Positions 1 to 64,000 of a DNA stretch of 64,000 nucleotides are shown piece after piece. The stretch is from Ceratodon purpureus (taxonomy: Eukaryota > Streptophyta > Bryopsida > Pseudoditrichales > Ditrichaceae), in contig CM026426.1 in the NCBI GenBank assembly GCA_014871385.1, positions 70,847,287-70,911,286 on the forward strand, in the 5' to 3' direction. A program made the position numbers and the translations under genes. Each line of letters begins with the position of its first letter. Positions within the stretch are counted from its first letter, which is position 1. Below the pieces are notes generated by a model. The model was not told the DNA's origin, ran no database searches, and saw only the letters and a program-made list of their open reading frames with translations.

Positions 1-1
1 A

Positions 2-229
2 GGAACTCTATCCTCGGAACGAGTACGGACGGGCCTCAACATAACCCCAGAAGCTACACGGTCTTCCTTGCCTACAGTACAAACAGGGCGAGTTCGGAAG
101 GCAGTCGATCAACCGGTACCTGATACTCCGGGAGCCGGCTCTTCACTAAAACGGTTGAAGAAGGGCGTACAGAAGAAGGGACGGCCGGACGGAGCCCGGA
201 CTAGCCCAAGGTTCGAGAAGGAGAAGTAG
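2..229 (+). CDS. Partial open frame from left edge, basic tail, unrecognised
   Basis: An open frame of 75 codons runs in from the window edge to a TAG at 227-229. The last third is rich in Lys and Arg (for example LKRLKKGVQKKGRP), as in the tail of a nucleic-acid-binding or gag-like protein. The start lies outside the window and I do not recognise a family. It could equally be the 3' end of a transposon gene, since broken genes follow directly. Confidence 0.25.
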   Translation, partial: GTLSSERVRTGLNITPEATRSSLPTVQTGRVRKAVDQPVPDTPGAGSSLKRLKKGVQKKGRPDGARTSPRFEKEK

Positions 230-320
230 TAGGATTAGGATAAGGACCGGATAAAATGGCAGCGATTAACAATGGGGCTCACTTGCACCCGGCTGTCAAT
301 CCACATAGATAGCGGCAGTA

Positions 321-800
321 ACTAGGAATAGAAGGCGGCCACCGGTCCGGGATTCGCGGGGTCCAAGATCCGGAAATTCTGGATCTCGGTTGGCCACTTG
401 TCTACTATAGGCTCATTAGGAATTACTACTTAAGCCAGAAGTTTTTCCAAGGACTGGGCCTTGCTGTTGTAAGCCGTTTTGATTTTGCAATTGAGAATAT
501 ATTTTTGGATTTGTTGCGTCGATCGGCTAGCTGGCAGGCTCGTTACCGTAACGGTTTGTTGGTACTGTTGTCTCTGATAGCATTCTGGGAGAGTGTTGAA
601 CAGTGTAGTAGTTCGGAGAGCGCCCAGAGAGATTGGAAAGGTGTCAAGCGTTGAGCATTGACGGTTTCTAACGCTAGGAAGGAGCCTGGAGGGAAGGGAA
701 TTTGTATTGCACCAGGGGCTGGTAGTCTTAAGGACACGATGGGTCGTATGTACACCGGAATCCGGGATCGGGCCGGTCGCTTCCTGCCGATAGGATAAAA
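321..800 (+). pseudogene. Broken open frame, unrecognised
   Basis: One plus-strand frame is open across this stretch except for a TGA near 655. The translation is of normal composition, with a hydrophobic helix-like part (RNGLLVLLSLIAFWESVEQ) and a Gly/Arg part near the end. It has no ATG at the left and no motif I can name. A minus-strand frame over 430-861 looks like its shadow. It may be a fragment of the same decayed element that supplies the following pseudogene. Confidence 0.3.
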
Positions 801-1095
801 GCCGGGCTACCCATTGTAAACGAGACCGGAATCGAGACGATATAGTTAGGATATTGTCCAACCGTAAGGTGATGTCGTTGTAGTATGTGTGAAGTAACCG
901 ATAATGAGTAGTTATCCAGACCGGTCTCTAGTCATACGGTTGGAATACTGCACCCCTCTCTGGGTGGTAGATAGGAACACTGGGGTGTCTAGCCACTTTA
1001 ACTCTTGGGTCGGTGGAGGATGTTCAAGCTCAAGTCTTCAATCCCTCCTTCAATACTGCAAACATTAGCTTAGAGGGCGATGGTCAACGGTCAGA

Positions 1096-2176
1096 TCCGT
1101 AGAGCCAAACTGCATCTAAAGCTGATATTGAATTAGGCGCCGTGCGACAAAGGCTCGATTTTTTGGAGGTAGAAGTCATGGCTATAGCCAAAGGAAGACA
1201 TGGATCTGGGAGTGGGAGAGGAACAGGTGGTGGGCAAGGTAGAGGGAAACAAGCGGCTAAGAGAAGGAGGATGGACACAACATCACAGCGCGCCTCCATT
1301 AGGGAGAGCTAGCGTCAATTTTGAGAACTCTGAGATTCTTGCAAGATTGTTGGCGGCAAAGGCACGGGAGGAGCAGTTGCAGGAGATGCTGGCTAATCAA
1401 CATCTGGATATTACCAAGACAATGCAGGCCGCAGCTAAACAACATCTGGATCTCACAGTGGTTGGTTGAACGTTTTATTCGACCTCCATGGAATACTTTG
1501 CTTCAGTACTCCTAAGTGGCTTGGACATGCATTTTTTAGCCATAACCTTAATCTCCACTCTGCGTCCAAGCCAGCGGTTGTCGGCCCCAAGCTTGTATTT
1601 GTGAGGCGTGATTGTGCGGAATTCCTTTGTTAGTTGTCATTGTTTGCCACCATAATCGTGTCGAGTTCAATGAAGACTTCGACGACCAAATTGATCTGCG
1701 ATTACCTGTTTGGTCCCATTCGTCCTTTCGCTCCACTAAGAATTCTAGGTCAAGAGGACTGTCAGAGAGTTCCTTTAGGCGTAGATTTACGAGGTGGCCC
1801 GGTACGTATAAAGGAGCCCAGGTCTCAAAAGGACATTTTTTTTGAAGCCTATGTCTGATCGTCTCTTTCGTAATTTTGATGGCCTTTATACCAAAGCCAA
1901 CACCCTATTTATTGACGATAGTCTAATCAAGCACTGTCAGAAGATCCTCAAAATGTCGTCTTACTTCCGTCTTGTAACTCCCAAGATGCCAATGCCGCAG
2001 ATTATTGTGTTTTGTTGTCATGACTTTTGCCATATCTTTTAGACCTCCATAACTTCTTAGGGACACTTGCAAGATATTGGGCTGAACGTCCGATTAGGCG
2101 GAAAATGTATTATGATGACAGTTCCACTTGTGAACACTACGTTAAGATTAACCAGGCTATTAGCCATAGAGATTAA
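1096..2176 (+). pseudogene. NIF/FCP-like (HAD) phosphatase pseudogene
   Basis: Pieces of one gene can be read in order by changing frame. First come a Gly/Arg-rich basic region (about 1180-1290) and a helical Gln/Glu-rich region (1321-1469). Then there is KLVFVRRDCAEFL near 1590, ILGQEDCQRVPLGVDLRGG near 1740, and NTLFIDDS near 1898, followed by a leucine-rich tail to about 2176. In the NLI-interacting-factor/CTD phosphatase family, LIDDSP-like sequence is a conserved late motif, and a vFvRPgc-like motif starts the second half. The N-terminal DxDxT motif is not visible. Several frameshifts and stops make it inactive. The family call rests on motif order only. Confidence 0.45.
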
Positions 2177-2768
2177 TTAGACATGTCTTGTTTCTCTTGT
2201 CGGCTATAGGACATATTTGAACTAGCACGAACCTATCAGTAAACACTAGATCGTAAATAAATAGTTAAACATTGTATCATGAGTAGTCGTTTTGTAATAT
2301 GATGTATGTTTTCTTTTTAATCCATTTTGTCCCTAGCGTCGAGCTGTATGGGCCTGCATTGTTGTATCATTGAGGATATATTTTTCGATTTTCTCTTAAT
2401 GTATTTGCAAGAGAATGCATGAAGAGCTTCAATGGTTTCTTTGAGAAATGCTTATGACTGCGAGCCTTCGACGCAAAGCAGAGGGTTTTTGTTGCGGTCG
2501 GTTGCAATAGCGCAGTCCACGATGAACTATTCAACTATGGCTGTTGATAAAGGAGTTGTGGAGAGCCTTGTTACCCTGTCATCTTCCAAGAGCTTGAAGT
2601 CCCTTTCTCCTATATGGCCACGTACCGTACTTCATATGTTATCTCCGAAATGCTAAGGTTCTACTCCTACGAAGCGTTCTCTTTATAACAATGTGGAGGA
2701 CATGCCTTCACCTCCTCCGGCAAAAGTTAGTTTTCGTTCTTGACTATTACCTTTTCATTGCTTTCTTT

Positions 2769-2873
2769 GTTACATGGACAAAGGACAGGGTAACAGGGCT
2801 GTCCACAACTCCTTCATTGACAGCCATAGTTGAATTGTTCATCTTTTGTTACCCTGTCCTTTGTCCATGTAAC
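2769..2873. repeat. Perfect 27-bp inverted repeat (hairpin)
   Basis: Positions 2769-2795 (starting GTTACATGGACAAAGG) are the exact reverse complement of 2847-2873, with a 51-bp loop. No other inverted copy is visible nearby. It could be a small foldback element, a template-switch product or a small-RNA hairpin. Confidence 0.8.
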
Positions 2874-3014
2874 GGGATAAGTGATGGTAGTTGCTCGCAT
2901 CTCTTCTTGCCTCCTATTTGTCCTTAGTTTAGCTTGAGGCCACCTAAATATGATTGATCTTATTCTACTTTCATCTATACGAGCTTATGTAGTCTTCTTT
3001 GTTTAAGCTCCATT

Positions 3015-3062
3015 CGACCTAAACAAATGCGCTTATTCAGTTTAGGTCGATCCAACCTAAAC
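3015..3062. repeat. GACCTAAA inverted-repeat cluster
   Basis: CGACCTAAA at 3015-3023 is inverted at 3041-3049 (TTTAGGTCG), followed at once by a third half-site (AACCTAAAC). The same half-site returns at 3671-3680 and as a hairpin at 3760-3782. Confidence 0.6.
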
Positions 3063-3104
3063 CAAAAGTTCTGCCAATGCTAATTCGTCCCCCTTGTACT
3101 TGCC

Positions 3105-3353
3105 TTGCAGATACCGAGGCTACGATCCACAAATACAGGATTCGGGGCAAGGAAGTTCAGCGACTCCCATGGTCCATCATCCAGTTCCCGTCGCCACTCT
3201 CTACCTAAGACAAGCATTGGTGACAGACGTAGACAAAAGTTGCAACAACTTCTTGATAGTCCATTGATGCAGATGGAGGAAATGTCGTGGACACGTCAGC
3301 GTCAACAGGAATTCGTCAAGTCAAGAATTGAGGCATACAGGGGGACTCCATAA
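3105..3353 (+). CDS. Possible exon, unrecognised
   Basis: A short frame follows a good acceptor-like stretch (ttgccttgcag at about 3099-3109). It encodes a Ser/Arg-rich then Gln/Arg-rich segment (RRRQKLQQLL, WTRQRQQEFVKSR). No family is recognised. It lies upstream of the hAT remains and could be an exon of that or of an unrelated host gene. Confidence 0.2.
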   Translation: MQIPRLRSTNTGFGARKFSDSHGPSSSSRRHSLPKTSIGDRRRQKLQQLLDSPLMQMEEMSWTRQRQQEFVKSRIEAYRGTP

Positions 3354-3759
3354 CCATATAGTATTTAGTATGTGCTGTATAGCAGTGACATACGCAATGA
3401 ACAGACAATTATAAGATTTGTCTATGTAATTTCAATGAAATTATGTTTTGAATAAAACAATTGTTTGGTTTGTCAAATTTTCTCGTATGCAATAGTTGCA
3501 TGAATTTCATGCAATGTTTTCATAGTCTATAATATCACAAATTTATTTATTTAAATTCTACATTGCGTTTTAGAGCTACCATGTTTAGAATGGTAATGAA
3601 TAGTTCCTACTATGAATACAAGTATGTGGTTTACTCTTCTTTCTTGTCTTTAATTGCGTTTTGGTCTGGTCGACCTAAATGACATAGTCATCATTCTTCC
3701 TTTAACATGTTTTTAATGAATCATTGTACATTATTAAATTCTTTCCCGTATGTTAGTGC

Positions 3760-3782
3760 ATTTAGGTCTTGTTGACCTAAAT
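3760..3782. repeat. GACCTAAAT hairpin
   Basis: ATTTAGGTC and GACCTAAAT form perfect 9-bp arms around a 5-bp loop. This is the same half-site as the cluster at 3015-3062. Confidence 0.6.
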
Positions 3783-3837
3783 AAGAGAGAATCATCAATC
3801 TACCATTAGCATGTTTTAAATGAATCTATATTGATTT

Positions 3838-5180
3838 CAGGTGAAGTCTAGGTATACGGGAAGCCATTAATATGGCCATTTCTCTACACGCTGATTTGCC
3901 AGTTTCAAGAATATCTCCCAAAATAGCGAATATGGTGTTCCCATCACGCGCTGCCATATTTCGAGGTACAATCTTTGATAATTCATTTTGGCATGAGTGT
4001 GAGAATTTTGTAAACAAGGTAGAACTTGTTCTTGTAGCTTTGAAAACATTTGATAGAGACCAATTAGCATCGGGAAAGGTGTGGTTGACGATGAACAACC
4101 TTAGGAAACAAGTGTACAATTTTTGAGAAGCACATTTCTTTCTTCATGAAGAAATGGCAACAAGGCTTGAAAGGCAATTCGACTGTAGATGGGACATGAT
4201 GCACACCAATCTACATTTGCAAGGTGCACTCCTGAATCCTTACTTGAAAACTCATATGGAGCTTCAAAACATTGGAGAAGCAAAAAGGGCATTAAATCGG
4301 GATATGGAACAAGTGGGGGGCCAACTCGAAATTTCATACAACAAAGGTCATGGATGAACTTACCCAATATGATGAGAACCGTGGCCCTTACAGCCCTGAG
4401 GCGGCAATTAATATTTGCAAAGCAAATTTGGCACCCCATCAGTGGTGGCAAAGGCTTGGCAATCATTGCAAAGCGTGTTTTATCTTCAATATGCTCTACT
4501 TCATCCTCTGAAAGGAATTGGAGCATGCACTCTTTTGTCCACAATAAGGTACATATCCGCTTGGGTGTGGAGAAGTAAGAGGATTTGGTGTACATTTATA
4601 CAAACAATTTTCTCCATGAACAGCCAAGGGCCAACCCGGTCCTTTGGTACAAAAACAAAAATTGGTTAGAAGAGTTTGATCATGAGGGAATAGATACAAG
4701 CAAAGAAGACAATGATGACAATCAATATGATATGCACGACAGCCACGCACAATATGACAATGATGTTTGGAGAAATGGGGTTGATGATTGTGACCTCAAT
4801 GGGGCCAATAATGGCGGTGGCAATGAGGCCAGCCCTTGTGGAGGTGATGATGCTAACTATGATGCTAGCCATGGGCGCAACAATGATTGCGGTGATGGTG
4901 ATGCGTATAACTTCAATAATGAACAAGTCTATAACTTTGATAACCTTGAACAAAATATTTTTGATTACAACATTTTAGCATTCCTGGAATTCAATGAAGC
5001 AGCAAATGCACAGGGATGACAACAACGTAATGTTTCTAATGCTAATTTTGGTGGCAATACAAACAACAATGATAGAGATGACGTTGACTTGTCTAGTGAT
5101 GATAATGGCTGGTATGAGGATGACGCTAACGACGACGCTAGCGATGACGCATTCAAGTCAAGCAGGTCCAGTTTCACATA
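3838..5180 (+). pseudogene. hAT transposase pseudogene (DUF659/hAT dimerisation type)
   Basis: The translation follows the order of plant hAT transposases of the DUF659 group. FWHECENFVNKVELVLVAL occurs near 3990, RWDMMHTNLHLQGALLNP near 4180, the hAT dimerisation core CSTSSSERNWS near 4495, and LVYIYTNN near 4587. A Asp/Asn-rich acidic tail follows. In-frame stops (for example TAA at 4576-4578 and TGA at 5017-5019, after which the same frame stays open to 5180) and a frameshift near 4300 inactivate it. The N-terminal zinc finger and first catalytic part are missing. No TIRs were found. It is distinct from the complete hAT pair at 36-45 kb. Confidence 0.7.
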
Positions 5181-5418
5181 AAGAAAACCTTTTTCATTAA
5201 GGAATAAGGGCCACTCATTTAATTCCTGCTGGAAGTACTACTCCATTGTAGTCAACAAGATTGGTGGAACAAATACAGATGAACGGTTATTATAAATGAG
5301 TACAATCTCAGTGGGTGCAACAATTGCAAGTCTCCATAGACCATTGACACCGTTGAGGTTTCTCCTCCCTTAAAGTAGTGGTAGAAAAGATAGTGCATCT
5401 ACCGTCAATAGAGGTACC

Positions 5419-6006
5419 ATGGCACCACCATTGATGGACGCCATACAGATTGAGGCAAGATGTGCTTTAAAAAGATCTCGAGTAGTGGTTTCTAGGGCAG
5501 AGTTGTCAAAGGAAAATAGGGCCAAGAAAAGGAAAACTAGCACAACAACACCAAGTGAGATACGTCCATTCTATAGAGGATACTGTGAAGGTGGGCCGTC
5601 TACAAAACATGCGGTAGTTGGCTCCCGTGGAATCAGTATGGATGGCATCACAAACTTAAGTAATGGTGGCTAGGAAAGGCCTATGAAGCATGTTGCAAGT
5701 GCCAGAGTTGGTTCTACTGGTGCAATTTCATCTTAAGTGCGCTATATTACCTTTGAGGTGGACGAGGAGGTACTAGCTGCACTTAGAGATGAGGACCTTC
5801 TTCAAATTAACAATGAACAATCTGACAACGGAGACACAAATTGTGATGAAGCACCATCAGACGATGATGTGGTAGTTCGACAACAATTTGTCACACCTAC
5901 TGTTCCTAAAAGAAACCCTCTACGCAAAAAAAAGCCCGAGCCATTTCGGAAGCAGATCATACTAAATAGACCATGGTCACCATATTTTATGCTTGCTATA
6001 GTATAA
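5419..6006 (+). pseudogene. Broken frame with basic and acidic segments, unrecognised
   Basis: One frame of 195 codons is interrupted only by TAG at 5671-5673 and TAA at 5734-5736. It has Lys-rich (RAKKRKT), acidic (NEQSDNGDTNCDEAPSDDD) and again basic (KRNPLRKKKPEPFRKQ) parts, suggesting a nuclear protein. No domain is recognised. It follows the hAT pseudogene on the same strand and may belong to the same decayed element. Confidence 0.3.
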
Positions 6007-6302
6007 TATCTAACCATAAAGTTGAACCAAACAAAATTACAAAAAATATAGTAAATTAGTAGCGTATTTTTTATTTTTGTGGAGTTTGACTATATAGATC
6101 ATGGAGCTGTACTTAGAACACAACTAGGTACAGTATTTGGGGCTCTAAAGCTTTGTATGGATGTGTTCCGTAAAGGTTTGTGTGCGGAAGTGTGGTGAAT
6201 ATAATTCCATTTACCTTCAATATATTTTGTAATATGTGTATTATAAGAGTGCCGCCTATTTGAAAATGTGTGATTAGAGCAAATATACGGGTACTCGCGC
6301 TC

Positions 6303-6366
6303 AATGACGGGGCGCACACGCAAGGGCGGGCGCGAGCACACGTAGGGGTTGGGCGCGTGCACGCGA
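6303..6366. other. Alternating GC/CA-rich island
   Basis: A short stretch of alternating purine-pyrimidine sequence (gcgcacacgc, gcgcgtgcacgcg) stands out against the surrounding AT-rich DNA. A similar island lies at 8344-8404, on the other side of the kinase-like pseudogene. Confidence 0.4.
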
Positions 6367-6549
6367 GTTTGGCCGCAAGTCTCAGGCTGGACGAGCATAA
6401 AAGGCTCCCTCTAACCTTAACTTTTTTACTTTGCAAAGTCTCCTCTTCTAGGCCGCTTCTTGTCCTAGCTCATGACCCCACCTGCTTTGCTTGAAACTTC
6501 AGGATGTTAGAGCAATCAGAGTGCGTGGGGGGCAGTCTCTGTTTTTCTT

Positions 6550-8093
6550 TTGTATTGTATTAAGCAATCATTCATGTCATTGTCTCGGGTTTCTGAGAAA
6601 CGTCTTGCTTATATAGACCTTGGTGCTATAGAAAATTCGGTCCAGGCAATGTCTACAACACCATCACAGACTGGTTCCAACCCATCATCGAACTCATCGG
6701 GGAAGAAGAGCTGTAAAAAGGCAAGCGAACAAAATTTCAACATACTGCCTATTGCATACACCAACTTCATAAGGAAAACGACCTTGGACTTTTATTGTAT
6801 TTGTTTTCCCAAGGCATTGACACGCAAGTATTTTACTAGAGACATCCATGGAGTTGCAAATTTAAAGAGGGAGTTATATCGAGTGTTTTCAAGAGCACTT
6901 GAGAGACATGACGTGTACATGGATTATATGTATAAGTACTTTGCGTAAATGGAATGGCTAGACAAGCAAATCATAACCAAGACTACGAACGTCACGTGTT
7001 TGTTTGAGTGTGTCCTCAAAAAGCCAAGGGACAGCAAGTACGTGGAAGACAAAAAGAACTTTCTACATAAGCTGAAATGGATCCAAGGTGAGTGTGGCAA
7101 GTTTTTCACGAACAAGACAAAGGCTAGACCTTGGCTTGAAGCCGCACTCAAGACAACTATGGAGAAACACATATGGGGAGCAGATTAAGCGGTTCTAAGT
7201 GGAGCAAAGGTGCTTCCACTGTCAAGCTATGCGGAAGGCGGATATGGTAAAGTTCAAAATGTACGTATAGATGGGATGGTGGATGTACACAAGACCCTTG
7301 TCTTTGCAAGGAAGTAGTCAAAAGCCGTAGACAAGATCTAAAAGCGACACGAGTGTTTGATCAAAGCAATTGTTTGTAGAATTTGACATCCCGGTGTTAT
7401 TAAATTTTGGGCCATCCATGATGATACCGTGGAAGCGTATACACTTTGGTGGAACAGGGATTGTATCCAAAATTTTCTTTTGAAGGAGAATAGTCTAGTC
7501 TTGGAGGGTGTTGAAAGTAGTAATCTCCTCAAACCTCCTATCAAATTTCCTATTTTATAACTCCAACTTATTCATGTCTTCCGCTCCAACAGGGCCAAGT
7601 TAGCTTGGGTATTGATTTGTCTTATGGACCGTGTCTATAAAGGAAATTTGATGCGTAACGTCATTTCACTGAGAAACGTCTTGTTTCACTTCCGAGAAGA
7701 TAATGTGGAGAAAGTCTACATTGGAGTATGTGATTGGGGGCATCACAAGTCGAGTGAAGGAGATGACACCTTCAAAATATGGATTCCCAAAGCAACAGGA
7801 ATTGATGGCTTCCCATGACCATTATGGTCGGTTTGTAGCTTCGGAATTGTGGTACACTTATAGTAAGCCAAATTCGGCAACAACACGGCAAAGTATGCAG
7901 AAGAGACATTTATATTCGCAAGAACCTCATGCCTTCTTGGTTGGCAAGATAGCAAATTGGATTTGGAATAACAAGGATGACAAGGATCTTTTCAATGACG
8001 ATGTGGGGAAGTCTAGGTTTGCAATTGTATTGAAGGAGCTCACAACAATAGACCTGAAGTCCGCTCCACCTTGGCTAAGGCCGTCTCCGACTT
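6550..8093 (+). pseudogene. Protein-kinase-like pseudogene
   Basis: Kinase landmarks appear in order. They are a glycine loop (GGYGKV) near 7240, HPGVI and AYTLWW between about 7385 and 7445, a catalytic-loop-like SLRNVLFHF near 7668 whose HxD has decayed, and VCDWG near 7725 in the place of DFG. A C-lobe segment with SELWYTYS and IANWIWNNKD follows. The 5' part (6550-7188) encodes a helical region of unknown role. At least six stops and frameshifts inactivate it. Kinase-fold proteins with a DWG motif exist, but I assign the class by motif only. Confidence 0.5.
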
Positions 8094-8099
8094 GACAGG

Positions 8100-9198
8100 A
8101 CCTCCCTATAATTTCCAAATTCCAAATTGTTGCTGCCGCAACAAGATTAAAAATTACGAAGTGTAGTGCTAGAAATGTGATATTCCATGTTCTTCACATT
8201 ATGGAAATTAGTTTTGTAAATGGTTGTTTGCCACAATTTTGCAATACTTTTCAAATGACATAATGTTTTATACTTGGCTTCTCCAAAAATTTCTTGTAAC
8301 CTTTTTGATATTGCCCAATCTCACTATTTCCCGTCATCCTTGGAGCGCTTGCGCCCACATGCGCACGCCTAATGCAGCACGTGCGCCCACACGCATGCGT
8401 GAGCCGTAGCATTAGGTAAATTTGTTTACCATTACACATAGTTAACCAGTCAACGCCCTTATCAGCCTGAAGGGAGGGGGGGGGGTGTCTACTAGACAGA
8501 CGTGACGGACAAACAGATTAATAAACGATCTGCCTATGTTGAAAACTCTGAGGTGATGAATAGGTTGGTGAAATGTGATGAACCTTAACCATGCACATTG
8601 ATAACTGCAAGCTCCATGGTTCATTGTACAACTCAAAGAGGCAATATGGCTCTCATTCATTGTTATTGTTCCCATAAATAATGGTCAATCATGTATTTGC
8701 ATTAACAACAAAAAATTTAATGCTGCCACCGAAAAGGACCCTTACACCTTACTGTTTTGTTACCTGCCTCAATCATAGTAATTAGGGAAGCCAGGGGCGG
8801 TAGAGACTATCAATCGCAGCATGAGAAGGAGCAGTCGTGGAAAAGGAGTAGCAGTTGAAAGCAGGTGAATAGGATAGCAGTACAGTATAAACATGAATAG
8901 CTAGGAAACACTTACACTCCTCAATTTTGTAGTTGAGTCGAGTCCTGGTCTAGGTAGCGTGCACACCGTTTTGTAATTTGACCCTTCGTGATCGTAGACA
9001 CTGAGACCTCCTTTTTGCAATACAAAGACTATATTGTCTCTTGCTATCACCTAGCTGCTCTTGCGCTCTGACTCTCCCTCTTATTGCTCTTGTGTCTATG
9101 AATAGTTAAACCCTAACTCGATATTCTCTGTCTGCTTGTCTTCTTGTCTTTCTACTTCTCCCTCCCTCGGTATCTCCATGCTATGACCCCTGCTAACA
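8100..9198. other. No gene seen; probably contains the Ty3 5' LTR
   Basis: There is no supported reading frame. It includes a second GC/CA-rich island (8344-8404) and a G10 run (8476-8485). The part ending in ...GCTAACA just before the primer-binding site should be the 5' LTR of Ty3 copy 1, but its start could not be fixed because no matching 3' LTR is visible. Confidence 0.3.
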
Positions 9199-9201
9199 TT
9201 T

Positions 9202-9219
9202 TGGCAACCATGTTGGGGA
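9202..9219 (+). promoter_or_regulatory. Primer-binding site of Ty3 copy 1
   Basis: TGGCAACCATGTTGGGGA begins with TGG, complementary to a tRNA CCA end. It lies four bases after the presumed LTR end and 46 bases before the gag ATG. Copy 2 has the same site with one change (TGGCGACCATGTTGGGGA). The priming tRNA was not identified. Confidence 0.5.
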
Positions 9220-9265
9220 TGGAATCCTAAGGTTACTCTAAATCTTCCCTAGAAAATCACTCACC

Positions 9266-10340
9266 ATGCCACCACAAAAACTTCCCTTAGATAGAATTAA
9301 TGAAGCGGAAGAAGCCGCCAACCAAGAGGATCGAGAATCCACAAAAGAATTTCTAGTCTAGATGAGACAGCAAATGACTGACTTCGTAGCCAAGAATGAA
9401 GCCACTAACGCCAAGTTGAAGTAGCTCAGTGCTCAATATCAAAACCTCCAAGATAGTAGAACTCAAGAGGCCGTTGAATGCAACACCTTAAGCTTCAGAA
9501 GCCCTCCCCGAGGCAATTAGATCCACCTTGATTCCTTAGGAAAACCACATAGCTGCCTTGCTTCCTAGTCAAAATGACATGAACAAACACACCAAGTATC
9601 ACAAAATCTCCTACCCAGTGTTCGATGAAACCGGAGATCCGCATTGGCACATCCAACGATTCAAAGTCATTGCCCAAACAAATTGGCGTTATCAATACCG
9701 AGGATTTACAAAATATTTTTGGTACCACACTCCAACGCAATCATATCAATTGGTACATTGACTTCAAAACTGAACACTCCCATGCAACCTAGGAAGACAT
9801 GGAACGAAGCTTTCTTCATAAATTTTGAAAGCTTAAAACTAGTTCAAAAGTATTACGTGCTTTAGGTAGCATTACCCAACAAAAGAATGAGCTAGTAGAT
9901 AAATTCTATGACAGGTTCAAATAGAAGCTAAGTCAGCAACCTGAAGAAGATTATCTTTGTGAATGGTTTAAAAAGAGGTTGTTGCCATGGATACAATAAG
10001 GCATTGTGATCCGTAGAGTAAAAGTCTTGCATGATATCTTAATAGCTGTAAATGATATTTGCATAAAATTGGAGGGACTAAACAAAGCCCAAACTCCCTT
10101 ATTAACTTTGCCAAATGTACGATCAGAAAATCAACCACCCTTGGTACCATGCACTAACTGCGGAAAAATCCATGGTGGTCGTTGTCGGTACGCTGGAAAC
10201 ACATCACGGCCTTGTCCTACTACGGCAGCCATGTATCTGAAAGAGGTAAATGTAGACGCTTTTCAGTCAAGCAGAAGCAATGCTTGCTAGGAATGTGGTT
10301 CCTTGCGCCATTGACAGGGCCAATGCCCCATAGTACGCCA
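9266..10340 (+). pseudogene. Ty3 copy 1 gag remnant
   Basis: The gag begins at MPPQKLPLD. A capsid-like part has YPVFDETGDPHWHIQRF near 9610, and the end has Cys/His knuckles: CTNCGKIHGG near 10,150 and C-x2-C-x4-H-x4-C near 10,288. The second knuckle contains an in-frame TAG directly after its first Cys, which copy 2 shares. Several other stops and at least two frameshifts are present, so no full gag can be made. Confidence 0.75.
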
Positions 10341-10740
10341 GAGATGGGCTCAGTACCGCTCCCCATAGATTATTCAGGGGCCCAAGAAAACCAAAAAGCC
10401 CCTGGAAATCTCCGGAGGGGGAGGAGTCACGCTCACAGAAGTACATGGAACTGAGACAAATGTATCCACAATTAGTACTCTAGTAGTGACAACCAGGTCC
10501 AAAGCAACCACGGATGAGCATGGGATTGAGTCCTAGAAACCATTCTCGGAAAACCATTGGGACCGTTTGCACAAGATACGCCAAGACCTGGAAAAGGGAC
10601 TAGAATGTACAAACCAAGACTCCCCAATACAGCAAATTCTACACGATACTAACGTTACTATCACTTTGTCCAAACTAATCTAGATAAGTCCAAAATTAAA
10701 AAAATATTTACAACAAGCCACGTTACCCAGGAAAACGACG

Positions 10741-11187
10741 GATCCTAAAGTCATTGAGGTTAACGCAACCACGCCGGACCTTGACGCAGCTTTGATCCAC
10801 TTGCAACTTGGAAATCATGAGCACAGCAAGGTGTTGGTAGACGAAGGATTGGGGGTTAACTTCATAAGTAATCATCTTAGGAAGCATTTAGGCTTGCACT
10901 CACCCAAGCTTGCCCAGTTCATTCTTCGTATGGCAGATGTTGCCCTCGTTACGCCCCTCGGCATATTGTCTACTATTGCCATAACTATCCACGGTGTTTC
11001 TACACCAGCCACCTTTGTGATTATTGATATGCGTGATAGCTGTACTTTTCCGGTAATCCTTGGTCGACCGTGGTTATTGGATATGAATGCTATACATGAT
11101 TGGTTACAAAATCAAATTCGACAAGGAAAAACACTAATCATCCCGGTTGATAGCTGTATCACACGAGCTAAAGCTAATGAGATCTAA
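10741..11187 (+). pseudogene. Ty3 copy 1 aspartic protease remnant
   Basis: The active-site segment reads VLVDEGLGVNFI. Copy 2 has VLVDGGSGVN at this place, so the D-(S/G)-G signature is changed to D-E-G here. The flap and C-terminal part (FPVILGRPWL, MNAIHDW) are intact in this frame. A clan-AA retropepsin with this change is expected to be inactive. Confidence 0.75.
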
Positions 11188-11316
11188 CACAAGGCTAGGA
11201 TAAGCTGGGTAGAAGGATTATCTCCGAAACAAGAAGCCTTGGTGTTCCAAGCTAACCCTGATTTAATCTCACTGGCAGAAATTCATTTAGCCAGCATGGT
11301 AGCTGACTAGGAAAAA

Positions 11317-12403
11317 ATGGATATTCCTGCACACTTTTCTAAGGAAATCAAGGAATCCATCACAATACAAGCCATGCTTGCTAAACAAGCCCTGCAAAAG
11401 GAAGTTATCACTGGATGGAACCATGGAGCCAAAGACAAGGTGGAATCAGTAAACCAGTGGACCCTTGAAAACCCCAGGTACATCAAAATTAATGCCGATG
11501 CACCAAACCAAGTTAGGAAAGCTGCGATTGAATTGTTCTATAATTACCAAGATATTTTTGCATGCGAACATGAGGACCTAAAAGGAATACCACGGACGTT
11601 AGCAAAACACACCATTGACCTGGTACCAAATGCTACCATAGTACAACAACGAGGGTGCCGTATGAATCCCAACTATGCAGTACGGGTCAAAGCTGAATTA
11701 GATAAACTTCTTAAAGCTAAATTCATATCACCCGTGGACGCGGCTCCTTGGTTGTCTCCATATGGCGATCATACCTTAGATAAATGGAACAATCAGAATC
11801 TGTGTTGATTTCCAAAAACTAAATGCCACAACCAAGAAGGACCAGTACCCCCTGCCTTACATAGAAGAAATTATTGATGAAGTAGTAGGCCACGAAATGT
11901 ACTCTTTTTTGGATTGTTTCTCAAGATATTACCAGGTAGCCATGGCAGAACAAGATAAAAAGAAAATGGGTTTCTCAACCGAATGGGGACCTTAATAGTT
12001 TGAAAGGATGTCCTTTGGAGCCAAAAATGCTCCCATGACTTTCCAACATGTTATGGAATTAATCTTTAGACCCCACCTGAAAAGATTTTTTTGAATTTAT
12101 TTAGATGATGGCACAGTTTATGGACAAATGAAGGATCATATCACTCACCTTCAACAAATCTTCCATGCATGCCGAGCTAACGGAGTTAGCTTAAACGCCT
12201 AAAAGTGTATGTGTAAGGTAATCTTGGGCTATATCGTATGTAAAAACGGAAAACTCCTTGACACTGAGAATATCAAGGACATTCTGGAGATCACGCCTCC
12301 CACGGATCAGAAGGGCGTCCAAAGTCTCTTGGGATTGTTACAATTCAATAGAATATACATTGAGAAACTGGCTCGTATTATTGCTTCCATAAACTGGACT
12401 TAA
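11317..12403 (+). pseudogene. Ty3 copy 1 reverse transcriptase remnant
   Basis: The RT start (HTIDLVPNA, RMNPNYAVRVKAELDKLL) is followed after a frameshift by YPLPYIEEIIDEV, YSFLDCFSRYYQV, and the polymerase motif YLDD near 12,099. The thumb/connection (ITPPTDQKGVQSLLGLL) comes next. Stops near 11,995, 12,094 and 12,200 and the frameshift near 11,770 inactivate it. Confidence 0.85.
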
Positions 12404-12458
12404 CCATAACAAAGTATAAAAATATCCAAAGGATTGGACCCTTGCAGCCCAGACGGCC

Positions 12459-12923
12459 TTGGAAAAAATCAAGGTTGCATACTCTAATGCTCCAATATTG
12501 ATTGCCCTTGACTGGACGAAGCCGCTCCATGTACACATGGATGCATCTAACATTGCCGTGGGAGTCATGTTAGCTCAAATCTTGAACGGAAAGTATGATC
12601 AGCCTGTCCCATATGCTAGTCGCCTATTAAACCAAGCACAAAGAAATTATTCCACGACCAAGAGAGAAGCCTTGGCCATGATTTGAGCTGTCAAGAAATT
12701 CCAACATTGCTTGTTAGGAAACAAATTTGGTTTCATGGTAGACCATCGTAGTTTGTCTTACCTGGTAAACCAGCCCCTGGTCATCCGCCGTGTAGCTCGC
12801 TGGATAATGATCCTCCTCGAATATGATTTTGAAGTAGTTTACGTCCCAGGTAACAGACATATAGTTGCCGACTATCTGTATAGGGATTCCAAGACTCTAG
12901 ACTACCAAGGAAGGCATCGATGA
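12459..12923 (+). pseudogene. Ty3 copy 1 RNase H remnant
   Basis: HMDASNIAVGVMLAQ, YASRLLNQAQRNYSTTKREALAMI and DHRSLSYL are the standard Ty3 RNase H blocks. One TGA at 12,684 interrupts the frame. It ends at PGNRHIVADYLYR, just before the deletion of the integrase core. Confidence 0.85.
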
Positions 12924-12939
12924 CTCCTTCAACGAGGCG

Positions 12940-13365
12940 TATATCCAAGCAGCTAGTCTCGAAATGGTATATGGTACCCGACCCCTCTTACCCACTGAAT
13001 ATGTTGCCCCAACATTTGAGACCTTGCACCCCAAGGATTACACCCCCCACTGGGTCCTTGCTGCCCGTATCTAAGATATTCATTATTTAGAAGAAGTACG
13101 AGCATTTTCTATGAAAAATATCGCCCACAAAGAGGAATTCACTACGCTGTATTTTCAAGCGACCAAGCCTCCCAAAACTTTTCGGAAAGGCGATCAAGTG
13201 TTATGGTGTCCTAGGGACCTAAAGATACGCAAAACCAAGTTTGAGTCCATTTGGCATGGTCTTTACAGGTTGCAATTGGTCCTGCACAATAATACTTTCC
13301 ACCTAGTAAATAGTGATAACTTTAACAACCAAGCAACTATCGTCAATAGTAAAGAGAGGATTTAA
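12940..13365 (+). pseudogene. Ty3 copy 1 integrase C-terminal fragment
   Basis: The segment starts with the end of the integrase core (MVYGTRPLLPTEYVAP) and continues into the C-terminal domain (FRKGDQVLWCPRDLKIRKTK). Only one stop (near 13,072) lies inside. The H2C2 finger and all catalytic residues are missing, so about 1 kb was deleted just upstream. Confidence 0.75.
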
Positions 13366-14285
13366 ACACTAAACCGTAGCCTTCACAATCCCATCAAAAC
13401 CCAACAAAACCCAACTTAACTAAGTGCTTCAAACCCTCATAGAGTGCTGGAAATGTACAATACTAGTGCAAAAAGAGGTCAAAACTGCATAAAATAGGTC
13501 AAAACAGCCCCAAAACATGGTATAGCAGTTCCTAACAATTCTCAGACCTCCCTGACTCTACCTGCTCTAGTGTAGAATGATTACAGGAAATCCTAACCTT
13601 GCCTCTTAAACCCCCTGAAAATTGACAGAATCATGCAGTTGACTCCGACAGAGTTCATCCAGTCGGCTGACAGAGTTCATCTGCAGGAACTGGATGGCTC
13701 TCGGCAAACTTCCTGGATGAAACTGAGAGGGGACTGGATGGGGCTAAAGGAAGAGACGAGTTGGGTCTCCGGTTAACATTATCCCCTTTCTCCTGTAGTC
13801 AAATCGTCATAACGCGTCGACACTAAGGAAGAGGGTGGTAAATGGAAAGAAGGCAAAGCGGCATGGATTAAGGCAAACTGTCTATACAAGGAAATGTTGG
13901 AGAAGCAAAGAAATCCTTGGTATCAAACACATGGAATTCCTACCTAATTAGCAGTAATCCTAACTCCTACTGTGAAGTCGTCCATTGGTGGTGTTGCTCT
14001 AGCTTTAGCCCATCGTTGGAGCTTAAGTTTGAAACAGTTGACTCCATAGAAGTTGGCTGTGTAAAAGTTGGCTTCGTAGAAGCTGTAATGGCGCCCTGAT
14101 AATCATCCTGAGAGCCCTCTGAAGAAGGCTGTGGCAGTTAGCTTGGTAAACGAGTTGGCTTACATGAGCCACCTAGGGAGCTGCCTCCTGGAATTGTGAC
14201 TTCACTGTCTAGAACAGTTGGGCAATGAGAGCAGTGAAAATGCTCCTACCTTACTACTGTCTACTCTGCTGCCAAGATTGTCTCC
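13366..14285. other. No gene seen
   Basis: There are only short frames without motifs. Near 13,640-13,740 a few imperfect repeats of a cagagttcat/actggatg type occur. No LTR match to the region before 9,199 was recognised. Confidence 0.3.
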
Positions 14286-15130
14286 CTCAATGCAGTGTTG
14301 AAAAATAGCAGCTGCTGCTTGAATCTGATGGCATCCTATAACGCTTGTACCATCACCTTCTCCTCTTCTGTAATCAAGCTGACTCTAGAGCCCTCTTCCA
14401 GAACTTCGTTCTCAAAGGTCGAATCCTCCACCTGTACAAGAACCATAAGGAGACCAAGATCAATATCCACAGCTCCGACAACCGTCGTAGGCTGTATCCG
14501 TGAATCATTGGAGACCCTTGGAATCAACTCAAGTGAACCCAGTTTGACAGTCGGCTCGGCATGGTCAGATGGTGCAAGAAGCTCTACTGAGTCTACAGTC
14601 GCAGTCGGCTTGCATGCACTTGCTCGGAATACTTGACTCATCACGTACTCTGTGAGAGTAGGGGCCACTGCCAATAGTTGTCCTAACGACATTGTAATGG
14701 AGGTCTCTTGGATTTGGCGGCTGATCTTCTGCACCAAAGCTTCTAGCTAGGTTCCGAGAAGACTCTCCATCTTTACGTCAGGCGCCTTCTTGAAGATATC
14801 CTGTAGACAATGAGCGTTAGAAAAACCATCCCAGTCACCATGTAGTATTGGTGCTGCATGTGCGTTGGCTTCCAAGTTGGCAGTTGCGGCCCTCTGAATC
14901 TTGTCCTGTGCCTCTTTATTTTCCAACAGGAGGCCAACCTTCACTCGTGCAGCTCTAGTCAGTGTAATTGCCACCTCAGGGTCTTTTAGCTCCTGTAGTT
15001 CGACATTATTGACACCTACAATATCACTACCAAGATATTTAGATGCCACAAACCGCTCAAACCTCAACATGTAAGGACAGTTGCGCATTTGATGGTCGGT
15101 CTCGTCGGTCTCGTCGCAGTAAAGCAACTA
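14286..15130 (-). pseudogene. Minus-strand Ty3 gag/protease-linker fragment
   Basis: Read on the minus strand, a decayed zinc knuckle (YCDETDETDHQMRNCP, the usual first Cys replaced) comes first. A helical segment follows, then after one stop SITMSLGQLLAVAPTLTEYV, a gag-end segment seen before the protease in some Ty3-type polyproteins. A six-base duplication makes the DETDET repeat. No reverse transcriptase follows, so this is a fragment. It is not close to the Ty3 copies at 9 and 62 kb. Confidence 0.45.
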
Positions 15131-16188
15131 TCGTTTTGGCCAGAGCCATCATGCTATTATCCTCAAGGTCGGCTGTCAACATGTTGGCAGTTAACAGGTC
15201 GGCTAGAGTTGCTGCCGTTTTGCTCAGCTACTTCACATGTGTTTAAAGATGTTATCCGTTCATCTTTGCGGCACGTAGTTGCATGAAGTCATGACACCAC
15301 AAATGACATTCCATGAGGCAATGTGGGAGAGATGGTGGACCGCACAAATCACCAAAAAGGGAGGGGACGGCGTCATTGAGGCTGCATAAAAGGCTGGGCC
15401 CACACCATTTATAACCGCATTGGCCTAACGCATAGGTGTGAGTGGGGAAAACCAACAATTGGGAATTCTTTGACATTTACTCACCTACTATCTAAAGAAT
15501 GCAATACCAAAGTGAATGCATTCTCTTGGATGACCCACGATTATAAAGAGGAGGTGAAGGCACGCAAAATCAAAATCGAAAAGAAAAAAAAGAAAAAAAG
15601 AAAAAACTCAACAAACCCAGCCCTTCTCTCTGCACAGTCCGGCTGCAGCAAGGCTCGCCGATCTCTTAACTGCGGGGGGAAGCTTTAACTACAGCGATGG
15701 TCAAAATATCTCAAAGAGGAGGACGGCTTGGGAATGCCATGTGTCCAACGCGGGATAGCGCGTCCCCTGCGCTGGAGCACCGCTGCTGGACTAGGAGGCC
15801 GCGTCAAGCGAAGGCGCTTGGAGGCCGCGTCAAGCGTGGGATCTGGAGCCATGCTTGACGACCACGGCTGTAGATGCTCTTATCGTACAAAGCATATGAC
15901 AATACTGCAGACTGTGAATTGAGGACTGAGCAGGTCTTAGATTCCAAGCTGTGTGGCACCCAAAAAAAAAATTCTCTCCAAAGTCAACAAAGACAAGACC
16001 ATGTGAGTGCACCTTCCAACCTACAAAAGAAGTCTAGATGTTCATGAACAAAGTAAACACTCTAAATCTAAACTCATTGCTTGACAACTTCAACATACAT
16101 ATGCACCTATAAAATGAAGTCATGACATTAGAGTCTCATCTTTTGAGTTTTTGCTATCATACCTTGTTGCAAGCTTGAGTAGGTTGAG
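15131..16188. other. No gene seen; possible 5' region of piggyBac copy 2
   Basis: It contains a poly-purine A/G tract (about 15,575-15,610) and a 17-bp direct repeat GGAGGCCGCGTCAAGCG near 15,800. By analogy with copy 1, the left end and leader of piggyBac copy 2 should lie here. No TTAA followed by CCCCTAAA was found, so the end is deleted or diverged. Confidence 0.3.
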
Positions 16189-17230
16189 ATGCCACGACGG
16201 AAATCTACATCATGGAGGGGAAAAGAGGTAAGATTCAAATTTGAGCAGTGTCTATAGGTTGTAGAGTGATGAAAGATGTGTCTATGTGATGCTCACTCAT
16301 ACATGTGTTTCTTGGTTTTTGTAGGAAAGTTTCTTGAAGGTTCCAAGAAGGAGCTCTTGAATACATTCACTACAAGCACCAACATCCTCCAATCCTCTAC
16401 CTCCATCCTCACTTCCATCCCCACCCTCCCCTTCTTCTCCACCTTCACTTCCAATACCAACTTCACCACCTCCAATACTTCCTACAGATGATCATGTTGA
16501 TATATACACATTATTGGAGCAAGCAATAGGAGAACCCAACCTTGACTTCATGGATAGCCAAGAGATTCTTGAAAATGCAGGGAGGGCAAGTTCATGTGAG
16601 GAACTTGAAGAAGACAGTTTTGATGAAGGAGACTATGCTTTTGATGAAGACAGAACTTTGGAGGAACTGTGGTGGCCTGAGGAGACAAACTACACTGTGG
16701 AACAATATGAAGCTCGATCTAAGAAGAGAACTAAAGGGTCGCAGAGGTGGAGGAGGAGCAAGGGACATGTTGGAGAGAGTAGCTATGGTGGAGAACAGGG
16801 TCTGCAAAACGAAATTCTGGAGGCCGCATCAACATTGCAGCGTGTTGGTCCTGCGGTGGGGCGCGAGCAGAGCGAGGACCGCTGGAAGGGGGGGGGGGGG
16901 GAAGGGTTGATCTGCATGGTGGGGGCAATTTCAAAGGAGGCGGACATCGCGCTGGTATAGCTGGGTGTGCCAGCACAGATGGGAAGCCAGGATTGGGTTG
17001 GAGGGGGAAAGCCTCCGAGACTTGGCAGATCGGGAGCCAGAAAGTTGGTGGGCGACGGGATCGGGATGGAGACATCAGGGGGAGCGGGGTGGGAACTACA
17101 GGAGGACATAGAACGGGGTACAGGGTTGGAGGGGGTGGGGCAGGATATGGGGTTGGGGGGGATGGAGTGGTTCCTGTAGCAGGGCAAGAGGGTTTTCTAG
17201 GGAACGTTGAAGGGATTTTGGATGATAGGG
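16189..17230 (+). pseudogene. piggyBac copy 2, transposase N-terminal part (left of insertion)
   Basis: A short first exon (16,189-16,227, MPRRKSTSWRGKE) ends at a GTAAG donor. The acceptor is TTTTTGTAG at 16,324. Exon 2 carries a Pro/Ser-rich stretch and LEELWWPEE, matching LEALLWPPE of copy 1. A Gly-rich linker follows. There is one TGA near 16,358. The frame changes exactly at a G14 run (16,888-16,901): the frame before it closes soon after, and the frame after it stays open to 17,230. The frame continues beyond the 14.5-kb insertion at 31,744. This is the DNA-binding-poor N-terminal region of a piggyBac transposase. Confidence 0.7.
17227..17230. repeat. Target-site duplication AGGG, left copy
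   Basis: AGGG directly before the left TIR of the 14.5-kb element; the second copy is at 31,744-31,747. Confidence 0.7.
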
Positions 17231-17248
17231 GGGTGGAAGTACACTAGA
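17231..17248 (+). repeat. Left TIR of the 14.5-kb element
   Basis: GGGTGGAAGTACACTAGA, inverted without mismatch at 31,726-31,743. Further subterminal GTAC words follow at about 17,274, 17,296, 17,306 and 17,316. Confidence 0.85.
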
Positions 17249-17639
17249 GGTAGTGCAGTTTTGGCAAAACTCCAGTGTACCATTGAGACCTTTTAGTACT
17301 AAAGTGTACAATAAGTACTCTGCCTTACTCAATCTGAGCCGTTGAAATTCCTTGGGAGAAGAGAGGTTACGCGATTGGGATCAGCCAATCATGATAGTCT
17401 ATTCTGACACTATGGATTCGCTTTGATTTAGATCCATATGGGCCAGCACATCTCGACATGACATGTGGCGGAATTCAAATACATGGAGCGGCGGGAGTTG
17501 ATGTCCAGCCTCGGCGGCAGGATCTGCGATTCATTGAAGCACTTAGCATCCTAGCCTTGAACAGATACGGTTTCCGAGATTGGTCATTTGATTACAATCA
17601 TCCTTCTAATGTGCAATCATCCTGCTCTTGAAAATTGTA

Positions 17640-19620
17640 TATTCGTTAAAGGTCTCAAAGTTATGGACTTGTCTCCACTTCACGTTTTTTTTAGATGAAC
17701 TTGGGATGAAGTCTAGTTCAGTCAAGTGATTGGTTGTTTGAAGCATTCCAAAATATTATGCAAGCTTTGAAATTAAATTATAGCATGGCTCTAATAAAAT
17801 TTTCTTTTTAATACGTTGTCATAAAAAATATAAATTGAAAACCATGAGTATCGATTATTTATACACTTGTTTTTTTAGAATTGTATATGGTTCCTAATTT
17901 AGTATTTTGAAAATAAACCTCCGTACTTGAATTGAGATTTCTTCCTAGAATTCATCATTTTATAAAAGAGAACATGAGAAGTTAAGATATTAGCATGGTG
18001 GGAAAAGGAGAATGCAAGAAAGTAATCTATACAACATGTTTAATTTTTGGTTTTTTACTTTTTTTCATGTATAGCTTTTTGAAGTTGTTTTAATAATAAT
18101 ATAAAAATTAAAATTAAAATATGGACATCATTTCCTCCCCCCCTAAAATAACATATTAAATATTAAGACCAAAGAAGGAAAAAATTGAAAGGAAAAAGGA
18201 AATAGAAGAAGAAAATAAAAATAATAGAAGGATAAATAAAATAGAAACAGATATGAAATACGATAATAAAAGAAGGAAGAAAAATAAGTAAAATGGAAAA
18301 AAGTAGAAGAAAAAAATAACAATAGTAGAAGGATTAAAAAAAGAGACAAATATGAAATATGGTGATAAAAGAACAAAGGGGAAAAAATTATAAAAAGTGA
18401 AAAAAATTAGTTAAAGGATGAAGGAATACTATATTGAAGTGTGATGTAATAGAGAAATGAAAGTGAATTCCCTAGAGTTATGGGTGCCAATGGATTCTTG
18501 TCATAGCAATTTGAAAATAGAATATTCTAAAATAAAGGTAGATATGTTTATATGTATTTTTTTCTTTAAATAAGGCATGAGACGTTAGAAATTAGCATGA
18601 TGGAAAAAGTATAGCGTGCAAAATCAAACTATGAGATAGTTAATATATTCATTTAACATGTGCAACTACTTTAAGATATTTTATTAATAGAGAGATAAAT
18701 TTAAAAATAAATGAATGAACGTCATTTTGTGCGCCCCTTCTTAAGAGTTGATATGATATATCAAAAAAGAAGAACGAAAAAAAAAATAGATCAAGATTAT
18801 TAGAAAAAATAATAGACCAAGATTATTTCTTCCCCCCTTTAAATAAAATATGAAACATTTAAAGAAACAGAAGAAGTGAAAGAATTGAGAAGGACATTTT
18901 TCCAAAGACGAAAGATCAAGATATTGTAGAGATTGCTTTATAAATGTTGTTCATTTAAAAATGGAAAAAAAACGAGATCTATTTTAAGTTTATTTGATGA
19001 TAGGAAATTAGAAAAAAATCAATAGACAAATTTTGTTGTCTTCCCCACGTTAAATAAGATGAAAAACTAGAAAAGAATTAATTTAAAAAAATCAACGTTC
19101 CTTCAAGGACAAAAATAGAAGTTACTGAAGAGTGGCGTAATTGTGAAATCAAAGTGAAGTAAAAGTATTTTAGTTGGTTTTCATTTACGACTACTTGAAG
19201 GAAAAATAATTAAAAAGTGGTACGCATTGATGTAACAATTTAGATACCTGAATCTCATTTTTGCAAAAAGGAAAGAAATAAAAAATTGAAGGGATGAATG
19301 AAAAAATTTCATTTGAAAATGCTTTTTTTCAACGTTATTAGACCAATTTAATTCTAAGATGAAATAATACTTTGAGAGATTTTCTCATCATTCGAGTGGC
19401 GATCTACTTATGAAATTTTGATTATGTGTAGTAAATATTTTATTATTCTTGGAAACCCTCACCGTACTGTATAATGTCATTGTGAAAACGCGGAAAATTT
19501 ATTTAAAGCTTCACATGTAAGTTTAAAGTTACAAGAATTTTTTTAGGCATTTTTAAATTTTTGGGGATTTTTTAAGAATGGTAATTAAGTAAATTAGTCA
19601 GATTTAGGATAAGATAGAAT
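17640..19620. other. AT-rich left arm of the 14.5-kb element, no gene
   Basis: This is about 2 kb of strongly A/T-rich, partly purine-only sequence without supported frames. Around 18,190-18,400 a unit of roughly 110 bp (aatagaagg...gatatgaaatac) occurs twice with mismatches. The contrast with the GC-rich coding part that starts at 20 kb is sharp. Confidence 0.5.
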
Positions 19621-19727
19621 TAAGTGTGGGAGTATACCACCAAATGTGAATTGATGTTAACACGCAACGGTAGCTGGAAATTTTTGAAGTGACGGCTTAG
19701 AAAATGGCGGGAAGTGATTACCCACCA

Positions 19728-19845
19728 GAGTGACCGGCGGTCACCGGTTACCGTCGAGGGAGAATGTGGAGGTGACCGGTGACCGGCGGTGGGCATGTTG
19801 TGAAATTTGTTGGGTGACCGGTGGTCGGAGGTCACCTTTGTCTCG
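19728..19845. repeat. GGTGACCGG repeat cluster upstream of cargo gene
   Basis: GTGACCGG/CCGGTCAC words occur in both orientations at least five times in about 120 bp, including the palindrome GGTGACCGGTGACC-like arrays. It lies about 250 bp before the cargo-gene start, so it may be a promoter or operator-like array. Confidence 0.5.
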
Positions 19846-20089
19846 CACCTCCCGAGTTGGGGGTCGAGGTCTGCCATGCTTGTGGAGTCTGCGAGCTGCG
19901 CCTCAACCAGGGATGGCGGGTGGGGATTGCTAGGGGTAATGGTTTAGGGTTTTAGTTAGCCGTAATGTGGGTTTCTACGGGTGTTGGTCGGCTTGGATTG
20001 TGAGGGTTTTGGTTAGCTTGGCGAGTGTTGGTTAGCTTGGCGCCGTGACGATGTCTTGGAGGTAGCTCGAGGAATTGGGTGGGGCAGCG

Positions 20090-23000
20090 ATGGAGCGCAG
20101 CCAAAGCGCGCCCTCTGGAGACAGGGACAGCGCAAGGAGGGGGAGAAGTAAGGGAGCGCGAGAGAGAAGAAGTCGAGGTGTGGGGAGCGATGAAGATGAA
20201 GGGGGAAGGGAGGGTCTGCGGAAGAAGGCACAAGGGGAGGGAGCCGGAGGAGGGACACCTGCGAGCGAGCCTGCTGTCGAGGAGATCGAGAAGAAGGGGA
20301 GAGGAACGAGCCGAGGGAGGGCACCAAGCCGGGACGCGGAGGAGGGAGAACCAGCCGCAGGCTCGAGGTCCACAGCAAAGAAGAAGGGAAAGGGACCGGT
20401 GCGGTCCGAGAAGGCCTTCCTGTGCGTGGAGGACGTTGATGAAGAAATCGACAGGTTGAAGAAGCCTCCACGGGAGCTGAAGAAGGCAGATTTTGCAGCA
20501 GAGTATGGACTCTCCAACGAGGGAGACAATCCCCACCACTTTCGTCGCGGAACAGTCTCCTCCGACACGGTGCGTAGGTTATTTGGTAAACCGTATGGGG
20601 ATGGGGGCCGTAGCGGATTCTATTGGCAGGGCTGCGAGGTTCAAGAGGTGGTGGATAGGGTGAAGTACTTGCACCCGATTCTGTACCAGCACGAAGAAGA
20701 GGAGAATCCAAACCTCATTACCATCAGGTTTGCGGAAGGAGTTGCTTTGGAGTACGAAGAGGGTGGAGGTCGGGTGAATTGGTGTGCATTCGGGGAGGAG
20801 ACTAACAAGCGACAAAGGAGTCGGTACAAGTTAGATCAAGGGAAGTTGGAGGAGCTGAGGAAGAGTATCGCAGATTCCAAGTGCGAAGAGGGGAAGAAGA
20901 AGGTGGACGTGCGAGGAAAGGAGTGGCGCGGCATCAAGGTTGAGCCCGGTTGGGAAGGGAAGGGGGAGCAAGGGGACGTGCTGAGGGTGCGGGGTCGTGG
21001 GGCACCGGGTGAATCAAGGGGGGGACTTGAATCAGCCATGGCCTCGGGTGTGTGTTTGCAGGAGGATGCGCAGGCATGTGATCAGGGTAGAGGGAGGTTG
21101 GCCAAGGGGGCAGTGGAGGATCGGCTGCAATGCGTGGAAGGACTAATGCAGGACATCCATTTGGAGCAAAAGCACAAGCGGGAGCTGAAGAAGGAGGCGG
21201 CTCAACGGCTTGACCGCGCCGGTTGTAGCACCAAACAGTCTGAATGGGGCATGGGCCAGCTGAAGAAATAGGAGGAGCAGAAGACGGCATTGATAAGAAC
21301 ACTTGAGTCGCAAGGAGCGGATGTATATAAGGAGAAGATCAAGATGGAGGGAATTCAGGAGCAGCTAGCAGAGGAGGAGAAGATGGTCGCGGCCGCAAAG
21401 AAGGAGCTGCGGACGGCCGAGGCTGAGATCCAGGCGTTGACGAGGGAGTTGGACTCGGGCCAGCTGCAGTTTGATGCCCTTGCAGCAGAGAAGTTTCAAT
21501 TGAAGCAGGGGAGGAGCAATCTGAACTTCGCTCCAAGTCCAATGGTGTATGTGGCTGGGGAATCAATTCTGCCCGGGGTCGATTTTTTAGATGAGCCCTC
21601 GCAGATCAGGATTACAACTTGTTGCTTGTGTTCCTTCCCATTTCTGCAGAATGACATGGTTGTATCCTCCTGTAGACACTTGTATCATCCTTTTTGTGCT
21701 TCAGTTGTCTTCGTACAAAGTTGCAAGTGCGTGGCCACAGGGTGTGGGGAGATGTGTCACCCGGATTGGCACCGAAGTTTTGGCTGGGGGGAGCCACTTG
21801 CAGATTTGGTGGAGAAGGCTAGGATGCTAGGACTGGCCGAAGAAAGGAAGAGATTGATGGAAGAGAGAACAAACCAGGCTATGGCCAAGGTGCCTTCGGA
21901 TGGTAAGTTTGCTTAAACCTAATTTTCAGACTCTTATTATGTGTCTTGTTACTTGAATAGTCAATGTTGTACTTTGTAGGGATTTCAGAGCTCCTGTACT
22001 ACGTAGCTCAGATTGTAGTATGCGACTGTTCCACTTCTCGTGAGTTCTAGAAGTTTGTTATAGGAAGTATAACCAGTACACCCATTGGCTAGTAAGGTTG
22101 TACACTCCATATCTGTGGTTGCGATCACTCATCTGATCGTCATCTTAGAGAAGTTAAGCTTGCACAGTGTATAAGAAGGTCAATTTCACTAAAGACATGT
22201 GACTGAATGTATACCTTAGTGTCGAAGTCTAAGTGCAATATGTGTACAAGAAGTTGCTTTGATGAATTCCATAGATTAGTATGTAGTGCATAATACTTGG
22301 TGATTTCTGTTAGGCGCTGGAAATGTCATGTTTGTATATCAGTGTAAAAGTCTGAATGCAACATATGTACAAGAAGTTGCTTCACTGAATTCCATAGATT
22401 TCTGTGTGTTGCATAGTACTTGCAGGTAGTGGTTAGGCGCTGGAAATGTCATATTTGTATATTAGTGTTAAATTCAATAAATGCAACATGTGTACAAGAA
22501 GTTGCTTCACTAAATTCCATAGATTATTGTGTATTGCATAGTACTTGGTGACTTTGGTTAGGTGCTGGAAAAGTCATATTTGTATAGTAGGCCTAATCTT
22601 CAGGTACATGCGGCTACTTAGAGCAAGTATCTTATGTACTACATTGTGGTTGAAATGTACTTACGGTGCTGTACACAGACGACACTGTACTTGACGGAGC
22701 TACAACAGGTATTTCTTGTCTTTATTTAACTTGGTACTAGAAGTCCTACATGGTAAATATAGATTGAGTCCAGGTCCTACAGTACATTCTGAATTGCAGA
22801 CTTGTACAAATGGTCCACCAGTTCAAATCCAATAGGTAGTGACAGTAGTGGTTCATTTGTGCTAGTTGACTACAATTACATATAGTACTATGTGTAAAGA
22901 CTCTAATGTCCTGTGTCGTGGCAGGGTCTAGCCTCAGGTTTGCATCACCTAAGAAGGCTTTCAACAGCGCGGGAGGAGCAGTCGATTGGGGAACAAGCCA

Positions 23001-24510
23001 AGCAGCATGCTCTGGAGGCGTGCCTCAAGAGTTTGGTGGGGTGCCACCGCGGATTCTGAGAGGAGAGAGCATAATTTCAAGAGAGGCACCAAGGTTGGAG
23101 AAGCTGGTGCAGAAGGTGGTCATGGAGGCTCTCGTTGAGGGCACTCACTTGAAGGGGTTTGAACCAGATCTAGGGTCGGAAGAGGAGTCTTCAGATGATG
23201 AAGAGCCCCATCCCAAGATGTCCCCGGAACGTTCGAGCTCCGTCACTACCGACTCGGATGGGAGCTCGGAAGATGATGCGAGCTCACATGAGGAGACAGA
23301 GGATGGAGGAGACGGCGTTGTCAGTATGGAGTTGAAGCCTTCACAGGCAGCCGGTGGAGAAGGCAGCCCACAACAGCCAGACAGCCAAGACCGTGCGGAA
23401 GGAGATGTGGAAGAGGAGGATTTGGTCGAAGTGATGAGTCCAGCGGAAGCTGAAGGGGGTGAGGGTGGTCGGGTTGTTGGTATTGTTGTCAGTGGGAGCG
23501 GGAAGAAGGCTGAAGGAGGGGTTGTGGTTGGTCTGAGTGGGAAGAAGAAGAGTGAGACTGCAGGGGTTGTTGGGAGCGGGAAGAAGAAGGCCGAGGCAGT
23601 AGAGGAGGGGGCAGAGGTGGAAGGAGAAGCGGTGACGGAAACGGAGAAGAGACCGCAGGGTGTGAGGGGGACAGAGGTGATGGCAGAGGAGAAGAAGGGG
23701 CCACATGGAGTGAAGGGAGCGGAGGTGCTGCCAGAGGAGAAGAAGGGACCGCAGGGAGTGAAGGGGAAGGACACGCCGCCGCAACCTCAGAGGAATGAAA
23801 TGGCCAAGCCGGGGTCACTATGCCTCCCGGGACGCAAGGGAAGAGCGCTTTGGGGAGAACTTCCTCGGGATGGAGCGGGGACCACGGTTGGGGGTTTGGT
23901 GGAGACACTGGTTTCGGAGGAGGCTGCTGCAAAATTTATGGCGGTACCAAGAAGGAGGTCCGAGGGTACTTTAAAGGAGAAGGAGCAGGCTCCAAAGGAG
24001 AAGGGCGATGCTGGGAGGAATGGTGTAGAGAAGGGGGGGTTGGATGTGCAAGCTTCAGTCTGCTTGGAAGGAGAGGCATCCGTAGAGGATTCAGCCGCGG
24101 TGGAAGGATCGGCTGGTGTGGCCTCGTTGGGAGCACCGGAGGGAGAAGGAGCCCACGTGAAGAAGTCTGTTTCGCCCTGGTCTCCTTTCAAGCTGAGAAC
24201 AAAGAGGGCAAAGGGGCCGGAGGTGGAGGATGATGTTAGCGCGGGACAATGTGCGTTGGTAGAGAATGTGTACTCAGCTGACAAGACCACATACAAGGAG
24301 CTCGCTGGGATTGTTGGAGTGAGTGGGAGTCCCGCGGCTGTCCCTGAGGTCAATGTGCGGACCAGGGCACGCACCGCCAAGGAGGCAGAGCAAGCGGCAG
24401 AGGAATCTGCTGAGAAGAGCAAGGCGAAGGGGAGAAAGAAGGAGAAGGTGAAGGGCGGCAAGGTAGGTGGCAATCTCTCACAGAAACGGCGGAGAGGTGG
24501 TGCCACATAG
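20090..24510 (+). CDS. Cargo gene 5' exons: coiled-coil, RING-like zinc domain, Glu/Lys-rich protein
   Basis: The first ATG is at 20,090; the frame is open 15 nt further upstream from a TTG. Exon 1 ends at 21,902 before GTAAGT. Intron 21,903-22,924 ends in GGCAG, and the phases fit (GAT G|GG TCT). Exon 1 encodes a basic/acidic N-terminus, a globular part with VNWCAF near residue 235, a long coiled coil, and a Cys/His cluster (CCLCSFPF, CRHLYHPFC, CKCVATGC, HPDWHRSFGW) that looks like a RING- or PHD-type zinc fold. Exon 2 is Glu/Lys/Gly-rich and ends in a basic nuclear-type tail. One in-frame TAG (21,269-21,271) breaks exon 1. Function unknown. A donor near 24,462 may join it to the SET exons downstream. 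Confidence 0.6.
21269..21271 (+). other. In-frame TAG in cargo-gene exon 1
   Basis: The reading frame on both sides is the same and the coiled-coil heptads continue (QLKK before, EEQKTAL after). The simplest change is CAG to TAG. Otherwise the 604-codon exon is open. Confidence 0.85.
22205..22605 (+). repeat. Three tandem copies of a ~124-bp unit inside the cargo-gene intron
   Basis: The phrase TGTACAAGAAGTTGCTT recurs at about 22,243, 22,366 and 22,491 (spacing about 123-125 bp). It is accompanied each time by AATTCCATAGATT and GGTGCTGGAAA-like sequence. The copies differ by about 10 percent by eye. Confidence 0.8.
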
Positions 24511-24737
24511 AATACAGGCTTGAGCAATCTGTAGGATTGCCTTTTGTAGTTAGTTTTTTTGTTTTTTGATCTATTGAGCTGCGGTATAATGCCTGTATAG
24601 AATAGATTTGCAGGTATATCAATGTATCTTACCTCATGAGTGAGGTCTTCCTTATAGGGAAGGTTCCAGGCTTGTCTGTTTTTTTCCCCATGCGGTTGTT
24701 CTAGTTGCCGCCCTGATTTTTATTTCTTTATTTGTAG

Positions 24738-25888
24738 TCCTCCCCTGCAGTCTTAGAACTTGTCTCTTCTATTTTTATGACCATGACGAGGGGAAGGTGG
24801 TCTGTTGGGATGGGATTCAACCAGGCTGAAGCTTGGTATGATGCAGCAGACTTGTCTAAGGGACTCGAGAGGATTCTTGTCCTTGTCGGTCAGTCTGAAA
24901 TTGCTATGACATATTTTCAATACATGAATTCTAGTGTGGTCTTTGACCAAGCAGTCGTGCCTACCACCCTTGAAAGCCTCCGCCCCGGGGACTTCTGTCT
25001 TTGTTCCCCGGAATGCTTGGGGGCGAATGGTACTTGTGCATGCCAATCCAGTCCAGTCGGTGGAGTTGCATACACTGAAGGAGGCCAAGTGGAGGACGCG
25101 TACCTGGAGCCACGCAACGAAGAAGATGCACATTACTGTAAGAAGGCAGCACGGTGTTTTAATGGAGATTCAGTGTGCCGGGGTCATGTGGGTCGTCTTT
25201 TCGTTAAGGAGTGCAATGTCAAGTGCAGGTGTCATAGTGATTGTGGCAATCGTGTTGTCCAGCAGGGGATGAAGTATCAAGTAGAGGTTTTTTGTACAGC
25301 CCTTACGGGGTGGGGGATTCGGACGACTGAGCTAATTCCTAGAGGTGCGTTTGTTTTTGAGTTGACGGGAGAGATTTTAACAAATGCTGAGCAAATGGTT
25401 AGGAACTTGGAGGTAGTTGGGGGTCAGTCCTATAGCTTGCAACTTGATGCTGACTGGGCCACTGAGCGGAAACTGGACGACCACAGTGCACTATGCTTGG
25501 ACTCTTCTCGGTTTGGAAATGTGGCCAGGTTTTTGAACCACAGGTTAGAACTTGCGACCATATTCTATATACTCAGCGGTCTTTGTCCTCACGTTTTCAA
25601 TCTGATCTGACGGTGGGCCTCTCTCATTACAGGTGTGAAGATTCTAACCTAGTGGATGTACCTGTCTCGATAGAGAGTGTGGATCGCCGCTTCTATCATG
25701 TAGCATTTTTTGCAAATCGTATCATACGGCCTGGAGAGGAACTAACTTGGGACTATGGCACTAATTTTAACAATGATGATCCGGACCTACCTCAGTTTTT
25801 TTGTAAGTGTAAGAGTAAAATGTGTAGAGACAATGCCTTACCACTTGCCATCCGAAGGTCAACCAGGAAACCACCTAGGAGAAGATGA
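24738..25888 (+). CDS. SUVR-class SET-domain histone H3K9 methyltransferase
   Basis: Exon 24,738-25,543 and exon 25,633-25,887 are joined across an 89-nt GT-AG intron (phase fits: CAC AG|G TGT). The pre-SET cysteines (CLCSPEC, CACQ, CKKAARC, ECNVKCRCHSDCGNR) come first. The SET core follows, with GWGIRT, GEILTN, LDADW, the AdoMet motif RFLNHRCEDSN and the catalytic ELTWDYG. The post-SET CKCKSKMCRD closes the module. The order and wording match plant SUVR1/2/4 enzymes, which methylate H3 Lys9 in chromatin. All key residues are present. The frame is open upstream of ATG 24,777 to an acceptor-like TTTATTTGTAG at 24,737. No start-type N-terminus is seen, which suggests splicing from the gene upstream. 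It lies inside the 14.5-kb transposon. Confidence 0.85.
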
Positions 25889-25920
25889 CTTCACATCTGT
25901 GTTGTGCTATTCTGAACAAT

Positions 25921-26100
25921 ATTTCAGCCCATGTACTGTTTGTACTACCGTATATAAATCTACAACATACTATTTGTACATTTTTGATATACTACATGTA
26001 CAAACAAGCGAAATGCAAAGATTTTGAAGAATGGTTCAGCCCATGTACTGTTTGTAGTACCGTCTGTATTCAGAACATACTCTTTGTACATTTTTTGGAG
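25921..26100 (+). repeat. Two tandem copies of a ~112-bp unit after the SET gene
   Basis: CCATGTACTGTTTGTA is found near 25,929 and again near 26,041, each followed by TACCGT and by ATACT.TTTGTACATTTTT. GTAC words are dense here. It may hold the 3' end of the cargo transcript. Confidence 0.7.
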
Positions 26101-26129
26101 CTCGAGACATGTACAAGTTGGCCATAGGC

Positions 26130-26823
26130 AAGGATATTTTTGACTCTTACTACTTCAACTATTGTGTAGCAAACATAGAACAACTCGGATAAATATACAA
26201 CCATTCAAAATCTGGATCTGGAAGCTTGAAGTTGAGTTTATAAACTCACTTGTTAATTCTTAGAATGAATGTTTCGATGGCACTGTTTGAGTAATCTTAG
26301 TTCTATGTTTCAATGCTACTGTTTGGCTAGTCTGAGTAGCTATCCTCAGACATGAGCTCTTGAGATACCGCTATCCAGTGCTCCCTGTAGAAGGCCCAAA
26401 ACAAAAAGGAAAAAAACTACAGTATCTAATATCCAGCAAAATGTAGAACCATGATCGTCCAGCCTGACTCAAAATGAAAAAAGAAATACGGAATGGGTGA
26501 TACTACACTGAAGAGGCACAAACGTAAAAGAGAGTGACATTACAAGGTACAAAATGAAATTATAAAAAGAAGATTATAAAGAATAAAAAAAAAAAAGGGA
26601 TTGCAGGTTCTCTTAATCACAGACTACTATGCCAGACAATAGATGACTGTAGCAAAAAAAAGGGGGAGCACTTGGATAGCGGGATATCTCTGGAGCTCAC
26701 TTTCAGTCAAACAAATACCCAAGCATTTGTTTGACTTGTATCATCACGGGACCAGTACTACTAAAACCAACGTCAAATGAGAAACAATCCTGAAATCAGT
26801 GTACATAGGGGGCCAACTTGTAC
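26130..26823. other. Gap between convergent genes
   Basis: There is no reading frame. AT-rich sequence with A-runs (26,585-26,596) separates the 3' ends of the cargo gene and the transposase gene. Confidence 0.4.
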
Positions 26824-28761
26824 TTAATCTTCATTGAACGCCCACCACTCTCGCAAGGCATCTTCACATATCCTTTGCGTTTCACTGGACATTGTGTATA
26901 CAGGAGTACCTTTAACCCTGTGAGGAGCTAGAACCATAGGGAATTTACAAGCTCTAACCAGATGGGCATCGACATGTGCATCAACTGCTTTGTCACAGAG
27001 TACATATGTCTTCTCACCACGTCCATACTTCTTGTAATAATTTGCTCTGATCACAACGTCTCCAGCCCTAAATATCCCCCCCCCCAAGGGCAAGTCATGG
27101 GCTCTGCTAACACAAACTTCTTTGCTTCACACCGGAGAATGTAGAATTCCACCCCGTCTTCGTTCTCTTCTACTGCTGGAATCATGAAATTGTCGCCGAT
27201 GTCCACCAAATCACCGACCTCCTCTGAAATGCCGTCATACACCCAGTTAGCCTCGTCGTCAACTTCTTCAATTTGCTGTGCTACGGCCCCTGCACTCATT
27301 GGACAGAGCCTCTGTACAGTCCACTCCTGCACATGCGACAGATTCTCACACTCAGTCCAATCACCATCAATACACGGGACACAGAAGCATGACAACTCCC
27401 GAGTTCTAAGCATAGTAGGATCAGACATAGAAAAGCCCATAATAGAATATAGACTCTTTGAGCCCGGCAAAGTGTTACACTTGATACTCTTATCAGTATG
27501 ATCCACCTCTGTATTTCCTATCAACCAAAATACACGTGAAAGAGGGGAAGTTCTAGCATGAGCATATGAGCTGGCAACACGCTCTGTGTATTTTTCCTCC
27601 AGGAGCGCCACCACTTGAGCGGCATTCTGTAAGGGCCTGAGTGGATTCTGGATCTGCTCAGCAGCAAGCGCCCTCTTCACCACGGCATTAGCCTTATCCC
27701 ATTCTCCTTTTCCATGAGCCGACTCAAAGTAGTTCCACCGCATCTTGCAGCCCTCCCGTGAGCGCTGGGTAGCGTGCAACAAAGTACATCGCTGTTGCGC
27801 ACTTAAACTGGGAACTACACCCGTCACTGTAGACCCAATGTTCCTCCGGTGTCAACCCTGAATCACCCAGCCAATCCCAATGCAATGTCAGACAATGTTG
27901 AACAAAAGCTGAATCGTGAGCCTTATCATCAGATATGTAGAAGTGAGTCTGCTTCATGGTCTGCTCTCCTTCTTTCCACATCGTAATGTGCACCAGCATG
28001 GTCACACTAGTACTGAAGTAGTACAAGCTCTGGACCTCGTTTTGGATGGCAAAAGTGTAGTTCTCTGCATAGTCAATATGTGACACAACAACCCCCTCCG
28101 GAACGTTCTTCATCATCAATTGGCATTGCTCATCTTGCCATTGCGCCTTGAAGTTGTGCGTGATAAAGGTGGTCACTGTTTTCTCCGTATAAGATAGGAA
28201 TTCGTTAGCAGCTGTTTCTCTGAAAGCCTCCCTAAGCCGTTTCTTCACTCTTCCAGAATGAGCATCCACTCCCACCTGGTAGTACTCGAAACATTTCCAT
28301 CTAACAAGAAAGGTGTTAGAACCAGACAACTCATGCGGACAAATAGGAAAGAGCTGGAAACCACAACTACAACAGTTGCCCATGAGACATTCAAGTCTGT
28401 GCCACACATCAAATTCTCCCTTTGCATAAACACATGATTCCCACATTAGAGTTATTCGTTTGTACGTATTCTCATGTGCACAACAAGTCCCTTCCTTACT
28501 GCCTGTGCACACTATACACGCACAATCACAGGTGGTATGCACATGGAGCCCCCTGACTTTGTCTCTGAGGTTGCTCAATCCAGCCTTCATCATGTCCATC
28601 TCCACGTGGTATATGCAACAACAGGTATTCCTCTCCTTCAGTTTTCGCACCCACCAAGGCTTCAACCTCTCAAAAGCCCTTTGCCGCACAGTACATTCTA
28701 GATGGACCTCTTCGAAGCGCAAGAAGAACGAGGTTTGCCAATCACGCACAAGTATACATCA
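26824..28761 (-). pseudogene. DDE transposase main exon of the 14.5-kb element
   Basis: On the minus strand the first catalytic block reads HIDYAENYTF (near 28,078) and the second YSDGCSSQFK (near 27,830). The third is NYFESAHGKGEW (near 27,724) followed by VVKRAL. D, D and E in this setting, with the HGKG phrase, are typical of a eukaryotic DDE transposase group. Upstream lies a Cys-rich region (CCCIYHVEM, HTTCDCACIVC, GNCCSCGFQ) that may bind zinc. The frame shifts once near 27,750 and once exactly at a C10 run (27,076-27,085). After correction the protein runs to a stop at 26,824. The first codon of the open stretch is not ATG, so it is an internal exon. Superfamily uncertain, Sola-like favoured. 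Confidence 0.75.
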
Positions 28762-29558
28762 GGTACAATTTAGGACCCTCATTTCAGAACCTCTTACAAA
28801 ACATACAACACAATGTACTAATTGTAGAAAACTAACACCCTTACTCTACAAAAAACACAGAAAATCACAGTGGGTACTCCTCAGTACTTTCGACATTGAT
28901 GCAAGTATAAATTGTATACTAAGAAAGTACAATACATCGCAACGCCACGTATCAACATGACTCCAAGTACTGAACTATATTCTAAGTTATTGATAAGTTT
29001 TCAAAAGTAGCTAAAAAAATAGAAACAAGTAAACTGTGTACCAAAGTGAAATTCTACTCGTACAATAAGTACAATGAAGAACCATCTTATGGACATTTGT
29101 ACTGCTACATCGCAACTAGTGGAAGTCCCAAGTCAAAAAGTACATTACGACGCACATCTAAGACTTACTATGAACGTAAAGTACGCATGGTACCACTTCT
29201 CCACTTCTAATCTATAGTCCTCAGAAGTACTATATCATATATTGCCTCCAAATTACAGAACCAGTACAGTTTATACTTCACTCCAACAGGACCCTGATAG
29301 AAGTTAACATTACAAAGAGTACACACCCGAAATTGACTATATATAGTAATTTGTCTTGCAATGTTTTGATCCAAATTATGTACCATGGAATGCAGCCTAG
29401 GCAAAACATGCTGTACAAAAACTACAAAGTAACTGTTCTCGACTTCTCTAGAATCTTTAGATATCTTTTCTGTCCTGTGAGATACCGAAAGTGTGAAGAC
29501 TAAGTATTCGGACTCATCATATTACACAAACTCAATATATCAATAAGTTACAACTCAC

Positions 29559-30356
29559 CTGAGGCTCGCACAAGTAATGTGTTGGATGAGGCTCGGCCCA
29601 GTCTTTTCGACCTACTCTGTGCTTGACGATGTCCTTCTTGTTCGGTGATACTTTTGTTTGACCATTCCACCATGCATGAATGCATTGTTTGATATACTCA
29701 GATAGCCCTGCTCTCTTCTTCCGATTTAAGCGAAGACTGCAAACCGTGTCTTGACTGTCGGCGGCGTAAACCCTTCTGTTCAACGCAATATTGATGCTCT
29801 TCTGTGTCGTAACCAAAACACGTGACAACGGCCTCACTCCTTCGATCCCCTGGCTAACTGCGGCATCTAACAAGGCACTCTTCCTTGCCAACAGCTCGTT
29901 AGAGTTAGCCTGCTTCACTAACTGTAACTCGTTCTTGAAGTTCTCAATGAAAGAATGAATAACTTTTGCTTCCTGTGGCCGAGCATAGTAAACAGGTAGC
30001 AAAGGGGAAATAGTGTTATGACGCATGACCCTCTCCATAACATCTCTCCTACTAGATGGACCGGGACAACTTCTCAACTCTTCGACTATGTACTGTGCTA
30101 TGCGAAGGGAGATTCGGTTCAACTCCCGCGCAGTTAGAGCATCTTCGACTTCATGATCCGGCGGCACAGAAGCTAACACCAATGTTTCCTCGTGTCTTTG
30201 TCTATCTCGTGCTCTCTGAAGGGCCTTCCGTTCTCTCGCCCTCTCTGTAACTACTGCCCGTAAGTCCTCCTGCAAGCGAGCTTCAGCAAGCCTCGCTGCT
30301 GGACCTGGGCGGCTGATACCCTGTCGCAAGCGTTGCCTCTTAGCAGTGTTACCCAT
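29559..30356 (-). CDS. Transposase N-terminal exon of the 14.5-kb element
   Basis: A 266-codon open exon starts at ATG 30,356 (MGNTAKRQRL). It is preceded by a TTTTCCTAG acceptor at 30,366 and ends at 29,559 with a consensus CAG|GTGAGT donor, phase 0. It encodes a basic helical start, an Arg-rich coil (RARERKALQRARDRQRHEE) and a region ending in HPTHYLCEPQ. It lies directly upstream of the catalytic exon on the same strand. The acceptor of the next exon, near 28,760, is not clear, so the join is unproven. It probably contributes DNA binding or multimerisation. Confidence 0.55.
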
Positions 30357-30534
30357 CGCTGGAACCTAGGAAAATAATAGACGTAGAAAACAAGAAACAC
30401 ACATTAGTTATCAAAAACTGAATGAGAATTCATGGTCGACGAGTTCAGGATGCACGATAAGCTTATAGAAGAAAAAGACAGAGTTACTCTTTCATAAGAC
30501 TGCAACCAAAACTCACCGTAGAATATCAATCTTC

Positions 30535-30882
30535 TCACTTCTTGAACGCAACAGATTCGGAAGAAGCAGTAGGAGACCCTACTGAAAGCCTTCCCTCAGA
30601 AAGAGAAGGTGTGTTGTCAAAGCTACTTCCAGAATAACATAACGAAACTGGACTCATGAATAAAGACCGCCTAGGAGACTCATCTACGTTGTTGCACTTG
30701 CCTAGATAGAAGTCACGATTCCCTTGCTTTGACACTGGTGTTTCTTCAACATAACCCGAATCAGAAACCTCACAGAATGAATGGCAGCAAGAAGAACCGA
30801 ACTCAGTGATCACATCTGTAGTAAAGTATGATGTTATCAGTTTCTGAATAAGAACAACTTGCCGCTGCGTGGACTTTGACAT
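30535..30882 (-). CDS. Short upstream ORF in the transposase leader exon
   Basis: A 115-codon Ser-rich frame starts at ATG 30,882 and stops just 18 nt before a CG|GTGAGT donor at 30,516. That donor would splice to the transposase exon at 30,365. It is either a regulatory upstream ORF or a first exon whose stop is an error. No motif recognised. Confidence 0.3.
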   Translation of the reverse strand: MSKSTQRQVVLIQKLITSYFTTDVITEFGSSCCHSFCEVSDSGYVEETPVSKQGNRDFYLGKCNNVDESPRRSLFMSPVSLCYSGSSFDNTPSLSEGRLSVGSPTASSESVAFKK

Positions 30883-30889
30883 TATTCAC

Positions 30890-31725
30890 AGAGGAAACCC
30901 TAAACCGCCCTTGAACTTTTGAACAAGAGTTATCCCACAGCATACAAGCTAAACTACAGCACCAAGCATAATCTTCAATTCGCAAGCAACAGCATGCTAC
31001 AGCAAAGACGCAACAGTGTGCTGCATGGGCGATGAGAGGAACCAACGAGAGAGACGATGACGTGGACAAATCAAGAGGTGGCGGCGCCTTCATGGCATGG
31101 CGGCCCAGGAAAACAGGATCTGTTGAAAACAACGAGGCAGTAGTTATGACAGATACCATGTACATCATATACTCATGCGTACATTTTGTACAAGTAGCAC
31201 GCAGGAACACGTCGAGGGTCAAGTAACGGAAAAATGACAATTCTCTTTATTTGAGAGAAGGCCATTGTAGAAATGTGTGCCGCCGTCGGAAATCATGCCT
31301 CCCATTACAAAAAATCATAATTTTCCACTTCGTATTCCGTTGCAACTGAAACCAGCACTTACTTCCATGTACAGACCAAATTAACTATGTACTTGTAAAA
31401 TCAGGGATAGATTCCAATAGGCTATTCCTTATTATCTCCTTTGCAAAAAACAAAAACAGATTTAGAGCTTTTGATGTTGAAGACTTTTGTACTTTTCTTA
31501 CATACGAGTACTGTGTGACTTTTTTGTATTACTGCACAATAGTACTAATTGAACACACTTAACTTGCTTTTCTAACTAATTTAATAATGAACAGGAGATC
31601 TCTACATATGTAGTATTTGGAAAAACAAAACAAAAACCAAGGAAAAAGCTTTTGAGTACAAGTAATTGCAAGTACAAATTTATGCCTTCAATGTATATTG
31701 TACTGTGACTCAAAAAGTACATTCG
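30890..31725. promoter_or_regulatory. Right arm of the 14.5-kb element
   Basis: This is non-coding DNA between the transposase leader and the right TIR. AGTAC/GTACA words recur at 31,657, 31,673, 31,699 and 31,717, mirroring those next to the left TIR. It probably holds the transposase promoter and transposase-binding sites. Confidence 0.4.
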
Positions 31726-31743
31726 TCTAGTGTACTTCCACCC
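31726..31743 (-). repeat. Right TIR of the 14.5-kb element
   Basis: TCTAGTGTACTTCCACCC, the exact complement of the left TIR, followed by AGGG at 31,744. Confidence 0.85.
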
Positions 31744-33495
31744 AGGGGTGAGGGTCTGTTAGGGGGGAGGAGTGAAAGGAATATAAGAAATAGAGCCCAG
31801 TATACACGCAAGAATGAAGGAGTCAACGATCTCCAAGTACCCATGTTGGAAAGCGAGACTGTTGATTTTGAAAGTGATTGGGATTTTAGTGAAGAAAAAG
31901 GTGATGATGGAGAAACGGGAGATCCTAATAGCATCAAGTATTGTTATCAGGATGCAACATGGAACAGGTCTTATTTTATTTAAGATCCGGAACGGCATGT
32001 ATTTGTGGGTGTTTCAAAGCAAAGCTTATTTGAAGAGACATTTCACACCATGTTGCAATTGTTTGAGGTTCTTTTGGACACATTACATATTGTGTGATAT
32101 TATTAGGGAGACGAATCGATATGCCACGGAGGTGGATAGAGAGGGAAATATTATGGGTGGTAATGGATGGGAGGAATTTACCGTGCCTGAGTTGAAAGCA
32201 TTTTTGGCAATATGGCTGTACATGGGAATGAAACGACAACCCAATATCAGATCATATTGGCATAAAAAATGTTCAATTTTCAATTGCTCCATTATCTCCA
32301 AAGTTATGACCCGCACTCGATTTTTTACTTTGACAAGATGTTTACATATCACTAATCCTGCAAGATATGTTCAGGACAAAGAATTACCAAGGTATGATAA
32401 GTTGGAGCAAGTGCAATGGTTGATAGAAGCCATTAGGGAAAATTGTAGAAAAGCATGGACTTTGGGGAAGTTTTGCACCATTGATGAGATGATGATAAGA
32501 TATAATGGATCTTATTGTCCTTTACGACAACACATGCCACAGAAACGTTAGAAGTGGGGCATAAAGGTTTGGTATGTATGTATGGAATTTTGTATGGACT
32601 TAGCGAGCTCTACTTCAAAATATGTATGGAATTTTGACATTTACTGCAAGAAAAGCCAAAGAAATGGAGATGAAGGTCCTATTTTACAAGGTGAGCCTAG
32701 ATTGGCTCATAATGTGGTATTAGATTTGACAAGTGGGATAGAGGGAAAAGGCCATGTTATTGCTATGGATAATTTTTTCTCAAGTGTTGGTCTTTTCAAG
32801 GACTTACTTTCTAGACTTATTTATGCTACGGAAATAATGCGGTCTAATCGTATTGGAGTACTTCATTCAACCTATTGAGAAATACAAAGGCTTACAAGAA
32901 AATGGATCAAGGTTGGATGGATTGGAGGATGCATGATTCTCAAACCATGTCATTGGTGGTATGGAAAGATAAGAAACCAGCGCTTCTCTTATCTACCTTT
33001 GCCCAACCGACAATTTCTCCAGATTTGCATGTGCCAACGGTTTCGCATAAGGATGGAACGGTTTGAAATGACATCCCAACTTCACCCATGCATTTGGAGC
33101 ATACAACATATATAGGGGTCTTCTTCTTACTTGACATGACGGTTGTCAATATGTTTTTGATATATGTTCACAAATGCCAAAATGTCGTTCCAATCCGCAA
33201 ACCCATTACACACTTGCAATTTAGGACGGAATTATGTGAAGCTTTATAGCGGAATTGGAGGGCGCAGCAAGAGGATGACTTCATTCAACCTATCCGAAGA
33301 CGTGGTTTATGCTTTCCTATGTTTTCAAGGAAAAGAAATCCATGTGTTGTATGCAATAAGGGTAAAAGTAGTAAAGGCACTAGGCCACATTACTATTGCC
33401 TTTCATGCGACAACAAGTTCATGTGTTTCAAGCCCCGAACTTGCTTCCAAGAGTATCATGAAGCTCTCCAGCAACGAGGTCTTCAAAATGTAAGT
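31744..33495 (+). pseudogene. piggyBac copy 2, transposase catalytic part (right of insertion)
   Basis: The frame resumes at AGG 31,744 and continues into the acidic linker (MLESETVDFESDWDF) and the DDE_Tnp_1_7-type core. IIRETNRYA is near 32,097, TIDEMMIRYNG near 32,480 (first D) and MDNFFSS near 32,765 (second D). The block with the third catalytic D (GVDVADQ in copy 1) is deleted near 33,115. The Cys-rich C-terminal domain (CVVCNKGK, CLSCDNKFMC) remains. Stops near 31,983, 32,549 and 32,878 and frameshifts are present. Inactive. Confidence 0.85.
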
Positions 33496-33499
33496 GGAA

Positions 33500-34250
33500 T
33501 TTTACGACATATGAATTTCTTTTCTAATGTTCTATTTTTTATTTTTTATTGCAAATTTTCAAATTTTTTTTTTTTTATTCTTGTATAGCTATTTTTTATC
33601 AAGAAAATTCTCTTCTCTCTTTATGATTCTATAACGTTCTTCACTTTTATTTTTAATTTTAAGTTTTTTTCTCTTTCATTATTCATTTTCATTATTTTCC
33701 ATAACCTTGTTTATTTTTTCCATAACCTTCTTTTTTTATTTATTCATTTATTTATTTTCTCTTTTATACATACAATTTCTTTATTTTCCATTACATATTT
33801 TATGTTTTCTATAATCTTCTTTATTTTTCATTTCATTTTATTTTTTCTCTTTCTTAGCTACAATTTATTTATTTTTCATAACATTGTTTATGTTTTCCAA
33901 AACCTTTTTTTTTTCTCGCTCTCTTTTTATAGCTACAATTTCATTACTTTCCATATCCTTCTTTATGTTTTCCACAACCTTCTTTATTTATTTTTAATTC
34001 GTTTATTTATTTTCTCTTTTATACATACAATTTCTTCATTTTCCATAACATTCTTTATGTTTTCTATACCCTCATTTATTTATTTATTTTATTTTTATTT
34101 ATTTTCTATTTCTTAGCTACAATTTCTTTATTTTCCATAACCTTGTTTATGTTTTCCAAAACCTTCTTTATTGTTTCCATAACCTTCTTTATTTTTTCCT
34201 TGTTATGTTTTTGGGTTTTTTTTTTTTTTTTTTTAAATCTTCATTTATTT
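33500..34250. repeat. T-rich degenerate repeat region
   Basis: Degenerate repeats of phrases such as TTTCTTTATTTTCCATAAC and TTATTTATTTTCTCTTTT occur, with a T-run at 34,216-34,233. It occupies the 3' untranslated region of piggyBac copy 2. Copy 1 has a shorter version (TTCCTACACATTCCCG repeats) in the same place. Confidence 0.6.
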
Positions 34251-35382
34251 TGTATTGAGAAAGCACCTATATGGCATTACAAATATGCAGTACAAGGAAA
34301 CAAAAGTAAGTATGGTAGAACTATGTAGATCTTCAATTTGTGAGGTCTTCAATTTCAATTTATGTTTGGGAAGAGTAGACATGGAGAGAATGATGAATTC
34401 TGAAAGTGCTCACAGCCATATTTTGCAATACAGTGTCGGATTTAGCTAAGGAATGGTCTGGGAGGCTATGGGCTATTGTCGAGGGCGGGGGGCGCAGTGT
34501 GCTGCCACGCTGGCAGCAACAGAGACTGTTGGCGCAGAAGGGTCGCGTGGAGGGAGCCAACGGGTCGGGGGATGGGAGCCCGGCCCTTGGTAAAGGGTCG
34601 CGGGGAGGGCGCCCGGCCCTGGGCACGGGGACGGAATCGCGTGCATGGGTTGGGCCGGCAGCTACTGACCATGGGGAGGGGAGGGAGATGGGTGGGTGTT
34701 TGGGGTTTTTATTTATTTTTTATTTTTCAGTTGATCAGCATAGAGGGGACTGCTGGACGTACCACGGAGGACAACACTTTGGAGCGCTACACTCTACCCA
34801 TTTTGAAAATACAGTTAGGAACAATCAAAGAGAGATGTGGTTTGTATTTTGAAATTTTTTATTTGGAAAAAAATATAAATTGTAAGTTTATGTCAAGGCA
34901 AACATTTTCACCGATTGAATTGCAAAGATCTCATAAAGGGAGTGAGGGAAAAAATGTTGATCGAAAACCGTGGATATGGTGGACTTCAACCCTTACTTCT
35001 TTTGCATGAATTTTTAGACTATGTTATGTTCATTTATTATGTCTAATATTTTGCACACATGTCTCTAACATGCTCTTCTTTGTGATGGTCTAAAACCCCC
35101 AACTTGTTCACTGTAAATAAATCACTTCACAAGTGGTCAAACAACAATGAACCTGTTGGGCAATACCCAAAAAAACAATTCTATGAACTTCAAATGCTAT
35201 GAACTTCCAATCCGTACGGTCAATTGGGCTGAAAATTTTAAGGCACACTCTATTTATTATTTTATTCAAGATCCTACGGTTAAAAGTGTAAAATAAGATT
35301 TTCAATTTCTATGGTACTATTTGCACTCAGAAAGGCAATTTTGGACTCACTTTTTAGAAACATAGTCAAAGAACTTTAGGGG
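34251..35382. mobile_element. piggyBac copy 2, 3' region and right end
   Basis: The terminal part resembles copy 1: GGGCAA(C/T)ACC, A-rich, then CAAGATCCTACGGTT occurs in both. It ends in CTTTAGGGG followed by TTAA (35,383-35,386), against TTTTTAGGGG-TTAA in copy 1. A GC-rich stretch (34,470-34,690) without a recognised gene lies inside. The left end of copy 2 was not found. Confidence 0.7.
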
Positions 35383-35386
35383 TTAA

Positions 35387-36278
35387 ATTTTCACTCAGCT
35401 TGAGAGAAGTACACGGAATGTGTAAGTCCTCAGGCAATTTGTTTCTCGGCAATGCTAAACCCTAACATAGGAGGATCCAAAACTCATGAGGTTTAAACCA
35501 AAATTCATGCGAGCGACAGCAATTAAATGCGGATCAAATAAATAAGGTCAAAGCGTACCTTGTGAATCGTGGAGATGGAAGCGATCTGAACTCGGAAGGC
35601 CACGCAATAGCACAAAGGGGTCAGCAAAGAAACCACTAAACCCACGTCTCGCCCTCCTCAATTCACCAACGCAGCCGTAAGTCTTGACAACGAAGAAGTC
35701 CAAAGCAAAGAAAAAACAATTTCAACCAGGAAATCAATGAGAGGATAGACTGAATCTCGACAATTACAACCGCGGACACCTGACTAACTTGGGCGAACGC
35801 GAGTTCAACACAATCACAACAACAGTACAAGTAGCATCTGAATTCCGCACTTGATACACAAGCGGCGTGCGAAAATAAACCGAGACTGCGCGATAAAAGT
35901 GAACCCCCTTGCACTTCTCTCAATGAACAAATACTGCTGCGGATCCCAAAAGAGAAGAACACTATGCCACTCTCCACCTGATCCAACACGAAGCGAAAGA
36001 CAATGACCGAGAGAGGCGATAGTGCAAGCGCAGAAAAGCAACGACGGAAGACAGACAGGATGGACCTCCCGGGCCCCACCAACAACAATCACGTAAAAAT
36101 GACCACCCCTGGTGTAAATGGCTGAAAAAGCTATCATCATTAAACAGAAATGACTAGAGTATATGTGAACGCATCATATACTTTTACAGTATTACCAAGT
36201 ATAAAATACCGTAAACTACGGATATCCCACAGAAATCAGTTCACAGTGTGAATGCATATCCTAGTTCCCATATGAGCG
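35387..36278. other. No gene recognised
   Basis: A minus-strand frame of 141 codons (35,663-36,088) is hydrophobic and Cys/Ser-rich without a motif. It may be a shadow. Nothing else is supported. Confidence 0.25.
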
Positions 36279-36585
36279 CTCTTTCGAGGGTCTCTTTATT
36301 TTCCCCGGACGAGCGGTGCAACCAAACCTCGACCGCAAGTTCGGTTGCTAGGCTCAGGGGCTCCATTTTGCTGTCCCTCCCCATTTTGGGGTCCTGGGGT
36401 CTATTTTTTAATAAATTTGGGGCCATAGGCCCCAATTTACCCTAGGGAGGCCCTCATGAGATCACTAGGACCCCACTCAAGGCAAATAATAGGGGCAGAG
36501 ATTTGCCCCCTCCCCACCCCCGAGCCTGGCCTCCGACCCACCCCCGCACCGCTCGTCCAGGGAAATAGACAGATCCCTCTTTCGA
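36279..36585. mobile_element. 289-bp MITE with 9-bp target duplication (Mutator-like)
   Basis: CTCTTTCGA at 36,279-36,287 is repeated at 36,577-36,585. Between them 36,288-36,576 begins GGGTCTCTTTATTTTCCC and ends in its imperfect inverse. The best-matching part is GGACGAGCGGTGC, which is inverted without mismatch. No coding capacity. A 9-bp duplication with G-starting TIRs points to a MULE-derived element. Confidence 0.7.
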
Positions 36586-36632
36586 TGCAAATTGCGAATG
36601 TATGTATAGCCAGGTGGGAAGGTGCTCTTAGT

Positions 36633-36640
36633 GATCTTGT
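36633..36640. repeat. 8-bp flank GATCTTGT of left hAT
   Basis: Its reverse complement ACAAGATC flanks the right hAT at 40,837-40,844, not the other side of the left hAT. See the inversion finding. Confidence 0.8.
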
Positions 36641-37217
36641 CAGGGATTTTTATTAGGGCGAATTATCGCCCAAATCTTACCATGAATGGACGTTGGCGAA
36701 TTTACCCTTGGTAAAAAGGGAGGTAATTTCTCGAGCAGTCGCCACCCACTCCCTCCACCTGAGTCCCCCGTCGCGTCTTCAGCCGCCCCACGACCTGTCT
36801 CGTCGCCCCCAAACCTCCATTGCAATGAGTACTGGGCGCCACCCCCCCTCATCCCTCCTTCTTAGGATCGCCCACACTTGTTTCCAATTTCAGTACTCTC
36901 GTTTCCGTCTCTCGCCAAATGCGGTCTCTCTGTTCACCTTCCTCGCCGAATGCTGTCCACCATTGCTCACCATGCGCCAGATTTGCTCCCTCTGTGATTC
37001 CTACATCGCAATTCCGTCGCGGCCTTCATCTCCTTCTACAGTCGAGGGACTCCAGGATAAATGGGAATGGGCGCTGGGAGTCTCTCATCTTGTGTTTTGC
37101 CAAGCTGCAATTTAATTGCAATTGCACCGCTTCTTAACTGCGATCTGTTTGCATTGTGTTTTCGGATTACCTTGGGTTTTGTCGCTGTTGGGTTTTGCTT
37201 GATTCCTGGGGTTGTGA

Positions 37218-39896
37218 ATGATGGGTACTCAGTCGATGATCTCGAAGTTTATGTTTTCAGGGCGCGTGGGCGACGTTGATGGAGAATGCTGGAGCTCGGA
37301 ATTGGGGAGTCGCTTTGATCAGGATGAGGAGCAGCTCTCGGTAGGGGGTGATTCCCCTCCGGCTGTCACGGCCTCCTGCTCGGAGAAGGAGGCTCAGTCT
37401 TTCTCTCCGAAGGAGAAATTTTTGGAGCCCGATTGCGTGGTTACTGCAATCACCCCCCCTCCCATGCAGTCGATGAAGTCTCCCCCTTCGCTGTTCCAGA
37501 ATGTTGGTGCGAAATTCCGACGGCCCTTGCTTGGGTGCCGAACCCAAGCTGCGATGCGCAATTCGGCCATGCGCAATGCTGATCCTCTTGACACAGTGCG
37601 CAATGCCACAGAGACTCTGGAGACGTGGGAGGGGTCCTCGGAGCATGAGCGTGCCCGCCGTCGGAGGCGCGGGTACGAGGCAAATCGGCAGTGGCAGGAC
37701 TCGTGGGCTGCGAGATTGCCCTGGGCCGAGAGTGTGCTAAATCGCGATGGGAAAGTTGTTCAAGTTCGTTGTGCTATTTGTTCACTGATAGAGGGGCGTG
37801 AGAAATTGCTTGTACCTAAAATCGATAGTCTGTGGAAGCATGCCGGGAGGAGAAAGGCGACGACAACGGTGGGGAAGGTGAAGGCTGGGGATTATTTTTT
37901 CCTTGCTAATAGTGCCCATATCCGAAACGAGAAGGCGTACTTCGCCAGGCAAGGGGTTTCCGGGGACACTGTCATTCAGATGGTGTCCCGGGATGCTGTG
38001 ATGGAGAGGCGCAGGAAATTGGTGCAATTTCGGAGTGTTTTTTGGCTCTTACGCCATGGCCGCCCTATGACTGATTTTGAAAATCAGAGGGAGCTGTTTG
38101 AGCAGCTGCTGGTGCCGGATTGTCCAAAGAATCACTGGTCGACTGGGGCTGGGTGGGAAATGGCGGACAGCATTGGCCATGTCTTGGCAGAGCATACGAA
38201 GAAAACGATTTCGGCAGCAAGATACTTCAGCCTCTCGGCTGATGAGGTAACATCTGTAGACGGCCAATCTTGGTTGTCGATTCATCTGTATTTGTGCATT
38301 GGTTTTAAGAGAGTAACCATCCTACTTGCGCTGCTGAGATTGGTAGAGGGGAACGGTGCCAATGCTGTACGTGAGGCTGTTGAGACGATGGTACAGCACC
38401 ATACTGGACTTAATCCAGATCAAGTAGCCGAGAGGTTGATGTGTTTTGGTGCAGACGGGGTTTCGGTGTTTCAGGGCTGTAAGAATGGGGTGGGAGTACA
38501 ATTAAAGAATCATGTTGCACCATTTGTCTTTGTGGTCCATTGCTTTGCTCACCGGACCAATCTTGCTGTGGAGCCATTGTCGAACCTTCCTCTTGTGAAG
38601 AAATTGGAGGATTTGTGCCAGATTACGTATTCTTACTTCAGTCATAGCTCGAAGAGACACCTAGAATTCCAGAAACTTGCTGACGTGGTGGAAACAGAGG
38701 GTTTAGCAATCTTGCGCAATGTGAAGACTCGGTGGATAAGTTTGCTGGATCCATTGAAGAGGCTAATGGGTGAGTACAAGACCCTCATAGTGAAGATGGG
38801 AGAGGATGCGGCTGTAAAGGAACCAGAGATGACACAGAAACAGCAAGCTGCGAGGGACTCGGCCAGGCAGTGTTTCGAAAGGCTTTGTGACGTCGGTACA
38901 ATGCTATCACTGCCGTGTTTGCTACCTCTGCTGGAGTCTGTCAATTCCCTCATGAAATTTGCACAGTCGCGTCATGTCTTCGTTAGTGATTATGTTGCTG
39001 CTGTGAAAATCTGTCAAGGAGAGCTATACCGCCTCTATGATGATCCAGACACAGCTTTTCAGAGGCCTGATTTTCAGATGTTCCGAGACATACTCGATAA
39101 CAAGAGCTATGCGATCTGCTCAGAGTGGACAGAAGATCTGAATACCGGGGCTCAGTTTTTAGCCTTCAAGATAGACGGCCATACTTATTGCGCCCATTCT
39201 TTGTGCAATGTTACGGGCAAAAAACTGCCTGTCACCCGGGATATGCTGGACCAGGTGGTCGCATCTGTCAAAGCGCAGTGCCGGGAGGCCTCCTTGCAGC
39301 TACGGCAGGACCTTGAGCTGCGATTTCCTAACTGTGATCTGATGAATGCTTTGTCTATTGTTTTTCCGCAGTTCTGGTTGCAAGCCAATGCTGATGAGCT
39401 TTTTCCCCTCCATGTTGCGACGTTGAAATCACAGTACTCTGTGAGCAGATCAGTGAACTATGGCACAAAAGATGAGCCAAAGCAGCGGCAGGTGGACCCT
39501 TTGATCGATGCGAGGACCCTGCATTTGCAGACGTCCCTCTTTAAGCTGACCATGCGGTCAAATGCTCGTGCAGCAATGGAGGAGCCTCGGGACTTGAACC
39601 CGCTTACGAAACTGTGGAGATCTGTTGGGCAGAATTCGCTGATGCTTAACAGGCTCAGTGAGTGGATAAAGGTGGCTGAGCTTGCTGTAACTGCCGTACT
39701 TGGCTCGGTGGAAGATGAGAGGACTTTTAGTTCTCTCTCTTTCATGAAATCAAAGCTCCGGAACAGACTTGGGGGGCACCTTGATACCTGTGTGAAAATA
39801 TACGCCCAAGAATTCTTTACGCAAGAGTCATTCCCTTATCAAACTGCAATAAGTCACTGGCGGGATGGGAAGAACCGAAGGGGAGCTAATGTGTAA
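37218..39896 (+). CDS. hAT transposase, apparently intact (892 aa)
   Basis: There are two ATGs in a row at 37,218 and 37,221. A BED-like zinc finger candidate (CAIC near residue 185, KHAGRR near 206) follows a basic segment. The RNase H-like core shows SLSADEV (about 336, first D), CFGADGVSVFQG (about 410, second D), HCFAHRTNLA, and TRW (about 504) of the hAT family. The C-terminal dimerisation region has GSVEDERTFSSLSFMKSKLRNRL (split as SVEDERTFSSL and KSKLRNRL) at 826-850. It cuts and pastes elements with CAGGG ends. It is full length with no stop. The right copy carries a frameshift, so this copy is the likely source of active protein. Confidence 0.92.
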   Translation: MMGTQSMISKFMFSGRVGDVDGECWSSELGSRFDQDEEQLSVGGDSPPAVTASCSEKEAQSFSPKEKFLEPDCVVTAITPPPMQSMKSPPSLFQNVGAKFRRPLLGCRTQAAMRNSAMRNADPLDTVRNATETLETWEGSSEHERARRRRRGYEANRQWQDSWAARLPWAESVLNRDGKVVQVRCAICSLIEGREKLLVPKIDSLWKHAGRRKATTTVGKVKAGDYFFLANSAHIRNEKAYFARQGVSGDTVIQMVSRDAVMERRRKLVQFRSVFWLLRHGRPMTDFENQRELFEQLLVPDCPKNHWSTGAGWEMADSIGHVLAEHTKKTISAARYFSLSADEVTSVDGQSWLSIHLYLCIGFKRVTILLALLRLVEGNGANAVREAVETMVQHHTGLNPDQVAERLMCFGADGVSVFQGCKNGVGVQLKNHVAPFVFVVHCFAHRTNLAVEPLSNLPLVKKLEDLCQITYSYFSHSSKRHLEFQKLADVVETEGLAILRNVKTRWISLLDPLKRLMGEYKTLIVKMGEDAAVKEPEMTQKQQAARDSARQCFERLCDVGTMLSLPCLLPLLESVNSLMKFAQSRHVFVSDYVAAVKICQGELYRLYDDPDTAFQRPDFQMFRDILDNKSYAICSEWTEDLNTGAQFLAFKIDGHTYCAHSLCNVTGKKLPVTRDMLDQVVASVKAQCREASLQLRQDLELRFPNCDLMNALSIVFPQFWLQANADELFPLHVATLKSQYSVSRSVNYGTKDEPKQRQVDPLIDARTLHLQTSLFKLTMRSNARAAMEEPRDLNPLTKLWRSVGQNSLMLNRLSEWIKVAELAVTAVLGSVEDERTFSSLSFMKSKLRNRLGGHLDTCVKIYAQEFFTQESFPYQTAISHWRDGKNRRGANV

Positions 39897-39929
39897 CAAA
39901 TTGGGGAGAACCGAAGGGGAGCTAATGTG
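39875..39929 (+). repeat. Short direct repeat across the hAT stop codon
   Basis: GAACCGAAGGGGAGCTAATG occurs at 39,871-39,890 and again about 38 bp later, so the end of the gene was duplicated. It is present in both hAT copies. Confidence 0.7.
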
Positions 39930-40027
39930 TGAAAATATGTGTAAGCCTCTGTTTCCATCATGACGGCAAGCTTTTGCAAGTCTTGATTTTTCCAAAGGAT
40001 TTACTAACATGTGGTGGGTGGGTGGGA

Positions 40028-40081
40028 GTGCTAGCTGCATTGGGCAGGGCTGTAAAGCCGGGGTTCAACTCCCCCTAGCAC
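40028..40081 (+). other. 54-nt tRNA-like mini-cloverleaf inside hAT 3' region
   Basis: GTGCTAG pairs with CTAGCAC (7 bp). Inside are three perfect hairpins in direct succession: CTGC-ATTGG-GCAG, GGCT-GTAA-AGCC and GGGG-TTCAACT-CCCC. The last is a normal T-loop sequence with a B-box-like GGTTCAACTCC, and TAGCTGCATTGG resembles an A box. No linker nucleotides remain and the anticodon arm is too short, so it is not a functional tRNA. It is probably derived from one. The mirrored copy is at 41,223-41,276. Confidence 0.6.
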
Positions 40082-40144
40082 TTGTATCAATTTTCCCTTG
40101 ATTTTGTTTATCTGTGATGTGTGTTTATTTGTTGGCCTGAATTT

Positions 40145-40220
40145 GAAGTCGCCAGTTTTGCTTTGTTTGGATTTTCGAAGTCGCCAGTTCTGCTTTGTTA
40201 GGATTTTCGAAGTCGCCAAC
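40145..40220 (+). repeat. hAT subterminal repeats, 32-bp period
   Basis: GAAGTCGCCA occurs at 40,145, 40,177 and 40,209 with GTTTTGCTTTGTTTGGATTTTC-type spacing sequence. More TCGCCA words follow to 40,468 and occur inverted near the 5' end. Such motifs in hAT elements bind transposase. The same set is mirrored in the right copy. Confidence 0.75.
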
Positions 40221-40459
40221 CATGCAAGTGCTTTTGACATGAGGTAGCCAGAGTTCTTTTAATTTATCGTTGTAATCGCCAATACTGTGAACAGTAAATC
40301 CGTCGAAACAAATCTGTTATCGCCAAATCCATAATTCAAAAAATAAAAAATTCGCCAATAACTCCTACAAACTCTCGCACTGTAGAGCCAGGTTTACTGC
40401 ACATTCCAGTAAATGGTAGCGTCTCGCACTCCCCTTACAAAAAATTAAAAAAATCCCTG

Positions 40460-40844
40460 ATCGCCATCACGAGGGCCCTGCTGATTTAGGGCATCTGCAA
40501 ATCGCCAAACCCTGCGTGCTAGCCGTGGTTCTCGCCTCTTCTTCGCTCTGTTCAAAATTCGAATCCGACTATGCACTGACGAAGGATCCCGCCACCGCCC
40601 CTATTGACCTCAGCTTCCCTGCCGAGCCGCTCGAATCGGCGAGGGCGATCACCACGGAAGGGGCGCGTCCACATTCCCAATTGCGCCCGACTAATTGCGA
40701 GGAGGATGCATAATTCTGCTAGAATCTGCAACTGCTTGGAACCCACCTCCCCATCCACCGTGGGCCCACCATTGCACGTACTGACGAGTGGTCAGGGCAC
40801 TAAGCTTTGGTCGTCTTTTCAAACTCACTATCTTCAACAAGATC
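40460..40844. other. Spacer between the two hAT copies (inverted host segment)
   Basis: This is 385 bp of unique sequence bounded by ATCGCCAT and ACAAGATC. It has a short plus-strand frame (40,516-40,713) without motif. By the flank arrangement it is a piece of target DNA now lying in inverted orientation. Confidence 0.7.
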
Positions 40845-43800
40845 CAGGGACTTTTTTAATTTTTTGTAAGGGGAGTGCGAGACGCTACCATTTACTGGAA
40901 TGTGCAGTAAACCTGGCTCTACAGTGCGAGAGTTTGTAGGAGTTATTGGCGAATTTTTTATTTTTTGAATTATGGATTTGGCGATAACAGATTTGTTTCG
41001 ACGGATTTACTGTTCACAGTATTGGCGATTACAACGATAAATTAAAAGAACTCTGGCTACCTCATGTCAAAAGCACTTGCATGGTTGGCGACTTCGAAAA
41101 TCCTAACAAAGCAGAACTGGCGACTTCGAAAATCCAAACAAAGCAAAACTGGCGACTTCAAATTCAGGCCAACAAATAAACACACATCACAGATAAACAA
41201 AATCAAGGGAAAATTGATACAAGTGCTAGGGGGAGTTGAACCCCGGCTTTACAGCCCTGCCCAATGCAGCTAGCACTCCCACCCACCCACCACATGTTAG
41301 TAAATCCTTTGGAAAAATCAAGACTTGCAAAAGCTTGCCGTCATGATGGAAACAGAGGCTTACACATATTTTCACACATTAGCTCCCCTTCGGTTCTCCC
41401 CAATTTGTTACACATTAGCTCCCCTTCGGTTCTTCCCATCCCGCCAGTGACTTATTGCAGTTTGATAAGGGAATGACTCTTGCGTAAAGAATTCTTGGGC
41501 GTATATTTTCACACAGGTATCAAGGTGCCCCCCAAGTCTGTTCCGGAGCTTTGATTTCATGAAAGAGAGAGAACTAAAAGTCCTCTCATCTTCCACCGAG
41601 CCAAGTACGGCAGTTACAGCAAGCTCAGCCACCTTTATCCACTCACTGAGCCTGTTAAGCATCAGCGAATTCTGCCCAACAGATCTCCACAGTTTCGTAA
41701 GCGGGTTCAAGTCCCGAGGCTCCTCCATTGCTGCACGAGCATTTGACCGCATGGTCAGCTTAAAGAGGGACGTCTGCAAATGCAGGGTCCTCGCATCGAT
41801 CAAAGGGTCCACCTGCCGCTGCTTCGGCTCATCTTTTGTGCCATAGTTCACTGATCTGCTCACAGAGTACTGTGATTTCAACGTCGCAACATGGAGGGGA
41901 AAAAGCTCATCAGCATTGGCTTGCAACCAGAACTGCGGAAAAACAATAGACAAAGCATTCATCAGATCACAGTTAGGAAATCGCAGCTCAAGGTCCTGCC
42001 GTAGCTGCAAGGAGGCCTCCCGGCACTGCGCTTTGACAGATGCGACCACCTGGTCCAGCATATCCCGGGTGACAGGCAGTTTTTTGCCCGTAACATTGCA
42101 CAAAGAATGGGCGCAATAAGTATGGCCGTCTATCTTGAAGGCTAAAAACTGAGCCCCGGTATTCAGATCTTCTGTCCACTCTGAGCAGATCGCATAGCTC
42201 TTGTTATCGAGTATGTCTCGGAACATCTGAAAATCAGGCCTCTGAAAAGCTGTGTCTGGATCATCATAGAGGCGGTATAGCTCTCCTTGACAGATTTTCA
42301 CAGCAGCAACATAATCACTAACGAAGACATGACGCGACTGTGCAAATTTCATGAGGGAATTGACAGACTCCAGCAGAGGTAGCAAACACGGCAGTGATAG
42401 CATTGTACCGACGTCACAAAGCCTTTCGAAACACTGCCTGGCCGAGTCCCTCGCAGCTTGCTGTTTCTGTGTCATCTCTGGTTCCTTTACAGCCGCATCC
42501 TCTCCCATCTTCACTATGAGGGTCTTGTACTCACCCATTAGCCTCTTCAATGGATCCAGCAAACTTATCCACCGAGTCTTCACATTGCGCAAGATTGCTA
42601 AACCCTCTGTTTCCACCACGTCAGCAAGTTTCTGGAATTCTAGGTGTCTCTTCGAGCTATGACTGAAGTAAGAATACGTAATCTGGCACAAATCCTCCAA
42701 TTTCTTCACAAGAGGAAGGTTCGACAATGGCTCCACAGCAAGATTGGTCCGGTGAGCAAAGCAATGGACCACAAAGACAAATGGTGCAACATGATTCTTT
42801 AATTGTACTCCCACCCCATTCTTACAGCCCTGAAACACCGAAACCCCGTCTGCACCAAAACACATCAACCTCTCGGCTACTTGATCTGGATTAAGTCCAG
42901 TATGGTGCTGTACCATCGTCTCAACAGCCTCACGTACAGCATTGGCACCGTTCCCCTCTACCAATCTCAGCAGCGCAAGTAGGATGGTTACTCTCTTAAA
43001 ACCAATGCACAAATACAGATGAATCGACAACCAAGATTGGCCGTCTACAGATGTTACCTCATCAGCCGAGAGGCTGAAGTATCTTGCTGCCGAAATCGTT
43101 TTCTTCGTATGCTCTGCCAAGACATGGCCAATGCTGTCCGCCATTTCCCACCCAGCCCCAGTCGACCAGTGATTCTTTGGACAATCCGGCACCAGCAGCT
43201 GCTCAAACAGCTCCCTCTGATTTTCAAAATCAGTCATAGGGCGGCCATGGCGTAAGAGCCAAAAAACACTCCGAAATTGCACCAATTTCCTGCGCCTCTC
43301 CATCACAGCATCCCGGGACACCATCTGAATGACAGTGTCCCCGGAAACCCCTTGCCTGGCGAAGTACGCCTTCTCGTTTCGGATATGGGCACTATTAGCA
43401 AGGAAAAAATAATCCCCAGCCTTCACCTTCCCCACCGTTGTCGTCGCCTTTCTCCTCCCTGCATGCTTCCACAGACTATCGATTTTAGGTACAAGCAATT
43501 TCTCACGCCCCTCTATCAGTGAACAAATAGCACAACGAACTTGAACAACTTTCCCATCGCGATTTAGCACACTCTCGGCCCAGGGCAATCTCGCAGCCCA
43601 CGAGTCCTGCCACTGCCGATTTGCCTCGTACCCGCGCCTCCGACGGCGGGCACGCTCATGCTCCGAGGACCCCTCCCACGTCTCCAGAGTCTCTGTGGCA
43701 TTGCGCACTGTGTCAAGAGGATCAGCATTGCGCATGGCCGAATTGCGCATCGCAGCTTGGGTTCGGCACCCAAGCAAGGGCCGTCGGAATTTCGCACCAA

Positions 43801-44664
43801 CATTCTGGAACAGCGAAGGGGGAGACTTCATCGACTGCATGGGAGGGGGGGGTGATTGCAGTAACCACGCAATCGGGCTCCAAAAATTTCTCCTTCGGAG
43901 AGAAAGACTGAGCCTCCTTCTCCGAGCAGGAGGCCGTGACAGCCGGAGGGGAATCACCCCCTACCGAGAGCTGCTCCTCATCCTGATCAAAGCGACTCCC
44001 CAATTCCGAGCTCCAGCATTCTCCATCAACGTCGCCCACGCGCCCTGAAAACATAAACTTCGAGATCATCGACTGAGTACCCATCATTCACAACCCCAGG
44101 AATCAAGCAAAACCCAACAGCGACAAAACCCAAGGTAATCCGAAAACACAATGCAAACAGATCGCAGTTAAGAAGCGGTGCAATTGCAATTAAATTGCAG
44201 CTTGGCAAAACACAAGATGAGAGACTCCCAGCGCCCATTCCCATTTATCCTGGAGTCCCTCGACTGTAGAAGGAGATGAAGGCCGCGACGGAATTGCGAT
44301 GTAGGAATCACAGAGGGAGCAAATCTGGCGCATGGTGAGCAATGGTGGACAGCATTCGGCGAGGAAGGTGAACAGAGAGACCGCATTTGGCGAGAGACGG
44401 AAACGAGAGTACTGAAATTGGAAACAAGTGTGGGCGATCCTAAGAAGGAGGGATGAGGGGGGGTGGCGCCCAGTACTCATTGCAATGGAGGTTTGGGGGC
44501 GACGAGACAGGTCGTGGGGCGGCTGAAGACGCGACGGGGGACTCAGGTGGAGGGAGTGGGTGGCGACTGCTCGAGAAATTACCTCCCTTTTTACCAAGGG
44601 TAAATTCGCCAACGTCCATTCATGGTAAGATTTGGGCGATAATTCGCCCTAATAAAAATCCCTG
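40845..44664 (-). mobile_element. hAT transposon, right copy (3,820 bp, inverted)
   Basis: It is the inverse of the left copy. Differences seen: G8 at 43,845-43,852 against C7 at 37,453-37,459; one base in the 3' TIR (CAGGGAC against CAGGGAT); and a silent GCA/GCC change near 37,843. The outer flank ATGGCAAT (44,665-44,672) matches the inner flank of the left copy (complement ATGGCGAT) at 7 of 8 bases. Confidence 0.92.
41408..44087 (-). pseudogene. hAT transposase, right copy, frameshifted at G8
   Basis: This is the same gene as the left copy, starting at ATG 44,087. The extra G at 43,845-43,852 throws the frame about residue 78. An alternative frame of 849 codons is open from 43,957 and contains all domains from the zinc finger to the dimerisation region. 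If translation began inside it, most of the protein would be made. The indel could also be a homopolymer error. Confidence 0.85.
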
Positions 44665-44672
44665 ATGGCAAT

Positions 44673-45294
44673 GCACAAGAACAACTGCCTGTAGCAAACA
44701 GCGTAAATGAATGACATCAGGTTTGTTTGCTCTGATTCAGTGGGTTTTGATTAGTCTTTTTTAATGTTTCCTCGTATTTATTCTATCATCGTTGTTTATT
44801 GGAAATCGTGTTGAGGAAGCTGTTCTCCAAGAATGTAGAGTTTGTCGGGCATTAATTTCGTCACACAATCCAGACACACTGACATCGGAATTACTTTACG
44901 TTTTATTGAAGTCTAGCGGTGCTTATAAAATTTACATATTGTGACATTCGAAATGTCTATTCTGTTTGCATTGCAAGTGAACGTGGGTGCACGCCAGGGT
45001 CGTTTGGGTGTGGATATCCGTGTTGGTATATAGCGTCAACATACAAGGGATTAAGAGTGAACTACGTCCATCTTCTCGGATGGACATGCTACGGTTGGGC
45101 ATGCTATGAAATGCAAGTAGCATCTTTCGGGGACTGACTAGATTTACTAGGTCCTTGCTGTCATGCAAAATGTGGAGAGCAACGCCTGTAGTTTGTACTC
45201 TCGCTTTTTTTTTCTCCCTATTTCTGTTTAAGAAGAAATTCTTTTCCCTATTTCGGATAATTTTCTCTTCCTTCCTTTTTTTTTTTTTTTTTCT
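44673..45294. other. No gene seen
   Basis: Only short frames without motifs. It ends in a T-run (45,276-45,292) right before the piggyBac insertion site. Confidence 0.3.
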
Positions 45295-45924
45295 TTAACC
45301 CCTAAAAATCCAGGAAAGCCGAAATGGGTTTTTGCTGTTTTGGGCATCTTCGTTTAGTGGGTAAAAATGCGAATTTGAAGTCAAAATTTTTAGTGAGAGT
45401 GGACAATTGGATGAACTAGGTGTGGTAAAAATTTCAACCCTAAATTCCTTTTTCTGTGGTCTGTAGAATTTTTTTTTGATTTTAGATCCAAAACGGGCAG
45501 AACGGGCTATGCTGTAAACCAATGAGAGGAAGAGGCCCACAGTGGGCAGCGTGGGCGGTCATGTGGGGAGATTGAGGAGGGGCAGGGGGTTTAGAAAGGG
45601 GTTTTGCACTAACCCATGATTCTTGACAATCCCATGACAGTAGTAGGCCAACTACCTCCTAATTACAAATTCCGTTACTCTAATTACACAATAATCAAAC
45701 GTTCTAAAATTCAAGGGTGCTACACATTCATGGTTCGAAATTTCAAACAGTTAAGTTGTGAAAGTAGTTCTACAGAGATGGAAAGCATGCACTCCCTTTG
45801 CAAATTCAATCAGAGTCTGTAGTAGTCATTAGAATGAGCTGCAAGCAACAGAGAGGGCAACGGCATGAGAGAGGAAAATTTGAGTTTCTGAACGGGAGAG
45901 CTTAGACTTGCGATTGGCGATTGC

Positions 45925-46195
45925 ACACAGCTGATTGACTGAGCTTTGAGGGACTGATTGATCACATTGCACAGAGCTAATTGCACACAATATGTGAGTG
46001 ACTCGAAATTCGTAGCACAGCTGATTGACTGAGCTTAGAAGGACTGATTGATCACATTGCAGAGAGCTAATTGCACACAATATGTGAGTGGCTCAAAATT
46101 CGTAGCACAGCTGATTGACTGAGCTTAGAGGGACATTGCACAGAGCTAATTGCAAACAATATGTACGTCACTCAAAATTCGTAGCAGAGAGGGCA
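45925..46195 (+). repeat. 90-bp tandem repeat, about three copies
   Basis: CTGATTGACTGAGCTT begins at 45,931, 46,021 and 46,111. The third unit has a short deletion. It lies in the piggyBac 5' leader. Confidence 0.85.
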
Positions 46196-46519
46196 CAGCC
46201 TGAGAGATATCAAAGTTCCGGCCGACTGGTAGAGATTAGAGGTGTCGGACCTGCAGCGGCACTTCTTTCTGTGCAGAGGGGCGGCACTTCTGCGAGCTGC
46301 ATCTGCAACGGTTCCAGAGGATTATCTGCACTATCCCAATCGACAGCAATTTGTTACCTACTTGGAGAATTATTTCCACTGCCGCTGTGACTTACAGCCG
46401 CTGTGAGGGGAGTGCCGCTGTGAGTTGCGCGAGTGTTGCGAGCCGCTGTGAGGGGAGTCGCATGCAATTGAGGGCAGATTAGTGTCGAAGTTGGAGAAAA
46501 CTTGCTGCAACTGAGTTGC

Positions 46520-46645
46520 TGAGCAACCTGCAGAGCATAGCATAACGTTATTTCGAGCAGAGTATAACGTTATTTCGAGCAGAGTATTTCGTTATGCAAC
46601 TGCTCTAGCAACCTGCTCTGAACTTTTAACGTTATTTCTGCATAG
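46520..46645 (+). repeat. AACGTTATTTCGAGCAGAGTA repeats
   Basis: TAACGTTATTTCGAGCAGAG occurs twice in a row at about 46,541-46,582, with further AACGTT or CGTTAT variants to 46,640. AACGTT is palindromic. Possible transposase or promoter element of the piggyBac leader. Confidence 0.6.
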
Positions 46646-46810
46646 CTATGCTTCAACCTGCAGAGCTAGAGCAGAAAGCATAAGTCCGGGATTTATTCGA
46701 GAGAGGCAGATCACAGGAGAGAAATAAACAATAGAGAGGGGAGGTTTCGGTGAGTGACTGTCACCTGAGAATTTCCGAATTGGCTGAGAGGATACTGAAC
46801 ATTGACGATG

Positions 46811-47180
46811 AGTGGTTCATGCAGCTTGGGGAGCGGCACTTCGGCGGAGGCAAAGGCAGCTGCCTCAGCGGCGGGGGGCACCTGCAGCGGCGTTTTGGCA
46901 AAGGCACCTGCAGCGGCCGCCACCTGCAGCATCGGGGGCACCTGCACTAGCATTTCCACGGGGGCACCTACATCAGCAAGCACCTGCGGCACTTCTCGTA
47001 CAGCAGAGAAGCGGGGTCGGGAGCAAAGCACTGTCGGGGGTCCAGTGGAGCGGCTGCATGCTTGGGCAGCCACGCAAAGCTTGCAGCCACATCAAGTCCA
47101 GGATCTAGTCCGCTTGCTGGATCCGGTTCACTTGCGTAGCCTTCCTGTGCGTCGTAAAAGTAGAGCATGGCCCAGATCAC
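46811..47180 (+). CDS. Probable 5' exon of piggyBac copy 1 transposase
   Basis: An open frame with Ala/Gly/Thr/Cys-rich repeats ends in VRRKSRAWPRSP, which matches RRKSTSWRGK of exon 1 in copy 2. Splicing from a GT after that proline (near 47,180) to the ATGCAG acceptor at 47,440 keeps the frame. The exact start is not determined and the donor is weak. Confidence 0.35.
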
Positions 47181-47440
47181 CTGTAGCAAATAATTACAGG
47201 CACCACTTCTTTAGACAAGTTGCACATCTCCTAGGTTGGGTAGAACAGAAAGCTTTTGAAGAAGAGTTCACTGACATTGTTAGATCAGTGTGGCCAGACA
47301 AGGAAGATGGGGAAACGCAGATCGTCAAAACGAGCAAAAGAGGTAGACAGATGTGATAAATTTTATCAATGATAATCAAAACTCATGACACATGAGAAAT
47401 TTTGCAAACAAACTCATGCCTACTTGTTTTCTCTATGCAG

Positions 47441-50116
47441 ATGGAATGGGATGGGATTCCTATTAGAAGGAGCAATAGACTAATCCGAGAACCTTCACCA
47501 ATTTCTCCACCCCCCAACTCAATAGATTCTACACCACCTGAAGAAACACAACAATCACAGATCCACTGGGATGAGTTTCCAGATCTAGGTCCGGGAATAC
47601 CAACCATTCCATTGATAGACACTGAGTGCGAATTCAACCCTGATTACCTAGAGTCTCAAGAAAATCTGCAAGCACACAATTCAAGTGATGGGTTTGACAT
47701 AGACAGTGAGGATTCGGATTCTGACCGTCATGAAGGAAGAGGGCTTGAGGCACTCTTGTGGCCACCGGAGCTCCTACTGCGAGCACAAAATTATGGAAGC
47801 AAAATGCATTACAGGCAGGGAAGGGATGATCGCCGAGAGAAAGAGATGGGGGAGCGGCGTCGGGGAGCTGGGCCGTCGACAGAAGGCGGGGGAGGGGACA
47901 ACGTCGCGACGTCGGGGAGCTGTGGGTTGGGGCTGCATGCGGAGCAGGCTGCTTGCGACAGCCTGTTCGGGCTCAGCGGGGAGGCTATCGGGCTCGGCGG
48001 GGTGGCAGCCAGCGAGGCAGGGACAGGTAATGGGGAGGGCGGGGACCACGTGGGCGGGGGAGTGGATAGGGAGGATGGGGCCGGAGGAGTGGATAGGGGG
48101 GATGGGGCCGGGGGGGTGGATAGGTGGGATGGGGCCGGGGGTAATAGGGATGGGGGTAATGGGGATGGGGACGAGGGTTATGGGGATGGGGACGGGGGTT
48201 ATGGGGATGGGGCAGGGGGTTATGGGGATGGGGCCAGGGAGGAACGCCGCATGGGTGGGGAGGATATGTTTGGTGCTCCAGGCCATTTTGCTGCTCCAGG
48301 TATGTTTGCTGCTGCCTCTGCTGCTTGGGGTGCTTTGCAAATGCCTGATACTGATTTTCATGGTAGGGAAGATAATGATGATGGGACTCAAATTTTACCG
48401 GATTCTGAGAGTGGAGAAAGCGAAAATGACAGTGTGGCATTTCCTGAAATGGAGAGTGAAGTTGAGAGTGATGGAGACAATGAGCATGTAGGGCCAATCC
48501 AAGAGCAAAATGGCTTGAAATGGGAGTTTAGGGATGAGACTTGGGGAACCACAAACTTTGATTACAACCCACAGCCTAATCCATTTAGTGGACCTACAAG
48601 AGGTCCTACAAGGCATTCCCGCTCTTTGCCTACTTTCCAGTACTTCTTCTCTCTTTTCTGGACCGTGGAGATACTACAGAGAATTGTTGATGAGACAAAC
48701 CGCTATGCCAATTGTGGAGTTGGTGAGAATGGAAACATTAGAGGTGGTCGGTTTTGGACTAATGTGACCATTCTTGAGCTTCAGGCCTTTATGGCTTTAG
48801 CTCTCTACATGGGCTTGAAGCCACAGCCTAACTATTACACATATTGGATGGAGGACAAATTGTTCCACTGTCCTATTATTTCCAGAATCTGTACAAGGCA
48901 GAGATTCCAGGAACTGAGGAGGTGTCTTCACCTCACCAATGTGGATGGTATTTCTAGAGGTGATGTGGGATATGACAAGATAGGCCAAACGCGGTGGCTA
49001 GTCAATGCTATTCGAGATCGTTGCAAGCTTGCATGGTATCTTGGTAAGCATGTAACAGTGGATGAGATGATGATAAGGTACAAGGGTACCTACTCCCCTA
49101 TCCGACAGTACATGCCCAAGAAACCACAGAAGTGGGGCTTGAAAGTCTGGTGCCTTGCATGTTCTGTTTCCAAATATGTTTGGAGTTTTGAGATTTATTG
49201 TGGAAAGGAAGATGTTGTTGTTCCTCCACCTCTCCATCCAGATGCAGATGCTAGGCTTGCTAACAGTGTTGTGATTAGACTACTTGATGGGCTTTGGAAC
49301 AGGTGGCATGTTGTGACTATGGATAACTTTTTCTCTAGCATAAGTTTATTCACCTCTCTTCTTTCTAGAGGTGTCTATGCCACTGGCACTGTTCGGGCAA
49401 ATCGTGTGGGTCTTCCAGGATTTTCGAAGAACCTTGCAGGATTCAAGAATGTGATTCAGGGCACAATTGTGTGGAAGATGCATATGAGCAGGACAATTTC
49501 CTGTGTCATGTCGAAGGACAAGAAACCGGTCCTGCTCATTTCCACACATAGCAACCCTATCCAGGCGCCCTGTGAGAGAGTTGTCACAGTTCCTCGCCGC
49601 AATGGCGCTGTCCGTGAGCAAGTGCAGACTTCACCGGTTTTGTTGGAGTACACTACTCACATGCGGGGCGTTGACGTGGCAGACCAGCTACGAGCCTCAT
49701 ATAGTTGTCAGGTACGATCACACAAATGGTGGCACAGGATATTCTTTTTCCTTTTGGATGTTTCTGTGGTCAACATGTATGTCATTTACTTGGACTGTGT
49801 TGCCCATCACAACCTCCATCGTAGAATACCAATCCCTCCCATGATTCACCTCCAATTCAAAAAAGGTTTGTGTGAGTCAATGTTACGAGAGTGGCCTATG
49901 AGAACCATCGAGCCTACTGACATTCCACCACAACCCCGGCGACCTATTATTTGCACCCCATCTTATAGTAAGTTACGCCGGAAATGTGTGGTTTGCAAAG
50001 TTCGTTTCATTCATTATTATTGCCATAAATGCGGAGACAAGTGGATGTGCCTTGATAATGGGTGCTATGAGCGATGGCATACGGCGATTGCTCAACAACG
50101 GGCACGAAATTGTTAG
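47441..50116 (+). CDS. piggyBac transposase, intact catalytic exon
   Basis: The sequence before 47,441 ends TTTTCTCTATGCAG, an acceptor; a start at ATG 47,441 is also possible. The order is a Pro/Ser-rich start, LEALLWPPE, a Gly/Asp minisatellite linker, an acidic region, and the transposase core. The three catalytic aspartates are in VDEMMIRYKG (about residue 550), MDNFFSS (about 640) and HMRGVDVADQL (about 755), the D-D-D triad of piggyBac. The C-terminal cross-brace zinc domain (CVVCKVRF, CHKCGDKWMC, CYERWH) binds ends or chromatin in the family. No stops or shifts: potentially active. Length is greater than insect piggyBac (about 594 aa) because of the linker. Confidence 0.93.
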   Translation: MEWDGIPIRRSNRLIREPSPISPPPNSIDSTPPEETQQSQIHWDEFPDLGPGIPTIPLIDTECEFNPDYLESQENLQAHNSSDGFDIDSEDSDSDRHEGRGLEALLWPPELLLRAQNYGSKMHYRQGRDDRREKEMGERRRGAGPSTEGGGGDNVATSGSCGLGLHAEQAACDSLFGLSGEAIGLGGVAASEAGTGNGEGGDHVGGGVDREDGAGGVDRGDGAGGVDRWDGAGGNRDGGNGDGDEGYGDGDGGYGDGAGGYGDGAREERRMGGEDMFGAPGHFAAPGMFAAASAAWGALQMPDTDFHGREDNDDGTQILPDSESGESENDSVAFPEMESEVESDGDNEHVGPIQEQNGLKWEFRDETWGTTNFDYNPQPNPFSGPTRGPTRHSRSLPTFQYFFSLFWTVEILQRIVDETNRYANCGVGENGNIRGGRFWTNVTILELQAFMALALYMGLKPQPNYYTYWMEDKLFHCPIISRICTRQRFQELRRCLHLTNVDGISRGDVGYDKIGQTRWLVNAIRDRCKLAWYLGKHVTVDEMMIRYKGTYSPIRQYMPKKPQKWGLKVWCLACSVSKYVWSFEIYCGKEDVVVPPPLHPDADARLANSVVIRLLDGLWNRWHVVTMDNFFSSISLFTSLLSRGVYATGTVRANRVGLPGFSKNLAGFKNVIQGTIVWKMHMSRTISCVMSKDKKPVLLISTHSNPIQAPCERVVTVPRRNGAVREQVQTSPVLLEYTTHMRGVDVADQLRASYSCQVRSHKWWHRIFFFLLDVSVVNMYVIYLDCVAHHNLHRRIPIPPMIHLQFKKGLCESMLREWPMRTIEPTDIPPQPRRPIICTPSYSKLRRKCVVCKVRFIHYYCHKCGDKWMCLDNGCYERWHTAIAQQRARNC
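48040..48245 (+). repeat. G-rich minisatellite inside the transposase gene
   Basis: Units such as GATGGGGCCGGGGG and TATGGGGATGGGG repeat at about 21-24 bp and encode Gly/Asp repeats (YGDGDGG). Many GGGG runs could form G-quadruplexes. Copy 2 has a corresponding G-rich stretch at 16,880-17,230. Confidence 0.8.
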
Positions 50117-50444
50117 TTTTTGGTAAGTAGTTCTTACAAATACCATTTTTATTTCTCTCTACATATTCCCGTTTTTCCTACACATTCCCGGTTTTCCTAC
50201 TTATTTCCATTTCTACCTCTCCTAAACATTTTTCCCGTTCAAGTATGTGATTCTTAGAAACACATACACTAGTGTACAAATGTATGGAAAGAAACTAAGA
50301 AAAAAAAAAAAAACACTCTTTGTGCTTACCTCCCAGTTCTTGTGGATTGTACAGGTGATTCTGGTTGGGGGAGGGAAGGGGGGGACGGGTTCAGGGGGCG
50401 GCCATAGGCGGGCCCAAGCTCTGAGTGAAGGGAGGAGTCTAATT

Positions 50445-50525
50445 GATTCGCATGGATGGCATGGGTGATGGCATGGATGGCATGGGTGATGACTGCACCC
50501 CATCCAAATTTGCATGGATGGGCGG
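50445..50525 (+). repeat. GCATGGATGGCATGGGTGAT short repeats
   Basis: ATGGCATGGATGGCATGGGTGATG-type units repeat several times in the 3' region of piggyBac copy 1. No coding role. Confidence 0.6.
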
Positions 50526-51420
50526 AGTCTAATGCCAAGTCACCCAGCTGGCATGGATAGCTGATTGAAACTGTAGAACCATTTGATCTAGATCTCAGCT
50601 GCAATGACTCATAAGAGTAATTTCAGCTTGGCTTTTTCCAAACTGTAGCTTGCCATGTGCAAAGTTTAGCTTGGCTGTTCCTATGAACATGGAATTGACC
50701 ACCTATACTCGAAGCATGTGTATTCATGTTGTGTCAGCTCCTTCAATGCACCTGACCACTTCCAAATCACGGGTTCCCTGGGTTTCAAGGTCCCCATGAT
50801 TTCCTCCTTGCCCGGTTCATTTTGGAAACCATTTTATTCATTTTACCCCTATAAATTCAGATCTAATTGAGATTTTAGTATTTTTGAATTTTTTTTTTTC
50901 TCAAAAAACACATTTGAGTCACACAACAACTCCACCGTTGGGATCCCACGGAAAGTTCATGAATTGAGTGCTATGTAGAAATATGTGAAATGGGAAAATT
51001 TGTGAACTTTTAGACCCAAACTAGCTAAAGAATTTTTTTGAAGGACCTAAAAGCATGGGATGAAGTCAAAATTTTGCATGGATGTGCCCAACCTAGTTTC
51101 CTACATGGAAAAAAATATGAGCAAAAAGTTTGGAATATAGAACATCAAGTCCTCATTTTTACCATTTACCCTATGCCGTTCGGGCAACACCAAAAAAAAC
51201 TTTTGCTGCAACTTTGAACATTATAATCTCACAAATGGTAAACATCCAACGGTTGAAACTTTCAGCAGTTCTTCTAATAAGGGTGAATTACAAGATCCTA
51301 CGGTTGGATGTCTAGAAATAGGAAAAAAAACTGGTCCAAACCGTCATTTCCACAAAGCGGTCAAAAATGACAGTTTTGGAACTTGGAGCTTCCAAAAACG
51401 GCTGGATTTTTAGGGGTTAA

Positions 51421-54400
51421 TTTTTGTTTTCCCTTTTTGAACATGAAGGCGGTGTCTTCGGTGAATGGCATGCTTGGCAGATGTGTCTGTGACCAGGAAT
51501 AGTGGAGAAAAAATTGGTTCGACGCAGCGTGGACATGTAGCACTGACTCCTGAGATAACCTTGAAGAATTTTCCAGAAGATTCTCATGAACTGGATGCAA
51601 TGAAACTCTGCACTGACGTGATTTGCTTTTGTAATTGACTTTACTGTCATTGCAATGGTGGTGTCGCTGCCATGTTGATTTGGTCAATTTAACAGGATTA
51701 ACTTTGTGGACTGTTTGTTGTATTTTGGGTGTGCGTTTACAATGAATATATTTCATGGGATATGAATCTGATTGATCACTCAACTTGTGCGGGTGACAGA
51801 TGAATATTCTCACCTTGTTGAAAAATGTTCTCACAGGTTATTTCTGTTAGAAGTGGCGGAGTATGACGTGTTAAGAAAATGTCCTGTATTCACATACGGG
51901 AATCCTGCTTATATAACAAAATGATGACCTACTTAAGCAATCACAAGCTGCTTTAATTCAGTAAAAAATTCAATTTTTTTACCAGCTTCATGAGCCCTCA
52001 TTTAAGTTTTATGTGAATTATATGAAAATAACACGCGAATAGGGAGTGAAAGGTGTAATCTCACGAAACAGAGTAACAGGGGATGAATAACGTCGCAAGA
52101 TAACCGTCCACACAAGCTGGAATTAAATTTCAACAAACAATGTCCTTATTAACACTCACGTAGCAATGAATCACACCATTTCCTTGAAGCCCAAAATTCT
52201 TACAGAAAATGAACAAAACAGAGCCCTCTCTAAGGGTAATTTGCAATTATCCTGCCAGAAAGGTCGCTCACTTCCTGAAGTGTCACTGGACCCTTGAAGA
52301 CCTCTCTCTTGCTATATTATTAGTCGAGTTTTGACCATTTAGACGATTAGAACTAACATCCCCCTACACAAATTAAAACACTCACTTAACAAGAATCTAT
52401 GAAGTTCAGATGTATTTAAGGATTTAGAAAACATGCAAAACAGTGGAATATGGACCTGTGGCCGCGAGCATCAATTTCTCCCTTCATTTAGGGACAATGG
52501 AGCACCAATTTCAAAATTCTGAGATTTGAAATTTTTGGGAGCACAAGATTTTTGTTGCACTACACATCCAACTTTAATTGTAGAACAAAGTGTAACTAAG
52601 TATCTCATAGCAATCCACAAGATTTGCAAATTGAGGGTTGCGTCAAATTCTATTCCATCGCGAGACATTGTGCAGTACATTACGAAATACTCTACAACGA
52701 CAATTGCACTACACTCAAAAAAAATAAAAAAATCATACGCACGTTTTCTCTATGTAATACACTTCACCCCGTTCAAGATACATGCATTTGAGGATAGTGC
52801 AATATACTTTATCCATTCTATTTGATACATTTTGTTCATAGTTGATGATGGAACCATCATTTGGATTATGAGTGCAAAAAGGGGCATGGCTTGCCATCGA
52901 GACTTGATAACAAGTCAACCTCAAGCCATGCTCCAATTCCCCGGTACACTATTGAGGGCGTGGTCCCGTTATCGGATAACACGCTACGTGCAGAGGCTGA
53001 GACAAAAAATAGAAGTTTGATGGGAGTATTGACGCGACGTCTGGATTGATTTGCCACCATAGTAGTTGGCTGAGAAGTCCACTCCCACCACCGTTCGATG
53101 CTTCGCCTTGTGGGCATGGCCGTCCGATCATACAAACCCAGTTGTTTCATTTAGCCAAGGAGCGGACGGCGTAGATGTGAAGGACTCGCCATCGTAAAAC
53201 TTCCGCTAATCGGAGGCAACTCCTCGTTGCCTGAGACGACCAGACGCAACAAAGGGTGGATGCGGGGTTTACCCTTTGTCCTGACGGGGAGTGGATCTTG
53301 TGGGAGCGAGGCACAGAATTAACGACATAAACGCAACGACAAATTGATGCATAGAGAGCAGGGCTGATTATTCACACAGTTTTAGCCCGTCTACGTCCAA
53401 AAACCTTGAATTGAAAGGCAAAAAAAATTGCAACCCTTTTCAAAACTTGTAGTTTCAAAACCAATCATCCATGGAAAGGTTAAAACAAAAAAACCCGTTC
53501 CAAAACCAGTTCGGAAAATAAATACTTGTCCCATAAGAGTATAAATAAACCTTTAACTATGTTTGTAATATATTTTATAAAAGACCAAAATTAAAAAAAA
53601 AACAAAGGCATACTTGACTGGTTTAGGTGCCGAGCTATGATACATGAACGATAAGAGAATTCATCCACTTGTTTGTAGGTAAGTAGCAATTAAAGAAACA
53701 AAATTAAACATCTTTATATAAACTAATTTTCATTCAAATGCTAAGTTTACTTTCAATTATAATCTTTGACATTGTATTAAAAAGGTTCTAAATTTTATGG
53801 TTGATGAATCAATGTGTGGAGGTTAATCAAGCACTTGAAGATTGATACAGTAGGCTATTAGCACTTTAGGCGCCGATTTGCCTAATAATTAATTAGAGTG
53901 TAAAAAATTGTTATGTAGTTAAAAAAATAGTATTTCAAAGTAAAGTAGTTTTGAATTTAGAATTATTTTCATGGGGGATGGCGGCTACTTCTACCTTTAA
54001 TTTTACTCTAATCACATGCAATAGTTACTTTAAGAACAATATTGTTGTGTGTCACTGGTTTTTTGAATGTAGGTCAGAGATTTTGTGAGTTATGTCATTT
54101 GTGAAAAAGATATTGTAAAAAAGAAACTGGATTTTGCATTGTGGATTTTGCCACATACATCTTGAATTCATGTAATTTTGAACAATACCGCAAATTCATT
54201 TATTTTTTCGGCAAACAAAGTCAAGAATTTCCATTAATGCTAGTACCCTACGGTGTTTTGGATAGGTATTAGTGGTTTGATTTCATTAAGCTTATATGCA
54301 AATGTCATATATGACATTATGTAATTGATATATGTACCATTTATTTTTTGGGAAAAAGGTATCCAAATATATTTATTTTTAAAACCTATCCAAAATGAAT

Positions 54401-54430
54401 TTGACACGTCCGAAAACTGGTTTATTTTCT
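51421..54430. other. Three kilobases without a supported gene
   Basis: Mixed AT-rich DNA with only short frames. No LTRs, TIRs or RNA genes were recognised. The part 52,860-53,350 is less AT-rich, with short inverted words such as GGCAACTCCTCGTTGCC at 53,215-53,231. Confidence 0.35.
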
Positions 54431-55842
54431 AAGAAACAGTCCACCAGAAATGTTTTTTTTTCATGAACTTGTCCCTGGACATGTCAGGGACCTTGAGAAT
54501 AATCACCACTGATGGAGAGTGGGGACGGAGCTCAGATTGAGGATGCGCGACGTCACGTAGGTTTCGAGAAGCAGCCAGGCGTTTGGACATGGCGGAATGA
54601 TCTCGTCGCGGAGCCGACCGGACGCAGTCAACCCAGCGGCGAGCGCTACCGGAGCTGCCTCGTCCAGGCTGGCGACGGTCGGGGATTAATCCATGGCGAG
54701 CGTCTGACGACATGGGGGCGTACTCGCACGGTTGAATCGGGCGCTGGCGATTTGGTGGAGGCGGGGCGACGCATGCTGCGGATGTGGGAACCTCTTTGCA
54801 CATGGATTCCGACTCTGAGTCATGTCGCATGGCGGTCGGGCGGTCGAGCAGTAGCGCACGGCATCCGTTGTTGGGTATTGCGGCCGGGCTTGTGCGGGAC
54901 TGTGGCGATGGTGGTGTCGCGTGAGGCACTGCTCGCGTAATAATTGGCACGCCGGATGCGGAGGTGAGGCCGTTGGAAACCTTGACGTGGCGTATCATTT
55001 ACGATGCGTGTGGATCGATGGGAATTGGCGTGAGCTGGTGTGTGTTGGGAGCTCGGGACGGGAGTTTGATATTTTGATTGATTGGTTCGGGTTTTCGTTA
55101 AGATGTATCTTGTGACGTCGGAGAGTTCTGGCTGCCTTAGGTTGAGATTGCATGCACAGTCGGGTCCGCTGGGTTTGTTTCCGGGTGGTTTGGGCGCATT
55201 ATGGATTGGAAAGCGAAGCTGATTTTGATAAAGGCTCCATGCTGGGGGAGTGTACGGAAATGGCGCTTGGAGTGGGTTTGGGGGGATGGATCATGGGACA
55301 TGTTTCCGTTGCGTGTGACGTCGGTTGAAGAGATCATGGTGACATGTGGTGGAGGGGCCATGGGCTGCATCTTTGTGGGTCTGGTCCATTAAGTGCATGG
55401 GGGTGGGTAACAGTATCTAGGCCCGCGTCTTGGGCATGGCGAATGTCGAAAGCGGCACCGAGCTGTTTCCCAAAGAACGTGAGGAATGACGTTGCGGAAA
55501 TGGTCACGAGGAACCACGGGGTTCTGGCCATGGCGCCGATCGTGGCGTCTGTGCCATGCGAGAAATCAAAGTATCTTGACGTCGAGAAGGCAGAGATTTT
55601 TATTTTTTGCGGTTCCCCTGTTCTCTGCATGTTAGTTTATCATGGCGTCACGTTTTCGGGATCAACATTCGCTAATTGCATGGCGGGCGATACGTTGTTT
55701 GTGCAGCCAAGGTGTTCCAAATTATTTGGCAGAGACGGGTTGAGAAGATATATTCTTCCCATATCCTGCAGTCAGCGGCACTGGCGAAGGGCCAGGGCAT
55801 CGGTAAGTCGATGCGTGGACGGGCTGTGATCTCGGAGGAACG
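54431..55842. other. GC-richer region upstream of DRIP, no gene assigned
   Basis: Several overlapping frames on both strands (for example 54,512-54,940 and 55,344-55,829) come from high GC content and show no domain. It probably includes the DRIP promoter and 5' untranslated region. Confidence 0.3.
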
Positions 55843-57547
55843 ATGCCCTACAGTGGCAGGAGCGGCGGGACGTACAAGGAAGTGCGCGTACTGAAGGCGC
55901 CGCTCCTGGCATGCCTGACATGCCCTCTCTGCAGCTACCTGATCCGGGAAGCGACCACCATATCGGAGTGCCTGCACACGTTCTGCAGGGACTGTATCAC
56001 GTTGGAGCTGAGCAATGGCGACTCGGAGTGCTGCCCGATGTGCCAGGTGGGGCTGGGGACGCTCCCGCTGGAGAAGCTGCGGGCAGACCACCAATTGAAC
56101 GATTTGAAGGAGAAGCTGTTCCCGACGGACCCGAAGAAGCGGAAGCCAGGCGTGTCGTTAGACGGCCCGGAGACGTCGAACGCGACGAAGCGCAAGGAGA
56201 GATCGCTGTACTCGCTGGGGGTGAAGGGCTCGCAGGCTGTTAATCCGGGGTATGCGAGTCGCAAGACGAGGGCGTTGCCAGGTACGCATGGCAGCAGCGA
56301 GCCGAGCAGGATGGACGAGGATCTGGAGGATGGGGGCGATAGCGAGGATGAAGGCATCTCCGATGACTCTCCGAGCACCATGCTGCGGCTGGACTCGAGG
56401 GCGGTGTCTCACAAGGGGGGTTCCAGGAGACCGTCGCCGGAGGAAGGCGCTGAGGTGAAGGTGTATCTCCAGTCGGAGCCGAGGAGAGGGCGGGCGAATG
56501 CAGAGGAGTTGGCGTCGACCCCGATGGGCGACGGGGAGAAGGTGCGGGCATCGAACTCGAGGCCATGGACGACGTCGAAGCTGGGCAACCGGTCGGAGCT
56601 GGCGGTGTCGAATGGCAACAAGTCCGTGGCGACGGGAGCGGGGTCGAGGAGCGGGCAGGAATCGAGGAAGAGCAACGGGGCGTCGAACTCCGGGGGGGGG
56701 GGGGGGTGGGGAATTCCCATCGGCACTGGATGCGCTGGCGCAGGTGGCCAATGCGGATGCCGGCATGGAAGAGACGGGGTCCGGGCCCTCATCTCCATCT
56801 CGTGTGCTGGAGCTGCTGATCTCGGGCGTTGGGAACATCGGAGACGGGTCGAGGGACATGAAGGAGGGGGTGACTGGGAATGGTGGGTGGAGCCAGAAGG
56901 ACGGCGGTGCAGCGTTGCCGAACGGGCAGTCGCTGCAATCACGGCCAAAGCAGAGCCTGAACGGGGTGAAGGAGCGACCTTCGATCCTTCGGCCTAACAG
57001 TCGGACACTGTCGGGAGGCATGGTGGGAGGTCAGTCGTCTCGGGGCACTCCGAACGGCATATGGTTTCACCTGGAATCCGGGGACATCCCGGCCGGGGAG
57101 GATGCGCTCCCGGCGCTGTCATCCCCCTTCGTGCGAATCAAGGATGGAAAGCTGCCGGTGTATCACATGAAGAAATACCTGGTGCAGAAGCTGGCACACA
57201 AGGTGAAGAGCGAGATGGAAGTGGAGATCACGTGCCGGGGTCAGCCGGTGGTGTCGAGCCTGCCCCTGGAAAGCATCCGGGACATATGGTTCAGTGCACA
57301 GATCCCGGAGCAGCCGCAGGCACAAGCACAGGCACAAACACAAGGTCAGGGTGCAGGACAGGGGGAGACGTCTGGTGCAGCGGCGAACGGGAGCAGTTCG
57401 TCGTATTTCCCTTCGGCGAAGGACTTTCTGATGGTGCTGACGTACAGGAGGCATCGAAAACCCAGGATCACCTCGGGAGAGTGTGTAGTTTCGGGCCTTT
57501 TTGGTTCTGGAGAGGTTCAGATATGCGGAAGTCATGGGCACGTCTGA
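55843..57547 (+). CDS. DRIP: DRIP-like RING E3 ubiquitin ligase with RAWUL domain (frameshift at G15)
   Basis: ATG 55,843. The RING finger is complete at residues 26-67 (CPLCSYLI, CLHTFCRDC, CCPMC). It is followed by PLEKLRADHQLNDLKEKLFP, as in Arabidopsis DRIP1/DRIP2, which ubiquitinate DREB2A, and in PCGF-type proteins. A long Ser/Gly-rich linker follows. The C-terminal RAWUL-type ubiquitin-like domain (FVRIKDGKLPVYHMKKYLVQ, then KDFLMVLTYRR) is in another frame. The switch falls in a G15 run (56,692-56,706), so one base too many (or two too few) explains it. Otherwise no stop occurs. It has no intron over about 1.7 kb, whereas angiosperm DRIP genes have several. It is the clearest host gene here. 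Confidence 0.88.
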
Positions 57548-57609
57548 CCTGGAAAAGAGAGGGGAGCTGCAGAGAGCTCCGGCATGAGAAAGACGGCGAG
57601 TGACTACGT

Positions 57610-59190
57610 ATTAGTGCGAGACAGTGAGATCATTAGAGGCTGCAAAGGTAGTTAAATAGGTGACCGAGCCCAAGGTTCGACAATTTTGTCGATTGATTGA
57701 TTTGTACCGTGGATTTATCCGACATTGAGTGTTGTGGCCTTTTGACCGAATTCAGAGGGAGTGTTACGTTTGTGGAAAAGAGAGTTTGTTGTTGAAAATT
57801 TGGGATGGTTCGTGTTGTGTGCCTTCCGTGTATGTTAGACACAGCTTGCATGGCTTCAAATATTCAGTCAACCACTTTCTTTGTCTAATGTCATCATGGA
57901 CAATTTTTTTTTGTTTTCGGATGAAGGCCTAAGGTATACACACCTATGACCGAAAACTTAAGCATTTCAGCATAGTAAAGCTTGGGTTATCACTAAGGAG
58001 TTATTTTTTGTATGTAGGAACATAAAGTTCATGAAAAATGAGCATTTTTTCAAAATTCATTTGATATAATTCGAATTACTACAAATTTTTATGTTCAAAA
58101 GTGGCCTAGACCCCATGATTGATATATAGGTTTTTCCATGACCGACAATACTCAGATTAGTGAACAAACATAAGACTATTTATTTCCTTGAACAAAAGTA
58201 ACACTCGTAGAGGCATTCTGCTGGAGGACGCATCCGAAATCTAATGTTCATCAATTATCCGTTACTGATTTTCCATTGCTCTGCAACGGGGAAGCCTACT
58301 TATCTGTCATCCGTTCATTATCGGTCATGGATGTGTATACCTTACACAGGAGTTGACCTGAGTCGAGATTCAGGGGGGAAGCACAGTAAAGTGTACCACA
58401 AAGTGCAATGTGTGAGCAGTTTTCAGTGGATTTCCAGTGCCTCGTTCGGGTACTTAGGGAACGAGGGGTTGTTGAACTGCCGAATTTCTCATTAGGGTTT
58501 TGCGTGACACTTGGCTACTTGTTACGGAATAGACACAAATTACAAGCGAGTCCTCTTCATGGCTTTGAGTCCAGCGTAGGGCGGTGTCAATGCAATGCAG
58601 CCGTTTTCGAGCTTCAGCAGGATGATATTTTTTTTCCGGGGGGGGGGGAAAACCCAAGCTTGCAGGTGCAATTCTGATTGCATTGATGCATGTGGGGGGC
58701 TAGGATGGGGATATTTGGTAGGCCGCATGTAGTAGCGCTTAGGGGGCTTGGAGATTTGCAGTTCATTGTCCGATCACTTTCTCTCGCAGAGCAGGGAGTA
58801 GAACCGTCAATGATGAACAAGGAATCTTGGGTTTATGCTATGCTGGAGAGAAACGACCACTGCGAGGAATGTCGGCGTCGGTGGCTTGATAGAGCGATGT
58901 TGGCAACCTCAAGATTCCATCGAAGAGAGGAGTGTTCAGATTGTGCTCTGCATGAAGTTTGTTGTACCTGTTGGTATAGGGCTCGGGGAAATTGGTTGTA
59001 GCGTTCAGGATTTTTAGGGTTTGGTCTTCCCGAGAGCTACACCGTGAGGTTCAATGAAAGGGTAGTTGTGTCCGTGTAGTGTTGGGCAAAATTCGGGGTA
59101 GGGTTTGGAGTCCCTAGGGTTATGTCAATTTTTGTAGCACATCGACTGTTCTTGTGAAGGTGCAGCAGAGTTAAGCGAGTTGCCTTCTGG
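57610..59190. other. No gene recognised
   Basis: Short frames only. One at 58,690-59,001 is Cys/Arg-rich without a known pattern. A G11 run lies at 58,638-58,648. Confidence 0.3.
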
Positions 59191-59865
59191 ATGGCATCTG
59201 CGCGGCTTGAGCCGGCTACTGCGCTCCCAAAAAATGACGGTGACCTAAACAGAAAGCGTGTAGAGAGAATGAAGTTTGCAAAGGCTTTGTCTAAAAGGTG
59301 TAAGTGGAGTGTGCAGGATTTTGCAGAGAAGCTGAAGTACAAGGACGCTGGGATTTGTGGAAAGACTGAGTGCGGGACCTCCCACATCAGCGACGCCCAT
59401 TTAAAGCGTGTTTTTCTAACGAAGGGTGGTAGCGGACTCCGGGTGGTGCCGAATGAGCACATTACCGAGGTAGAATGTACTACAGTGTGCCAGCTGTATC
59501 TGTCGATTTACAACCATCCACCGCCCAATAAGGAGTACGCAAGGTATTTTTTGAGAAGTTGGTTGGCCGAGAGAGAGGGGAGGGCCAAGATCAACTGGGC
59601 AAAATTTGCCTTCGACATCTGCCGGAAGCAGTATGTGTCGTGGAAGAGGGATGGGAGAGTGGAGGAGGCGTGTCGAGCAAAATGGGATGACATTCAGACC
59701 ATTGGGGGTGCAGAGAGCTCACGGCTAGAAGTAGACCAAGGAGACCGTCGTCAAATTGGAGCAACATGTGAAGCTATTTGTTTCACAGTGGAGCAGACTT
59801 CGTCGGTGATGGAAATGTTGAGGGCAGCTGAGCAGGACAACGACTCCATCGGCCCAAAGCTGTAA
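59191..59865 (+). CDS. 224-aa protein, distantly like part of the transposon cargo protein
   Basis: It starts at ATG with a clean frame to TAA. The sequence is basic and helical with one globular region. By eye that region follows the same pattern as residues about 145-260 of the cargo gene at 20 kb. Both have DFAEK/DFAAE, then S-D-x2-(L/V)-(K/R)-R-(V/F), and then (I/V)NW-x2-F followed by a basic stretch (KINWAKF against RVNWCAF). If so, this is a related gene or a remnant of another copy of that element. No enzyme motif is seen and no TIR was found around it. Confidence 0.5.
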   Translation: MASARLEPATALPKNDGDLNRKRVERMKFAKALSKRCKWSVQDFAEKLKYKDAGICGKTECGTSHISDAHLKRVFLTKGGSGLRVVPNEHITEVECTTVCQLYLSIYNHPPPNKEYARYFLRSWLAEREGRAKINWAKFAFDICRKQYVSWKRDGRVEEACRAKWDDIQTIGGAESSRLEVDQGDRRQIGATCEAICFTVEQTSSVMEMLRAAEQDNDSIGPKL

Positions 59866-59869
59866 GACA

Positions 59870-61610
59870 CACCCTGTTTTTTGAAGCACACTTGTATTCG
59901 TTGATGCATGGGCTTGCTACGAAGTGCTCTAGTTAAAGTAACATTTTCTCTTTGCAGCTTGGGAGATAGCAGACTGCGCTCTTATTGTCATTGTGCTGCC
60001 CGATGTTCTTCGAGTATTCAGTGATGTTCAAATGTCTAGTTACATATTTGATTGGTCCTCTTTGGCATGAATGCTGATGTCAAAATTCTAGGTTTACAGA
60101 TTTAATTGGTCCTCTACACAAATGATTGTTGTCCACACCATGGTTGATAACGTGGTTTTGCACCAGCACTTTAGGTACTACACCGTGTTTGCATTCTTTC
60201 TCTCCTAGATAAAGTGATTTAAAACGTGGGAAATGACTACTGCTCTTGGTCATTAAAGTTTAGTGAAATCCAGATTATAACAAAGGTGTTCAAACGCTAA
60301 CAGGTCAGACATGTAGTGTGCATGTTCTCTTGGAGAGCTCAAACCTCGAAATCATCACGTATTTCTATAGCCAATATATTATCAAGATTTGCATGAGAAG
60401 AAATGTTTCCATAACAGTGCTCAGCAGCGTCTAGGGTCATCCGATAATATAGATTACTCATGCTTTTGATGAATGGAATATTCCATCAAGCAGTCGACTT
60501 AGTTCTAAATAATAACCGAAGTGAGTGAATTTCCATTGTCATTGCTCAATCGCAGAAGCATTGCTACTCCGTTGGTCTTTAGTTTTTGTTAGTTGCAATC
60601 GTCAAGTATAAACACAACATTCAAAACCGCTTACAAACAAATTGTGTATGGTTTAGAATACGCTGCATAGAAACAGGGAGTTGGTGAAAGAATGTAAGTT
60701 GTTTCCAGGAGTCTAACAGGCTAATTGACCAATAATCTGAACAAATTAGCACGACTTTTTGACGCTATATTCGATAATGAACAGAGTTTCAAGAAGGTGT
60801 TTTCAATTCAGACATCTAACATACGAAAAAAATGCGACTCCTTGTTAGGTTAGTTGTTTAAGATAATCATGTTCTGATTTGGATGTTTAGAAGAAGGTAA
60901 CAGTACATGGAGTGAATCGTATCTGTGCATGGAAGCGGACAATTCACGGAGCCAGTGTTGAAGGAAAAAAAAGGTGTTGCGAAATGTAATTTGGGGCACA
61001 ATGAAGGGGTTACCTGCCCTGGAAGCCAAGGAATTTGGGGAGCAGTGGAAGACAAGGAGCAAGGAAGTTCAGTTCAATACGACGACACTGGCAGTCGCTA
61101 GGGTCCTTAGGTCTCACGGAATAGTATAAAGAAGAACGACTACCGTAGGATAGACACTCCTCAGTTTGTCTATGAGGCGTAGTTTTGAGTCTAGACAGTT
61201 GAACTTCTTCTTTTGTGCTTACAGGGCCTTAGTCTGGGGACCCTTGGATAATCTGTACTGTGATTAAGACTTTGGAAATACTACTCTCTCTTCCTCCCCT
61301 ATTCGGCTCTCTGCGTTTTCCTTCCCCTTTTTATATTCATTGCTTGTTGGGCAGTTGTGATTTCTTGTGGTTACTTGAGTACCGTGGATACGTTGGGGAA
61401 GCCAAGGTAAGCTACTGTGCGTACAGTACCCTCTCATGCTCTCGACTCGATAGTTTTTTCCCCTTACACTCTACACTTAGTCTCTTCTCGGGTACCAATC
61501 TTCACTTAGCCTCATACACTCCCTTAGGCTTCCTTCCTTGACTGATTCCCTTCTTCTCTTCTTAAGTTACCAAGTTAGTCCTCGCTCACACTTCCATCTC
61601 AAGACCCCAA
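59870..61610. other. No gene; probably ends with the 5' LTR of Ty3 copy 2
   Basis: No supported frame. The LTR should end at ACATAACA near 61,617. A TATA-like AGTATAAAG at 61,122-61,130 could be its promoter. The LTR start could not be fixed because the 3' LTR lies outside the window. Confidence 0.3.
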
Positions 61611-61694
61611 CATAACATTTTGGCGACCATGTTGGGGATGGAGTCTTGAGATTGTCTTTCCAAAACATTCTTTTCAAATTTCCTAGTCTGAATC

Positions 61695-62790
61695 ATGCTA
61701 CCACGAAAAGTTGCTACTGAAAGAAATAATGAAGCAGAAGATACTGCACAGCAAGAAGACCCTGATGCCACAAAAGATATCCTACAATGGATGAAACAAC
61801 AAATGACCGACTTAGCTGCAAAAAATGATGCCACGAACACTAAGCTAGAAACACTTAGTCTCCAATACCAAAATCTCTAGGGAAACCGTATTCACGAGGC
61901 TAACAACATAACCCCCCAAGCTTCCGAAAACCCCTTGGAAGTTAGTAGATCCCCGACGATACCACAAGAAAACGGCATCGCTGCAACCTTTCCCAGCAGT
62001 GTTGACGTGGACAGACATGCCAAGCTACCAAAGATTCCTTACCCAGTATTCGATGAAACTGGGGATCCAGATTGGCACATCCGCCGTTTCAAGGTTATTG
62101 CCCGTACAAACAGTGTGTCAAATAGTGCAGACCTGCAAAATATATTTGGCACTACACTCCAAGGTAACCATATTAATTGGTACATTGACTTTGAAACCGA
62201 CCATTCCCAAGCCACCTGGGAAGACATGGAACGAAGTTTCTTACAGAAATTCCGAAAACTCAAAACAAGTTCAGAAATATTGAGGGCCCTGGAAACCATA
62301 ATACAGGACCGGAACGAACCAGTGGACAAATTCTATGACCACTTCAAGCTATTGGCCGATAAGCTCAACCAAAGACCAAAATAAGATTATCTCTGCAAAT
62401 GGTTCAAAAAGGGATTGTTACCCCGGATACAACAAGGAATAGTTATCCGTGGAGTAAAAACATTGAATGACATTCTCACGGCAGCCAATGACATTAGCCG
62501 AGGATTAGAGGTACTGAATAAAAACCAAGCACCCTTGCTACCTATCCCAACCTATCGAACAGAACCTAGACCTACGGCTCAGCCCTGCAACCATTGTGGA
62601 AAAATCCACCCTTGACGCGGTTTGTATGCCCCTCGTTCTTCTCGACCAGAAGAAAATAGGAGACCAAGGAACACTGCGCCTGCTATGTACCCAGAGGAGA
62701 TAAACGTGGATGCCTTCCAGCACGGTTGAAGTGACGCTTGCTAGGAGTGTGGATCACTTCACCACTGTAGAGGCCAGTGCCCGCAACTTT
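61695..62790 (+). pseudogene. Ty3 copy 2 gag
   Basis: One frame gives MLPRKVATERN, a capsid region (YPVFDETGDPDWHIRRFKVI, WEDMERSFLQKFRKL) and knuckles CNHCGKIH and C-x2-C-x4-H-x4-C near 62,740. In-frame stops fall at 61,878, 62,382, 62,613 and near 62,726 and 62,741. The last stop follows the first Cys of the knuckle and is shared with copy 1. Capsid assembly and RNA binding are the family's role; this copy cannot make full gag without readthrough. Confidence 0.8.
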
Positions 62791-63086
62791 ACCAACGATG
62801 GGGCTCAAACCGCCCATCCTCGGATACCCATGGAAATATACTCCTAGAGGGTCCAAGGAATAACAATATGCCCAGAAGGGGAGGAGTAACTCTCACAGAG
62901 GTCCACGACCCTGAGACCAATGTATCCACCATTAGTACTGCCGTGATTAGCACCTGATCCAAAGTCACCCAGGCCCGCCACGTAGTAGAACATAGAAAGC
63001 CTTTTCCTGAAAACCACTGGGACAGATTACATGAGATTAGGACGGACTTACAAAGGGGACTCGAAAGGTCAACCAAGGATCCAACC

Positions 63087-63942
63087 ATGCAGGCTATCCT
63101 AGAGGATACCAACGTCACTTTTACATTGTCGAAACTTATCAAGCTAAGCCTTGAACTTCAGAAATATCTGCAACAAGCCACCATGCCAACCACGGTATTT
63201 GATCCAACCGTGGTAGAAATCAATGCTACTACATTAGATCCTGATGCAGCAGTAATACATCTGCAGTTACGCAACCACGAACTCACCAATGTGTTAGTAG
63301 ACGGAGGGTCCGGAGTAAATGTCATGAGCAATCATTTACGTAGAAAATTAGGATTACCACCCCCTAAAACAGCACAGTTCATCTTAAGAATGGCCAATGA
63401 TGCACCTCTCACTCCCTGTAATCCTAGGACGTCCTTGGTTACGAGACATGAATGCTATATATGATTGGTCACGCAATCAAATACCCATTCATTGTCATGG
63501 AAAAACAGTAGTCATCCCAGTAAATGGATGCATAACTAATGCCAAAGCCGATCAAATCCGTCACAAAGCCGGAACGAGTTGGGCCCAAGGCTTGTCCCAG
63601 GACCAAGAAGCCCTGGTGTTTCACGCAAACCCCAACCTAGTAGCCTTGGCAGAAATCCACTTCGCAAGTTTAGTAACCGATCAAGAAAAACTAGACATAC
63701 CTGCCCACTTCTCCAAGGAAATCCAGGAAACCGTGATTGTCAATGCAACCCTTGCCAAAACTGCCCTGCAAACCAAGGTCGTCACAGGATGGACACATGG
63801 AGCCAAGGATAAAGTTGAACTAATTAACCTTGGAACAGAAGAGAACCCCAAATTCTTCAAGATAAATGCCGATGCTCCCAACCAAATCAAGCAAGACACT
63901 ATTACGGATGTACTGCTTTTACTACAAGCCAGGAGTTATTGA
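63087..63942 (+). pseudogene. Ty3 copy 2 protease and start of pol
   Basis: The protease active site VLVDGGSGVN is intact. A deletion of roughly 100 bp near 63,418 removes the flap region present in copy 1 and shifts the frame, which resumes at LPVILGRPWLRDMNA. The pol lead-in (IPAHFSKEIQE, VVTGWTHGAKDKVEL) follows and ends at a stop at 63,942 after similarity to copy 1 is lost. Confidence 0.75.
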
Positions 63943-64000
63943 AGGAAACAAGATCCTTTTTGATCATTGAGTCTTGGGTGAATTAAATGTTAGGGCTACT

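Follow-up and report, generated by a model that had tools for sequence, protein, structure and literature searches.

Within the window analysed here, a stretch of 64,000 nucleotides of the moss Ceratodon purpureus lying on a 110.5-Mb contig, a DNA transposon spans positions 17231-31743 and carries three genes: a RING-like open reading frame (ORF), a SET gene of the SUVR type, and a convergent transposase gene. The element is bounded by exact 18-bp terminal inverted repeats (TIRs), GGGTGGAAGTACACTAGA at the left end (17231..17248, plus strand) and its counterpart at the right end (31726..31743, minus strand), and is flanked by a 4-bp target-site duplication (TSD), AGGG, at 17227..17230 and 31744..31747, as a first-pass annotation of the sequence had described. 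The two element ends are the only exact matches to the TIR in the window, and three matches are found at up to three mismatches versus 0.04 expected. The same annotation noted GTAC-rich subterminal DNA, and the enrichment holds on counting: the terminal 700 bp contain GTAC 6 times on the left (17231..17930; 1.4 expected) and 13 times on the right (31044..31743; 2.4 expected), each count being equalled in none of 300 resamples, and the whole element contains 91 occurrences versus 37 expected (equalled in 0 of 40 resamples). Comparison of the two 1-kb ends with each other revealed, beyond the TIR, only common 9-mers at E≥3. The element is nested in a piggyBac-type element, overlooked in the first reading, whose transposase (DDE_Tnp_1_7; 31787..32548, plus strand; Pfam E 9.5e-28) it interrupts. 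A search for empty sites had been proposed, and uninterrupted sites are present as paralogous piggyBac-type copies, not allelic empty sites; three of these, at C1:24245096, C6:46648017, and C6:37063803, are 79-80% identical and match in one stretch across the junction, the last with under 20 bases to its left.

The SET gene is the sole open gene of the three in the window copy. Its three-exon model, predicted from sequence, has GT-AG introns and 855 open codons. Exon 1 (22870..24462, plus strand; first ATG at 22906, true start uncertain) encodes a charged, low-complexity N-terminal half that matched nothing in Pfam at E≤1, including no WIYLD domain. Exon 2 (24825..25543, plus strand) is assigned by Pfam and the gene model to the pre-SET domain and the first part of the SET domain, while Pfam, alignment and the gene model place the rest of SET, with its DYG motif, and the post-SET CxCx4C in exon 3 (25633..25888, plus strand); the intron between them interrupts the NHRC motif. 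Pre-SET and SET both score above the Pfam cut-offs, and the complete pre-SET/SET/post-SET gene claimed to lie between the ends is thus borne out. Common decay by a shared stop was considered and rejected, the TGA of many copies lying in the predicted intron before exon 2; once the model is corrected, exons 2-3 are free of stops in 14 of 18 aligned copies, and the copies L036, L044, L046, and L069 have a one-codon gap. The SUVR4-type NHxC, the next Asn, DYG, GWG, and the post-SET cysteines are retained in the alignment across the window lineage down to L068. Readings of the L004-L008 lineage stop at ELTW and show neither DYG nor post-SET residues, which may be located in a further exon.

The element SET is 40-49% identical to five proteins named SUVR4, and its nearest solved structures include the SET domain of SETMAR (3bo5). 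In a tree with L002 as sole host row (L001 and L003 are absent from it), the element SETs group with metagenome relatives (50 rows, support 84/40; 49 rows, 84/24) around a 40-row core (98/89), and the group stands beside 22 SUVR rows (86/94), apart from them. The SUVR1/2/4 family of land plants shares with the element SETs the pre-SET, SET, and post-SET domains and the catalytic motifs, and is placed as their sister group in this tree; the element SETs differ in having no detectable WIYLD domain and in being mobile and multicopy. Such membership is not in itself proof of catalysis because, as described in excerpts of the relevant source, SUVR4 is an active H3K9 methyltransferase whereas SUVR1 and SUVR2 lack methyltransferase activity, with SUVR2 acting in silencing without catalysis and together with partners (PMC4260354).

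The catalytic and C-terminal part of the transposase is encoded at 26824..28758 (minus strand), corresponding to a 643-codon frame that is open in the copy L029 and in a number of others; relative to L029, the window copy has two frameshifts, near 27.75 and 27.1 kb. A probable upstream exon (29532..30365, minus strand) is matched in 19 of 20 fetched copies at 91-100%, and a probable first exon beginning MSKSTQR (30535..30885, minus strand) in 17 of 20 at 88-100%. The first-pass annotation called this gene a DDE-type transposase. That it is a repetitive gene stood up (117 matches scored of 1,115 candidates in the genome), and residues D229, D312, and D354, as well as D277, of the 643-aa frame are invariant across an alignment of 13 relatives. 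The Pfam search gave nothing for the window pieces but a chance-level hit to DUF5305 (E 0.17), no match for L029, and weak matches among the 13 relatives (best DUF6597, E 0.00024, in 2 of 13); no solved structure matched at E≤1. The label "DDE-type" is consequently based on the invariant Asp residues, and the gene in the window is frameshifted. The RING-like gene (20066..21913, plus strand; 616 codons), also overlooked at first, has an in-frame stop at 21269-21271 in the window copy, and several other copies have an open frame of 600-746 aa. Its RING matches in Pfam are weak and below cut-off. Genome-wide, 150 matches were scored of 1,578 candidates, and the gene occurs at the expected place beside at least 74 of the 117 transposase matches.

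The 362-Mb genome contains 330 matches to the TIR at up to two mismatches, versus 15 for the control pattern read backwards. Thirteen end pairs were chosen as facing matches among 100 listed places of the 330, and at least one further facing pair exists (C6:82532872-82582108). An exact 4-bp TSD of varied sequence flanks 12 of the 13 pairs, the thirteenth having 2 bp only. Between the ends there is a SET match in 13 of 13 pairs, a transposase match in 12, and a RING-like match in 8, so that the several copies with both genes and 4-bp duplications for which a search had been suggested do exist; four pairs are 43-75 kb long, as though other elements were nested inside. A convergent SET match lies at most 9 kb from at least 168 of the 209 transposase loci, and none of the 209 has one on the wrong side or strand; these linkage counts come from the matches listed, the former being a lower bound. 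At least 334 merged loci with a SET match were found, host genes included. The two findings that were to speak against the idea, other copies without SET and a single-copy host gene, are therefore not what the genome holds. The TIRs, the 4-bp duplications, the many copies, and the uninterrupted paralogous sites establish a mobile, multicopy, cut-and-paste DNA transposon belonging to a large, old family with a fixed gene order. In a transposase lineage that is just 47% identical in the C-terminus, 10 of 11 copies have SET. One transposase subfamily, whose ORFs measure about 698-704 aa, has no SET beside any of its 11 copies among the matches listed and may be able to do without it. Viral contigs, searched for relatives, gave none. 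Harbinger elements encode a Harbinger transposase and have a 3-bp TSD, while MuDR elements encode a MULE transposase and have a TSD of about 9 bp. Identity with Harbinger, MuDR, or piggyBac was rejected, since the transposase has no Pfam match and the TSDs are varied 4-bp sequences, none of them TTAA.

The genes of the element have diverged together. Identities to the window copy drop in parallel for SET and transposase (Spearman 0.94, 87 SET pairs) and for the RING-like gene and transposase (0.86, 74 pairs). Across the 73 of 153 possible pairs with dS of 0.1-1.0 (L029 excluded, region >1500 bases), SET dN/dS is 0.26-0.40 with a median of 0.32; two young copies, L030 and L045, give 0.86 and 1.05. 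Purifying selection is detected between the window copy and L070, L067, L069, and L068 (Fisher p 7.7e-6 to 7.1e-33), and several copies with 56-64% protein identity still have open SET frames. Judged from these sequence comparisons, the SET gene is no chance cargo: it has long belonged to the transposon and has been maintained by purifying selection between subfamilies, as its linkage, its co-divergence with the transposase, and a dN/dS of about 0.32 indicate. The architecture of the element and the selection on SET, taken jointly, are close to certain.

H3K9 methylation is ordinarily directed at transposons; in this case, a family of plant transposons itself bears a selectively maintained gene from the enzyme family that places this mark. 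This suggests that the element manipulates, through a putative enzyme, the very marks that control it, and the data are consistent with an element that sets or subverts chromatin. The reading preferred here is of a moss transposon with a SUVR-type methyltransferase as core gene, which would mark its own copies; the whole statement, mechanism included, is given a probability of roughly 0.45. The SET enzyme would be made upon transcription of the element and would methylate H3K9 in the chromatin of the element's own copies, tuning silencing rather than simply escaping it. In cells where moving brings no gain, copies might thereby stay silent at little cost to the host or, alternatively, hold a methylation state which the element can leave. 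The transposase, perhaps recognizing the GTAC-rich ends, would mobilize the element, and the RING-like protein may, more speculatively, assist in recruiting the SET protein or controlling it. Self-repression is counter-intuitive for a parasite, which speaks against self-marking. A wider formulation, somewhat doubtful as a whole, would make the element part of an ancient moss superfamily with a heritable chromatin module, in which a SUVR-derived putative H3K9 methyltransferase and a RING-like partner, retained with the transposase as lineages diverged below 50% identity and perhaps present in other mosses too, write the chromatin of the element's own copies; its hundreds of copies would account for the majority of the genome's SUVR-like SET loci and for some of the gene content recorded on the sex chromosome.

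The SET protein could instead relieve silencing by competing with the host SUVR/SUVH machinery for nucleosomes or for partners such as the CHR19/27/28 remodellers, or by producing a methylation state unused by host readers. SUVR2 works in silencing through partners and not catalysis in the excerpted account (PMC4260354), so a rogue relative could poison complexes of this kind, and the element SET, with no WIYLD domain detected, has its long charged N-terminal half instead; other transposons also encode epigenetic regulators or enzymes, VANDAL and the fungal TET/JBP elements among those named in the excerpts of PMC12730594. A pure decoy would need neither the catalytic nor the SAM-binding motifs, yet both are retained across lineages with 56% identical SET, and anti-silencing is considered doubtful. 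It is unlikely that SET serves transposition itself, by marking insertion sites or ends or by methylating the transposase and so steering integration or excision. Such a role would fit the strict linkage of SET to the transposase and their parallel divergence, as well as the 2.3-fold over-representation of SET-match loci on C6 (238 of 334, among the matches listed), but the latter would also follow from weak purging where a chromosome does not recombine: stop-free transposase matches are rarer on C6 (29 of 72 versus 28 of 45 elsewhere among the 117 scored; Fisher p 0.024). Use as a weapon against rival elements, or as a tool silencing host genes near insertions, is quite improbable: the insertion into a piggyBac-type element and the 43-75 kb pairs might hint at it, but nesting is ordinary in repeat-rich DNA and no sign of a specific target was seen. 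Capture of cargo is common among plant transposons, which lends some background to a captured host gene hitchhiking neutrally; the dN/dS values and the frames still open between distant subfamilies contradict this, and it was rejected as very improbable. A single-copy host SET gene within a chance TIR pair, for which nothing was found, is contradicted by copy number, TSDs, and linkage and has a practically negligible chance of being correct.

No plant DNA transposon with SET cargo appeared among the papers listed by a literature search. SET-bearing DNA transposons are already recorded in oomycetes. As far as the excerpted source goes, HarbingerS and SET-bearing MuDR elements of Phytophthora resemble the moss element as DNA transposons carrying a SET histone methyltransferase gene but live in oomycetes and use transposases of other superfamilies (Kojima & Jurka, Repbase Reports 2014, cited in PMC12730594). 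The moss element, unlike these, combines a varied 4-bp TSD and a transposase without Pfam match with a SUVR1/2/4-type SET and a RING-like gene. Sola elements likewise generate a 4-bp TSD. The likeness to Sola is in this TSD and the moss host, a comparison by these traits, Sola1 elements being present in Physcomitrella according to the excerpts of PMC9033089. The SETMAR (Metnase) gene of anthropoid primates also brings SET and transposase sequences together, but in the partial account consulted it is one host gene fused with a transposase that is inactive, whereas in the moss the two are separate convergent genes that move in a multicopy element. A SETMAR-like fusion, with SET and mariner transposase in one protein, was rejected, the genes here being separate and on opposite strands. 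The regulator of VANDAL elements is sequence-specific and is not known to have a SET domain. VANDAL of Arabidopsis, described in the excerpts of PMC12730594 as a plant DNA transposon with a gene controlling its own epigenetic silencing, is alike in being a plant DNA transposon with a gene directed at such silencing, and the TET/JBP-bearing DNA transposons of fungi, which comprise several superfamilies with a possible counter-silencing use, are alike in that a cargo enzyme acts on epigenetic marks, theirs being a DNA dioxygenase and that of the moss element a putative lysine methyltransferase (PMC12730594). If the moss enzyme is active, self-regulation, evasion, and exploitation of host silencing, alternatives long debated for parasitic elements, could be tested against one another in one system. 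Hundreds of the SET and RING-like frames in this genome are transposon sequences, with their main concentration on a single very large chromosome, and could bias counts of genes and studies of gene families.

The transposon at 17231-31743 carries three genes. A RING-like open reading frame of 616 codons on the plus strand, interrupted by one stop in this copy and giving only weak RING matches below the Pfam cut-off, is followed by a predicted SET gene (exons 22870-24462, 24825-25543, and 25633-25888) with an open 855-codon reading, its exons modeled from translation, the GT-AG rule, and comparison among copies. The transposase gene lies convergently on the minus strand; in the window copy it has two frameshifts, the SET gene there being open, and a 643-codon frame is found in copy L029 and a number of others. 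Probable upstream transposase exons are matched in 19/20 and 17/20 fetched copies (10 kb each, the 20 best-scoring rather than a random sample).

The SET gene recurs beside the transposase across the Ceratodon genome. Among the matches listed, 87 of 117 transposase matches (the best-scored of 1,115 candidates) have a SET match at the expected side and strand, 74 a RING-like match, and 69 both; on the wrong side or strand there are no SET matches and one RING-like match. With the SET match set widened by further lineages and a distance limit of 9 kb, which yields lower bounds, SET accompanies at least 97/117 core matches, at least 123/150 C-terminal matches, and at least 168/209 merged transposase loci, with none misplaced among the matches listed and a chance expectation of about 0.4% per locus. 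SET exons are matched in 15 of the 20 fetched copies and persist as remnants in L033 and L043, and no SET occurs in the fetched 10 kb of L028, L031, and L035. At these three loci (C12:12328033, C10:14609908, and C5:719584) SET lies farther off yet within its own pair of terminal inverted repeats (TIRs), 96-98% identical to the window SET. At some loci the lack of SET is thus only apparent, the gene sitting farther away inside the same TIR pair. Between the TIRs of 13 pairs, a SET match is found in 13/13, a listed transposase in 12/13, and a listed RING-like match in 8/13. In one subfamily of related transposases, defined crudely by its long ORFs of ~698-704 aa (e.g., C6:46541870 and C12:15994202), SET lies beside 0/11 copies, fragments included, among the matches listed; either its SET is too diverged for those matches or the subfamily lives without one.

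The element ends are well-defined. In the window the 18-bp ends are exact, have no other exact occurrence, and are both flanked by AGGG. Genome-wide, the end pattern allowing ≤2 mismatches gives 165 + 165 matches, vs. 6 + 9 for a backwards-read control. The sequences bordering 13 facing pairs of ends show a perfect 4-bp target-site duplication of varied sequence in 12 (AGGG, TCCA, AGAG, TCTA, TACT, CTAG, ACTA, AAAG, CCTT, CTAA, TACC, and CGTG); just 2 bases match at C6:11685358. The span is 11.4-15.3 kb in nine pairs and 43-75 kb in the other four, which are taken to hold nested insertions. The window insertion interrupts a piggyBac-type gene, and three related sites elsewhere (79-80% identical) align unbroken over the junction, the third with <20 bases on the left side. 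The motif GTAC is strongly enriched in both ends (17231-17930 and 31044-31743) and over the whole element. SBP-box (SPL) proteins of plants recognize a site built around a GTAC core, and those of the host might bind these candidate sites.

Selection was estimated by the Nei-Gojobori method over up to 324 codons of SET exons 2-3. For 73 pairs with dS 0.1-1.0, which share ancestry and are not independent, dN/dS is 0.26-0.40 (median 0.32). In comparisons with the window copy, values are 0.34 for L070 (p 7.7e-6), 0.28 for L067 (p 4.1e-15), 0.28 for L069 (p 1.9e-17), and 0.12 for L068 (dS saturated; p 7.1e-33). Young copies show few changes and ratios of 0.86 (L030) and 1.05 (L045), values near 1 being expected because copies drift once inserted. 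As read from these substitutions, the pattern is that of a gene needed by the transposon. Identity of SET to the window copy also tracks that of the transposase (rho 0.94, n = 87), as does that of the RING-like gene (rho 0.86, n = 74). A diverged lineage (L005, L007, and relatives), 47% identical in the transposase C-terminus, retains SET in 10/11 copies; it repeats the arrangement, with SET ~0.5-0.7 kb from a convergent transposase match. Searches with L068 and P0037 lead to further SET families adjoining further transposases. In a tree of 77 SET rows, with a long-branch warning for L002, P0087, and P0089, Ceratodon sequences are interleaved with metagenome sequences; the SET lineages are older than C. 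purpureus if the latter stem from other species. A 50-row group has support of 84/40, a 49-row one 84/24, a 40-row core 98/89, and the L004-L008 lineage 98/97; it is not certain that the element family captured SET only once. In one metagenome source, SET P0028 and RING-like P0092 share a longest-contig figure (8,592 bases), as do transposase P0003 and SET P0044 (5,267 bases); these equal figures, taken alone, hint at the same linkage outside the Ceratodon assembly.

Pre-SET and SET domains score above Pfam cut-offs; no WIYLD domain is detected by Pfam. The named relatives of the protein are mostly from land plants, including five proteins called SUVR4 (40-49% identical), and among solved structures the closest are G9a/EHMT2 and GLP/EHMT1, with SETMAR and SUV39H2 next. 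The window lineage conserves, as far as L068, NHRC and the Asn after it, DYG, GWG, and the CxCx4C of post-SET. Readings of the L004-L008 lineage end at ELTW, and therefore DYG and post-SET are not seen there. A Trp precedes DYG, as in SUVR4-type proteins, at what we take to be the Phe/Tyr-switch position. The putative activity is likely H3K9 methylation. PMC4260354 describes Arabidopsis SUVR4 as an active H3K9 enzyme and gives SUVR2 a role in silencing without activity. SET-bearing DNA transposons are already known, Phytophthora HarbingerS and MuDR elements having acquired SET methyltransferase genes according to PMC12730594. The plant case appears without precedent in the literature searched, a weak absence given that many subscription papers and Repbase Reports lie outside that coverage; for Ceratodon and SET domains together, the same literature gave a single paper, on actin-binding motifs.

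The assembly comprises 362.5 Mb in 151 contigs, and C6, which bears the window at 70847287-70911286, is 110.5 Mb; from its size we assume it to be the V chromosome. C6 is very probably a sex chromosome of C. purpureus (fire moss), whose 360-Mb genome is described as having sex chromosomes of >100 Mb each, ~30% of the genome (PMC8000587). Among the matches listed, C6 (30% of the genome) holds 238/334 SET-match loci and 145/209 transposase loci. Stop-free transposase matches are rarer there (29/72 vs. 28/45 elsewhere, p 0.024, among the best-scored 117 of 1,115 candidates). Elsewhere in the window, near-identical ORFs of 892 and 850 aa at 37218-39896 (plus strand) and 41408-43960 (minus strand), ~1.5 kb apart, form a large inverted repeat of hAT-type transposase appearance by eye. 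A piggyBac-like ORF of 906 aa (47396-50116, plus strand) is, also by eye, an apparent relative of the element interrupted at 31787. At 55807-57547 (plus strand), ORFs whose N-terminus holds a RING finger resemble plant PRC1/DRIP RING proteins and may represent a host gene of that kind.
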